Shown here one piece after another: positions 1 to 64,000 of a DNA stretch of 64,000 nt. The translations under genes were made by a program, and so were the position numbers. The notes beneath the pieces were generated by a model. That model had not been told where the DNA came from, searched no databases, and worked only from the letters and a program-made list of their open reading frames with translations. The DNA is from Pseudisothecium myosuroides (Eukaryota > Streptophyta > Bryopsida > Hypnales > Lembophyllaceae). The first letter of the stretch is position 1. Each line of letters starts with the position of its first letter. The stretch lies in contig OX637296.1 of NCBI GenBank assembly GCA_951799445.1, forward strand, positions 20,522,001 through 20,586,000. The letters run 5' to 3'.

Positions 1-1494
1 CCAATTTCTATACATTAATTCCGAAACACATTTTCCCTCCCACTTCTATTGTATGTGAGGTACATTTCTAACAATCTTCAATACAAGGAAATCTAGATTG
101 GCAATAGGCACCCTTGCCCAGAATCTTACATAGCAAAATCATAATCATTATTTTCTTGAATAGGAGTTAACATGGTATAATGAGACTTTCATCATCACTT
201 TTCACTTGTCAGGAAAGTAAAATATTATAAATAGGAATGTAGTAAGCTTTATTTGAACTTCAGAATATTGGTGACAAGAAATTATCACTTGTGCAATGAA
301 TCCCTAAAGTTAACCGTAGGATCTTGCAGTATACTAACTTCAAAACATGTGGTAAAATTATTAGAAATTTTCACTTCATGGATTGTTGAATATCAACATT
401 GAAATTCATTCAAATTAGTTTTTTGATCCTACAAAAAACTGGGCAACTACAATTTAGAAGCTATGAAAAAAAGTCCAACATGGGGGTACTTCATCGGATT
501 TTTTTCCCTAGACAAGTTGGTTACATGCTTAAATTTCTTCAAATCATTAGGAATTGGACAACATATGGAAAAAAAATAGTAAGTAGAAAAAGTACAGAAT
601 GATTAAAACTACTAAATTGTTAAGAATTTCATTATGGAATTGCAAAATTTCAATCCCAATGTTTGTAATGTTGTAATAAAAAATCTGCATCCTATGATTT
701 TAACTTCTTCAAAAAACATTGAAAATTCAGTTAAATAGTCAACTTTGAACTTTAGTTTAGAGTAGAGAATCCATAACTGCCCGTAAACAAAAACTCTTCA
801 TAACTTATGATTCATTGATCAAAATGGAATGATTAAAAGCTTTCCATGTATACGTAAATATAAAAAACCAATTTCAAATTTTTCTTTTTGAAATTTTTTT
901 TTTTTTTAATATGCCTAGACATCCCATTTACCAAAAAAAAGTAACATATTAGGCTATAACTTTTGACTCATATTTACATGTCATGAAATTCAGTGCATAT
1001 GAAAGATATTCCTCATCCCCAACTTCTAATAAAATTTCAACCTAAAACATGTAAATTTTTAGTCACAAGTACTTGCCCAAAATTGCTATGTTGTCCAAAA
1101 ACGCATGCTAGTCCTTTAGAAGTTAAAGATTAGAATGTTTGTTCATGAGGGTGTTAATAAGAACTACAAAAGTGATTTGGAGTCTTCCAATCCTCTTCTC
1201 ACATACCCAAAAGAGAGAAATGAGTCTTAACAAAAAAAATTGAGGTTGTAAGGCACAACATGCACAAGCTTGACCAAGTTTCTTAAATGAAGTCCTTATG
1301 TGACTTCTTATGTAGTGCAAGCTCATTTCAAACAGCCTTGAATAAGTAAGAAAACAACACTCTTGCACAAAATCTTCAATACCGTAACCATATACATGTT
1401 TTTCCAGAATATGAGTTTGGATGCTCAAACTTGACTTACGAAAGAATTTTTCAAAGTCATGAAATACAAAAATGAAACAGGAAGATGGCAAGCT
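1..1494. repeat. Nested remnants of TTAA-type elements
   Basis: No gene is seen. Positions about 300-1122 are a diverged relative of the element at 18706-19628: they share the 'gtaggatcttg' block, the 'cataacttatgattcattgatc' region and the end. The copy ends CCTTTAGAAG followed by TTAA at 1123-1126. Positions 1123-1494, and scraps around 95-165, resemble the element at 52157-52794 (for example 'catgagggtgtt' and 'cttgcacaaaatcttcaata'). The simplest reading is that the first family inserted at a TTAA inside the second, and that the 5' end of the inner copy has been lost. Confidence 0.5.
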
Positions 1495-2041
1495 TTAACC
1501 CCTCATTGCCGAAGGGGACGAAATCCATCCCCTGCAAATTGGAAAAGGTTGTGTCAACTTCGCAGATGGTCCATGTTCACTTGTTCCACCTCGGGATTCG
1601 CTAGGCGGGTAAAGACTCTGGCACATGATCTGTACCAGGGATTGCAAATCGTGAAAAAGAAAATTCCACAGCCTCTAAATTGGTCACACCCCACGTTATT
1701 GCAGGAAGACTTGGTCGTGCATTGTGCAAAGTAACCGGGAGATGCCGGTTGTAGACTGCCAGACCGTTGGTGCGATACTGTCACACCTCCTTGCAAATTT
1801 TTGTTTCTAGCTTTGTTTGTGTAGACATCGAATTGACAGGGTGATCGACTCAGTGAGTCCTCCTGTTTATTGGCTGTGTCCTTTGGACAGAGACTATGGC
1901 AACGACTCCGCATCGACTTTACAAAAACTTGAGTTTCCAAATTTTATCTACAACCGCATTCACACTCACCTACTTTTACAATTTCATATTTGTCTAACGT
2001 GAGGCCCGCGTGGCAAACCAAGAGGAACTCCCGGGAGGGAA

Positions 2042-2284
2042 TCCCGCTTGGCACGGCTCGCCTAGGCGGCCCCAGGTGCGACGTGGGAGCCCCCCGCCTG
2101 GGCGGACCCCTGCTGCGGCGAGGGAGCCCCCCGCCTGGGCGGACCCCTGTGCGGCGAGGGAGCCCTCCGCCTGGGCCGACCCCCTGCGGTGAGGGAGCCC
2201 CCCGCCTGGGCGGACCCCCTGTGCGGCGAGGGAGCCCCCCGCCTGGGCGGACCCCTGCCGGGGGAGCCCCGCCTTGGGCGGGGG
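2042..2284. repeat. GC-rich minisatellite, about 37-bp unit
   Basis: Five to six imperfect copies of a unit containing GCCTGGGCGGACCCC and GCGGCGAGGGAGCC. It ends abruptly at a T-rich tract. The open frames across it on both strands (Pro/Arg/Gly-rich) are by-products of the repeat. Confidence 0.9.
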
Positions 2285-2590
2285 CCATTTTTTTATTTTT
2301 TTTATTTTTTTATTTTTTTATTTTTTATTTTTTTATTATCAATTTTTTTATTTTTTTAATGTTTTAATTTCATTTTTAAACCTTTTTAATTTTACTTTTA
2401 TTTTCTTGTCTCTTGTTTTTTATTTTTTTGTTTTTTATTTGAGATTCTTAGATTTTTAAAAAAAATTAATTTTTAAATTTTAAATTTAAGTTTCATTTTT
2501 TTATATTTTACTTTTTATTTTGTTACTTTTTAAATCATTATTTTTTTATTTTTTTTTCCTTACATTACTAATTTTTGTTTATTGAGTCAT
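2285..2590. repeat. T-rich low-complexity tract
   Basis: About 300 bp of nearly pure T with scattered A, directly after the GC-rich minisatellite. The change in composition is very sharp and may mark the left edge of the AT-rich Helitron-like core. Confidence 0.85.
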
Positions 2591-2595
2591 CAAAT

Positions 2596-2712
2596 TAAAT
2601 TAGACTTAGGTGGATTAGACCTAAGTAGGTTAGATTAGACTTAGGTGGATTAGACCTAAGTAGGTTAGATTAGACTTAGGTGGATTAGATCTAAGTAGGT
2701 TAGATTCAGATA
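2596..2712. repeat. 35-bp tandem repeat
   Basis: About three and a half copies of a 35-bp unit containing TTAGACTTAGGTGGATTAGA and CCTAAGTAGG. It lies upstream of the RPA-like gene. No function is evident. Confidence 0.9.
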
Positions 2713-3031
2713 AGTCTTACACTTTAGATTAGACTTACGTAGATTTAGATATTCAACTTGTTGGGATTCCTGTCATCAAATCCAACGAGGTTTTTTTTTT
2801 AGAGTCTAATGGAGATGCTAAGCTATCAAGTTGGGTGAGATTTTTTGTATGATTTAGATGGTGGTGATGGTGACAGTGGTTTGGCGTGGAGAAGAAGACT
2901 AGCATACATAACAATTCGTCATTTCAGTGTCTACAAACTTCAGCATTTCCTATATTTGTTCTGTTGTTTTCTTGTACAACTTTTCAACTCTCGTTTAGTC
3001 GTTTGTAAGTTGTTGTTTTTTTGCATTTGCA

Positions 3032-4513
3032 ATGGCTGGTAGTAAGATGGTATTGTCAGTTGTCGAGATAGACGAAAACAGTCGAGATGTAGTGTTTGAA
3101 GGACAAATTTTGAGCCGCTACGGTACTTATGACTATATTCGTGCAAATCAGTCAAAAGACCGTGGCTATGCATATTTGCATTGTGATGTCATAGATAGAG
3201 AATGTTTAACAACAATTACTTTGTCTGTTTGTACACCGCTAATTGAACACCATCAAACTAAATTGCAACGAGGGAACTATGTGAGAGTAGAGAATTTTGC
3301 AGTCAAACCCAAAAGTGGTGGTGGGTTTCAGAAGGGAGACATGCCTTGTGTTATTTATGTCCAATCTACTACGCGTATCACAGTCCTTCCTCCCTTTGTA
3401 CCAGGATTTCTTCCTGTTTTTTACACGGAGGATTCTATCAGAGATTTCAAAAAACGTTGCCATGAAAACTTTCCAGTGGCAACATTTGCTGCTGCTGTAG
3501 TAGCAATTAAAGGTCATTATCAAGATATGTTTCAAATAGTTGTTGCCGATGGACTCACGCATGATGATCATGATACAGTTGGTTTTACACATGCATTTCA
3601 AAGGGAGTATTTGAAGATTCAAGAAAGTCACAACGCAGGAGAATGTGTGCTGGTCATGTTCAAGCACTTGAGTGTGACGTCAAAGTATGATCGTTTTTTG
3701 AAGACTGAAGCGTATACAATTGTTACTTCCGTGATTGATGAAGAGGAACGTGAGCGATTGACCAACGTTTATCACCAAATAACAGACTCTGGCACCTCAT
3801 CCGAAAATCTTAGAGAGGTAAGTGATGTATTGTGAATGTTTTACATTTATTCTTTAGTTTTTAGATTTTTAAGTTTTTATTCTAAAATTTTCCTTTTGAA
3901 CATGTTGCAGATCATTGGTGAGTTATCAGTCTTGAATCCAACCGTTCCACCTTTCAAACGCATTTGCTCAGTCTGTCAGTTGGCGAATGTAACGGTTGTA
4001 GCTGCCAGTGAATACTTCTGCAAAAACTGCCAGCGCAATCAGGTGACAGAACAACAACCTTTTCTTCGAGGTAAAATCAATATAGAAGATGCAGGAGACA
4101 TTGAAGTATCTATTGAAGGACCGTGGTTGTCATCTGTTGTTCACATGTCTGGTCAAGATTTTTTGAGAGAAACAAGAAAAGTACAAATTAGAATCCTATC
4201 GAAGATTCACATCACTGGAAAGTTTCAATTGACACCAACTTCACGTCTTGTTGGTTTTGAAGAGCATCACAAAGATGAACCATCTAGTGAATTAGTTTTA
4301 GCAGACAATAGTTTAGATTTTGTTTCTTCTCAGTGCACACCTATCTCTTCTTCTGTTCCATCTTGTGTGGAAAACGTGACTCCAATTTCAGTACAAGATG
4401 TCATCCCATCTTCCATAGATCTATTAGATAGCACTGCATCTCCATCACACTCTCGTCAGAAAAGTGTGAAGCGTAAATTGGATGATGCAATTGATAAAAG
4501 AAACAAAAAGTGA
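3032..4513 (+). CDS. RPA-like single-strand DNA-binding protein of the Helitron-like element (two exons)
   Basis: Predicted role: replication protein A-like OB-fold protein that coats single-stranded DNA during rolling-circle transposition. Plant Helitrons are known to carry RPA70-like genes. The reading frame is interrupted by a 93-bp intron with consensus GTAAGT at 3818 and TTGCAG ending at 3910. Exon 1 (3032-3817) is 262 codons and phase 0, and exon 2 (3911-4513) adds 200 residues, giving about 462 aa. Exon 1 is rich in the beta-strand patterns expected of OB folds (for example the stretches near residues 95-115 and 190-225). Exon 2 opens with a CxxC...CxxC zinc-binding pattern (CSVC, then CKNC), as in the C-terminal OB fold of RPA70. 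The tail is Ser/Pro-rich and ends in a basic KRK segment, a possible nuclear signal. The family assignment rests on pattern and context only. Confidence 0.7.
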
Positions 4514-4580
4514 CTATGTATATTGTATTTTATTTGTATTTGACTTGTATAAAACTAATGCTTTTTTGTTATTTTTGCAG

Positions 4581-4662
4581 ACTCATTTGTATATTTGTAT
4601 ATTTGTATATTTGTATATTTGTATATTTGTATATTTGTATATTGTATATTTGTATATTTGTA
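4581..4662. repeat. 8-bp microsatellite (TATATTTG)n
   Basis: About nine to ten copies of TATATTTG with one shortened unit, between the RPA-like gene and the Rep gene. A polypyrimidine stretch ending TTTTTGCAG (to 4580) precedes it and could act as a splice acceptor. Confidence 0.9.
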
Positions 4663-4683
4663 CTGTAGCAACTTTGTATAGGT

Positions 4684-7600
4684 TTGTACAATTCGTGGAA
4701 AATTTTGTATTTGACATTTGTTAATATGACAAAATTAGATGAGATATTAAAATGTTACAATCTTCAATGCAATACACATTACAAATATAATGTAGGAGAC
4801 TGTTTATTTGATTCTATCGCATATTTATTGCGATATACTGAATCATCGACAGATTTACGAATGAATGCAATGCGTCATTTAAAACAATGTTTAGCAATTA
4901 ATACTCCAAAAGCATATGAAACTCGAACAAAAGAATTAACTGAATCATTTCTACATGATTTACACAATGGACAAGTTTTAAATGAAGATCAATACATAGA
5001 AAGAATGTCAATGAGTGCAACTATCGGTGGATTGTGGGGAGATTTTACAGCAATCAAATGGATATCTGATTACTTAAAAAAACAAATTAGTGTCTGGAAT
5101 AAAGAAAATGGAAGGATACTTAGTACATTTGGCAGAGAGTTTAATAGTGAAACATTGCATATAGCTTTTGGAAGTAGTCATTTTGAACCAATAGAAGTTG
5201 TAGATGGTTTAATACCAATTCATGTACCAACTGAACTAACACAAAATAGAATAATAGATTTGGATAGAGAATATAATGACAATGAAACGCAAATTAAATG
5301 GAATGAAAAACAAAAAACAAACTTAACAGAATTTGAAATACAAAATGCTCAAAATTCCAAGCTCAATTGTATAAGCAATTTACAAATAAATAATTCTTAC
5401 AGTATAAATCGTGAAATGAAAAAATCTATGAGGATAAATTGGTCAGCTGAAATGAATGTTGAAATAATAAATTTAATGAATGATCCATATTTAACAAATT
5501 TAGAAATAGCAAAAAAATTTATTTTTTCAAACAATAATTTAAATATATCAATTCAACAAGTAATTAATCATATTAATGTATTAAAAAGGAAAAGATTAGG
5601 GGAAACCAATAAAAATAATAATGATGCAAATCTTAGTTGCAAAAGTAATGTACAAAATAGAAAGAGATCTTATACAAATTGGAAAAAATATGATCCTTCT
5701 CTTCAAGAACTTTCAAATGATTTGAATTATAATACTTTTGAAAATAAAGCAAATCGTTTTTTTGAATTGTTCCCAAATGAAAAACTTATAAACAATCAAG
5801 TTATAAAACGTTTAAAGTATATAGACCATAAAAAACATGTTGATTTAAAAAATACTACAAACAAAATAGAAACATCAAAACAAGAAAATCAAATTATGCC
5901 AACAACATCAGAACAAAGAAATGTTATGAATGTAAATAGGAAAGATTCAAAAAATGAAATTGTTCAAATTTTGAAACATTTGAAAATTGCAAATACAAAA
6001 ACAAAGAAAACGTGCAATTTCACTAAAAAATCATTAAATAAATCAAGAATTGGAAGGAAAAAAACAAGTTCTAAACTAGTATCAACAATGGAAAAACATT
6101 TCATTAATTTTAATAAAGAAATAAATGATGTGCCAATCTATGTGTGTTTTGTATGTCAAAGATTAAGTTTTTTGAAATTTTCCAGTTTAATAACACCTTC
6201 ATTGCAAGAAACAGTAAAATCTTTATTACAATGTGATTCTAACTTATTTACCAATGAGTCATTGTATGTTTGCAATCAATGTTTAAATGCGATTAAGAAA
6301 AATAAAATTCCATTGTATTTTGCACCTAAAAATATACACAGAAATTTGATTATATCATCTGTCAAGCAACTTACTATTTTAGAAGAAAGATTGATTTCCC
6401 CTCGCCAAGCTTTTGCACAAATTTATAAACTACATAATTATGGTCAATACAAAATGCATGGGAGTATTATAAATGTTCCAGCAAATATTGATAAAACACA
6501 ATCAATCCATCCTCGTTTACCTGAGGATGATAGTACAATAGGAGTTCTTTTAAAACGCTGTTTAGTATATAAATCTCCTTTTATGTCTGGAAATGTACGT
6601 CCCAATATGATCATGTTAGCACTGAAAGATTTGTTGAATACTCCGTTGTATAAAGAATTAAATGTTCAAATTCGTCCTTTATGGAATAGTTTGTTTACCA
6701 TACATCTCCAAACAAAAATTGAAAATGATCTTTTTGAAGAAGACACTGCAAACAAAGACAAGTTTGAAGAAGAAATAGAAGAGGTTTTTACAGAAACAAT
6801 GGTGCATAATTTTTTAGATTCTGAAATCATTCAAGATTATGATAGAACATCATCGATTGCATCTATTGAAAATGGTTTATCAGTTGCACCTAGTGAAGGA
6901 TACCACCCTATAGGAATTTTCAAAGATAAAAACAGCGAAGAACTTAATTTTCCAACATTGTATTTTGGTCATCCTCGAAATGAAAAAATATATAAAAATT
7001 TCTCTTATCATAAAATAGCAAAATGGGAATTATTGCATAAAAGTCATGATTTTGCTACAAATATTCAAAATATTTTTTTCAAAGCAACCAAGATTTGTAT
7101 TGAAAAAGTAAAAAATTCTAGTTGGGTTCGAATAAGAAAAGGAAAGTTAAATGGAAGAACTTTGACAGCTGCTGAAGTTTTTAAAGAATCTAATTTAGAT
7201 AAAATTTTCAAATCATACATTGGATTTCATGATTTAGAAAGGTTGCGTACATCGCCTGATTACATAGAAGGACTTCGGAAAAGTTTATTTGCAATGATCA
7301 GACAATTAGGTCCTCCAACATTTTTCATTACATTGACAAGTGCAGAACGTTTATGGACACCTTTAATTCAAGCTTTGTACAAACTAAATGTCACACGATT
7401 AAATTTACCTCATTTCCATTCTCTTGAATCTATTCATATAGCAGAATTAATAAGGTCCGATCCAGTGACATGTGCATTGTATTATAATCACCGCGCTGCG
7501 GCATTTCGTAAATTAATTAAAAAAGAAGCTTCAATTATAGGTGAAGTGGTAGATTTCTTTTTTATAACTGAATTTCAACATAGAGGTAGCGAACATGAAC

Positions 7601-8922
7601 ATGCGGTGATATGGATTAAAAATGCACCAAAATATAAAATAAGTTCATTTGAAGAAATTATTGCTTTTGTTGACAAATATATTACATCAGACAAATCATT
7701 TCTTCTTCCCCCTTTACAAGAGGCCCAAACTCATAAGCATTCACGCACATGTAGAAAAAAAGGACAACCTGTATGTAGATTTCACTATCCTCTTCCACCA
7801 ATGGAAAAAACAATGATTTTAGAACCAATTGACAATAAAGACATAGAAAATGCAAATTACTACAAAAATAAATACAAAGACATATTTGATTTCTTAAAAG
7901 AATTGGGCACTGGATCAGAAATGGCTTTTGATGAATTCCTACAACATTTTAATATAGACAGCTTGACTTACATTATGTGTTTACGTATTCAACTTAAAAG
8001 ACCACAAATATTTTTGAAACGGAAACTTTGTGATATACGTACTAATGCATTCAACAAAACTGTAGCAAATACATGGTATGCCAATACGGATATTCAATTT
8101 ATACTAGATCCATATGCTGCAGCTACCTATTGTACTTCATACATGACAAAAGTTGACAAAAGTATAACTACGGAATTAAAATCGATTATTCAAAAATGTA
8201 TAGAAGATAAAACAGATGCCGATAAACGGATTTTAAAACTTGGAAATGCTTTTTTGAATGCACAACAAATGTCAGCACAACTTGCTGTTTATCTCATTCT
8301 TTCTTTACCTCTCTATCATAGTTCACAAACATTTAAATTTATAAATACATCACCACCTGAAGAACGTGCCTTTTTTTTAAAACCTCAACAAACACTATCA
8401 AAATTGGCCCCGGAATCTTGTGAAGTTATGTGCAAATCCATTATTGACAGATACATAGGACGACCTCACTCATTGAATCACATATGTTTAGCTGAATTTG
8501 CATCAAAATACTATTGGGTAAAAAATAAAATAATAAAATGCCGAACACCCAAAATTATAAGGTTTGTTCATTATAACAAACATAGAGATTTAGAAAATTG
8601 GGCAAGAGAACAATTACTGTTATATGTACCATTTTCTAACACTGAAGCTTCTCAAAAAAATAACAAAGAAACTTGGAAAGAAGCATATGATGAGAAAATC
8701 AACGATATTATGAATATAAGTAAAAAATTCAACTATCAAATTGCTACAACAATACAACAAGATTGTGATGATGAATGGGATCGTTTACAAGAAATAGCTA
8801 ATAAATTACAAACTGACAAATGCTATAATATATGGGATGATATAGAAACAAATACAATGGATTTTTGTACAAGTACGGAGAACATTGAGAAATATGATCT
8901 TGCTTCGGATATATATATATAA
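4684..8922 (+). CDS. Helitron-like Rep protein with N-terminal OTU domain
   Basis: 1412 aa from 4684. Met15 (4726) is an equally likely start because it sits just before the OTU homology. Residues about 25-175 form an OTU cysteine-protease-like domain with GDCLFDSI (Cys40) and a downstream SSHFEPI (His166). Residues about 250-300 look SANT/Myb-like. CxxC pairs near residues 487 and 529 form a zinc-binding region of the kind seen in Helitron proteins. The Rep region has the HUH-type motif as GSEHEHAVIWI (His971, His973) and paired tyrosines Tyr1149-xxx-Tyr1153 in ATYCTSYMTK, the expected nicking residues for rolling-circle transposition. A cysteine-rich block (CRKKGQPVCRF) lies between them. 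The protein is strongly Lys/Asn-rich, unlike the host gene at 48.7 kb. The stop lies in a (TA)n tract just before the helicase frame. Helitron Rep and helicase are normally one polypeptide, so this copy is probably frameshifted. Confidence 0.88.
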   Translation: MYNSWKILYLTFVNMTKLDEILKCYNLQCNTHYKYNVGDCLFDSIAYLLRYTESSTDLRMNAMRHLKQCLAINTPKAYETRTKELTESFLHDLHNGQVLNEDQYIERMSMSATIGGLWGDFTAIKWISDYLKKQISVWNKENGRILSTFGREFNSETLHIAFGSSHFEPIEVVDGLIPIHVPTELTQNRIIDLDREYNDNETQIKWNEKQKTNLTEFEIQNAQNSKLNCISNLQINNSYSINREMKKSMRINWSAEMNVEIINLMNDPYLTNLEIAKKFIFSNNNLNISIQQVINHINVLKRKRLGETNKNNNDANLSCKSNVQNRKRSYTNWKKYDPSLQELSNDLNYNTFENKANRFFELFPNEKLINNQVIKRLKYIDHKKHVDLKNTTNKIETSKQENQIMPTTSEQRNVMNVNRKDSKNEIVQILKHLKIANTKTKKTCNFTKKSLNKSRIGRKKTSSKLVSTMEKHFINFNKEINDVPIYVCFVCQRLSFLKFSSLITPSLQETVKSLLQCDSNLFTNESLYVCNQCLNAIKKNKIPLYFAPKNIHRNLIISSVKQLTILEERLISPRQAFAQIYKLHNYGQYKMHGSIINVPANIDKTQSIHPRLPEDDSTIGVLLKRCLVYKSPFMSGNVRPNMIMLALKDLLNTPLYKELNVQIRPLWNSLFTIHLQTKIENDLFEEDTANKDKFEEEIEEVFTETMVHNFLDSEIIQDYDRTSSIASIENGLSVAPSEGYHPIGIFKDKNSEELNFPTLYFGHPRNEKIYKNFSYHKIAKWELLHKSHDFATNIQNIFFKATKICIEKVKNSSWVRIRKGKLNGRTLTAAEVFKESNLDKIFKSYIGFHDLERLRTSPDYIEGLRKSLFAMIRQLGPPTFFITLTSAERLWTPLIQALYKLNVTRLNLPHFHSLESIHIAELIRSDPVTCALYYNHRAAAFRKLIKKEASIIGEVVDFFFITEFQHRGSEHEHAVIWIKNAPKYKISSFEEIIAFVDKYITSDKSFLLPPLQEAQTHKHSRTCRKKGQPVCRFHYPLPPMEKTMILEPIDNKDIENANYYKNKYKDIFDFLKELGTGSEMAFDEFLQHFNIDSLTYIMCLRIQLKRPQIFLKRKLCDIRTNAFNKTVANTWYANTDIQFILDPYAAATYCTSYMTKVDKSITTELKSIIQKCIEDKTDADKRILKLGNAFLNAQQMSAQLAVYLILSLPLYHSSQTFKFINTSPPEERAFFLKPQQTLSKLAPESCEVMCKSIIDRYIGRPHSLNHICLAEFASKYYWVKNKIIKCRTPKIIRFVHYNKHRDLENWAREQLLLYVPFSNTEASQKNNKETWKEAYDEKINDIMNISKKFNYQIATTIQQDCDDEWDRLQEIANKLQTDKCYNIWDDIETNTMDFCTSTENIEKYDLASDIYI

Positions 8923-8923
8923 A
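8908..8923 (+). other. (TA)n slippage site between Rep and helicase frames
   Basis: The Rep frame ends in a run of alternating TA. The helicase frame is open back to 8898, upstream of its first ATG at 8988, and overlaps this run. The two frames differ by two bases, the size of one TA unit, so loss of one unit would join them. This is direct frame arithmetic. Whether the shift is a mutation or a programmed event cannot be told from one copy. Confidence 0.75.
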
Positions 8924-8987
8924 ACCACATGCAAAACATTACACCAAGCTAGATTTAGAACATCATACTTTTCGAAATGTTGATTTA

Positions 8988-11174
8988 ATGAACGAGTTAG
9001 AATTTTTCAAATTACTTCGCAATCTAAATGGAGAACAAAGAGCAATTTACGATGATCTCATGTATAGAAAGCGTGTTAAAATAGATACTCCTATACATTT
9101 ATTCCTAACTGGTGGTGCAGGAACCGGTAAAACATTCACATTACAACTTATTGTGCAGGGATTGTTGCGGTTTTATCATAGTGATATAGAATCAGATCCT
9201 TTAAAGCCAAAAACACTATTGATGGCATATACAGGAAAAGCTGCTTTTAATATAGATGGGTGTACTATACATTCAGCTTTACACATTCCAATAAATCAGT
9301 CACTATCAAACATTGGAAAATTGTCATCAGAATTGCTAAATAAATTAACTGATCAATATGAACAAATAAAATTAATAGTAATAGATGAAATATCACTTGT
9401 TGGAGCAAGGATGTTGGATGCAATTGATCAAAGACTTCGTTCCATTAAACATGTTCAAAACAAATTTTTTGGTGGACTAGACGTTATAGTTTGTGGTGAT
9501 TTCTATCAAGCGCCTCCAGTTAGAGATAAATGGGTCTTTCAAAAATTAAATCACGGACTATGCTCCTTAGCGCCTAGTTTTTGGTACGAATGTATACAAT
9601 GTTATGAACTAACCACTGTTATGCGACAAAATGATCCAATGTTTATTGACATACTGAATAGGTTTCGAAAAGCCACTCAAACCATTGCAGATGTTAACAT
9701 GATCAATTCATTATGCTTGAAAACACCTCCAAATGATTCCACTATTCCACACTTGTTTTACATGAATAAAGACACAGCGGTTCATAACATAAAAGTTTTT
9801 GATCAAGTTAAAGGGCCTACATATCATTTAAAAGCAGTTGATATTCGACATCCTTCTTTGTCTCCGTCATTTGAAATTCCCAATGATCCTAGCAAAACTG
9901 CTGGATTACATACAATAATAAAAGTAAAAAAAGACATGTTAGTAGAACTTTGTGCAGGGAATTATGCTACACATGATGGTTTAGTCAATGGAGCTGATGG
10001 TCTTTTCAAAACATCAATTATCAAAAATTCAAAGGAATACATCATGATAGAATTTTTAAATGCAAAAGTTGGAACTTTAACACGTTTGTCAAATGTTCAT
10101 TTATATAATGACAAAAATATTGCATCAACATGGACACCCATTGAAGCATTAACAAAGGAAATAATGTTTGGTCAAACCCGCACACATCTCATCACTCGCA
10201 TTCAATTTCCGATACAATTAGCAGCTGCACGAACCATTCATCGTTCACAAGGTTTGTCTTTAGATGAAATGGCATTCAATCCAAAAGGGGTCAACAAGCA
10301 TGGACTTTCATATACTGCTTTGTCACGTATTAGAACAAAAGAAAAATTGTATCTATTGTATCCATTAACCATGTCAAACTTTCATGTTGAAAATTCCGTT
10401 TGTTCAGAGATGGAAAGATTAAAGTCAACAGCAAAATGGAACTTATTTGTACCAATGTTAAAAACCATGCGCCATTCGCATACAATCATTCAAAGCATTA
10501 ATGTCAATTCTTTACCTAAACACCAACACGATATACAATTTGATCATAATCTTCAATCATCCCACATATTATGTTTTCAAGAAACCAGGGTTAAACTTGC
10601 ACAAGAAGTGCCACAATTTATAGATACATCCAAATTCAACTACATACATACATTTGACAAACATGGTCTACTTTTGCTATATAATAAAAACATTACATGT
10701 TCAGCGACTACAATTAAAAATCACAGTGGATCTGAATTTATAGGAGCGACATTTAATGAAAGCACTCGAAGTGCTATCCATATAATAGCTGTTTATCGAT
10801 CTCATTCTACTTGTATATCAATGTTTCTTGAAATTATAAAAGAATTAATTACTAAAGCTCCATTAACATGTCCTATTCTAATTCTTGGAGATTTTAATGT
10901 AGATTTAAATATGCAAAAAAACAAAGATAACACTTCTCAACAACTTATTCAAGTTATGTCTAAACATCACTTCAGACAACAACTATCAACACCTACTACT
11001 AAATCCAATTCATTAATAGATCATATCTGGACGAATATCCCAGGCCAAGATACAAAATATGGTGTTACGGATGCGTATTGGCCAGATTATCACAAACCAA
11101 TATATTGTGCATTCAAACTTCCAAATACTATGCCTAACTACACATGCAACAAACAAAATTTATCTTTTGTTTAG
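8988..11174 (+). CDS. PIF1-family helicase with C-terminal endonuclease (EEP) domain
   Basis: 728 aa from the first ATG; the frame is open further upstream to 8898. Residues about 15-480 are a PIF1/RecD-type superfamily 1B helicase. Visible motifs are Walker A GGAGTGKT (42-49), Walker B IDEIS (Asp133-Glu134), the CGDFYQAPPV motif, the VMRQ motif, ARTIHRSQGLSLD (near 413) and YTALSRIRT (near 440). Residues about 500-715 match the endonuclease/exonuclease/phosphatase fold: INVNSLP, CFQET (Glu532), GDFNVD (Asp635), SLIDHIWTN and a terminal DYHKPI in place of the usual SDHxP. A helicase-EEP fusion is characteristic of the Helitron2/Helentron branch rather than canonical plant Helitrons. Predicted role: unwinding of donor DNA, with a second nuclease activity of unknown use. 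Confidence 0.9.
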   Translation: MNELEFFKLLRNLNGEQRAIYDDLMYRKRVKIDTPIHLFLTGGAGTGKTFTLQLIVQGLLRFYHSDIESDPLKPKTLLMAYTGKAAFNIDGCTIHSALHIPINQSLSNIGKLSSELLNKLTDQYEQIKLIVIDEISLVGARMLDAIDQRLRSIKHVQNKFFGGLDVIVCGDFYQAPPVRDKWVFQKLNHGLCSLAPSFWYECIQCYELTTVMRQNDPMFIDILNRFRKATQTIADVNMINSLCLKTPPNDSTIPHLFYMNKDTAVHNIKVFDQVKGPTYHLKAVDIRHPSLSPSFEIPNDPSKTAGLHTIIKVKKDMLVELCAGNYATHDGLVNGADGLFKTSIIKNSKEYIMIEFLNAKVGTLTRLSNVHLYNDKNIASTWTPIEALTKEIMFGQTRTHLITRIQFPIQLAAARTIHRSQGLSLDEMAFNPKGVNKHGLSYTALSRIRTKEKLYLLYPLTMSNFHVENSVCSEMERLKSTAKWNLFVPMLKTMRHSHTIIQSINVNSLPKHQHDIQFDHNLQSSHILCFQETRVKLAQEVPQFIDTSKFNYIHTFDKHGLLLLYNKNITCSATTIKNHSGSEFIGATFNESTRSAIHIIAVYRSHSTCISMFLEIIKELITKAPLTCPILILGDFNVDLNMQKNKDNTSQQLIQVMSKHHFRQQLSTPTTKSNSLIDHIWTNIPGQDTKYGVTDAYWPDYHKPIYCAFKLPNTMPNYTCNKQNLSFV

Positions 11175-11615
11175 AATGTTTTATATTCACAATTTTTGCA
11201 ATTAAATTAATTTAAAAAAAGGTCAATTTTACATACATATATGTATAATAAAAAATACATATACATATACATTTTTATTTTATTTTTAGATTTTTATTAC
11301 AATTAGTATTTGATGTCCCTAGATTTCTATTTTGTCATTGGAATAATTTGTGCAAATCAATTTTCATATTCATTATACTTTGAAAGGTAAAACAAAATTA
11401 ATTTTACTTTAACCAACAATTTTACTTTACTTTAACCAACAATTTAATTTTACTTTAACCAACAATTTAATTGATTTCTTTTATTTTTTTTGCCATCTTT
11501 TACTTTTTCCTATCTTTTATTTTTTTTCCATCTTTTATTTTAAAATATTCTTAGTATTTTTGTATAAATACATCTGTTTTCATATATATTTTTCAATATC
11601 ATTTCTTTTGCAACC
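11175..11615. promoter_or_regulatory. AT-rich spacer with tandem repeat and TATA box before the second OTU gene
   Basis: The spacer contains three copies of a roughly 20-bp unit including TTTACTTTAACCAACAAT (11401-11470). A good TATA box, GTATAAATAC at 11560-11569, lies about 50 bp before the ATG at 11616. This suggests that the 913-aa gene has its own promoter rather than being read through from the helicase. Confidence 0.55.
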
Positions 11616-14357
11616 ATGTCAAAGACTAAGAAGCAGTTCGAACCATTATCAAAGGGAGACTATGAAAAATTTGGACAATTCTGTAAAACACTACAGTTAA
11701 AATTTGTTCATAATTACGATTATAGAATTGGTGATTGTTTATTTGACACCGTCAGCTATATAATGCTTTACAAAAACAAATTCTCGAGAGATGAACAATA
11801 TCGAACTGCAGACAATCTTCGAACCCAAGCAATAAATGTGCTAAAAGATTATGTTGCAGATGGTCATCCACAACAACAAAAATGGACAACAACTATAAAA
11901 CTCGCTCTGAGTGATTTGCACGGCCAACAAAATACATCCATAGATCAATACTTCGAATTGATGTCAAAATCTAGTAGCAGCCACAATGGATTGTGGGGAG
12001 ATGGAACTATGATACAATTCATGGCTCTATATTTACAACGGCCTTTTCAAGTTTACGACATTGCTATGTTTAGAGACTTGAAAAAAGACAAAAAAACCCT
12101 ACAAAATATGTATTATACAATTTCTGACGGGGTAGCACCCGGAAATGATCCCATACGCATCGCGTACAATGGCATTGACCATTATATTCCCATTGTTGAA
12201 TTGCAAGCTGATAGCTCTCCTACCAATTCTCCTTCAAGTTCAACAAAAGGAAGTCCTATCAAACAAAGACCTAAAAAAAAGATGAAGACCAATCAGACTC
12301 AAAATTGGAATGACACCATTGAGTTTTATCCATATGAAAGACTAGAAAGTGGTTACATATTTGGTCGAGATTACAAATTCGATGTATATATCGATCATAT
12401 TTTAGAACCATCCAATTTGACCAATCAACGAGAATGCAATGCAAATACTGTGGACAAAGTTTATAAATTATTACAAAGTGGTTCAAATACAATGTCACCA
12501 CTTGTACTAAAACCCATCGGCATTCAATATGAAGGGTCAAAAGACATCAAGAAGTTTGATCAATGGTTTACATTTCAAGATGTACTAATAAAGCCTGGTT
12601 GCATAGTTCATTCTAAACCAACAACATTGTTTTTATCTTCATTAAGATGGGAACCTGTTGATGGACAACATGTAGTCCAAGCTTGTAAGGATGCAGCAAA
12701 AAAATTTAAACAAGGCGAATTGTCTGTACTAGCTTATGAGAATATATTCAAAACAAGACAAGCTACTATGGTTTTCTATGATGAACCTCTCAAATATTTG
12801 GCTATGTCTTCTCACCTTAACGAAGAATTTTATAAGAGACAAACATATACAATTGTTTTTCAAGATCTACAAAAAATGAGGATTGTATATGAATATTATG
12901 AATGTCCTGATCCAGAGCTTCGTGAAGATGATTTCAACCGAATGAATGTAGTAAAAGCTATGATCTACATTCTTCATCGGCAATCTGACAAAACAGAAGA
13001 CAAAACATTAAGCAACCTTTGGAAATCTTTAGATCATTATACAAGCCATGTATTTTTGTCTGACAAACATGCTTTTCAAGAACTCTTAAAAATGTGTAAA
13101 GCATACGATGAAAAGCATATATTCTTCAATGAAAATGACAAGAAGAAATATGAAGAAAACGGAGATTTTACCAAAAGACCCTTCACGATAAAATGGTTGA
13201 AGCCCTGGAGGAACTTGAGTATAGAGCAACACAAAGAATTAAGCCGCTTATGCAATAAGCCTCAATGTTTTTTTTTTAATGGAGTGGATGCAAAAACTTT
13301 GCAACCAAAGACTGCTGCATATATGGCCAATAGAATGAAATCACTTTCAGCAGTTCAAAATGCTTTGAAGTGGCTAACAAATGAAGGTGAACATTTACTT
13401 GAACATATGATGTTTTCCCATGATACATCTAAATACGGTTCGGAAGACCAACTTGTATCTCTTCTCAACAATGAATGCAAAAACTTCAAGACAAATTGGG
13501 CTAACATATCGGCTAAACAAGAATTGTCCAAGTTAAAAAACTTGGAAAAACTTATTCCAAGAGAAATTTGTAACCTCTATAATAGCAAAAAAAAGAGGTT
13601 ACAAATTTCAAATATGCAATGGACTTGGAAATATACAAAAACTGTTAAAAATACAAAAGGTTTGAAAACATTGATACCTATTCAAATAGCAGCTAAGTTG
13701 GGATCCATTCAAGAAGATTTAATAGTAATTCCTGAAGATGCTCTATTTATTTTTGATACACGATATGGAGGAAATACAAAAGAAAAGGGTAATTGGACTA
13801 CTAACGACTATGAAGCTTTTGGTCACAACATGGCCAAATGGACTTTGAAAAACAAGAGGTGGAATGCAATTTTATTATTACCTCTTAATGCGTCATCAAA
13901 AACAAAATCAAAGTTAAATATCCAAACTCCACATATAATGTTTGGAGGTGTTTATCGTTTTCCACAACATATTAGGAGACGAATAACAACTAATCATAGT
14001 ACCAAATCAAAAATTACCGCTGAAACATTTGGAGAAATACTTTTTGTAATTTCATCTTCAATCGGGAATACTAATTTTGAACCAAATTTTCCAAGTGATG
14101 TTGATCCTAAACGTCGATTTATTTATGATGATGAAGACACGGACATCTCACAACGTAAAAAAGCAGCTATTATAACCCTTATTAAGAGTTATATGCCCAA
14201 CAGTTGGTCATTAGTCTTAATAGGTGCTACTAATCAGGTGTCCAATGTAATATCAAAACTTCCAAAGAAAATATCCAAGATCTATGTCTTTGAGTCTTCG
14301 AAAAATCTATTAGAAGAACTAGAAAAGATCATTGCTCCAGGGTCCAAAAAACATTAG
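11616..14357 (+). CDS. OTU protein with ParB-like motif and possible degenerate DNA-methyltransferase-like C-terminus
   Basis: 913 aa; no named family recognised for the whole protein. Residues about 25-200 are an OTU domain with GDCLFD (Cys41) and DHYIPI (His189). It is clearly paralogous to the N-terminus of the Rep protein: both share the GLWGD block between Cys and His. A Ser-rich, basic linker follows (about 200-230). Residues about 255-410 contain VDGQH (Asp349-His352) followed by an alpha/beta stretch and HLNEEF, resembling the ParB/Srx nuclease-like fold. Near residue 714 the sequence IFDTRYGG, then an ILLLPL strand and near 870 LVLIGATN followed by a strand ending IYVFESS, has the order expected of a beta-class amino-methyltransferase (motif IV before motif I). 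The catalytic DPPY would be replaced by DTRY, so such a domain would be inactive or misassigned. The basic C-terminus ends GSKKH. AATAAA lies at 14395. Confidence 0.8.
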   Translation: MSKTKKQFEPLSKGDYEKFGQFCKTLQLKFVHNYDYRIGDCLFDTVSYIMLYKNKFSRDEQYRTADNLRTQAINVLKDYVADGHPQQQKWTTTIKLALSDLHGQQNTSIDQYFELMSKSSSSHNGLWGDGTMIQFMALYLQRPFQVYDIAMFRDLKKDKKTLQNMYYTISDGVAPGNDPIRIAYNGIDHYIPIVELQADSSPTNSPSSSTKGSPIKQRPKKKMKTNQTQNWNDTIEFYPYERLESGYIFGRDYKFDVYIDHILEPSNLTNQRECNANTVDKVYKLLQSGSNTMSPLVLKPIGIQYEGSKDIKKFDQWFTFQDVLIKPGCIVHSKPTTLFLSSLRWEPVDGQHVVQACKDAAKKFKQGELSVLAYENIFKTRQATMVFYDEPLKYLAMSSHLNEEFYKRQTYTIVFQDLQKMRIVYEYYECPDPELREDDFNRMNVVKAMIYILHRQSDKTEDKTLSNLWKSLDHYTSHVFLSDKHAFQELLKMCKAYDEKHIFFNENDKKKYEENGDFTKRPFTIKWLKPWRNLSIEQHKELSRLCNKPQCFFFNGVDAKTLQPKTAAYMANRMKSLSAVQNALKWLTNEGEHLLEHMMFSHDTSKYGSEDQLVSLLNNECKNFKTNWANISAKQELSKLKNLEKLIPREICNLYNSKKKRLQISNMQWTWKYTKTVKNTKGLKTLIPIQIAAKLGSIQEDLIVIPEDALFIFDTRYGGNTKEKGNWTTNDYEAFGHNMAKWTLKNKRWNAILLLPLNASSKTKSKLNIQTPHIMFGGVYRFPQHIRRRITTNHSTKSKITAETFGEILFVISSSIGNTNFEPNFPSDVDPKRRFIYDDEDTDISQRKKAAIITLIKSYMPNSWSLVLIGATNQVSNVISKLPKKISKIYVFESSKNLLEELEKIIAPGSKKH
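13563..13609. repeat. Perfect 16-bp hairpin inside coding sequence
   Basis: GAAATTTGTAACCTCT (13563-13578) is exactly complementary to AGAGGTTACAAATTTC (13594-13609), with a 15-base A-rich loop. It lies within the 913-aa gene and keeps the frame. It may be a folded RNA or DNA signal, or the footprint of a small insertion. Confidence 0.85.
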
Positions 14358-14360
14358 AAA

Positions 14361-14997
14361 CAATTTTTGTATTTTATGTACTATTTTATTATTAAATAAA
14401 GAGATATTAATCATATTTTGTTATTACTTCATGTTTGGTTATATATATTGATATATAAGATAATTTTTTTTTGACACACTTGCTCACCAAGACAGAGCCT
14501 CACGGTCACACCGTTCTTGTTTTTTGCCTCCTGAAAATACTGGAAACCTGCATTTACCCATTGCTAGGAAACCCCATTGCAAGTCAGCCGGTCACAATAG
14601 GCAGCGGATGCTACTTTCAATCTTCAATCTCCCGTAGATGGTGCAGATTTTTTATTTGGAAATTTTTTCGGACGTTGGTGCTATTCAGTTCTCGCTACTC
14701 AAAAAATATTCTCCTGAAATTTGGCTTTTTTCATGTCAAAATCTTGTCCGATGTCACAGAGCGGATAGCTGATGATCCGCTGAAAACTCAAACGTTGTGC
14801 TCAATCAAATGTCATTGTCAAAGAATTGAACGCACTAGGTTTTGATCGGACCAGATCACCAGGCGCACTATCGCCTGATCTACCAATTTGAACAATGAAT
14901 TTTTGTAGGACTCATCCAATTGATGGTGCAGCCCCTTTCTTTTGCACGCCCCCTGTTCTGCTCTCATGCACGCCTTCAGAGCCTTGGCAATGAGGGG
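14361..14997. other. Right non-coding end of the 13.5-kb element
   Basis: AT-rich 3' flank of the last gene to about 14470, then about 520 bp of more balanced composition ending at the terminal inverted repeat. No gene is seen. The switch at a T run (14464-14471) mirrors the one at about 2285 on the left. Confidence 0.6.
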
Positions 14998-15001
14998 TTA
15001 A

Positions 15002-16640
15002 GTCAACTTCAAAGTATGGTTCACAACATAATTTGACGCGTTGATTCTTCAAGTTATGTGGAGACCTCAATAAAAAAAATTACCATGTCCGTTTGAATGA
15101 CAAGCTAGTCAATGCCACATCAAGCATGAAATAAACCGAAGACTAATATAACCAGTACATCAGAACTTCATCTCCAACTCAGTACAAGAAAAAATTTGCT
15201 CCACAAATAGTCATCACCTGTAGTGCTTCTAATCTCTCTTTGAAAACTGGACTACAAGCTCCACATGAAAGGTCGAAACCAACAACTCCTCAACAGATTC
15301 CTCTTAGCATTGAGCTACCTCCTTCACAGAAGATGTAGGCACTCTCAAAAAAAAATTCCTCACTAGGAATTCAATCTTACAATCTGAACAACTGGTATGC
15401 TCAATCTTGGCACAAGAACATGCACTTCCAAAATCAACAATTCAAGCAAGACGGTTTAAAGGTAATCCAGCAGGTTTTTATTTTCACTGGAAGTGAAAGA
15501 TAAGGACGACGCCTACAAAGGTAGCTTTTGGGAAGAAGGATGTCAACAAGCTTGACAATTGCGTGACATGGAGAACTCCAATTTTTAAATGTTGTGCAAT
15601 TCGAACTTGTCGTGTAGCCTTGGCCGCATAGCTGTGGGCAACAGAAAAATTCATTGGCCAGCCGCACGAGAGTAGCACGCCAAGTGCCACTGGCCGCGCC
15701 TCCAAAATGTGGAAATGTTCTTATGCAGGCTAACTAGACAAAAATAGCCGTTGGTCTTTCCAAGCACCAGTACACAAAAAGCCTTGACTACAACATACAA
15801 TACAATCTTGCTGAAACTTTGTTCATGCTCAAACTTTGTTCATGCTGAACCTTTGCACATATTGAACCTTTGTACATACTACTGAAACTTTGTACATACT
15901 GGACCTTCGTACATGTCACTGGTTTCTGTTGTTTGCCGGTTTCTGCTGTTTTTTATCGTGATGTCTCTGCGGACACCGACGCACTACTGGCACATCTTGC
16001 ATCTGCAAGTTAATTAAAAAAAATTAGTTTACGTCTCACTTGTAAAATAACACACATAAAACATTAAACATTAGGTGGAATAACATACCTATTCTCTTTT
16101 GGAGTCAAAATTTCCTCCTCTCCTTATCCTCCATTTTCTTCCTCTACCGATCCTCCACTTCAAATATTTGCTATTCCTCCATCTTTCGGCTCTGGCCCCT
16201 ACTTTTTCTGCGCTCAAATTTCTTTGCAAACTCTTGCAGTCAATAAATCATCTCTCGTTAGAAAATTCAATAAAGACCTTTAACTATCCTTATGGCACAT
16301 AAGAACACAAAGGTCGCGCCATACAACTCTACTGCTAGTACTGGTAGCAGTGCTTATGCCAGCAGATCTAAGGCAAGTGTCGGTGAGATGTCTCCTACAC
16401 CAAGGAGGGTCACAGTCTATGTGTATTCATTGGTCCAAGAGTTCAAGCGTCACATGAAATGGTGCATGACACAGCTGCTCTAGAAGCACGGAACACATCT
16501 CATAAAGAATGAGCATACAAAGAATACATTGTAAGAAAAAAAAATTTGCTATCTGAACCCTGCTGGTGGACATCACGTTTCCTGAATGGGCGACCACAGT
16601 ACAATTAATGTGTTGTAGATCATAGGTAATGAAAATGTCT
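15002..16640. other. Intergenic, with short tandem repeat
   Basis: No convincing gene. At about 15805-15920 there are six or more degenerate copies of a 17-bp unit of the type CTGAAACTTTGTACATA. The remainder is unremarkable. Confidence 0.6.
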
Positions 16641-16708
16641 GTTCAATATCGATAGGAAATGAGGCAGTGTAGGTCCAATTTTTTTTGAGATGAGGAACCT
16701 GCTACTGT

Positions 16709-17735
16709 TGAGGTTACCTTGCGGCTATAGGGTTTGCCCCGTTCCTCCACCAGGATTTGTACGTTGACGTTGCCTTGTTTTCCTGCAACATCATAATTAC
16801 AAAATCTGTAAAAATGCAGACGGCACACCCTAACTAGTGAAACACAAAGTGACTACAACGCAAACCCTAAACACAGAAACACAAAGTGACTACAACGCAA
16901 ACCCTAAACACGGAAGCACAATGTGACTACGCCTGCAAACCCTAACCACGGAAGTACAATGTGACTACGCCTGCAAACCCTAACCACAGAAGCACAATGT
17001 GACTACGACTGCAAACCCTAACAACAGAAGCACAATCTCTATAAGAAACCCACGTTTTAGGTGACGTTCGCTTAATTTTAGGAGACGGATTTTAGTGGAT
17101 GTCCGGAAAAACAACTTATGTTTTTATGTCAATAATAACGTCCAATATAACATCTAGATGTTATATTGGACGTTATTATTGACATAAAAACATAAGTTGT
17201 TTTTCCGGACATCCACTAAAATCCGTCTCCTAAAATTAAGCGAACGTCACCTAAAACATGGGTTTCTTATAGTGAATGTGACTACGACTGCAAACTCAAA
17301 CCACAGAAACACAATGTAACTACGCTTGCAAATTCTAACGACAGAAGCACAATGCGACTACGACTGCAAACCCAAACCACAGAAACACAATGTGACTACG
17401 CCTACAAACTCTAACGACAGAAGCACATTTGAACCGAGTGTTTACCTTAAGGCTATTAGATTTGTCAGGTTTCTCTGCTGCCGTTTGGTCCTTTGACGTC
17501 TTACAATCCAAGAAACCAGTGGCCTCGGCCTCCTTCACCAAAGGCGCGCACTCATCAGATCCAAGCTCTGTCACCACTGCTAGGTTAGTGAACTAAATCA
17601 TAATGAACTAGAAACAGAAGAGCAAGAAAACTTCGGAATTGTAAGAACAAACTCACCTGATAGCGGGTCATTGACACGAAAACCCAACACCATCGCATCC
17701 ACAACACTCGCGTTCGCAATACTGCTCACCAAAAA
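16709..17735 (-). CDS. Possible small minus-strand gene, three exon candidates
   Basis: Protein not recognised. Three minus-strand exon candidates fit together with consistent phases. The first ends near 17671 before GTGAG, with frame reading ...VNDPLS. The second runs about 17578-17444 and encodes a Glu/Lys-rich segment beginning VVTELGSDEC, with an AACCTAG acceptor and an AAG|GTAAAC donor. The third is about 16793-16709, with a TTGCAG acceptor, encoding KATSTYKSWWRNG, and a GTAACC donor. The start and end of the gene are not resolved; a possible 5' end lies toward 17.9 kb. The intron between exons two and three holds a minisatellite and a palindromic MITE. This could equally be a captured or decayed gene fragment. 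Confidence 0.35.
16838..17430. repeat. 38-bp minisatellite
   Basis: About nine to ten units resembling CACAATGTGACTACG plus CTGCAAACCCTAACCAC, diverging toward both ends. The array is interrupted by the palindromic element at 17037-17274. Confidence 0.9.
17037..17274. mobile_element. Palindromic CACTA-like MITE (238 bp)
   Basis: Near-perfect palindrome with no loop, centred at 17155/17156 on CATCTAGATG. The right end is TTATAGTG (reverse complement CACTATAA); the left end has decayed to CTCTATAA. It is flanked by AAT at 17034-17036 and 17275-17277. Removing the insert with one AAT restores the surrounding minisatellite unit, so the 3-bp duplication is secure. CACTA termini and a 3-bp duplication fit the CACTA/CMC superfamily. 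Confidence 0.88.
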
Positions 17736-17749
17736 AACCCAGCAGCTAA

Positions 17750-18701
17750 TGCACTAACCAAACTAAAGGGAGGGCAAATTGCACGAGAGTGCAACCTCGT
17801 AAGGGCCGCCAGCGTTCCGAACGTCCGAGGCGTGAGACTACTAACATTGAGAAACGTCGGATACAGACCGAATAACTCCATGGCAAACGACCTACATTCA
17901 ACAGACAGGAGATATACAACCTACATTCAACAAAACTGGAGAAACGCACTACTCAGACAAGCATTGCAGAAGAGTGGTCGACCTCAGGGCTTTTAAACCA
18001 AAAACCTAAACCTAAAACCTGATACTTGATGCCCTAACCCTAAAAAAAGAGGCGCGCCCCACTACTGAAAACCTAAAAGCGGCCACTAACAAAGAGGTAC
18101 ATTTTGCTTTCTCAATGTACCAACAATGTGCATTTCAAGAGGTGGTGGCTTCTAATGACCACTACATTTCAACTTCAAAAATTCGTAACTAATTCCACAA
18201 AGGTCCAAAAAATATGAAACAACTTGAGTTAGATGCCAAAGAATTCTATTTTTTTTCCTAAAAAAATTTACTAAAAATTTGATTATGATAGTAGGCTTCA
18301 CTTGCTACTGGGATTTGTCTTCAAACTTGCTTTCTCTTGCCCCTGTTGTTTTAGTTGTTATAGAAAAATGTTATGAAAATGGTTTAGAAAATGTAAAAAT
18401 CTTTGCCAAGGACGTGGTCCTTTGGTTTTGAGTATTTATCAATGGAATTTGTCCATGTGTTTCAAGAAAAATTATAAATAAAATTTGCTGAAAATTGTTT
18501 CAACTAGTTTAGCTTCCTCCCAAATGCAATCAGCTCTTAAAAGGACGCTTAAAGAGCAAATTATCTTAGCCATCCTTGCTTTTCTTTCTGCTTCTTTATC
18601 TTTTATTGACAAACTTATTGTTTTCACGAATGAAAGAAAAAATGAAAAGAAAAGAAAAGAAGGGGTTAGGTAACCAAGGCTTAATCACTACAAAAAGGGC
18701 T
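17750..18701. other. Intergenic
   Basis: Apart from possible upstream exon sequence of the minus-strand candidate up to about 17.95 kb, I see no gene, RNA or clear repeat here. Confidence 0.5.
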
Positions 18702-18705
18702 TAAC

Positions 18706-19628
18706 CCCTAAAGTTTCTTGACTATGTTCTCACCAAAAATGCTCCAAAACTGCCATTTCTAGTACAAGTACCAAATTTTTGAAAAATATCATTTTGGGGC
18801 ACATGTAATCGTAGGATCTTGTAGTACTCTAGTTTGAAAATATGTGGAAAAAATTTCAGAAATTTCCATCTTGTAGATTGGAAGATATTAGCGTTTGAAG
18901 TGGCAAAAGTCCTTTTGGGGCCCTGCAAAAAACCGGGCAGCTGCACTTCACAGGGTCAGATTATTATGAAAAAAATTCCAAAATGGTTGTGCTTCTTTGG
19001 ATTCATTCTTCAGGGCAAGTTGGCTACATGCTTGAAAATTTTCAAATTATTTGGAATTGTACAACATATAGGAAAAAAATAATAAGTAGAAAGAAGTAGA
19101 GAATGGTTCAAAACACTAAATTGTTAAGAAGTTAATTATGGAATTGAAAAATGCCAATCCCAATGGTTGCTATGTTGTAATAAACAATCTACATTCTACA
19201 ATTTTATTTTTTTTGAAAAATATTGAAAATTGAGTGAAATAAACAACTTCAAAGTTTATTTTAGAGTAGACAATCCATAACTGCCCGCAAACTAAAAAAC
19301 CTCATAACGTTTGACTCATTGATCAGAATGGATTGATTCAAAGCTTTCCACGTATATATAAATCTAATAAACCAATTTCAAATTTTTATTTTTGAAAAAA
19401 GTGATTTTTTCTGATCTGCCCGGACTGCCCGAGTTGAGAAACAAACAACATATTCGGCCATAACTTTTGACTCGTATTTCCAAATGTCATGAAATTTGGT
19501 GCATATGAAAGATATTCCTCGTCCCCACCTTCTGTAAAAATTTCAGCCCAAAATATGCAAATCTCCAGCCACACATACCTGCCCAAAATTTCTATGTTGC
19601 CAAAAAAGGCATGTTGGTCCTTTAATGG
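18706..19628. mobile_element. TTAA-type non-autonomous element (923 bp)
   Basis: TTAA at 18702-18705 followed by CCCCTAAAG, and CCTTTAATGG followed by TTAA at 19629-19632. The internal sequence is shared with 300-1122 and, in part, with the element at 55579-56318 (the 'cataacttttgactc' block). No coding potential. The ends and duplication are piggyBac-like. Confidence 0.75.
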
Positions 19629-19632
19629 TTAA

Positions 19633-20138
19633 TGAAGGCGGGTGGGGAGGTAATCCAAGGTCCAAAGTCCAAAGCCCGAAGACATTGATTCATGCACCTA
19701 AACTGCCTGAACACGCCTAGTAACACACTGCCTTCCATCTCTGTCGTCCCTCCACCTGAAGGGCGCAGATGGAGGGAGCCCTTCCTCGAATTCAAGGCTG
19801 GCTGGAGACAAGGCCAACGCAACCACTGCAGACCTAATTCTTGAGACCTAGTTATAGACCTATGCAGCTTTCACATATTCTTATACTACAAAGTTAAGTT
19901 TTAATTTTTTGAAAAACTAGGTTCCAAGAAATACTCCTGTTCTGACTGATCATTTAGAGGGTCCAATAAACAATATCCCCATTTTGCCTCTAAAAATACT
20001 TTTTAGTAGGTGCGTTTACCAAATCCATTGAGGAGATTTTACATGATATGGAGTTTGTGTTTCTTGCCTCGTCTTATTGAACATGCTTTGATTTAGAGGA
20101 TTTCAAATTTTTTTTTCATTATGATTACCTTGGATAAT
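19633..20138. other. Intergenic
   Basis: Nothing recognisable. Confidence 0.5.
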
Positions 20139-20324
20139 ATAACATTCAAAAGCATTCTTGTGCATTGCCTTGGCTCTACAGTGTTGCTAGTGGAATATTC
20201 CACATCCAATAGTCCTTCATTGATAACTACTAACAAGTGGAGAATGCAGAGGCTGATGGGTGTGAAATATTTTACCCAACACTGTAGAGCCAAGGCAATG
20301 AACACTAATGCTACTGAATGTTAT
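20139..20324. mobile_element. Short MITE with about 48-bp TIRs
   Basis: The left arm begins ATAACATTCAAAAGCATT and the right arm ends with its complement. About 48 bp of arm match with roughly six mismatches, and the last 25 bp of each arm (GCCTTGGCTCTACAGTG core) are perfect. A related copy lies at 56416-56735. The target duplication is unclear. Confidence 0.65.
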
Positions 20325-20790
20325 GAATCTTTAAACTAAAATTGCCTTATTTATAGGGCTTTTTGTTGAATATCAAAAAAATTACCTTTATAATTTCATA
20401 ATGTGGCATTTTTTGTTGTTTTATTAGCAACCATGCAATAATTACAAAGTTATTTAAGTTATTTATGTCTGCTTTACAGGTCCAGATGCTAACCTTCCAA
20501 GGCATGGAAGTTTAGCCAAATGGATGGTCTTCAAGTGGGCAATGGGATTATTATTTATTTGAATTTATTCCCGGTCTAGAATTTTGAATTAACAACTAGA
20601 TTTATTTTGGAAATTTTGGGTATTTTATGTAAGTTTCAAAGTCAAACCTTGAGGATAATTTAAGGTGTTGTATAGGTGCATGTTTAGAGCACCTTCACAA
20701 AGACCCCAAACCATTCACTAAAGCTTCTATTACTCTGTAAGTGTGTTACACCATATGCAAAGTTGGAGACATCCTCCTAGGCTGGATGGT
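20325..20790. other. Intergenic
   Basis: No feature recognised. Confidence 0.5.
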
Positions 20791-20794
20791 TTAA

Positions 20795-21852
20795 TTCCTA
20801 CAAGACCAGGTTCTTTTGGGGGTTCAAAAAACATTCCAAACGGCTATCATTTCTATTGCAATGTATAAAACTTTTTAAAACTTTCTTACTTTTTGTATAT
20901 GTAACTATAGGATCTTGCACTAGACTAATATAAAAATGTGTGGAAGAAATTTTAGAGACTTTGACATTGTAGATTGCAAGATATTTGTGCTTTAAAGTGA
21001 AGAAAACAAGTGTTTTTGGTACCTTTTGTGACTAGGTTTCTGACTTGGAATCTTTTTAACTTAAAGTTTAGTTCCATAGAATAGAATTTGAATTTTTTTA
21101 AATTGTGTTGGGAACTTTTATTTAAAAAGAACACTTAAATTTCATTCTTTAAAAAATTGTTAGGTAGAAGGAGAAACTAAATCTTTCATATTTCTAAGAT
21201 GGAGTTGAATTGTACTAATTGTAAACTAACCATGTGGAATTTCTTTCTTTTAATTATGAAAATCAAGTTAAAAAATGAATCTTTTAAGTTATTTTTTGAA
21301 AAATGCCTTAAATGCCCCCAAAACAAGACTCTTGTAACATTTTCATTACTAGTCCAAATCACTAGAAGAAAACTGCGTTGGAACCTAGGAAAACACGTGG
21401 GATTGGTTTCGTTGAGTTCTTAGTTTCCAACGCAGATTTTTACATTCCAACGCGTTTCTGCATAGAAATTCCAACGCAGAAACGCGTTGGAACGCAAAAA
21501 TCTGCGTTGGAAACTAAGAACTCAACGAAACCAATCCCACGTGTTTTCCTAGGTTCCAACGCAGTTTTCTTCTAGTGAATGGAATGAATCAAATCTCTCC
21601 ATGTAGACAAAAGTATTTTCTATACAAAGCAAAAAAATTTAAAAACATATTTTGACTTCTTGCGATTGATTTGTGCTACCCAGTGAACTACTTTTTGAGC
21701 TTAGTATGGCATACCCTTCCCTCCCGATCATTAATTGAAATAAAAACTAAATTCCTAGAAAAAATAGAATTTTATATATTTAAAAAAGTCAAAAAATGAA
21801 GTCAAAAATTGAAATCATAGGAACCTCCAAGAGACACTGAGTCCTTTAGAGG
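20795..21852. mobile_element. Old TTAA-type element with nested CACTA-like MITE
   Basis: TTAA at 20791-20794, then a decayed TTCCTACAAGACC end. The other end is CCTTTAGAGG before TTAA at 21853-21856. The interior is alignable by eye to the element at 33736-34656 ('gtaggatcttg', 'gtgtggaagaaatttt', 'aattgttaggtagaagg'). It contains the 218-bp palindrome at 21360-21577. Confidence 0.6.
21360..21577. mobile_element. Palindromic CACTA-like MITE (218 bp)
   Basis: Begins CACTAGAAGAAAACTGCG and ends CGCAGTTTTCTTCTAGTG. The two arms are complementary almost throughout, with a small loop near 21462-21470. It is flanked by AAT on both sides (21357-21359 and 21578-21580). The same 3-bp duplication occurs at the otherwise unrelated palindrome at 17037. 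Confidence 0.88.
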
Positions 21853-21856
21853 TTAA

Positions 21857-23437
21857 TCCTATAAGAAAGTTGAGGATACTACGGCCAAGAAGTGATTAAC
21901 GAATGACTTTCAAGATCATTGTACTTTGCCAAAAATGAATTTCATTTATTTCTAAACTTTTTTGGAAAATTTCACAAAATTACCATTATCAGGAAATCCT
22001 AGAATTGTAATTTATCACAAATGATTCTCACAAATCAGCCCACCTTTTCCTTTTTTTGCAAAAGCTCATGTACTTCTCCAAGCTTTTTAGAGTCTTTTTG
22101 CCTCAATCTTGTGAATTTGGGCTATTTTTTTGGCAAAATAGTGCCAAATTGCACCAAAAAAAAATAAGTTGCTCAAAAATGGTGGCAACTGTGAAGTTTT
22201 CCACTATAAAACTTCAGTTTAAGAAAATCTTGGATGAAATCGCCAAATTGTGAATGAAAACAAAATTATGGATATGTGATATGTGCAAATGTAATATTCT
22301 CTATCCAATATGTGGATGAATGTTGAAATTTGGAGCACCAATGCTACAACATTTTATATTGCTACTTTGGCATGCTATAAAGAATGAAAAAAAAATGCCC
22401 CATGGTGAACACCAGTGAGAGAAGATAACTTTGTCAACCACCCAAGACCCAATAATGAATGATATCATCCACTTAATGGATGGCAACTAGGCTAATTTCT
22501 CTATAATGGTCATTATTCCGGAGTTTTCTTTCCAAATCAAGTTCACATAGCTTTGGGATCAATGCAGGTTTTTCCTTGCAAATTCTAGCACTCGCAAAAC
22601 TCCCCAAAACACACCTCAAAAAACACTCAAAACACAAATAAGTGCTAAAACACACTATATTTATACTAGGTGTAATTGTAGTACTAGGATGTTTTTTCAA
22701 GTAAAGATTTGTAGATAAGCCTTGAAGGGGACTAAAATTCCACCTAAACTAAGTCAATCCAAGTGTGCACAAAAAACTTATGCTAATCCATTATGAAAAA
22801 AATGCAAGAGCCACTCTAGCATTCACCTTTCAAAGGCTCAACTTGGAAAAGATGAGGCTTCATTAGGATTTCCTACCATAATGCCCATGGGGCTTTGGAT
22901 AAAGTGTCAAAAGACACCTCCAAGTGTTGTCATCCCAAACAATACTTGGAAGTTCATTCAAGCCCCATCTACCTATTCTGAAAGGCAATTTAAGTAGCTA
23001 GCCGTGCACTACTAACTAGCTCCAAGACACCCATTCTTGACATCCAAAATACTACGTATAATTTCCCTCTGACTTTGATTGACATAATCTCATCAAGTAT
23101 GCCACTTTAGAGTCTAGAATTTTGAAGAGAAGTAGAATAATGAGTGAAGAAAAAGATTTCAATCCAATCCTTGAAATTTGAAAGAAATTATAATTTTAAG
23201 TAGAAGAGTCAATTTCAAGCCATTTGTGGTTCTAAACATCAACAATTTTTAGGGGTATAAAACCATTAACCGCATTTACTATATCATTGGCATTTCTTGC
23301 ATTGATAGCACTTAATGATTATTTAAAGTATATTTCATGAATTATTTTAAAAGTTTTCAATGAATGAACTTTAGGTTTGTAAAAATAAAAAAATAAAAAA
23401 TTGCCACTAAATTGATACATTTATAGTTTATTTCATA
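21857..23437. other. Intergenic
   Basis: AT-rich, with no convincing gene or structured repeat. Confidence 0.5.
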
Positions 23438-23870
23438 CTCCCTCCGTCCCAAAATGATCTTCCTACTGGCCTTAATTTTTTGTCCCAAAATGATCTTTGT
23501 ATTGCACTTTGCAATGTTGCAAATTGATCAATCAAAAAACAAATGAAATGACTAAAGGGGTCAATCAACACTCTTCATTCTTTTTTTTGAAGGCGGTCAC
23601 ACATGGTCTTAGGCTTATGCTAACAAAATGACAACCCCACATTCAACAATTAACTAACTAGTGGTGCACTTTGAAAATGCCCAAAAAATTATATTTTTTA
23701 ATATTTCAAAACTACATTTTGAAAAGGGCTCCAAGACTCAAAGTTTATAAAATACTAGGAGTGCACCAAACTCTATTTACAGTACAAAATTGGTTTCAAT
23801 AATATTATTTCAAGCTTTAATCTTGAACATTTCAATGTCCAACCAGGAGATCATTTTGGGATGGAAATAG
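23438..23870. mobile_element. Stowaway-like MITE
   Basis: Begins CTCCCTCCGTCCCAAAATGA after TA (23436-23437), the classic Stowaway terminus of the Tc1/mariner superfamily. The right end is TCATTTTGGGATGGAAATAG, a decayed complement. It lies immediately 3' of the P450 relic. A second isolated Stowaway-like end (CTTCCTCCTTCCCAAAATGG) occurs at 27169. Confidence 0.75.
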
Positions 23871-25422
23871 CATTAGTTATAGACAACTCGACAAGCAATT
23901 GTCGAGTAATAAAATCACAAGTGAGGCTTTAAGCACGCCACTAATGGCTTTCTTAATAGATGAATTACACCCCATTCAACAATATCCGAGGTTTTAAATG
24001 GTTTGACATCAGGATATAAAGGAGTCAAGTCAAATAATTGCAAGATATTTATTAAAATAATATGAACATGCAAAAAATCTAACCCCCTTCCAGGACATAA
24101 TTTTTTTCCTATCAAATATACAATATCTCTTTGTCTTTTCCAATGACTCTTATGACAAGGATTTTCATCAATGAATCTATTTGGATCAAAACAACATGGA
24201 TTTTTATGAACTTCTAAATCACTACCAAGGGCACCAAGGTGACATATGACTTGAGTATTTATTAGAAGTCTATAACCTCCTATGTTAACTTCTCTTGTAA
24301 TTGAGTGTGGAATAGTAAATGTAACTGGACATGATATCCTTATATTTTCTTTGATAAATGCATTTAAGTACAGCATCTTGTCAATGTCCAATATGGATAT
24401 CTAGAACATTGAAATATTTGTGTTGGTAAAGTATATAAATAAAATACTAATTTTTTAATGAAGAATTCAATACTTAATTTTTAGTTATAAAATGATTGAT
24501 TCAATAGTTTTTTTTATATGTAAATAAATGATGTAAGCATTTAAAATAACTTATTTTTATATAAACTTTATTAATGATGAATAGATTTTTCAATAAATAG
24601 ATAGATGAATAGTTTTTTCAATAAGTAAATGAAATAATAATAACTTCTTGTTGAAAAATACTTGTTATACAATATATGTATATTCAAATTTTATCAAATA
24701 TTCAATTAGTGTTAGATTTCTCAATACAAATTAAGTAGTTGAAACTTACATGCGATCTTTTTCCACATACAACATCAATCTCTTGGTGTACTTTTGTTTG
24801 CATATGTAGATTTGACATGAGATGAGCTATAATCCATTCCAAACTTGCGGACATATTATCAATATTGGCTAATATTAATTCACTTAATAGCCAAACTATT
24901 TCCTTATCATGCAATTGTTCCCCTCCTTTAAGTGAAACCAAATGGTTTACTAAATCCACTAGAAGTGCTTGTGGAGCCTTAGTATTTGCTCGTTCTCTAT
25001 AGTCTTAAATTACGATAAGAAAGGTCTAATTGATCATCATTTTCATATAATTCAAAATATTAAGTATTTATGTAAGAAATAAGAAATAAAATCGTATTTT
25101 TTATTAATAGAATTATACTTTTGATTAAAAAAACATATACAATGAGGTTAAATTTGAGAATATTTTTCTTTACCTTTTCCAATTTTTTGGATATTGCTGA
25201 CCTTTGTAAATCTATTGGGGTTGGTAAATGACATGTTGTTGGTAAAAAATCACTAATAATAAATGCTGGCCCAAGTCGTATTATTTTCATAAATAAAGAT
25301 TCAAGTTGCATCACGTTAGGATCTTTATGAGATCCAATGCCCTCCGCAATTGCATCTACTCTTTTTCCAAAACATATATTAAACATTAGTCTAAATGATG
25401 AGTGACGCAAATGAGGTCTTAA

Positions 25423-26563
25423 CCCCTAAAGGACCATTGTCCCTACGGAGGACAAATGCGTTTTTGGGCAGGTACCTACGGGCTGAAATTTTCTCCTGAT
25501 TTTCTGAAACTTTTTGTGAACATGAAAAATTGAGAGAGGTACGTGGCAGAAGAAAAAAAATTTGAAATCGGACCTTTGAGCGAGAAGTTATGCCATTTCT
25601 TGGAATGCGTGGCGACGGGGGGCAACAAAAAAAAATTGCAAAATTTTGAATTTTAAATTATTTTTTTTTTCTCATAGATTATATTTTTTCTATCTGAAAA
25701 GCTTTGATTCATTTCATTTGGATATGTTATGAGAAAGTTATGGACATTCTTGTTTTTCGAGCAGTTCAAGCATCTTCTTGAAAAAAATAACTTTAGGATT
25801 CATTTCTGAATGCAATTTTTAAAAAATTTCAATTTTGTTTTTTGCATGGTCTGATTTACTTGTTAGAACAATCCCACCATTGGGATTAGTGCATTTTAAT
25901 TCCATCTAAAATATATGAATATTTTAGATTTTCCTTCTATCTTGTACCTACATCTACTTAACAATTTTTTTAAGAATGATAATTAATTTTTTTTGGAATT
26001 TTTTTTTCCCTAGACTCTCAACTCAATTCTCCACTACAAGCATTAAAAGCTCAAAACTCTGTAGTGCAAAAATTTTAAGTTAACCCTTAAACGTCGAGGC
26101 GGACACTTTGAGTTCGATGGATGACAGGGAATCAAACTGTATAGGACAGAAGTGCAACTATTCATCCTCAAAATTTGTTGTCGAAAGGGAAAATCTTCCA
26201 CAATAGTTTGACTTGCAATGAGTATTTTTGCTATTTTGGAGGCTAATGATTCACACGGTAATAGAAAAGGATGATTTCAAGGATCACCCTTTCATCCTTT
26301 AAGGGTTAAAAATGTTCAAAGTCAAAAAATCCAGTCCTGCAATGTGCTGAAAAACTTGTTTTTTCCACTTTAAACGCAGATATCTTGCAATCTGTGAGGT
26401 CAAAAATTCTGAAATTTTTTCCACACTTTTTTATACTAGTTAGATGTAAGATCCTACGGTTAGATGTGGAAAAAAAACAATTAAATTTTTTTTTAACTCT
26501 TTGCTACAGAAATGGCAGTTTTCAGTGTTTTTTGGCAGAAAAAAGGCCTCGGTCCTTTAGGGG
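25423..26563 (-). mobile_element. TTAA-type element inserted in a P450 exon
   Basis: TTAA at 25419-25422 and 26564-26567; ends CCCCTAAAGGACC and GGTCCTTTAGGGG, a perfect 13-bp TIR. Apart from a nested 222-bp element it is a reverse-oriented relative of 33736-34656. The P450 frame continues across it once one TTAA is kept. Confidence 0.88.
26084..26305. mobile_element. 222-bp TTAA-type MITE nested in the previous element
   Basis: TTAA at 26080-26083 and 26306-26309; ends CCCTTAAACGTCGAGG and CATCCTTTAAGGG. Same family as the copies starting at 30141 and 30484. It interrupts homology to the 33736-34656 element exactly. Confidence 0.87.
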
Positions 26564-26843
26564 TTAATGATACCCATGCCGGTTTAATACTATTGCCTTT
26601 GGCCATTTCTTCTTTTAAATTGCGTTGCAATATTTTTATATCATATTCATGAGTAGTTTGAAAACTCATTGCGTGAGCATGTTCTAAAAGGCAATTATAG
26701 TAAATTTGCCGTAATTTATGCCAATGTGCACCATTGTAAGGGGGAATACATTTTAAATTTTTATAACCACCTGGATATAAAACCATATATGGCCAACTAA
26801 TCTTCTTTGGAGGACAAAATATAATTTCATATTTTTCCAAAAC

Positions 26844-29685
26844 CTAAATCATTGAAATTGTGTTTATTTTATAACAATACATATTAATGAAGATATAAAA
26901 ATTAGATTCTTATACAATTAGATTCCTTCTACAAAATGTTTCAGGATGTTTTAAGACTTTAATAGTATTTCAATTTCATAATTTTATAATATTTAAATAT
27001 CGTATCTACTAAGATTTTATATTAAAGTAACATATTATATCAAATGAAGATATTTAAAATATGTATTATTTAAATTAATGGTATATATAAAAATAAATGA
27101 ATAAAAAAGGTTAAAAATAAAATGTTTGATACAATTGATACCTATAACATAAAATATAATAAGTAATACTTCCTCCTTCCCAAAATGGTCTTCCCATTCT
27201 TTATATTTTTTATCCCAAAATTTATTTATTTATCCCAAAATGATTTCCCATTTGCTAAAAAATGATCATTTTTGTTTTTAAAAATTCATTTTAGTGTCCT
27301 TTCTCATCATTACTACAAAATAATTTCATTTTTAAAATTAACAATATGACCTTGGAATTGCTTCAAAATTCAATCTTAACCAATGTTGAAAGTATACAAA
27401 ATTAATCATTTGAGCATTGTTCATTTTGAAATGTCTATTACAACCACAAATCATTTGTTGAATGAATAGGGTTGGTACTTGATCAATTGAATTTTAGCTC
27501 ATTTGTCTTTCATTGATTGTGTACCACCTTCCATTTTATAAATTTTTAAAGATGAATACAAAAGTTTCTTTAATTAAGTTTTTTTTACATACAATAATCA
27601 ATCCATTTTTCTACATGTTGACTAAATTACATAAGGCGGGTTATGAGACATAAATGTTTTTTGAAAATATTGAAAGACAAAGCTTCATCTTTGAGAGGGC
27701 TAAAAAAATACTTTTGGAATTTTAGGCACATTGAACTTGTAATTGGTGGTGATTTTCACTTGAAAACTTAGGAAGGATGTACTTGAACAAACTTACAAAA
27801 AGAACACGTGGTTGAATTTGTTAGAAAATAAATACAGATGAAAATTTTAGTCTTGCTTTAGGTACAAATATTTTGACGCAGTATTGGCCCTCAAAACACT
27901 CTAATAAATTAGGGATTCAATTAATTAAAAACTACTCCGTACTATATTGTGATAAAATACAACTAATTGGTACAATTATACCATCCTTGGAAAATAACTC
28001 ATGTTTAATAGCTGCTTTATAATCTTGGTCTACAAGCATAATAATATTATTTAACACAAGTGCAACATTCAAAAAAACTTCTTAAATTGTAATAGAAAGG
28101 ATCTTGTTTTGAAGATTGAAAGTTTTCACTAATTTAGAGTCAAGTTGTCACTTGTAAAATATATTAAAAAAATATTTAAAATACTTAAAATAAATATTTA
28201 AAATAAACTTGTAACATATTCATTGAAGTGTACATTAATTTATTTTGGTGTTGTAATAATTTTCACAAAGTTGTTTTTGATAGTGACTCTAATATTGCAA
28301 CCTCACTAATAGGATAAATTTATGTAATTGAAGACTATGTTTGGCATTGGTCACGGTACTTACAATGTTCATTCAATTTTGACATTGGAATAAAGTGTAG
28401 ACAATATTAAAATTGAGTTTTGGTATATACAACTTATTTTAACTAACTACAACCATCCCATTGAGATTCTTGCCTAAAATGCCAATTCTCTTAAACATGT
28501 CACAACTTGGCTCTAATTTTTGGATGTATGAATGAAAATTTGAAAATTTGTAACTCATAATTCAAATTTTTTATATAAAACACAAGCTAGGATAATTTTG
28601 AATTTTTTTTTAAATTGGCAAAGATATTAAACCAAAATAAAGGCAATTTTATAATACAAACGAAGTTCAAATGCTTGATTAAACCATTTTGGTGCAATTA
28701 CCACATCCAACTATGAGAACTTCACTTCGTATATTATTAAGTAGTCAATTTCACTCACTTCAAAGTTTTGCCAAGTAAAGTAACAAGGGCCATTCTAAAC
28801 CTTTTTCCCATTCTACGTAGCTAAAAATGGGTCCATTACATTCATGCATTCAACTTCAATCCATCATTTTTCAGTAATCAAGATTTAAGCTATTAATAGT
28901 GGGATGAATAATGTCCACAATTAAAGTTTTGAATGACACTATTGGAGTGAGTTAGTGACCACAATATAAACCTCTAACTTTTGGATGTAAAATCATTATA
29001 TTAAGTGTCTATTTCTAAGTTGTCATGTTGTGTCCATTTTAGAAAAATAATGTGACCAATTTAGGTGAATAATGTGACCATTGGTTTTGAAAATTTTAGT
29101 GACTTTTTTGCACTATTTCAATAACACACTTCAAAAACGAAAAATGTAAGTGCATCTATAATTGAAACCCATATTTTGCTAGAAAAATCCAATTCCAATT
29201 CCTAATGCCTTCTTAGTCATTTGCTTTTGTGTGCCAAAGAATAGTTTTTAACCATCTCATTGGGCAAGGCAATTGTTTTGAATGCAACAAATTCATCTAT
29301 CTAATATTTAATCTACCCTATCCAAAGGGATGATGATTTTCAAAAGGAAGAATCTATAATAATGTAAGTGCACCTTCAATGACCCAAATAGAAACCGAGA
29401 ACACTAACTATTATTTTTATTGGATCTTATTAGCAAGTGAAAGGAGATTCCAACATGCTTTTATTAGCACACATTAATTGAACACCATATAAATAAGTTA
29501 TGAATTTTAAAGTATTGTAGATGTACCTAAAATTGACACAAGACTCTCCAAAACTCTCATTTTTTAATTATATACATCTTTTATTCTCAATAGAGTTAAT
29601 TGTAAAGTATATGCAATGCAAGACTAGGAGCTAGAATTTGAGAAAATTACAAGACAAAACTCCTTGAAGCACCAAAATTAAGGGT
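26844..29685. other. AT-rich intergenic stretch
   Basis: No coding sequence found on either strand, including the missing 5' part of the P450 gene. The only structure noted is the lone Stowaway-like end at 27169. Confidence 0.55.
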
Positions 29686-29689
29686 TTAA

Positions 29690-29948
29690 CCCCTATGTGT
29701 CAGAGGGGACATTTTTCAGACGCTCAAGACCTGGATTCTCGGAAAACCATGTTGATCAAACCTTATAATCTCAAAATCTGTACGGCAGATCCTCCTAGAA
29801 ATTGTTGATTTGTATGCATCACTAAATTGGCTGCAAATTGGAACATTGAAAACTTTTGTAACTGAGTACTGTTGAAGTTATTTCGTTTGCTCCAGAAAGG
29901 TGCAAGAAAGCTACTCACTTTTGTTGTCCACTCTATGACGCACAAGGG
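29690..29948. mobile_element. 259-bp TTAA-type MITE
   Basis: TTAA at 29686-29689 and 29949-29952; begins CCCCTATGTGTCAGAGG and ends CTATGACGCACAAGGG. TIRs are imperfect, about 14 of 18 positions. This sub-family differs from its neighbours. Confidence 0.7.
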
Positions 29949-30483
29949 TTAATGGAGTTTGGTGGATTTTTTTTGATATTATTGTAAGGGTTTAGACCTT
30001 TTTCTGACAATACTATTAGAATTGGGGATGACCTTTACAATTAAATCTAATATCTAGAGATTTTAATGGATTTTTTTGGTCCAAATATAATAAGTGTCAC
30101 ATAAAGGACATTAATGATTATGGTTGTACTTACCTTTTAATCCTTTAACGACAAGGAGATCATTCTGTGTTCGATGGATGACAAAGAATCAAATTGTATA
30201 GGACAAAAGTGCAACTATTCATCTTCAAAATTTGTTGTGAAAAGGAAAGATCTTCTACAGTAGCCAGTTTTTTTTTGGCACCTTGGTGCCAAACTTCACT
30301 GTTGTGGCATAGTGACACTGGATAAAATTTGGAGGGACCATCCTCCATTTACTGCTTAGTGTAGTGCTACAGAGCCTGATAGTAGCTTGACTTCCAATGA
30401 GTCGGCTTTTGCAATTTTTTAAGCCAATGATTCACACGGTAATGCAAAAGGATGATTTTGAGGGTCACCTCATTGTCATTTAA

Positions 30484-31099
30484 CCCTTAAACGTGGAGGC
30501 GGACGTTTTGCGGCCGATGAATGACAAGAGAATCTCTTGTGTAGAAGAGAAGTGCAACTAAGGTAGTATACTCTAAAAGCGACCATTTAAAGGCTGGTCT
30601 GCCTTTCTCATAGGTTTCCATGAATAGAAATATTTTTGGATCATTTTTCAGAGAAAGAAAAATGATTGCGGAATGTAACACAAGTGGTTTCAAATTTTTT
30701 GAATCATTTTGAATTACTTATGAATTTTAAAAAAACTATTGTAGGCACCTATTTGTGACCCTAGGTCTTCCAAAATCCGACCACTTACAACTTGTAAAAT
30801 GATTTGAGTAAATGAAGGCCAATGATTGGCTCTTGCAATAAATAATGCTTTTCTCTCAATTTTCTCAATGGCTTTAGAGGTCCATTTAAAGACCACCTAA
30901 TGTCCATTTCAGACCTAAATATAGGGTTGATTTGAAGAGGCCGCTTGCTTTTAGAGTAGACTACCTTATTCATCTTCCAAATTTTGTGTGGAAAGGGAAG
31001 ATCATGAATAGTAGTTTGACCTCCAGTGAGCACTTTCAATTTTTTCAAAGAAGGTGATGTCATCCTAATTTCCACAGTCACCAACCCGACGTTGAAGGG
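30484..31099. mobile_element. 616-bp TTAA-type MITE nested in the previous one
   Basis: TTAA at 30480-30483 and 31100-31103; ends CCCTTAAACGTGGAGG and GACGTTGAAGGG. After its right TTAA only GGGTTAA of the host element remains, which is exactly the expected leftover. It contains the TA-flanked MITE at 30561-30966. Confidence 0.87.
30561..30966. mobile_element. 406-bp TA-flanked (Tc1/mariner-like) MITE
   Basis: TA at 30559-30560 and 30967-30968; left end AGGTAGTATACTCTAAAAGC, right end GCTTTTAGAGTAGACTACCT. The sister elements at 26084 and 30141 read straight through this site (gtgcaactattcatc), which confirms the insertion and the TA duplication. Confidence 0.85.
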
Positions 31100-31555
31100 T
31101 TAAGGGTTAAACACTTTAGTGTTCAAAAGCTCTGACAGAAACACATCGATTAACGATTTGGATGAATGAGAGATGATCTACGGATGAATGTTGGACGGAT
31201 GACCTCGGCAGTGGCGCGGTTTGAACTTTGAAGATGAAGCCGCAGAAGACTTGGCGCTTGTAAAGTTATTTTGTCGCGGGCTTAACTTAATTTCTTCAAA
31301 ACCATTGCCCGATTTCTGAGTTTTGCAACTTAGAATTGCTTCAGGTAATGCCTTTCATGTTTTGCTTGTGTCAATTGGACTCTCACAGCAAGAGGAAATC
31401 GAAATTGACGACTAGTTTAGGGTACAATCGCCTTTAGATGTGCCGCGCGCAGAATGTCTTAACTTTCCTAAGAATTTTGTAGTTGAGTAGCACGAACGCA
31501 AGCTTCGATTATAGAAAATCTAAGCTAAGTATCTGTTCAGAGAGAAAGAGTGACG

Positions 31556-31806
31556 GAAGCAGAAGTTGTAAGCTTAGTAGACATGGATAAGGAAGAGCAG
31601 GAGAGAGTGCGGTTTGCTGTACACAAAATAGTGAAATTAGGTTGCCCCAGACTATAGTTGACCATGTCTGAAAGTGTTAGATATGAGAAATTAGTGTGGG
31701 GCAACCTAATTTCACTATTTTGTGTAGAGGAGACTCTTGTAGATGCGGATATTAAGAAAGTTTCGGAGAAGCAGGTCAGGGAATTGGCTTCCAGCATTTT
31801 TCAATA
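31556..31806 (+). pseudogene. Gene fragment, possible DEK_C-like helical motif, split by a MITE
   Basis: The plus-strand frame reads MDKEEQERVRFAV before the insert and EETLVDADIKKVSEKQVREL after it, ending at TAA near 31804. Charged and aliphatic spacing (V..A...LVDADI..VSEKQVREL) resembles the DEK C-terminal domain found in some plant chromatin proteins, but the match is short and by eye. The 103-bp MITE at 31622-31724 lies between the halves, and keeping one TA restores the frame exactly. Upstream (31200-31340) the sequence is GC-richer than its surroundings and may be a relic 5' exon. Confidence 0.4.
31622..31724. mobile_element. 103-bp TA-flanked hairpin MITE
   Basis: Perfect inverted ends of about 28 bp starting CACAAAATAGTGAAATTAGG. 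TA duplicates at 31620-31621 and 31725-31726. Stowaway-like size and target, but the terminus is not the Stowaway consensus. Confidence 0.85.
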
Positions 31807-33731
31807 ATCAAAATATATAGCTGGGATGCTATAGGCAGGGTTTGGAAGCCCGCCCTCTCCCATTGTGGCATAATCGAATGAGATTCAACTACTGAGCGTG
31901 TCAAATGTGATTATTGTTTTTCACAATTCCGGTGTGCTTTCTGAAATTTTTAGAGAGTCCAAAGTTGACTATTTTTCCATTATTTTTTGTATTTTTTTGT
32001 TAAACGGGATTGTGAAGTTATGGCAAGGAATAGTTATGTAGCAGTGGAAGGGCATAGGGGTGGGCCAAGCAGCTGTGCACACAAATAAGGTAGAGCAAGA
32101 TAATCACAAAATGGAGGGTTTAGGGATGGTAGAGGAAATCCCGATATAAAAGGGAGCACTGCAAGACAAAGTGCGACACCAAAACATTTATGACCTCCTA
32201 TAAGCACATATTTTGTTTTTAAATATGGATTTTTAAGATGTTGAAGAAAACCTGATTCTTTTTCAAAATATTATTAGTCAAAATGAGGTCTTGTAATAAT
32301 AAGGGAGGCGCTTTGAAAAGCTAATCAACTACAAGGAAGGATCTACTTGCCAAATCATTTTTGACGTGGTCTATGACTGCAAATCTTATCGTTTACAAGC
32401 CGTTAGGGCGTTAGATATGTCATCAAAACCTATGGTGTACCATCAAAAGTTAATTACCTTTGAGAGGCACCATTTTCCACTTTGATTTGAAGAAACTCAG
32501 TAAAATTTTACATCATTTTGTTTTCAATAAATCCTTGGAGTGTCCTTGGTTAGTGAAAATAGTAGGGGTCCAATGGTGGTCATTACCACACTCAAGTTTA
32601 TATAATACAAGGGGAAGAGATTGGCTTAAACCTTTCTAAACGTGTTGATTGTACTGACAACCGTTGATTGTGAACTCCAAATCTTGGCAATTACTAGTCA
32701 ACATATTGTATCAATTGGGAGCGGTTCAAAATGTTGAGGTCATTGTTAGACCCCTGGAGTCCAAAAGAAGTATGCCAAATATGTCAATTATTGGTGGCTA
32801 CAGCCTCAAGAATGATATAAATCTTGCTACATCTATATCCAAAGTCTCTTTTTCAAGCCACCGGATAATTTTTTCATTCATAGTACATACAATCAATGAA
32901 GCAAATATACATGGAAATTCTTGGACTTTATTGAGGGTCAAATGCTTATTAAAGTCTAGGGTCGATTGTCTAAATTTGTCCAAATTGCTATACAATTTTT
33001 TTTCATGGACTCCATTACAATTGTTTCAAGCAGGTGCCAATATTCATTAGTGGCATCTACACATATGCCATAAGAAAGTATACGTAAAGTAGCAGTAATT
33101 TTCCAATGCGGAGGCAATTATAAGAACCTAAATTCAAGTAGACTATTTAATAAATGGTCCCTCAATGACCAGCTTGCATGACAATAGGAAAAATTGCAAT
33201 CTTGGGGTCCAGGAGGTGAGTAGAGCCTGCCAATGCCTCTATGCTGTTGGAAATTGGCAGCCCCACGGTGGCGATGCTTTGAACTTGGATTTCAAGAACA
33301 AGGCACAGCAAAATCCCGCTTGCTCATGATATTTTTACATTATTTGTTTGTACCCTTCACCTTACCATGTACTCCTAGTCAATGCCACCACAACCTCATT
33401 AGTGAACCAATGTCAAAAAACTTCGCAGTCGTCTCAAGAGTAGGTAGAAGCGCTTTGTGGACTTCAGAGTAGTAGAATTGCGATGACGTCGCCAATGTAG
33501 GATTTTATTTGATGATGCAATGTTGGAGAGATTGACATTATAGATGGCTCACGTAATTTGATGTTTTTCAAATTTGGTATACATGGCCATATAATGAGTC
33601 CATATAATATATATATGCATTATCCACTAAATGCCTTAGGTAACATATTTTGGTGGCAATAAAACTTTGATTTGAAATAAAATCTTATCAAAGTATCATA
33701 TTTTGAAAATTACATTTTGGTTGAAGACCCC
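31807..33731. other. Intergenic with a dispersed repeat
   Basis: Mostly featureless. Positions about 33225-33540 match, in inverted orientation, the stretch 57325-57620. Both copies can be read as a peptide containing GDALNLDF and NKAQQNPA, but neither is an intact gene. Confidence 0.5.
33225..33540 (+). repeat. Dispersed repeat with a conserved decayed reading frame (copy 1)
   Basis: The plus strand encodes GNWQP...GDALNLDFKNKAQQNPA, and further on CCAATGTCAAAAAAC and AGCGCTTTGTGG are shared with the copy at 57325-57620 on the other strand. Conservation of protein-level similarity suggests descent from a coding gene, perhaps of a transposon. Family not recognised. Confidence 0.55.
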
Positions 33732-33735
33732 TTAA

Positions 33736-34656
33736 CCCCTAAAGGACCGCGGCCTATTTTTTTGCCAAAAAACACTCAAAACTGCCATTTCTATAGCAAA
33801 GAGTAAAAAAAAAATTTAATTGTTTTTTTTTCACATCTAACCATAGGATCTTACACCTAACTAGTATTAAAAAGTGTGGAAAAAATTTCAGAATTTTTGA
33901 CCGCATAGATTGCAAGATATATGCTTTTGAAGTTCACAAACAAGTTTTTCAGTACATTGCGGGACTGGATTTTTTGACTTTGAACATTTTTAACTTAAAA
34001 TTTTTGCACAACAGATTTTTGAGCTTTAAATCTTTATAGTGGAGAATTGAGTTGAGAGTCTAGGAAAAAAAAAGAAATTCAAAAAAACTTAATTATCATT
34101 CTTCAAAAAATTGTTAAGTAGAAGTAGGTACGAGATAGAAGGAAAATCTAAAATATTTATATATTTTAGATGGAATTAAAATACACTAATCCCAAAGGTG
34201 AGATTGTTCTAGCAAGTAAATTAAACCATGAAATTTTATTTTTTTTGAAAAATTGCAAAAATTGCATTCAGAAATGAATCCTACAAGTTATTTTTTTCAA
34301 GAAGATGCTCTAACTGCCCGAAAACAAGAATGTCCATAACTTCCTCATAACAAAGTCAAATGAAATGAATCAAAGCTTTCCAGATAGACAAAAATATAAT
34401 CTATGAGCAAAAAAATTTAAAAAAAAAAATTCAAAATTTTGCAAATTTTTTTTGCTGCCCCCCATCCCCACGCATTCCAAGAAATGGCATAACTTCTCGC
34501 TCGAAGGTCCGATTTCAAATTTTTTTTTTCCGCCACGTACCTCTCTTAATTCTTCACATTCACAAAAAGTTTCAAAAAATGGTATGAATTTGTCCCCCCG
34601 TAGGTACATGCCCCAAGTCCCATTTGTCCCTCGAACAGACAATGGTCCTTTAGGGG
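33736..34656. mobile_element. 921-bp TTAA-type element
   Basis: TTAA at 33732-33735 and 34657-34660; perfect 13-bp TIR CCCCTAAAGGACC / GGTCCTTTAGGGG. It is the best-preserved member of the family also seen at 20795 and 25423. No coding capacity, so any transposition would need an enzyme supplied elsewhere. Confidence 0.88.
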
Positions 34657-34660
34657 TTAA

Positions 34661-35879
34661 AGTTCACTTTTGTTGAACACTCTTTGAAGTCCATTTGAAG
34701 GGAATTTTTTTTGACATTTTCAAATATTTTCTCTGAATTTTGTCCGTAACTTTTGACTGGAGACTTGAAATCTCAAACGGATTTTTTGAGATGAAAGTTA
34801 GATTGATTTACCAACTTTTTTTAGTTTAAATTTTTTTAGAAAAAGTTATTCTACTATGCCTAAATGAGGTCTGAAATTCTACTTTTAACACAATTTCTAC
34901 ATTTAAATAAACTAGGAGTGGTTGAGTTCCTACTCCATCTAATTTACTTATCTCACATTGTTTGTTCTACCTCCTACCTCCCCATATGTATATAATGATC
35001 TACTCTTCTCATTAAGAATCCAACAAAAGTTGAAAAATATTTTCAATCTAATCTTGATAGACACAAGTAAAGGAATCTTTCTTGTAGTCAAAAGTATTTT
35101 CTTCCCTTTTTTTTTCACAAAAATGAAGGGAATTTCATAGCAGTTAAATTCTTTTAATTACATTTGAGTGCCAGCTAGGGCAGTTCGTACCTTGAAGTCA
35201 GGGTAAAAAGCGAATCAAACCCCATAGCTTGCCCTACTGGGGACTCCCCATTTGCTCGTCCCCTCTTCAAAACTTGAACAAGCCCGAGCACAATTTGGAC
35301 TATATCATAACGAGGAACAAGCATTCAACCCCCGGGGAGATCACTGTTGATTTTTTAGAAAACTATGTGAGTTAAAAGATAGGGTCCATTTAATTCAAAG
35401 AGGTCAAAATTTATATGATATGTAGGGCTACTATGAGGTCCATGAAATACTACAAATTCTCTTACATATAAATTAGGCTATGTAAAAACATCTTATAGTA
35501 TGCATTTTTATTAATAAGTTAGTCTTGACAAATAGGGGCCTTTAAAATTTTTCATATTACAGTGAATTTATATGTGAACAAGTAATTTCATGTAGATTAT
35601 AAAATGTATACAATCCAATAAATGTAGGGAATTTTTTTGAGAGTCTTGCCACTGTTGTCTTGCTTGTCTAGCCTAATCTCTCTATAAGAGCGCCAATTGT
35701 GTGGGTATGCAAGAATCTCCTAGTACAAGAAAAAAACCCGTTCAGCTGTTCATGTGCAATAACTTACAATGAAAGCTGTATGACGGGGGGTTGATGTTTA
35801 CACAAAAGACCCGTTAGGGAATTACTTATTACTTTAGGGTTATGGGTCCCTTCACTCTCATGCGGCTAGGGTTAGTAAG
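34661..35879. other. Intergenic
   Basis: No gene, RNA or structured repeat recognised. Confidence 0.5.
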
Positions 35880-37640
35880 AATAGTGGAGTTGCTGTCTCG
35901 TTCCTTTATCTGCAAAAAAAAAATTCGCTGTGTTTTTCTACAAGGTGGTTAGGATTTTTTGCAATTGCTTGGGGCTGGAATTTTTGGTAAGCCTCAAGGT
36001 TTTGGTGTTGCGTGCAACTAAGGTCCAAAGTTTTGCATTGGTCTTTGGATCATCAACTTTGATGACTGCATTTGTCGCAGTTGTTTCTACATTTGAGGGC
36101 AACTTGATATTGTTGACAAAGTATCCTTGCTTCTGGTTTGAGCTCGGTCCTAGCCTTTGGGAGCACAATTGCGGCATCACCATTTTGTAAGTAAAGCATC
36201 AGTGGCATGACATGCTGTTACAATTGTCTGATGTATTTGAGTATTGTGCTAATGAGTTAGAATTCAATCAAGAGAGGTTTGTGTAGAAAGATAGTGTTAA
36301 ATTTTGGGGTTAAATGTGGTGTATCTATAACTATGTGGATACATGAGGAAGTTGAACAGAGGTGGCGTTGTTTACATGAGAGTGCAATGCTAACATGATG
36401 CCATTATTTTTTGTGGAGAGCAGAGCAAGGGCCTCATCAAAGAGTGCACTTGGTAGAAGCTTCGGGACATCTGTTTTTAGAGGTGCATAATAACAACCTT
36501 GGGTGGGGAGCAGGGTGACACCATATATTGTGACCAATGATACAGACTTGAGAGTTGGTGTCCTAGTTGGGAAGTTTCTGCAATGCCCGCCTATTGAGAT
36601 CGGAGGATTGCGTAGTTTGCACTAAATGTGAGTATTGTGCACTTGTTCTTTTAGAAGAATCCGATTTGATTGTATCAACGTATTTAGTTGTGGTTTGACA
36701 AATTGTTGATTTGTTTTTAGGTATAAGGCTTTTTTTTGTATTGATTTTGAAGATGTTAGGATCTTTTTGTGAGTCCAAGGTTGTGGACTTCATGCTGTTT
36801 GTACATTTGTCCTGGCAACGACAACCTCAACATTTGATTGCGGTGCTTTTGGCACTAGCATTTGATGATCAGACATCATTTGCATCTAGAAGGTGGGGAA
36901 TGTTTGGTACCAATCAACTACTAAGTAGGCATTGAGTAGTATTTCATTGTTTTGTTATTCTAAAGATATCAACATCTATGAACATTATATTTTCATGAAT
37001 TTCTTAGTAACTCATCTTTCTATATATTATAGATTTATAGGTAAAGAAGACCAAGGTTCCAAGAAGGAGCCGGATACTTTAGTCCGTGTTCTCTTGTTTG
37101 CAAAGTTGACAAGTAAAGCCTGTGCACACGATCTTGCCTAATTTAACGTGTGATTCCTGATCTTGTTGGTCTCGTTTTGATTGTATGTTATCTACAAAGT
37201 GATGGTGCTATATGTATTTTTTGACCGTTTTGTAAAAAGTTCTCAAGATTGTTTTGTATCTCTGTAGGTGTTCTACTGTTGCTTCTAAAGAAGCGACTAG
37301 GCGTGGAGCATTGACTCTCGGGTCTCAGCCTTCTGGGGCAAATTCTGGGCCATTGCTTAGGTTGAATTTGTTTGGCAACACGAATACTATTGGTTACATT
37401 CTTTGGTCAAACAAAGCCCATGGGGTTGACGTGCAATCGTTGGTATGATTCTTGTATGCTCTTTTTTTTGGCACAAGTTTTGGATTTGATCGTGTGGCTC
37501 ATGATGTATGCTATGTTACTAACTACAGTAGTTACAATTCCAATAAGAAAAACACTAAGGATAGTTGCAAGAAACACTTCACGTTTCTTTGTCAAAACTG
37601 CGTTTTTTGGCCGTAGGATTGGCAGTACTACCAGTATTGT
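35880..37640 (+). other. Possible decayed multi-exon gene fragment
   Basis: Several short open stretches with more balanced composition than the flanks are preceded by plausible splice acceptors, for example CTCTGTAG before 37268 and TATAG before 37040. No protein family is recognisable and no continuous gene can be assembled. It may be a captured fragment. Confidence 0.2.
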
Positions 37641-37744
37641 GTGTTAGCAGCGCCTTGTGGGCGCTAGATTACCCACCCTTGGTAATAGAGCGAACACCGA
37701 CCAGGTTCTATGCCTTTATCCACATTTTTAATATATGGGGGTGA

Positions 37745-40700
37745 TGTGAGCGCGGTCCACTGTGCCTTCCAAGCAATGGATCTTTTTTGCTAACGTTTCC
37801 TGAGTATCGTGGATGGCAACGAATAATTAGAATGCATGTAGTAACTCACAAGGTAATTGCAATGCTCAGGGGTAATGGTAAAATTCTAACTCCCTAACTA
37901 TCTATCCTATGTCGAGGGTAGGCTGGGTAGTTGGCGTCATTTCTAACATCCCTAACTTTGTAAAAAGGGGAACCCCTATGTTCCTTCCATGAACCTCTAA
38001 GACTATCTTGATTTTTTGAACTCCACCTAGAAGTTCTACTTTTAAAAGCTATCCCTAAAGTTTCAACTCTTACTCTAACTTTTAACTTCTAAGTGTACTC
38101 TAGGTTTTTAGCTTTCCAAACTAATTAGAGAATTTAACTTCAAAATTTAATGCTACCGTTTGACTTTGTTTTGACTTTTGACTCCAAGGTTTTACTCCTA
38201 AACTAACTCTAAAATTTACCTTCTAAAGTTAACTCTATGTGTTGACTTTAACTTCAAATTTTCACTTCCCTATTTTATTCTAAATTTACCTTCTACGTAT
38301 AACTCTAGATTTTTGACTTTTAACTCTAAATTTTTACTTCTAAAATTAATCCCAAACTTTAACCTCTAGGTTTGACTCTACGTTTTCACTTTGACTCTAG
38401 ATTTTTCTACTTCCAACTAACCCTAAGATTTACCCTCTAAATCTAACTATAACTTTTCACTTTTCACTTTAGCTTTTTACTCTGACTTTTTACTTCCCAA
38501 TTGACTCTAAAGTTTAACCTTTAAATTTAATCTTAACTTTTGACTTTAGGCCTTTGACTTTCTACTTCCCCATTTAATCCTATCGTTTTAATCCTAGATT
38601 AACTCTAAATGTTACTCCAAATTTTACTTCTAAATTTTACTCTAGCTTTTGACCTCTAACATTCACTCTAATTTCGAATTTCTAACTTCAAGATCTAACT
38701 CCTATTTCTACTCGTAATTTCTACCTCCTAATTTTAGTCTAAAGTTTTTACTTTTAATTTCTACTTTTTACTCGGATTTTTTACTCCTAATTAACCCTAA
38801 CTTCCTTTTCTAAACTACCCTAAGGTTTCACTGGGAATTTTAACCCCCTGAGTTAAACTTCCAAATTGATTCTATTTTTTAACTTCCCAAAGTTGACTCT
38901 AGATTTTGACCTTAGAATTTTAACTTTAAGAAATAAAAATGTAAATTGATTCTAATTCTAACCGCTAATTAATCCCTAATTTTAATCCTAAATTCTCTTT
39001 CTAATTTAAACCCCTAAGTTTCGTCCATGATTCTTTTTGGATGAATTTTACTCAAAATTCCTCCGTCCTACCCCCTACCGCTTAACTTAGCCTAACGCAG
39101 TCGATTTAAAGCCAAATCCTAAGTGTAATATGTTTTTGGAAACCTCTATCCCTAATCTATAACTTTTTGAATCTAAACTTCTAATTTGCACTAATCTCGG
39201 ATGCTAATCACGCTCTAAGGGCTGATTAGGAAAATAAATGCTAATTAGGGAGAAACATCAAAGATTAAATAAAAAAACTCACCTCTTCACTACCGGTTTC
39301 GGAAATAACCTCGTCCACGTCCACGTGTACGTTCTCATGCTCCATGGTAGTCTTTGGTTTTGTTTTGAATTTTCTCCAAGCTCACCGCTTATTTAGAAAA
39401 TATTACAATTTTTGATGATCTAAACTCCCTCTTTTCCTTCCTCCTTCCTTTTCTTTCTTCCTCTTTCTTCTACACTAGCACTATCCTACCTAAGCTTTTA
39501 TGAGTCTTACACTATAGTTTCAAACTCCAAAAAGGGTTTAAATGTTCCTCCTACCCTCTTACACAACTTTGCTTTGTGTCATCCTAATCCTCCTCCCATC
39601 GGTCATTATGAATTCTCAAGATTTCCTTTCCTAAGCCTACCTACTCCTAACCTAGGCTACTATTTATCGTCTCTCACCTTTGCTTGCCTACTTCATCTCC
39701 TCCTTCCCTAATCTCCTTCCATTGTGTGCAGGTGTGCTTGGTGAGAGTGTGTGCAGGTGCAAGGGTTCTCCACTTTTTTTCTTCCTCTTTCCTTGTGTGT
39801 TTTTGTAAACTCTAATCCTACCCCAACCCCTAGTTTAGCAAACAATCCGTCCAACCTTCTTGGTTTTGTTTTGGTTTTGTTTTGGTTTTGTTTTGATTTT
39901 AGAAAATCAAAAACAAAAAAAAACGCAGTAAAAAAAAAGAGAGCCGGTGCTGAAGGGGGCCCCAACTGCCTGCCCACCACGGCCTGGCCTCCCGACTGGT
40001 CGGCAGGGGCTGGCTGGCTGGGGGATCAGGGGTCTGAATTTTTATTATTTATTTATTTATTTTAAATTTAAAAAATAAATAAACAAACCAAACAACACTG
40101 GTTGTTTGTTCCGTTTGATGACCTGGCTGATGCTGGTTTGGATGGCCTGGAGTGATGCTGGTTTGATGGCTTGGACTAATGCTTGGGCTAAAAAAAAACT
40201 ATTCTTGCAAAATAAAACCAAGGTAGCTGGACTTGCAAAAACTGAGGTAGCTGGTCTTGCAAAAACTTAAGGTAACTGGAATTTTGCACAATGACTCTAA
40301 GGTACTAAAAAACTAAGGCAAGGCTAGTTTTGCCAAAGGGCCGGAAATTGTTGACAATCTACATATCTTGGAAGCTAAACTCTGGACTTTCCCAAGAAGG
40401 TCTTGGAAACTAAACTTTGGAATCTAAGGCTATGGAGGTTCAAAGCTTCGCCGTAAAATTGGGTTTAACACCAACTTTAGGACTTGTGACACTCCATGGG
40501 TTCAAAGCTCCGCCGTCTAAGAGTATTTTAACACACATTGTAGGACTTGACGTTGTCACTAGTTCAAAGCTTCGCCACCGTGAGGGGGGGTCCACACAAC
40601 AAGAGGGATATTAGAAGAAGGTAGAAAAAAGACAACTTAAGAAACACACGTGACAAAGCCAAAGCTTCGCCGTTCCGAGGGGGGGTCCACACAACAAGGG

Positions 40701-42425
40701 AAAGATTAGAAGAGGGTGAAGACACATAAGTGAGGAGAACAACACGTTAGGACATGTAAAGACACACAACTTCACAAGCTAAAGGCCCCTCAAAGCGGCA
40801 TCGCCAAGGTACGGTGGGGGGTGACTTTAGGATTAGCACAAGACACCAAAAGACTTCTAAACTCACAAGTTAGCTCACAAAGGTACAACAAGAAAGAAAT
40901 AAGGACTCTTAACTCGTAACAAAGGTACAACGAACGCACGAGAAGTACACAAGGCAAGATAGAAGGACCCCCAAGGACCTTCAAAGCTTGAAATTAAGCA
41001 ACAATGGAGCAAAGAGTGCTCCCAAAACACCGTAGAGGTTTTTGACTTCAAACGCCAAAATATCCAAAGCAAATTGGACCCACGGACCCAAACAAAAGTG
41101 AGGGGGTGTTCTAGAGAGAGAAATGGGGCCCTTAAATAGGTTTCCAAGGGCTCACCCCTCCCTCCAGAGCTCTAAGGTAACCTTAACAACTCGGATTTTC
41201 ATCCTCATCCTCAAAGATTTTCATCCTACATCCTAAATTTCTACTTCTACCATCTATGTTGGACCAACATCCTAACTTTTGGAGATTAGCTCCAATCGCT
41301 GAACGGATTGCGCCGTTGGATCCAGATCGCCGTGTTTAGTTTTAGATCCCCCTCACCCCCGTATCGAGGCCAAAAGTCCATCGTAGGCTAATTTAGTTAA
41401 AAATCAAATCGTGGTAAAATCCTAGATCTTGGGGGTCTCCTATTTCGAGAAATGTGAATAGCCAAGGGTCTCCGATAGGTGCGAGAGAGTCGGGAAGGAC
41501 TTTTGGTTGACTTCGTTTTGCCATCGTATGGTCCCGGAATGCTGGTCAACGTGGCGGGGATCCCGCCACGTGGTTAATTCTCGAGGAATCTCGCCGGTTC
41601 AGGTACTTGCTGCTATCGGAATGTTGTGAAACTTCACAGAGCGCATTATTAACATAAAAAAAGCTAGTCTAATTTTTAGTGAGATTTTATTGTAACCTGG
41701 GTAATTTCCATGAAATTCCCGTTGGAGGTTAGAAGGGTTGACCACCCGAAAAAGGTTCTTCTGCAAGTCGGAAGATGCCGGGATTTTTCACGTGACCTCT
41801 TAGGGAGTCGCATGAAAGACGTGCAGGTGCATTTCTGTACTTGACACGATTGGTCAATGGAAATTAAACTGGCCATCTCCTCAAATTAGCGACGGTGCGG
41901 GAATCTTCTGCAGGTGGAGGAATCTTGGCGAATCGCTTTCGCCGTTGGACTCCTGGCATGGGATTTATTCTAGAACACCATCCTTGGGCTGTAGATTCCT
42001 CTTTGGGCCCGGTCTTGCATTAGTGGCTCCTGCATGCTAACAATCGGGATTTTGGGAATTTGTCGATCTAATGGGGAATTCTAAATCTAACTCTAGGACC
42101 CAATCTAGTGGCCTCGCTGTGGATCCCTCGGACTGACCTAGCCATGAATCGCCACATTCATGGTGGAAATTAGCCCCTTTGGGGCTGTGTGACTCAAATC
42201 CTCCAAATTTGACCTTTTCGTTATTTCTATATTATTTTTAGGCAAGGTTTGGGGGGATTCTAAGTAAACACACAAATCTAGACCAAATACTATAATGAGT
42301 ATGACACAACCCTATTTTGGTTCTACACTCTTTTTATGGCTTTTTGTATACTTTTATCAACTTTAAATTGCAAATTTCCAAAAAAATAATTCTACGAGTC
42401 CCAAGTGACAAATTGGGAGCTCACA
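37745..42425 (-). mobile_element. Giant solo-LTR-like element (4.7 kb)
   Basis: On the minus strand it starts TGTGAGCTCCCAATTTGTCA (at 42425) and ends GCGCTCACA (at 37745), with TG...CA ends. It is homologous along its length to 59227-63563, though diverged. A TATA-like CTATTTAAG lies at 41131-41139 in the same relative position as in the other copy. No gag-pol is seen, and no repeat of the 5' end occurs inside, so it looks like one very long LTR. The flanking 5-mers do not match, so its target duplication is lost or the ends have been rearranged. Confidence 0.6.
40441..40672 (-). repeat. Spaced CAAAGCTTCGCCG motif array in the giant LTR
   Basis: The motif starts at 40441, 40503, 40565 and 40660, with spacing 62, 62 and 95 bp and at most one or two changes. 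The same motif, on the other strand, is repeated four times in the 59227-63563 copy at about the same distance downstream of the TATA box. Confidence 0.75.
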
Positions 42426-45400
42426 CGCCTCGACAAATCTGAAACATCAATCCTAGGCGCCTGCACATCTAGACCATCGATTCAATACTATGTTGTACTA
42501 TGCAGTACTACCGGCTACTACGGAATACTACAGAAGTCACTGGGAGCAAAAAATAGCAGAAAAGGGGTCTATGGAGTTTTTCATTTTTAGTAATTCAAAA
42601 AAAATTCAAAAAAAATTCAAAAAAATAGACATTTTGCTTGACAAGATTGCACTCACATTGCACCAAAAAATTCATGAAAGAAAATTTTTTCCTCTTCGTA
42701 GCTTTCTCGCAAAGGAAGGTCACTTTGACCCCATGTGTGCAATCGACATGTTGCTATTTTCATAAAAACTCATCGTCAGCCCTTGTAATGTTAGTAGACT
42801 TCCAACATGTCCAATTTGTGGCTTCAAATTCGCATTTTTGGATAAAAAATAGGACTAAAACCCCCCAAAATGGCCAAGGTAGACATCCAATCGGGGGCAG
42901 GTTAAAAATAGTAAAAAAATTTGAAAAAATTTGAAAAAATTACTCAAGGTCTGAAATTTTAGCATCTACCTTCATTCCAAATTTCATGCCAAATGGACAA
43001 ACAATGCAAAAGTTATGAGCAAAAAACCAATTTTTGAGGGCAAGGGGACAAGAAATAGGACAAGTGTTTCTTGCAATCACCCCTAAAACTGTAATGTTGG
43101 TGTGACTTGGAATTTTGTGTGATTTAGTTTGTTGTATACATGTGTTGGTTGTATTGTTATGATTACCCAGGTGCAAATTATAGGTGGTTACTTCACTTGA
43201 AGATAGAGGTGATGGCAATTTTATGGATTTCTATGGGCAATTTATCTTAAAGAGTAGATGGGTTGTTGTAAATTGGCCATCATTGGAGTTGCACATGCGA
43301 CATCAAATTAAATTCTTTGTAAATTTAATTGTAAATGTTTAGAATCATCTTCTTTTTGCTAGTGTTCAATAAACACTCTTTTATTTATTTTTATCCTAAA
43401 TGCTAAATCTTTGCAAATGTATATGTACATATTAAACATAATGCTTTGCTTGCTATAGCAAAGGATATGTTTACTTGTGAATATGTACTATTTTTTGGAA
43501 AGTAAAATTTTCAAGTTATTCATATTGTATTGCTAGTGTTGATACTTTTCATAGTTTGAATGTCATGATTGTTTGATGCTTCTATGATATTGCTTGTTCC
43601 TCTCTATACTAAGTTGTTTAGAAAACATGGCATAGAATTTCGAAATATCCAAAACTAGGATTGAATTGCACATTCTTATTTGTTATCATCTGAAATTGTA
43701 CCACAGTATTGCATGTATCAAAAAAATTAAGTATAAATTTAAAGCATTGGTTTTATGGTGTATATTGTATATGTATATGGAAATATTGGACTCATAAGTT
43801 TTATATGTAAAATATCTTAAGTATAAAACCACATGAGAGAATTTATAAAAAATCATAGGGTATTGGAAATATGCCTCTGGTAGTTTTTTATGTAAAAATA
43901 GTTTCATTTTAAATACAATAACGAAGGTAAATACTCCCACATCAAATATCCTCTTAATTCAGGTATATACTTTAAATTATAAAGAGTGATCTCCCCATGA
44001 TTCAACTGCATGCTTTCAGTGGTACTCCAAATTTAGATTTTCTTATTGACAAATAATCGGTGGCAAATACTAGAGCCAAGAATATATTGGGATGTTTGTG
44101 GAAGAGATTGATCCCCTTCTGGCTCTAGTATTTGCCGCTTCCAAACAGTATCGTCCAAGGGTGGATCTTGATCGAAGTATTTTAGAGTTACCTCCCTCTA
44201 CAACAAGGTTTACGGTGGGAGTTGTATCGTCAACTCTTTGAGCACCATGCACCATAGCCCCCCTGAGAATCAGATTCCCATTGGCTGGTTTAAACGAGTC
44301 CGAATAGTACTTCTCAAATTGGGCCCTCCTCTTTACGTGGGCATAGTGGCAGAGTTATTCTTTGATCCAAGTCGTTGGGAATGGAGATCCTCCGGGAGAC
44401 ACTCTCAAAACCAATCGCAAAGAAGTGGCATGGTGAAATCCCAACGGGGTATCAACTAAGATGGGGAGAAGTGTGGAACAAGAATCGTCCCCTCGGGGGT
44501 GCAGTAAGCGGTAGAAGTAGCAAACTACATGCAAACAAATGATAGGGTGCCAAAAAAACATTGGAGCTAAAAATTATAAACTGATTGATTATATTAAAGC
44601 ATATGTAAAATGTCATTGGATGTATTATAAATACTATAGGATGTGGAATAATGGGATGCATTAGAAAAAATTTAGACTTAAGATACCCCGTTTTTTATTA
44701 GTTTAGTGGGTCAAAAGTCTTAATTATGAATTTAAGGCTGGCATTTAACTCCACATTTATACTAAATTGTCTTTTTATTTTAGATTCTTTAAGCTATGAT
44801 GATCTATTATATTTTACCTGCCACTCATAATCTCAGAGTTAAATGACCATATGCAAGCTATGGTTATAACTCCAATGCACATAAGTAATGAATTGCGAAT
44901 ACATAAGTTATGGGGGTGCATTCAAAAATGCATTTCCCCAAAAGCAATATCATCAAAAACTTAGAATGGAATGGTTGACTAAGCTTACAATCCAGATAAC
45001 CTAATGTCTTTTCTCTTCCCTAGTCTTACTTGGTCTGGTCATATATGTCTTGTTTTTCTTCTAGCTAGGCCTCTTGTAAACCCTGGATGAATTGACCCCC
45101 TCACTCGCTCTTAAGGAAAAATGTTGATATTTTAAATTTGCAATGCATGATAAAATTTGCAAATTTTGAATTCATATTTGCAATCAAAAGCCCCAAAATT
45201 AGCGAGAAAGGTTGTACAAGATAAATTAATCATATACAAAGTAGGGGGCTTTTTTTTTACATGCACCCCTAGAGTGACTTGGGGGAACAAGCGATGGGGG
45301 CAGTTCACCTTGGCCACTTGTGTCTAGCTAGCTTGTAAGTTACTTTTTACCATTGGCAATAAAAATATGTTTCATTTGTTTCCAAAAAAAAAAAAAAATT

Positions 45401-45959
45401 TAAATAATGACAAAGCCTACAATTGGATTATGATTTTGAAGCTATAAATATCTGCACTTTACATGAATATCAATTCTGCTACTAAAAATCTATCAATGAG
45501 AAATTGATCACAAATTGAGCTTAAAAGGTAAGAGGTCCATAAATCACCCATTTAAGAGCTGAAATTGAATTTTGAGGAGGTGAAACTTCTTAAAATATTT
45601 TCCAAGAGATTGTCCTTGAAAGACAAGTAGAATTGGCATCTAATCCAAGTTGTTTCATATTTTTGGAGCTTTGTGGAATTAGATATGAATTTTTGGACTT
45701 CAAAGCACTAAATGGTTAAGATGCCCCCTAATTGTGAACTCTAAACCCTACACCAAATTTTGTAATTGCAAGTAGTGCAAAAAAATTGAATCAATATAGC
45801 ATATGACATATTCATGGCAATTAGGAATTATAATTAATGTATGCCCCCTTCTTAATGGTTCAAATTAGAAAATTATATAATGATAGACCTTAGAATAATC
45901 AATGGAAAAAAGTAATACCCCCCATTTAAATACCCGGTGTTTGCACCTATATCCTTATT
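42426..45959. other. Intergenic, with one short hairpin repeat
   Basis: No gene. At 44062-44078 and 44120-44136 a perfect 17-bp inverted repeat (GGCAAATACTAGAGCCA) encloses 41 bp. An A15 run at about 45387 follows AATAAAAATATG and may be the tail of a retroposed sequence. Confidence 0.5.
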
Positions 45960-46845
45960 TTTTTCAAGGAGTGCACCCCCCATATCGTCCCCCAAAAGAT
46001 GCAAGATTTTTATGGTTAGTGTATCACTGCGCCGTGGCAGTCCACAGTTGGAGAAGAGTAGCGGATCCAAACATCTCCTCCTTATGTACTAGCTGTCAAG
46101 CTGGAAGTGACGAGACTATCATCTACAGATTTCACCACTACGAAAAAACTTGACACTTGTGCGATTTTGCATTAACGTTCCTTTACACTGCTCTGAAGAT
46201 TCCCCTAGTCGCTAGAGCTTAGTTGGGCCTTACTTGGCAACAATGCGTTTTGGGTTCAAAACTTCCTCATCGACTGAAGAGAAGAACCACAATGTGGTCC
46301 ATCTTTCGAAATTCAGTCATATGGCTATCTTGGCTTGACAAGAACGCTATGAGTTTCAGTAACTCACCCTGGCCTCCACAAAAGTTCGAATATGAGCTAT
46401 GGGAAGCATTCACGGATCATATCCGAGTCGCTTGGCTTAAGATTGCAAAGCTTTTTGAGCTTTACCCGGACAAGACTGATATCTTCTTATGACGCTTTGA
46501 TAACACTTGGTTGCAGACTAAATTTTTTGGAGAGAGGTCCTTTCTTCAGATGAGATGGAGCTTCACTCCTTCCAAATTGGGTTTTTTTTCATGACATTAG
46601 CTCTCTCCCGGCTTCCTAGTTTGCTTGACTTGGATTTGGGTCTGGGTCCGCCTTTGGTGGCGCTTTGGTGCTTTCGGTCCTTAGGCTTTTAGGCTGTGAA
46701 GTAGGGTTATGGGGAAAAAAGTTGATATTGTGTTAGAAAATGCAAAAAAAATTGTTGCTGGGAATTTTCCCCTTGGTTCATTGTACAATTTCCTCTATTA
46801 ATGGAAATTGTCCATGTGGTCAAGGAAAAAAAAAAAAAAAAAACT
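45960..46845 (+). pseudogene. 5'-truncated LINE relic (zf-RVT region) with poly-A tail
   Basis: One frame, broken by stops, reads a Trp/Cys/His-containing stretch (SLCTSCQAG...ETIIYRFHHY) like the zinc-binding domain at the end of plant non-LTR reverse transcriptases. About 60 codons later comes SPWPPQKFEYELWEAFTDH and RVAWLKIAKLFELYPD, typical of the following segment. In-frame TGA codons occur before and after the second block. A run of about 18 A at 46829-46846 ends the element. The polymerase core is absent, as expected for a 5'-truncated insertion. Confidence 0.55.
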
Positions 46846-46970
46846 TGAAGTGGCCGGGCATTTTGGGCGAGTCTGCGTGCTTGCGGTGGAAGAAAAAAAT
46901 TAACCTGACGTGCCAGTTCAGCGAGTCAGCCCACTTGACAAATTTGCGCCCTGCGGTGGCAATGCTCTAA

Positions 46971-47377
46971 GAGCATCCTCAATGCTACGCCCGCAAAACA
47001 ATACACCAACGGTACACGCAGTTTCGATTCCCGTCCACGTTTTTTCAACGTGGCTTTTCCCGTCTCAAGTGCTTCAATGCAACAACAGGATTTGGAACCC
47101 CAAAAGGCTCTGCACAACGCGGTGTCAGCTCTTGCGCAGGTCTTCCATGTTTGTAGACCTCCTTATCTCTATTATTAGTGTTGACCAAGAAGTGCAGAGG
47201 AGTTTGGAGGGCACAACAAAGGACCAATTTTTGCAGTGCGGGAGCCAAAAAATGCCACGCACGGGAAGGTGACGTGAGAAGTGCCGTTAGCATTGGGGCG
47301 AGTTTCCGTAGCCATTCTGCAAACCACGCAAAAGTTACAGTTGCCGTGGCTCAAATCTGCGTGGACTGAGGATGCTC
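46971..47377. mobile_element. Harbinger/Tourist-like MITE (407 bp)
   Basis: Ends GAGCATCCTCA and TGAGGATGCTC are inverted complements flanked by TAA at 46968-46970 and 47378-47380. A 3-bp TWA duplication is typical of the PIF/Harbinger superfamily. The interior is GC-richer than its neighbours and has no gene. Confidence 0.75.
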
Positions 47378-47380
47378 TAA

Positions 47381-48743
47381 GGTACAGGAAACTGCTTTCA
47401 AGTAAGATATGGAAATAAATTAGTTGAATACCGGTAGACAAGTGTAGCATAGCAACTTGAATATCCTACGTGAAGGTCAGATTCGGGCATAAATTAAGTA
47501 TTTTTTGGGATATCTGAATTTTTTGAAAATATTACAAGTGAAATTTTTGAAAGATTACAAGTGAATTTCTCGAATATAAGTTACAACCTGCCGAACCCAT
47601 CTGCGCAGCAAAAAGTAAATTTTTTCGGCCGGATCAGACCTTCACGTACGGTATTGAAAAGAATCTCATCTGCAGCTAAGCTAAGTTGAAGGGGATGCAT
47701 ACAGAGCATACAGAGCCACGTGTCTGGATGTGGAAACGCACCCACGTCCCAGCGTCCCAACCAAGGAACCCCCAGCCAACTGCCTGCTCCTTCAGTTCCA
47801 ACTTCCCGTCTCACAAGCAACCACCACTCACCAGGAAGGCCAATCATGAGATCATGCATCCTGGGGCCCACAGAAGAAGGGTCACCCGAAGCTTACATAC
47901 TGTAGGTCATGGTCATGGATCTGCCCCCAAGAGATTCTGAAGTTCCCAGCCCCACAGACAAGTGATCTCCCATTCAAGGCTCTGATGATTCCTATTTGGT
48001 CCTTTTTGGCTCTTTGCTCTTTCAGTTGTCTGAGAAATGAGAAGCCCCAGCAGGTGCAGGGAAACTGCCAATATCGTGAGGGCCAGTGGAACCATGCCCT
48101 TCATTCGTTTGGATTCCCTTTCCATTGGCCATTTGGCCCCTCCAATTCAAGATACAGTTGGCCCTTTTTAATTATTTTAATGGGCCGCAATTCGCAGATT
48201 CATTGGAAGTTGGAATGGATCCCCACGATGGACGAGAACTGTACGCAATAGTTAGTTATTTAGTGATCTAACGACCGCCGCCCCGGTGCATCCGACGAAC
48301 GAAGGGGTCCGTCTCGACGCACGAAGATTCATGGTCTGGGTGACGGTTTTCGTTCTTTCCATGGAAGGGATGAAACTCTGGGGGACCAGTTTGGACGAGC
48401 GAAATGGGGAGAATAGACGAACGACGGCAGGGGAGACGACCGAGATTCGCTTTCGTTGTGATAATTTTCGTTCGTTCGACGGAGGGGACGAAGCGTGGAG
48501 AGGGGGCGGCCTTTGGAAACCATGAAGAAGCAGCGGGATGCTTCGACGGGGCTTGTGGAGCAGTTCGCATTGTTTGCAGCGTCTGGCGCTTGCGGAGGTC
48601 GTTTAGAATTTGTTGCGGCGTCGGTTCCTTGTTGTTTTGAGAGAACATTTGGGATCGGGACAAGAGAGAGAAGAGTAGAAAGGGAAAGGGGAAGGGGAAG
48701 GGGAAGAGGAAGAGAGGAAGAGAGGAAGGGAGGAAGGGAGGCG
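47381..48743 (+). promoter_or_regulatory. Upstream region and probable 5' UTR of L-aspartate oxidase
   Basis: No separate gene is supported. AATGGGCCGC near 48178-48187 contains a TGGGCC site-II-type element, common in plant housekeeping promoters. The last 80 bp before the ATG are purine-rich GGGAAGGGGAAGA repeats typical of plant 5' UTRs. No clear TATA box; the transcription start is not determined. Confidence 0.45.
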
Positions 48744-51628
48744 ATGGCGTTCGTTGGAGGTCAACTGAGTTCAGTGACGGAGATGGCGAACAGCAGCGCG
48801 GTGCTTGCGAATGGCAATTCGGGCGTGGCGACGTGCTTTGCTGGTGCTGCGGGGAATGGTGGCCCTCTGGCGGCGTTCAAAGGCGCGCACAGCGCCTTCA
48901 CGAAGCTGCCGATAATACCGAACATCGCATTCGGGGGGGAGATTTTCGTGCCGAATAGCTACAAGTTTGGAGGCTTTTGCTCGCACGCGAAGGTGAGCGG
49001 TTTTAGAGATTGTTGATAGCCTCCTTCTGCTGTTGTGGAATTATCGTGTTAAGGTTTTTGCCGGGCGGTATCATTTGGAGGCCGTATGGCGGGTCGTAGG
49101 AAGAGGAGTTCCGGAGATTATTGATTGCCTTCTGGTGTTGTGGAATTGTTCGTTTTTCGGGTCTCTTCTATGGGCGGTATTGTAGTGAGTGCCTTGTTCC
49201 GGTATGGCGGACACGCCAGGAGTAGTTTATTGATTTGTTGGTTTCGGTTTAGATTTTTTATATTCTGTGCGCTGGTTTCGGACGCTCATGTGTTCTGTAT
49301 ACGGTAGTAATATTGCTGCCTGTCTTTTGTGATCTTCTTCTTTTCGGTGAAATTGAGAGCTACTTGCCGCATCGGTGTGAGAATGTTTGGGACGTAGGAG
49401 AAGTAGATCTATAGTGACTGTGAGCTCCCTTCTATCGATGATGAAGTAGGTTTTATATATCCTTTCGCTGAATGATCGAGTGGCAGTAGTCAAGAGTGTT
49501 ACGAACAACAGTCGGATATTCCAGATTTGAGGTTTTTGGACTAACTAGTTTCGCGGTTTGGTCTATCTTGTTTCAACGTATTGTGTTCTTGAGCTATAAT
49601 CTTTAAGATTTAATTGGAAAATTCGGGACGACGTTCAATTTGATGCTAAGCGAGAAAGCGAGAACGCGCTTGAACGCCTTTATTCGCAACTATGCTCACA
49701 CATACACATGCTGTATTGCCTGGCGAACTGTTTATTTTAACGTTTTTCAACGTTTCTTCCTAACTGTAGAGTGTTGAACAGGCGACTGACTTACACTTGA
49801 CGGTGATTATGCGCAGATCAATGGTCGGGACAGAAAGAATGAAATCAGGAAGTTCATCGCTGCCTCGAACCGCAGCATCCAGGAAGAAGTGAAATTGTCT
49901 GACTACAAGGAAGACGAGGAGCTAACGAAATATTTTGATTTTCTTGTAATCGGGAGTGGAATTGCTGGACTGAGATACGCATTGGAAGTTGCCAAGTACG
50001 GGTCAGTCGCAATACTCACGAAGTCTGAGCCGCATGAAAGTAACACAGTGTATGCACAGGGAGGTGTCAGTGCTGTCTTAGATCCTGCTGATTCCGTGGA
50101 GAGTCACATCCGAGATACCATAGTTGCGGGTGCGTTCCTGTGTGACGAGGAGACTGTGGAGGTCGTATGTCGAGAGGGTCCAGAACGCGTGAAGGAATTG
50201 ATGGCCTGGGGAGCTTTATTCGATCACAGTGAAGATGGTCAGCTCCATCTGGCCAGGGAGGGCGGGCATTCTCATCATCGGATTGTACATGCCGCTGACA
50301 TGACAGGGCGGGAGATCGAGCGAGCTCTCCTCACAAGCGTTTCTCAAAACCCCGACATCGTCATCTTCAAACATCATGCTGCGGTGGATCTTCTCACTCT
50401 TCAGGATGGAGAAAAAGTAGTGTGTTACGGTGTGGATGCCCTGGACACACAGAAAGACAAGGTCGTGCGATACCTCGCCGGAGTGACTATGCTCGCCTCA
50501 GGAGGTGCAGGGCACGTTTATCCGACCACAACCAATCCTTTGGTGGCAACTGGTGATGGAGTAGCTCTGGCACAGCGCTCTCGTGCTGTGGTTTCAAACA
50601 TGGAATTCGTGCAATTTCACCCCACGGCTTTGGCTGACGAAGGCCTTCCTATCAAGCCCCTCAAACGGGATAATGCGTTTTTGATCACTGAAGCTGTGCG
50701 TGGAGCTGGAGGAATTCTCTACAATCAAAGTATGGAGAGATTTATGCCTTCGTACGATTCTCGTGCGGAGCTAGCGCCTCGAGATGTTGTAGCTCGGAGC
50801 ATCGATGATCAACTCAAGAAACGTAAGGAGAAGTTCGTTTATCTGGATATTAGTCACAAACCAGCCAAAGAGATAATGGCTCACTTTCCAAATATCGCTG
50901 CTGAATGCTTGAAGTACGGGCTGGATATTACGAAGCAACCACTTCCTGTGGTCCCTGCAGCACATTACATGTGCGGGGGCGTGCAGACTGGTTTGAAGGG
51001 AGAGACTTCGATCAAAGGACTTTTTGCCGCTGGAGAAGTCACATGTACTGGTCTGCATGGAGCGAATAGATTGGCCAGCAATTCCTTACTGGAGGCTCTA
51101 GTTTTTGCGGAGAGAGCTGTGGAGCCTTCAGTTGCATATGCTCTTCAATTTAATATTGGACGATCCGAGGTGAAGCAAGCGAAGGAATGGCCTCGCCCTA
51201 TTGCTCCTTCAGCTGCTAAACACTTGAAGATGGATGAGATTCTCCGCATTACAGCTTTGAAGAGGAAGCGATTGCAGCAAGTAATGTGGGATTACGTCGG
51301 GATTGTGCGCTCTACAGAACGCCTCAAGCGAGCTCAGGCCGAATTGAGAGTGCTTGAGTGTGAATGGGAGGCCCAACTGCTTCGAAATGGTTGGGCTCCT
51401 ACCATGGTCAGTCTCGAGGTTTGTGAGATGCGCAATTTGATCTCCGTGGCCTATTTGATCGTCAATAGTGCTCTAACACGGCAAGAAAGTCGAGGCCTGC
51501 ATTTCACGACGAGCTTTCCAGAGCTTGTCGAGAGCGAAAGATTTCCCACCATCCTTTGTCCGACTGCTGCAATTGCCACTTCGTGGAGCTCGCAGGTAGT
51601 TCATAGATTGGCAATAGAATCTCAATAA
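48744..51628 (+). CDS. AO: L-aspartate oxidase, plastid (two exons)
   Basis: FAD enzyme that oxidises L-aspartate to iminoaspartate, the first step of plastid NAD synthesis, feeding quinolinate synthase. Exon 1 (48744-48992) encodes 83 Ser/Ala/Gly-rich residues, a likely transit peptide; the ATG lies in GCGATGGCG and is followed by GTGAGC at 48993. The intron ends GCGCAG at 49816. Exon 2 (49817-51628) keeps phase 0, giving 686 aa, close to known plant enzymes (about 650). Visible motifs: the FAD-binding VIGSGIAGL (Gly129, Gly131, Gly134), YAQGG, GHSHHRIVHAADMTG, ASGGAGHVYP, EFVQFHPTAL (active-site His), APRDVVARSI (active-site Arg), HYMCGGV and AAGEVTCTGLHGANRLASNS. The C-terminal helical domain is present. 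There are no internal stops, and the GC content is higher than in the surrounding mobile DNA. It appears intact. An upstream in-frame ATG at 48495 is less likely because it would add a repetitive Arg/Glu/Gly tract. Confidence 0.97.
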
Positions 51629-52152
51629 CAATAACCATGAGCTTGTGATCTACTGGAAAGTAGCAGGTATTAGTGGGACAACGTGACAGGATGCGCAGCC
51701 GATTGTTCACCAGCGCCCCCATGAGCTATCACTTCTTGCTTTGGCATGTAGAAGATACCATGGACCAGGATGATCGAATTGCTCAACTTCAAGTGGTTTT
51801 CAGAATCCCATTTGTAAATCAGGATTCTGCAGGATGTTTAGTATCTTGCTTTTGTAGGTGTTCTATTGTAACAATTCTTTTAGATTAGATGGAGAGGGCT
51901 GGAGCTATCAATCATTCAAGTTGGTAAGCTATTGGTATGCAGGTTGATGCTACTCGCACCTTGCATATTTTGAGCTGACAACTTGTAGCAGGTACCTACC
52001 CGATCTTTCATTCCATAAAACGTGATTACAGGTAGGTCAAATCCGTCGGATGGCCATTACATGAATGAATACAGCTTGCCCTGGAAGATTTCTTCTCTGC
52101 GAAAAGTGTGTTTTGGCGAGAGCTCTTTCGGTTCAAAGTAGTATTAACCCCT
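51629..52152. other. 3' flank of L-aspartate oxidase
   Basis: Probably contains the 3' UTR. AATAACAATAACC directly follows the stop, and no canonical AATAAA is obvious. No other gene seen. Confidence 0.5.
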
Positions 52153-52156
52153 TTAA

Positions 52157-52794
52157 CCCCTAAATGCCCAAGGCCTGTTTTGAGTGACTTGGAATTTGCT
52201 CTAAATTGAACAAAATGCCAACATTTTGATAAGTTGTATCAATTTTTTTAAAATTGTAACCGTACCAATTCAAACTAGACATGTTAGAGATCTCATAGGA
52301 AAAGAAAACACAACAATATCACTTATAAAGTGAAAGATTATAATGTTTGATCATGAGGGTGTTAAAATTGCAAAAAACTTTCAACACTCTTTTCACAAGT
52401 CAAATCTAAAAAAATGGTGACCAAAAAAATATGAGGTTAAAGAGCCTAACATGTATAACCCCAATTAGCTTATGGCTTCTTAAAATCTACTCTATAGTTT
52501 TTTTAAATGAAGTTTGAATGTGATTTTTGATCCAAGATCTAGTGTATTTGAGGCTCATTTCCAAGAGCTCTCAACACTACGGGAAGTTAAGATTGCAATG
52601 GGTACCCTTGCACAAAATCTTCAATAGAAAAATCACTATTGATTATTTTGAAGATCGGATTTTTGGTGCTAAAACTAGACTTGACAAAGAACTTTCCAAA
52701 AATATTAAACTACTAAAAATAGCAACTTGGTTGAGTTTTGTTTGACTTCAAAGTTTTGCAAACACCAGATTTTGGTGCCTCGGGCATTTAGGGG
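52157..52794. mobile_element. 638-bp TTAA-type element
   Basis: TTAA at 52153-52156 and 52795-52798; ends CCCCTAAATGCCC and GGGCATTTAGGGG, perfect 13-bp TIR. It shares its interior with 55316-57235 and with 1123-1494. No coding sequence. Confidence 0.87.
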
Positions 52795-52798
52795 TTAA

Positions 52799-55311
52799 TT
52801 GCAATACACAGATGCCACAGCCAGGGTATAAATTTGATACCTTCCTTGAATATTTGGATGCCTCTCTTCTCTAATTTTTGGGTGTCTTGGATGCCACTCT
52901 TCTCTAATTCCTTGAATATTTAAATGCCACTCCCTAAATATATATTTTGAGTGTCACCTAAATTATTGGGTGTTGAAAGCCCCAAAGCATCCACCTCCTA
53001 AACAAAACAAACTTATGGTCTTTATTATAAGCTATCCCCCCGTGAAGAGTTGCACTCATATACTCATATGAACTACATAAGATATGTCTCATTCACATGT
53101 TGAAAGCCTCTTGAAGTATTCTATTATGAGGTAGCATTCATTTGAGAATTGAAAATTGAATCTCACTAAGAAAACAAACAGTGAAAGAGTGAATCTATTC
53201 ATATTTTCTTACTTTAGAGTTTTGACTGGGAAAAGTGATTCTCTGACTACGAATTATATCTAGAATGTATTTGCAATATTTAATTGAAGCTCAATTTACC
53301 AACATGACTTGCATAGAAAATTTCAAGGCTTGGTAGGAGGTGCACCTCCAACATTTCCTTAGTTTGCTTTAGGTGGAAGAAGGCAGAGACCAGGTATGTT
53401 GTTCATACCTCAAACAACTTCCAATTTTAATTATTGCTCACATTATAAATCAATTAGAGAACAAATAGCCTAGAATTCAAGTTCTTCTTTTTATGGTTGA
53501 AAATTCATTGTTTACTTGTTTGGTGTTCAGAAGAATATGAGCGTAGAATTTAAAATCTTCTTCCAGTACCTAACATGATCTAACAAAAATTACAGAAGCC
53601 AATAAAAAAAAACCACGTTTATGTGCTTATTTGGATTCCTAACGGGTAGCCTCTTTGCAATGCAATTGATTGGCTTCTTTAGGCCTAACAAGATCCTCTT
53701 TCAACTAAATTCAGTCGGTGCGGAGTCCAATTGAAAGAATAGGTATGTATTTTAGTGTTATCTAAAGGTGTTGTTCAAAGATTGCTTTTGAATTGAATTT
53801 AGAATCTTCTTTTTGACTTATTAAAACATCCAACCAAAATTCAAACAATTTACTAATGAAAATAATGCTTATTTGAAATATTTTAGGTAAACATACTTTA
53901 TTCTTTACCTTTATACATACAATTCAACAAATTGGCAACTATTTTCCATTGTAAGTGTAAGTGATTGCAAATTCAAACAACACTCGGAAATTAGAAATTA
54001 GAAAGTCTTCGATTCAGAAATTAAATGTTCTCATTTCTAGTGAATTGAGAGCCTTCATGTGACTTGTTTATCACGGGTGGTTTACAGTTTGTCATTTTGT
54101 TTACATCTTCCCTTTCTACAAGTAAGGTTTAGAATATTTTTTGTCTAACTCCAAGAGATTTGATAGGTCTAGGAGTCTAACCTTCTAGGAGATGTATAGA
54201 GCTTTGAAGTGATTTCTAGTTTATACAATTGATATAGATCCTCATTCCACTCTTTTTTCAATCTAAGTATTCTACAAGTGAGGAGGTTCTAAACTAATTC
54301 TGGATTTCACTCCTAACTTGTGTCTTAATCTCCGATTCTATGGACCTCTACGTTAAAAGTTTTGTATCCATTGTTGCTCTCTTTCTAATCTTGTAGGAAT
54401 CCCTACCTAAAATTCTCCTCTTGGAAGTATCCCAGCTCAAAAGAAGTCACAATTTTATGGCTGCTCTCTCTTTACAGAAACAATTAAAATTTTTCCAAGA
54501 ACAATCCTATAGAAGTGAAAACACAGTAGAAAAGGCAAATCCAAAGAAGTGTTTCTTTTCTAAAGGATGTACCATAACCGCTTGTGACTGGTTCAATACT
54601 TTGTCTGCCTGATATAGTAACTGTTGCAGAGGGGTACTCAATGCCTACTGAAACCCCTGAATGATGTATAGGCGTGAAAATATGCAGTACAACCCCTTCT
54701 CATAGACACAAATTTTGCAATGTTACTTCAAATTTTTTTTAATCATTAAATTTCCCAAATTTTTCCTCATACCTTTGCCATCAAGTTCAAAGTTTGGTAT
54801 TTTTCCAAATTCACCAATGTTCATTGCTAAAATGCAAGAATACAAGAACCCATAGACAAATTTTGGTCAGAACATCTTGAAAGGGTTAAATGAGGCTGTT
54901 CATTTTTGTTTGTGTGTTTGTTTTCTTTCTTTTATTTATTACAATGATATCTTTGGAACCATGCATCCTCCGGCCGCATTTTTGGTACCCCTTGAAAGTT
55001 GTCTTTGAAGAGGGATGTATATACATGCTGTTCTAACTCACGGTAGAAAGAAATATTCAATTTCAAAGTTTTTATGAATTAAAAAAATAAAAATTTATTT
55101 TTATTTTTATTTCAGGAGAGATTAAGGAGGGCTTAGCCATCAAGTTTAAAGTTTAATGACATCTCAATGACTACGGCAATGGCACAAGGCATACTAGATT
55201 AAAATGATGTTCTTTCACTCACCTTTTGAAAAATTGATGGACTATTATCCGTTGGATATCAACTATTGAAAAAATAGTTTTAGTATATGTCTATGGACAT
55301 AAAGTGCATCA
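52799..55311. other. Intergenic
   Basis: A short duplication of 'ggatgcc(t/a)ctcttctctaatt' occurs near 52856-52910. Otherwise no gene or element recognised. Confidence 0.5.
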
Positions 55312-55578
55312 TTAAACCCTAAATGCCTAAGGCCAAATTAAATGATCAAACTTTGATAAGGATTATCAGGATTTTTAAAATTGTATCCATACGTACAAAT
55401 TCAAACTAGGTGTTTTATAGACCACATAATGAAAGAAAACACAACAATATTACTTATGGATTGAAAGATGATAATGCTTGATCAAGAGTGTTAAAACCAT
55501 AAATTGATTTGAAGTCTTTGTATTTCTTTTTTTCATGTCAAATCTAAAATTGAGGTCATTAAATAAAAATGTGGTTAA

Positions 55579-56318
55579 CCCCTAAAGGAAAAAGCTGCAT
55601 TTTTTGGCAACAAAGTGATTTTGGGCAGCTCACTACGAATGGAGTTTTTATTTTTTTTCTTTAAAAATTTTACACAACATGTGCCCGAGGAGTAGCTTTA
55701 AGGCCCAAAAATTTTCATAACTTTTGACTACATAGATAAAAAGTTATTGCATGATACGTGATTTTCTTTGAACTTTAGGCAGCCCAGGCAGCTCTGAAAA
55801 TTTCTTGAAAAATGACTTTTTAAAAAATAAATAAATTGGAATTGATTCTTTAGATTTATATAAGCATGGGAAGCTTTGAATCATTCAGTTCCAATCAATG
55901 AGTCAAAAGTTATGAAGAGTTTAAGTTTGCGGGTAGGCATGGAGTCTTTGAAAACCATAATTACCCGCAAACTTAAACTCCTCATAACTTTTGACTCATT
56001 GATCGGAATTGAATGATTCAAAGCTTCCCACGCTTATATAAATCTAAAGAACCAATTTTGAATTTTTATTTTTTTTAAAAGTCATTTTTAAAGAAATTTT
56101 CAGAGCTGCCCGGGCTGCCTTAAGTTCAAAGAAAATTACATATCATGCAATAACTTTTTATCTATCTAGTCAAAAGTTATGAAAATTGTTGGGCCTTAAA
56201 GCTACTCCTTGGGCACATGTTGTGTAAAATTTTCAAAGAAAAAAAATAAAAACTCCATTTGTAGTGAGCTGCCCAAAATCGCTATGTTGCCAAAAAATGC
56301 AACTTGGTCCTTTAGGGG
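55579..56318. mobile_element. 740-bp fold-back TTAA-type element
   Basis: TTAA at 55575-55578 and 56319-56322; ends CCCCTAAAGGA and GGTCCTTTAGGGG. The two halves are long inverted repeats of one another (about 350 bp each), meeting near 55945-55965 with a short spacer. Each half resembles the right half of the elements at 18706 and 300-1122, so it looks like a head-to-head duplication of one element end. Confidence 0.87.
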
Positions 56319-56415
56319 TTAAGGAACATAGCATGCATAACCATAATCAGTTTACGACTTTTTAAAATCTATTCTATAAGTTTTTTAATGAATTTTGAAT
56401 GTGATTTTTCCTAAT

Positions 56416-56735
56416 ATAACATCCAATAGCCTTAACTATTGTTGCCTTTGAATCTTCTCCATAAAGTTCATCCAACAATATTTATTGCCATTGATTATTG
56501 CAATTTTATTACTAAATTTTCTAATGCATTTTTTTATTGACTATTTTGATTATTGCTCTTTTATAACTTTTAATTATTGATTTTTTTACTGATAGTTTTT
56601 TGTAAACCTCTCACCATTCTCAAGCCTCTTATTACAAGCCCCCAATAGCTATTGCTAGGGGAATGAAATGATGTGAAATATTCTACATCATTCCGTTGGC
56701 CAGAGAAAAGGGCAGTAGTGCTATTTGAATGTTAT
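56416..56735. mobile_element. MITE related to the element at 20139
   Basis: Begins ATAACATCCAATAGC and ends GCTATTTGAATGTTAT. Shares ends and a 'gtgaaatatt' internal block with 20139-20324. It breaks homology to the 52157 element. Confidence 0.55.
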
Positions 56736-56783
56736 GAAGATTTAAGATATTTGAGGATCATTTCTAAAAATCTTTAATACTAG

Positions 56784-57025
56784 AAAACATTAGAAGAAAT
56801 TTGAGGGCTCCAAAGGGCCATTTCAAGGTTGTTTCCGCTGCTAGGAATAGTCAAAATATTAAAAATTAATTAATTTTTAAAAATAGTATTAAAAAAATTA
56901 TTTTTTATTATTTTCTGACGTGGCACAGTCTCGGCCACGTCATATTATTGTTCTCAGGGCGTTCCCAGAGTTTTTAGGGCCTAATAACTTGCAATCTCTT
57001 ATTGCCCCCAAATTTCTTCTAATGT
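56784..57025. mobile_element. 242-bp MITE with 20-bp TIR
   Basis: ACATTAGAAGAAATTTGAGG near the left end and CCAAATTTCTTCTAATGT at the right. CTAG flanks both sides (56780-56783, 57026-57029) and may be the target duplication. It contains an internal hairpin TGACGTGGC...GCCACGTCA. Confidence 0.65.
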
Positions 57026-57324
57026 CTAGATTTGCAATGGACACCTTTGTACAAAGTCTTCAATAGAAAAATCATAAATATTTTCAAAATTAATTTTTTC
57101 ATGCTTAAAATGAACTTTAAGGGGTATATTACAAAAATTTAATTTACAAAAGTAATACTTTGATAAGATTTTAATAATTTTATTTAATGTCAAATTTTGT
57201 TGCCACCAAAATAAGGTGCCTTAGACATTTAGTAGTTAATGCACACACATGGTATGTAGGCTCATTATATTGCCTTTGATAGCCAAATTTGGAGAATATC
57301 AAGTTACATATGTAAGCTATATAT

Positions 57325-57620
57325 AATGTCAATCTCTCCAACGTTGCGTAATCAAATGAATTTCTACATTGGCCACGTCATTGCAACTCCACCATTCTAG
57401 AGTTCCCAAAGCGCTTCTACCTATTCTTGAGATGATTGTGAGGTTTTTTGACATTGGTCCAATGAGGCCGTAGTGGCGTTGACCATGGATACAAAGTATG
57501 GTGGAGGGCACAAACAAAAAATACAAAATTGCATACATAAGCGGGATTTTGTTGAGCCTTGTTCCTAAAATCTAGGTTCAAAGCATCGCCACAGTAGGGC
57601 TCCCAATTCCCCATGACATA
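57325..57620 (-). repeat. Dispersed repeat with a conserved decayed reading frame (copy 2)
   Basis: The minus strand encodes GNWEPYCGDALNLDFRNKA and TNVKKP, matching the plus-strand copy at 33225-33540. Unknown family. Confidence 0.55.
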
Positions 57621-57717
57621 GAAGCGTTGGTACACTCTACTCATTTCTTGGGTCCTAGGACTGCAATTCTTCTTAGCGTCACATGCCAATATGACCCAGT
57701 CTGCAACATGTAGGCTA

Positions 57718-57898
57718 TGTTGACGTAGTCATCTCCCTGTTCCCTGGATGACAAACATCCACCACATTAGGGTTAATTAGTTACTGTACAAAATTAGGTT
57801 AAGGTACCTTTGTACTTAAGTTGGGAGTTTCCCTAGCTTCTCTCTCTTGAACTTGAGAGTGTTAATCTCTATGTTGCTACAATGCAACTATTTTCACA
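57718..57898 (+). repeat. Putative 5' LTR of the copia element
   Basis: The right border is set by the primer-binding site; the left border (TGTTGACG) is a guess from the TG rule. No 3' LTR is inside the window for comparison. Confidence 0.35.
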
Positions 57899-57910
57899 TG
57901 GTATTAGAGT
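57899..57910 (+). other. tRNA-iMet primer-binding site
   Basis: TGGTATTAGAGT, two transitions away from the TGGTATCAGAGC site used by most copia elements. Confidence 0.8.
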
Positions 57911-58051
57911 GTCCCTAGGGTCTTAAGCAATTAGCAAATAGTCATAGACACTTGAGCAAATCAAGACGTACTAATCTTATTTTTTCTTACGAGTTGCACT
58001 GAAGGCGGCACTAGCAGAGTCATCAGACAAGAAACATCGTTAGTTACACAA

Positions 58052-59226
58052 ATGGATCCAACAGTCAGAGACGTTCCGGAGTCCATGAAATTAGCAGGTC
58101 CATCGAACTACACTCTATAGAGTTACAAAGTGAAAATGATCCTTATGCAGGAGGGTTTGTAGAGATTCATACAACCTTCATCAAATCGTGATGTGACCGC
58201 TACCAATACAGCTACTTCGGCAACCACAGCCACCACGGGAGATGACGCGCCGCCACCGGCAACTCCGAATACACCGCAGCTCGTAGCCAACACCGTTGAT
58301 GCATTTGATGCGACCAACAAAGAGTCAGAATTTTGCTTCCGTGCCGGCCGGATTATCATCTCACTGGTACAGGACTCAATCCTACTTAGTGTTATACATT
58401 TCACTGAATCACAACGGATTTGGATGCGCCTACGAACTATGTGTGATGTACGCAGTAGCTCTAGACGTTTATCCCTGAAAGAGCAATTCTACTCTCTCAA
58501 ACTAGCAGAAGGAAAGGGGGTTGGAGATTACTTACAACATATTAACTTGATAGTCACCTAGCTTGCCAACCTCGGTATTCAAACACCTAATGAAGACCTT
58601 GTAGACTTAACCTTGAATAGTCTTCCACGTAGCTGGACAACGTTCAAACAAATCCAGAAGGGCCGTGAATGTTTACCATTGATTTCCAAATTAGAAGGCC
58701 TTCTCTTGCAAGAAGAACACAGTCGTAGTCTGGATTCCCATTGAGACACGACCGAAGAGGTCAATTTTGTTTGACATGCGCGCAGCCCTTATAGAGAGGG
58801 CCAAATTTGCAGACGCAGCACCTTCACCAGGGGAACAGCATCAGCATCACTGCAAACCAATATTTGTCAAGGAACCGCCCAGCCATGCACCAACGGAAGA
58901 CAGCCCATTTACTGCCATAAATGTGGTAAGCTTGGACATTTGGCTCAAGATTGTGCTTGTATAACAATGGAAGAACGCATCCAAGCTATGCAATTACAAC
59001 TGTCAAACATGCCACCGGCGTGATTGGCACAACAAATCAACCTTGCCGAAGCTGAAAGAGAAGACGATGAATCGGACTTAGACTCTACTCCAAATATTCA
59101 AGACTGCGTTGAGGCCTTCTACAGTGATCAAGAAGAAGAAACTGACTTACCGCTACAGTACGCCAATGCTTGCATCAACTCAACACCCACGGAGGATGAC
59201 TGGTTTTTTGACTTCGGGGCATCATT
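58052..59226 (+). pseudogene. copia gag and start of protease, with in-frame stops
   Basis: A single frame runs from ATG 58052 without any frameshift but with about six stop codons. Landmarks are the gag region (FYSLKLAEGK, YLQHINLI, LLLQEEHSR), a CCHC zinc knuckle at 58913-58954 (CHKCGKLGHLAQDC), and the aspartic-protease start WFFDFGAS at about 59201, where the usual DSG is DFG. The stops are all explicable as C-to-T or G-to-A changes of Trp, Gln or Arg codons, as expected from deamination of methylated cytosine in a silenced element. The frame is cut at 59226 by the giant LTR. Confidence 0.87.
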
Positions 59227-62200
59227 TGTGAGCCCCCAATTTGTCACTGGAGACTCACAATTATTTTTTTTTCGATTTTTACAAATTTAAGTATAGTTTT
59301 ATATACAAAAAGCCCAAAAAAGAGTGTAAAATCAAAATAGGTATGTCACGTACCAATATAGCATTTGGTCCCTTATAGGTTATTTTCCCCCAAATAAACC
59401 CCATTTCCACTTGTACATAGGTTAAAACGTGGAAGTGTAGGTAAATAGTAGAATTAAGGCTAATTAAGCCCAAACAGCCCAAACCTACGGTACATGTGAC
59501 ATTTTATGGATAAAATTGGTCCAAAGGAACACTGTTGAGGTCCTAAGTCCATTCCCAGAGAGGTTTCACTTTCCCCATCGCATTGAAGAAATAACAGAAA
59601 TTCCAATTGTTGGCTTGCAAGAGTTACAAACTTAAGATGGACTTGTAAGAGGAATCTACAGGTGGAGTATGGTGTTTGAGGGTGGAAATCACATTTGGGA
59701 TTCAATGGTGAAATCGGCTTGCCAAGATTCTCTTGTATGTGAAAGATTCCCTAGTTGCCAGAATTAAAAGGAGAAGACAGAATTTGATTCTCCTCTAACC
59801 TTTGTGCAAAGTAAGAATATGAGCTTGCATATCCTTTTTGGAATTCCATGAGAGGTTCCATAAAAAGTTTCGTAATTTTCTGACTTGCAGAAGATGCCCT
59901 TTCGGACTATCAACCACCTAAACTTATGATAGGAAATTCCTAGAAATTATCCAGTTTGCGTTAAAATCTCACTAAGAATTAGATTAGCTTTTTTATGCTA
60001 ATAAGATGCCCCACCAAGTTTTAAGACATTCCAATAGCCAAAAATACTCGAACCGGCGAGATTCCACGATAATTGGCAAATTTGAAGTTTACGGTGGAGT
60101 TGACTTGCGTATTGGGAGCATATGAAATCGGAATGAGGTCAAAGCTAGGTCTTTTCTTACTCCCCCATATCTATTAAAGAACCTTGACTAATTATTTTTC
60201 TCAAAAAAGTCAACCTCCAAGATTTGGGTTTTTACCCTATTTTAGTGTTTAGTTAGTGATAGGTTATGTTGAATTTTTTGGAGTTTGGTTAAGGGGTTGC
60301 AAATTCTTGTAGACTAAAAATGGCCTTCTGAAGCCAACGGCGCAATCGGTTTTCAATTTGGAATTAATCTCCAAAAGTTAGAAGTTTGGACCAACGTAGA
60401 AAGTCAAAATTGATTGTTTAGGATGAAAATCTTAGATGATAAGATTACTACTAGGAAAAGAGAGGGGGTGAGTGCCCTTGGAAATGTATATAAAAAGGCT
60501 CATTTCCATCTCACAAACATCCCTTGTAGCCATATTTTGGCTCATTTTACACATTTTGGTCCATTTAGTTGGATTTTGGCCATTTTAGGTCACGTTGCCA
60601 AATTTGTGTGTTTTTGGAGCATTTTTAGCTCCATTGTTGGTGTTTTTGAAGCTCTCTCTGAAGGACATCGGGATCCCTTCAAAGTTTGCTTTTACTTGCT
60701 TTGTTGTGAATTTCTTTGGTGTTTGTTGTTATTTGGCACTAATCCTATAGAATGTCCCATTTATACCTTGGCGATGCCGCTTAGGGGGCCCTCTAGTGCT
60801 TGTTGTTTGTTTGCATAATTTTAAGTGGGAGTTCCTTAATTGAGAGTTCTCCTAAGATTGTGTGTGTGTTATTTTAGACCTTGCTTATGTGCTAATTTGA
60901 CTATTGATGTGGTTTTCTTGGCCTACCTTTGTTCCTCCTGTTCTATCTTTTCCCTCATGACGGCAAAGCTTTGACTTCTCTAGGAGTGAAATATTTTTGT
61001 TTTCGAAACTCACGGCGAAGCTTTGGCTTCTAGAGTTTTAGGATTATTAGTATTTATCAAAATTCCAAAGTTACGGCGAAGCTGTGGCTTCCTTGAGTGT
61101 TGAATTCCTTAGTTTTGTGTTATAAATCAAAGCGGCGGCGAAGCTTTGAAACCCCCATGTTAAGTTAACCATAGCATTAAGTTTTTTTGTATCAAACCAA
61201 GCTTCTAGTCATCCTTGTCCCTTGAGCTAAGTTGAAGTCCCAATTAAGTTTGGGACAAGAAACTAGCTTAGACCTATCTAGGGGTAAGGGGCCCCTTTGT
61301 TCAATTCAATTTAAGTTAGTTAAAATTTCCAACTTTGTCTTAGAAGGGAGAAGCAAGCAATTTAAGGATCCCTTTGTTTTTAGTCTAGGCAAGGTAGTTA
61401 GCCATCCAAATTAGTTTAAAACAAAATAATTAAAACAGAGTTGTTGAGAGGTCTGATTCTAGTTTGAATAGAATTTGCTATCAAGTTCCAATCAGTTGAA
61501 CATCAGAAACAGAGTAGATGAGGGTCTTTGGTTTCAGTTGATTAAAATTAGTCACAATCAAAAATCAAGTCTGCAAGAAATCAGTAGCTAGTCAATTAGA
61601 GCCTCAAATATCAATTAGAAAGGGCCAGTCAAGTAACTAGGAGGAGCCACGGTGACAGGCCCTTAAGCCATGGGAACGGGCTGTTAAGCCGTGTGAACGG
61701 TCTATCAAGCCAGGAACGAGAACTGCCTTGGGGAATAGGTTGCTGCCTGTGTAGGAGTTTGGTTGACGAGTTGGTTGCTGTCTGTGTACGGACGAGTTTG
61801 GCTGCTGCCTCGATCTACCTGCTGCCTAGGAAATCTGAATACTACTGTGAAGGCCGGAAGCTCAACCGTACCAGGTTGGATTGTAAAGCAATACAAAACA
61901 AATTCAAGTTGCTAGGAAGCTTATTGGAAGGAAAAGAGAGACTCGTCTCCTATTCAATGATGTAAGCTAATTAAATAGTTAGAACAAGTAGGAAGAATTA
62001 CTAGGAGCTTGCTCATCAAATTAGGAACTTCACAATCAAAAGACTCTAAGTAATGATCAATGGAGTTGCAATTGTAGAAATGGGGAATAGGAAGTGAGAG
62101 GAATGAGAAGGTGGCTTGGTTGTTGGCAAGTCCAACAATCAAAGAGGATTAGGAAGAAATCCAAACGAATTCTATTAGCCATTAGAATTGTAGATTAGAC

Positions 62201-63563
62201 AATTATCGACTTGGGATAGGGGGACAACAATCTTGGGCAAATTGGATAATTGACTTAGATAAGGGTCTACAATTATTGACTTTTAGACAAGGGAGACAAG
62301 ATCTTAGAGGATTTGACTAATTGTCTCTAGTAGGGAATAATATCTTCTTTAGGCCAAGTCTATGATTTGACTTCAATAATTGAGGTGAGAAAGAGATGAG
62401 AAAGAAAAGAAATCAAGTGAAGAAAGAAAAGGAGGTAGAAATTCTTTTGTTTAAATTGCAAAACTATAGCCGAAGTTACAAGTTAGGTTCAGACCTTTAA
62501 GAATAGTTTTTACTCTAAGTTTAATTTCAAATTCTTGTAGAAAATCTCTTGAGGTTTCCGAAAATATATGACACTTAGACAAAAGAGTTAAAACAAGTAA
62601 GATATGAAGGGATGAAGTCTACCACCTAAATTGGATGAAAAACATTTAGGAGTACCCAAGAGGAACAAAATTAGGAAAATAGTAAGTAAAAATAATCTAG
62701 AACCTAAACGTGAAATTAGAATTTATTTTTGGAATTAGGACTAGTATTAATCAATGGATGAAGTTTAAAACACCGATTAGCGGTCAAACTTCATCCATCA
62801 ATAACTCCTAGTAGTAAGGTCCAATTAGCACATGTCTTAGCATTCTAGATAGTTAGAATTATTACCTACAAGTAAAAGTTAACAAAAATCTAAAAATAGT
62901 AAATTGCTAGGAGTAGCACCGAACCACATAAGTAGGATAAGGATAAAACAACTAACCCAAAAAGTAATCAAAGAAGGAAACTAGATTTAGAAGGGAGTAG
63001 AAGAAAATTAGGGGAGTCCAAGACTCATTCAATTTTAGAAAACCACTTAGCCATCTAGGAGTAAATGACGGATGAACTTTGGATTAGGATATGGATGAAG
63101 TAGGACAAAAATCACTCATCCAAGTCCAAACTTAGAATTTAGGTAGAAGATGGTATTCTAAAGTCAGAGTCCAAAATTAAAAGTAATTTAGAAAAAGAAA
63201 AGGGTCTAAATACATGGATGAAGTCTAGATAGACTTATAGAAGCTAAATCTTCATCCATCCATAACTTTTGCTAGGAAGGTTGTATGATTTTGAGTTTTA
63301 TATTTTTAGAAATCGTATGAAATTTTGTCTCACTTTATGTAGCTAAATTTAGACTATCTCAACCTTCACTCAAAAACCACAGTTAGTATGCCCTGATTAG
63401 GATAAATATTACAAATTGTGTATGTTTAGGAGTTAGGAAAGATCCATTGCTTGAAAGGCACAATGGATTGATGCTAGGCACCCTAGAACAAAATTGAAAC
63501 TAAAACATCAAGAGCTTGGTTGTGCTCACTTATTTATCAAGGGTAGGTAAATAAACGCTCACA
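59227..63563 (+). mobile_element. Giant solo-LTR-like element (4.3 kb) inside copia protease
   Basis: Starts TGTGAGCCCCCAATTTGTCA and ends AACGCTCACA. Flanked by TCATT (59222-59226) and TCATC (63564-63568), a 5-bp duplication with one transition. Keeping one copy of TCATC restores the copia protease frame, so both borders are secure. It has a TATA box (TATATAAAAA, 60487-60496) about 1.26 kb from the start. No gag-pol and no internal repeat of the terminus, so it is best read as a solo LTR of a LARD-like family also present at 37745-42425. Confidence 0.82.
60961..61149 (+). repeat. Spaced CGGCGAAGCTTTG motif array
   Basis: Starts at 60961 (CGGCAAAGCTTTG), 61013, 61074 and 61136, about 50-62 bp apart. 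It is the counterpart of the array at 40441-40672. The motif is kept while the sequence between copies has diverged. Confidence 0.75.
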
Positions 63564-64000
63564 TCATCACACATCACAGGAAATTTTTCGCTGCTAAGCG
63601 ATGTCAGCTAGTCTCAAATCTCCAGTATTCGCACTACCGAAGGGCAAATCATGCCCATAGCTGGACAAAGTACTATAAAGCTTACTGATTTGTCAGGATC
63701 AATAAAGGAGGTCATTCGTGTTTTCTACGTGCCAAGAGTAAAAACCAATCTTTTATTAGTTGGCAAACTTACCAATTTGGGTTACAAAGTACTGTTTGAA
63801 GTCAAATCGTGTCTTATTTTCAACAAAGACCGCTCCGCAGAAGTTTTCATATATAGCCTACGCAATCCAAGCAACAACCTATATTGTATCATCACCACCG
63901 AACTGGCCAGCTCTCCAGGTCAACCTCCCACGCCATTGGAGACACACACCAGTGACATTAACAATATTACCTTAGCACAAAATCCCATCCTAGCACCCTC
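63564..64000 (+). pseudogene. copia protease remainder and GAG-pre-integrase region
   Basis: The frame continues from the target duplication into the protease (TGNFSLL), with one TAG at 63609, then QIMPIAGQSTIKL, VFYVPRVKTNLLLVGKL and LGYKVLF, the standard copia segment before the integrase zinc finger. It is open to the window edge. Confidence 0.85.

What the first reader, a model, noticed from the sequence alone, without database searches (positions are those of the whole stretch)
1499..14997. Helitron machinery enclosed by piggyBac-like TTAA termini
Seen: TTAA plus a 12-bp perfect TIR bounds 13.5 kb whose genes are Rep/HUH, PIF1-EEP, RPA-like and OTU proteins, with no visible piggyBac transposase. 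Known: Helitrons lack TIRs and target duplications, whereas piggyBac elements duplicate TTAA. The combination is unexpected. Either a Helitron-like element landed in a non-autonomous TTAA carrier, or a hybrid element moves by two routes and the Helitron cargo supplies functions to it.
Basis: partly seen in the sequence, partly recalled or inferred. Interest (0 to 1): 0.9.

Follow-up and report, generated by a model that had tools for sequence, protein, structure and literature searches.

The report
Helentron inserted into a piggyBac MITE
A 12.7-kb rolling-circle transposon (a Helentron) of a land plant jumped into the middle of a small, older TTAA-flanked transposon, so the odd-looking hybrid is an ordinary case of one jumping gene landing inside another.

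Summary
But these features belong to two elements. Eight other copies of the gene set in the same 388-Mb genome, 98.1-99.1% identical over the longest aligned piece of each, begin at window base 1865/1866 and end at 14521-14523. None of the eight has the TTAA/TIR ends. The edges have Helentron anatomy: subterminal inverted repeats, hairpins, TT flanks. Conversely, TTAA/TIR elements of 0.87-1.35 kb without a Helentron occur elsewhere, including an 867-bp relative of the interrupted carrier. The TTAA+TIR motif occurs 538 times with up to 1 mismatch, against 9 for the control. The genome holds many piggyBac transposase genes and full-length elements with kindred ends, TTAA-CCCCTCAGGGCC. A second 14-kb TTAA/TIR pair is another small element, split by an unrelated 13.3-kb transposon.

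The parts
1495..1498 (.). left TTAA target-site copy of the outer (piggyBac-type) element
   Evidence: read directly; TTAA also flanks full-length piggyBac elements of this genome
1499..1865 (+). left 367 bases of the interrupted outer element; TIR CCCCTCATTGCC at 1499-1510
   Evidence: 66% identical to L028:3132-3452 of an uninterrupted 867-bp relative; not shared by any of the 8 other Helentron copies
1866..14522 (+). Helentron, about 12,657 bp, edges uncertain by 1-3 bases (runs of T)
   Evidence: 8 other copies align from 1865/1866 to 14521-14523 and then diverge
1872..1892 (+). 5' subterminal inverted repeat (GGCTCTGTC in 7 of the 8 other copies; one changed base in this copy, another in C9) overlapping a hairpin
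   Evidence: sequence; DNA fold of 1866-1905, z -2.59, 4 of 200 shuffles at least as good
   Evidence: ORFs and sequence; no RPA hit; AlphaFold model without alignment of no use, mean pLDDT 38
4684..8922 (+). OTU - DUF6570 - Helitron_like_N (HUH Rep) reading frame
   Evidence: Pfam
8988..11174 (+). PIF1 helicase - EEP endonuclease reading frame; in copy C7a one continuous 2167-aa frame holds this and the Rep, while here and in C9 the two frames are shifted against each other
   Evidence: Pfam; frames of nine copies
11616..14357 (+). second OTU-domain protein, 913 aa
   Evidence: Pfam
14491..14522 (+). 3' subterminal repeat GACAGAGCC (14491-14499), hairpin ACGGT-CAC-ACCGT (14502-14514), end TTCTTGTT
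   Evidence: identical in all nine copies up to the last base (T in seven, A in two); DNA fold of 14483-14523, z -2.92, 2 of 200 shuffles at least as good
14523..14997 (+). right 475 bases of the interrupted outer element; TIR GGCAATGAGGGG at 14986-14997
   Evidence: 66% identical to L028:3554-3998
14998..15001 (.). right TTAA target-site copy
   Evidence: read directly

Best explanation
A recent copy of a Helentron (a Helitron-like rolling-circle transposon with OTU, HUH-Rep, PIF1 helicase and EEP endonuclease domains) inserted at a TT inside an older, 842-bp non-autonomous piggyBac-type element. The Helentron presumably moves by Rep nicking and rolling-circle copying between its own subterminal repeats and hairpins (inferred from the family). 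The outer element was presumably placed earlier by a piggyBac transposase acting in trans, which made the TTAA duplication (inferred from the kinship of its ends to full-length piggyBac elements in the same genome). The two have no functional tie. Shown here: both sets of ends, the separate existence of each partner, and the nesting.
For: 8 of 8 other copies of the gene set share the edges 1865/1866 and 14521-14523; the 40 bases next to each edge differ in all nine; no TTAA pair with a 10-bp inverted repeat at up to 1 mismatch encloses any of the eight within up to 3 kb on each side. Helentron anatomy as in PMC4067079 (passages): subTIRs, nearby inverted repeat, 3' hairpin, TT target, T runs at the borders, EEP and OTU domains. 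Outer element: uninterrupted 867-bp relative with TTAA/TIR at C2:48014931-48015797; complete TTAA/TIR pairs in 6 of 11 related locus extracts; four 972-982-bp pairs; motif 253+285 against control 4+5. piggyBac DDE domain: 116 matches scored of 899 candidates; two pairs of 99.9% identical copies end TTAA-CCCCTCAGGGCC and TTAA-CCCCTAAATG and carry the DDE domain. Age: Helentron copies 98.1-99.1% identical over their longest piece, carrier only 66% to its nearest complete relative found. A second 14-kb TTAA/TIR pair is a split 970-bp element with an unrelated guest.
Against: The closest complete relative of the carrier is only 66% identical, and the alignment across the junction has gaps, so the empty site is shown through a relative, not by an exact empty allele. 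Only copies that keep most of the Rep domain were examined; Rep-less derivatives with the same ends could not be counted because those searches did not complete. Some flanks share dispersed repeats with the window's flank: C2 with window 311-1126 (78%), C5 with 2-155 and 1119-1267, though at other distances or on the other side. At 2 mismatches three AT-rich TTAA pairs enclose C7a; none begins with CCC.
Confidence: 0.96

Rival explanations
1. Hybrid element: the TTAA/TIR ends and the Helentron genes form one unit that moves by both piggyBac transposition and rolling-circle copying.
For: Both TIRs are perfect and both TTAA are intact; piggyBac transposase genes exist in the genome, so mobilisation of the whole in trans is physically conceivable.
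Against: 0 of 8 other gene-set copies have the outer ends. A search with the carrier's right part found 3 places: the window itself, a 66% relative without Helentron, and a 99-base partial. Carrier-type elements read elsewhere lack the genes.
Confidence: 0.02
2. The Helentron prefers to insert into TTAA/piggyBac-type elements.
For: 1 of 9 copies lies in one; such elements are frequent nearby (2 intact TTAA-CCCC elements in 52.4 kb of flanks; the carrier and four more in this window).
Against: No enclosing TTAA-CCC pair in the other 8. At 2.5% (flanks) to 6.9% (rest of the window) coverage by intact TTAA-CCCC elements, about 20-47% of sets of nine random insertions would include at least one such hit (hand calculation).
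Confidence: 0.02
3. The outer TTAA element belongs to another TTAA superfamily (Kolobok or Sola3) rather than piggyBac; the nesting stands either way.
For: Kolobok and Sola3 also duplicate TTAA (recalled); the carrier itself encodes no transposase.
Against: Full-length piggyBac elements of this genome with DDE_Tnp_1_7 end in TTAA-CCCCTCAGGGCC, sharing CCCCTCA--GCC with the carrier's CCCCTCATTGCC. Kolobok and Sola transposases were not searched for.
Confidence: 0.08

Closest known systems
Helentrons (PMC4067079, passages read; the alternative name HLE2 is recalled)
   Same: Rep with PIF1 helicase and C-terminal EEP endonuclease, OTU protease domain, subterminal inverted repeats with an inverted repeat beside the 5' one, short 3' hairpin, insertion at TT with T runs at the ends.
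   Different: The host is a land plant, whereas the passage in that paper gives a broad distribution in opisthokonts and a very limited one elsewhere; a second OTU gene follows; gene 1 could not be shown to be RPA.
Non-autonomous piggyBac-type elements (MITE-like)
   Same: TTAA duplication, CCC-starting TIR of 12 bp, no transposase gene, relatives of about 1 kb in many places.
   Different: This copy is split by a 12.7-kb Helentron; an autonomous partner with the identical 12-bp TIR was not found.
Teratorn (piggyBac-herpesvirus fusion, PMC5601938, abstract and outline read)
   Same: Large gene cargo in an element of piggyBac type.
   Different: Teratorn is a recurrent fused unit that retains transposition activity; here the composite was seen once and both partners occur apart.

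Membership tests
Helentron | HUH Rep + PIF1-type helicase | tested here: met
   PF14214 72 bits, PF05970 111.6 bits, both over the cut-off
Helentron | EEP/AP-type endonuclease C-terminal to the helicase | tested here: met
   PF14529 and PF03372 within residues 504-702 of 728
Helentron | Rep, helicase and endonuclease in one protein | tested here: inconclusive
   one 2167-aa frame in copy C7a; in the window copy and C9 the frame is shifted between Rep and helicase, and the other copies are interrupted in the Rep part
Helentron | OTU cysteine protease | tested here: met
   PF02338 in two proteins, both over the cut-off
Helentron | RPA protein (often present) | tested here: inconclusive
   no Pfam RPA or PDB match; structure model of no use
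Helentron | subterminal inverted repeats and hairpins at both ends | tested here: met
   GGCTCTGTC / GACAGAGCC; hairpins at both ends
Helentron | insertion at TT | tested here: met
   all nine copies begin TTT and end CTTGTT followed by T (7) or A (2); neighbouring 40 bases differ; no exact empty sites were available
piggyBac-type non-autonomous element (outer) | TTAA target-site duplication | tested here: met
piggyBac-type non-autonomous element (outer) | TIR kin to an autonomous piggyBac of the same genome | tested here: met
   CCCCTCATTGCC against CCCCTCAGGGCC of two 5.4-kb copies, one of which (L042) was shown to carry DDE_Tnp_1_7
piggyBac-type non-autonomous element (outer) | mobilised by that transposase | not testable with these tools
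   needs an excision assay
piggyBac-Helentron hybrid element | recurrence of the composite with the same junctions | tested here: not met
   0 of 8 other gene-set copies

The most novel reading that the evidence does not exclude
Because both TIRs and both TTAA are intact and piggyBac transposase genes are plentiful in this genome, the 13.5-kb composite could still be cut and pasted in trans, giving this one Helentron copy a second way to move.
Probability: 0.05. Interest if true: 0.4.

Novelty: new member of a known kind. Interest (0 to 1): 0.12.

Why it matters
It removes a claimed hybrid transposon: each part is an ordinary member of a known kind. What remains of mild interest is a multi-copy Helentron with OTU and EEP domains in a land plant, and a land-plant genome crowded with piggyBac elements and small TTAA elements with kindred ends.

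Tried and rejected
The hybrid reading was tested through copies of the gene set and copies of the outer element, and rejected. RPA identity of gene 1 was tried with Pfam (E up to 10), PDB sequences (first part only) and an AlphaFold model without alignment (first part only): no result. Rfam found nothing at gathering score in the window. Host: among the 120 matches listed for the L-aspartate oxidase frame at 49790-51628, the best are unnamed (76-95%), and the best named ones are two liverwort genera, a clubmoss, Selaginella and a fern at 69-75%, with seed plants close behind; the species was not determined. Papers: passages of PMC4067079, PMC6431247, PMC10813416 and PMC10619864; abstract and outline of PMC5601938; all others only as search listings. 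In PMC10619864 the word found was only 'piggybacking'.
Full report
Observation. TTAA-flanked perfect 12-bp inverted pairs within 15 kb occur 8 times in the window, three of them joining parts of two neighbouring elements, and in none of 60 first-order Markov sequences, so the pair is real. Between lie OTU-DUF6570-Helitron_like_N, PIF1-EEP and OTU reading frames. The RPA label was not confirmed.

The gene set has its own ends. A Pfam search of the own genome for Helitron_like_N gave 51 matches. I fetched the eight others that score 71.9-78.2 bits, like the window's 77.6, and span at least 155 of the 191 positions. Two partial matches of the same score range (C1:51807975 and C1:24382045) and the remaining matches, mostly better-scoring ones of other Helitron families or fragments, were not examined. 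All eight align to the window from base 1865/1866 to 14521-14523 and then stop; the longest piece of each is 9,475-12,800 bases at 98.1-99.1% identity. With shorter words the non-repeat pieces range from 93.9 to 99.7%, lowest in the first 0.4 kb, and pieces of the tandem repeat near 2059-2281 are lower still. The 40 bases outside each edge differ in all nine; further out, C2 and C5 share dispersed repeats with the window's left flank, at other distances or on the other side.

None of the eight carries the outer ends. The exact 12-bp TIR is absent from all eight stretches. No TTAA pair with a 10-bp inverted repeat at up to 1 mismatch encloses any of them within 3 kb of each edge (right flanks read were 2.7-3.0 kb, for C9 only 0.7 kb, which extended to 3.2 kb with the same result), while the window's own pair is found by the same test. 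With flanks joined and up to 2 mismatches there is none within 3 kb total; with 2 mismatches and the wider span three AT-rich pairs appear at C7a and none at the other seven.

The ends are Helentron ends. They read TTT[A/G]TTGGCTCTGTCCTTTGGACAGAG on the left, with single-base differences in the window, C9 and C5, and AAGACAGAGCCTCACGGTCACACCGTTCTTGTT on the right. PMC4067079 describes for Helentrons subterminal inverted repeats, an inverted repeat beside the 5' one, a 3' stem loop, a TT target and variable T at the borders, with EEP and OTU domains (passages). Both ends fold better than most shuffles (z -2.59 and -2.92; 4 and 2 of 200 shuffles at least as good).

The outer element lives on its own. 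Without the Helentron 842 bp remain. At C2:48014931-48015797 an 867-bp element with TTAA and TIR (CCCCTCATCGCC / GGCGAGGAGGGG) matches both halves at 66% and has no insert. Among 11 locus extracts, six hold a complete TTAA/TIR pair (up to 3 mismatches in 16 bases) of 0.94-1.35 kb; two are the same C2 locus; three show only one end in the stretch read. Several of those six are alike mainly at their ends, and three of them (L034, L035, L039) appear in the opposite orientation and align poorly. The motif TTAACCCCTCATTGCC with up to one mismatch occurs 253 + 285 times against 4 + 5 for the reversed control. Four pairs that I picked from that list because the two ends lay about 1 kb apart, three with exact motifs and one with a mismatch at one end, are 972-982 bp and 87-89% alike; with the carrier they share only the terminal 25 bases or less. 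The window has four more TTAA-CCCCTAAA elements, at 25419-26567, 33732-34660, 52153-52798 and 55575-56322 (that scan lists seven pairs, three of other kinds, against 1 in its control).

Source of mobility. The own genome gave 899 first-look candidates for the piggyBac transposase domain, of which 116 were scored and listed, all over the cut-off. Two copies 99.9% identical over 5.4 kb are bounded by TTAA-CCCCTCAGGGCC ... GGCCCTGAGGGG-TTAA, two others over 5.6 kb by TTAA-CCCCTAAATG ... CGTTTAGGGG-TTAA; the one of each pair that I tested encodes DDE_Tnp_1_7. So the outer element is best read as a non-autonomous piggyBac-type element. This is inference from the ends: a transposase-coding element with exactly the same 12-bp TIR was not found, and Kolobok or Sola transposases were not searched.

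A control case. Among the exact motifs one other pair in the right orientation lies about 14 kb apart, C8:3785169-3799430. It is a 970-bp-type element split by a 13.3-kb guest. The two pieces of the element overlap by four bases (alignment positions 73-76), the guest has 29-bp inverted ends (28 of 29 bases alike), one of the nine ORFs given to Pfam holds DUF7869, and there is no similarity to the Helentron or to the two full-length piggyBac elements compared. A second, unrelated large transposon has thus landed in such an element, which speaks for chance.

Chance. Intact TTAA-CCCC elements cover 2.5% of the 52.4 kb of flanks around the other eight copies (two elements, 1,288 bases; one AT-rich pair not counted) and 6.9% of the window apart from the composite (3,472 of 50,493 bases). 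With nine independent insertions this gives about 20-47% for at least one nesting (hand calculation). No preference need be invoked.

State of the copy. In the copy at C7:528225 Rep, helicase and endonuclease form one 2167-aa frame; in the window and in C9 the frame is shifted between Rep (stop at 8922) and helicase. Copies are alike while the carrier is far from its nearest complete relative found (66%), which fits a recent insertion into an old element (inference).

Known or new. [quoted passage not shown] The Rep search here listed 87 proteins: the best, at 68%, has no named organism, and two are from the conifer Cryptomeria at 42-44%, so plant relatives already stand in databases. Searches for Helentron, Helitron2, HELIANO, HLE2 and moss terms and for piggyBac with bryophyte or land-plant terms showed no title or abstract start describing either in bryophytes; some searches listed only 10 of 32, 10 of 5,471 and 8 of 36 papers, so this is not a claim of first report.

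Noticed in passing
G000 genome-wide; examples L042, L043, L044, L045: A land-plant genome with 116 scored piggyBac transposase-domain matches (of 899 candidates), including sets of five and six with the same score; two pairs of copies read are 99.9% identical over 5.4-5.6 kb, which suggests recent piggyBac activity in a plant.
   Followed up: partly
L046/L047 (G000:C8:3785169-3799430): A 13.3-kb transposon with 29-bp inverted ends and a DUF7869 protein; the other eight ORFs tested have no Pfam match. It sits in a 970-bp-type TTAA/CCCCTCATTGCC element.
   Followed up: partly
window 25419-26567, 33732-34660, 52153-52798, 55575-56322: Four further TTAA-CCCCTAAA inverted-repeat elements of 0.6-1.1 kb in the same window.
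   Followed up: partly
window 2059-2258: GC-rich 37-bp tandem repeat inside the Helentron's 5' region; alignments of the copies break up there.
   Followed up: no
window 8898-8922: The Rep and helicase frames are shifted against each other at a TA run, as in copy C9, while copy C7a keeps one frame.
   Followed up: partly
L010:4490-6573 (copy C9): This copy holds a second, inverted 2.1-kb copy of its 3' OTU region.
   Followed up: no
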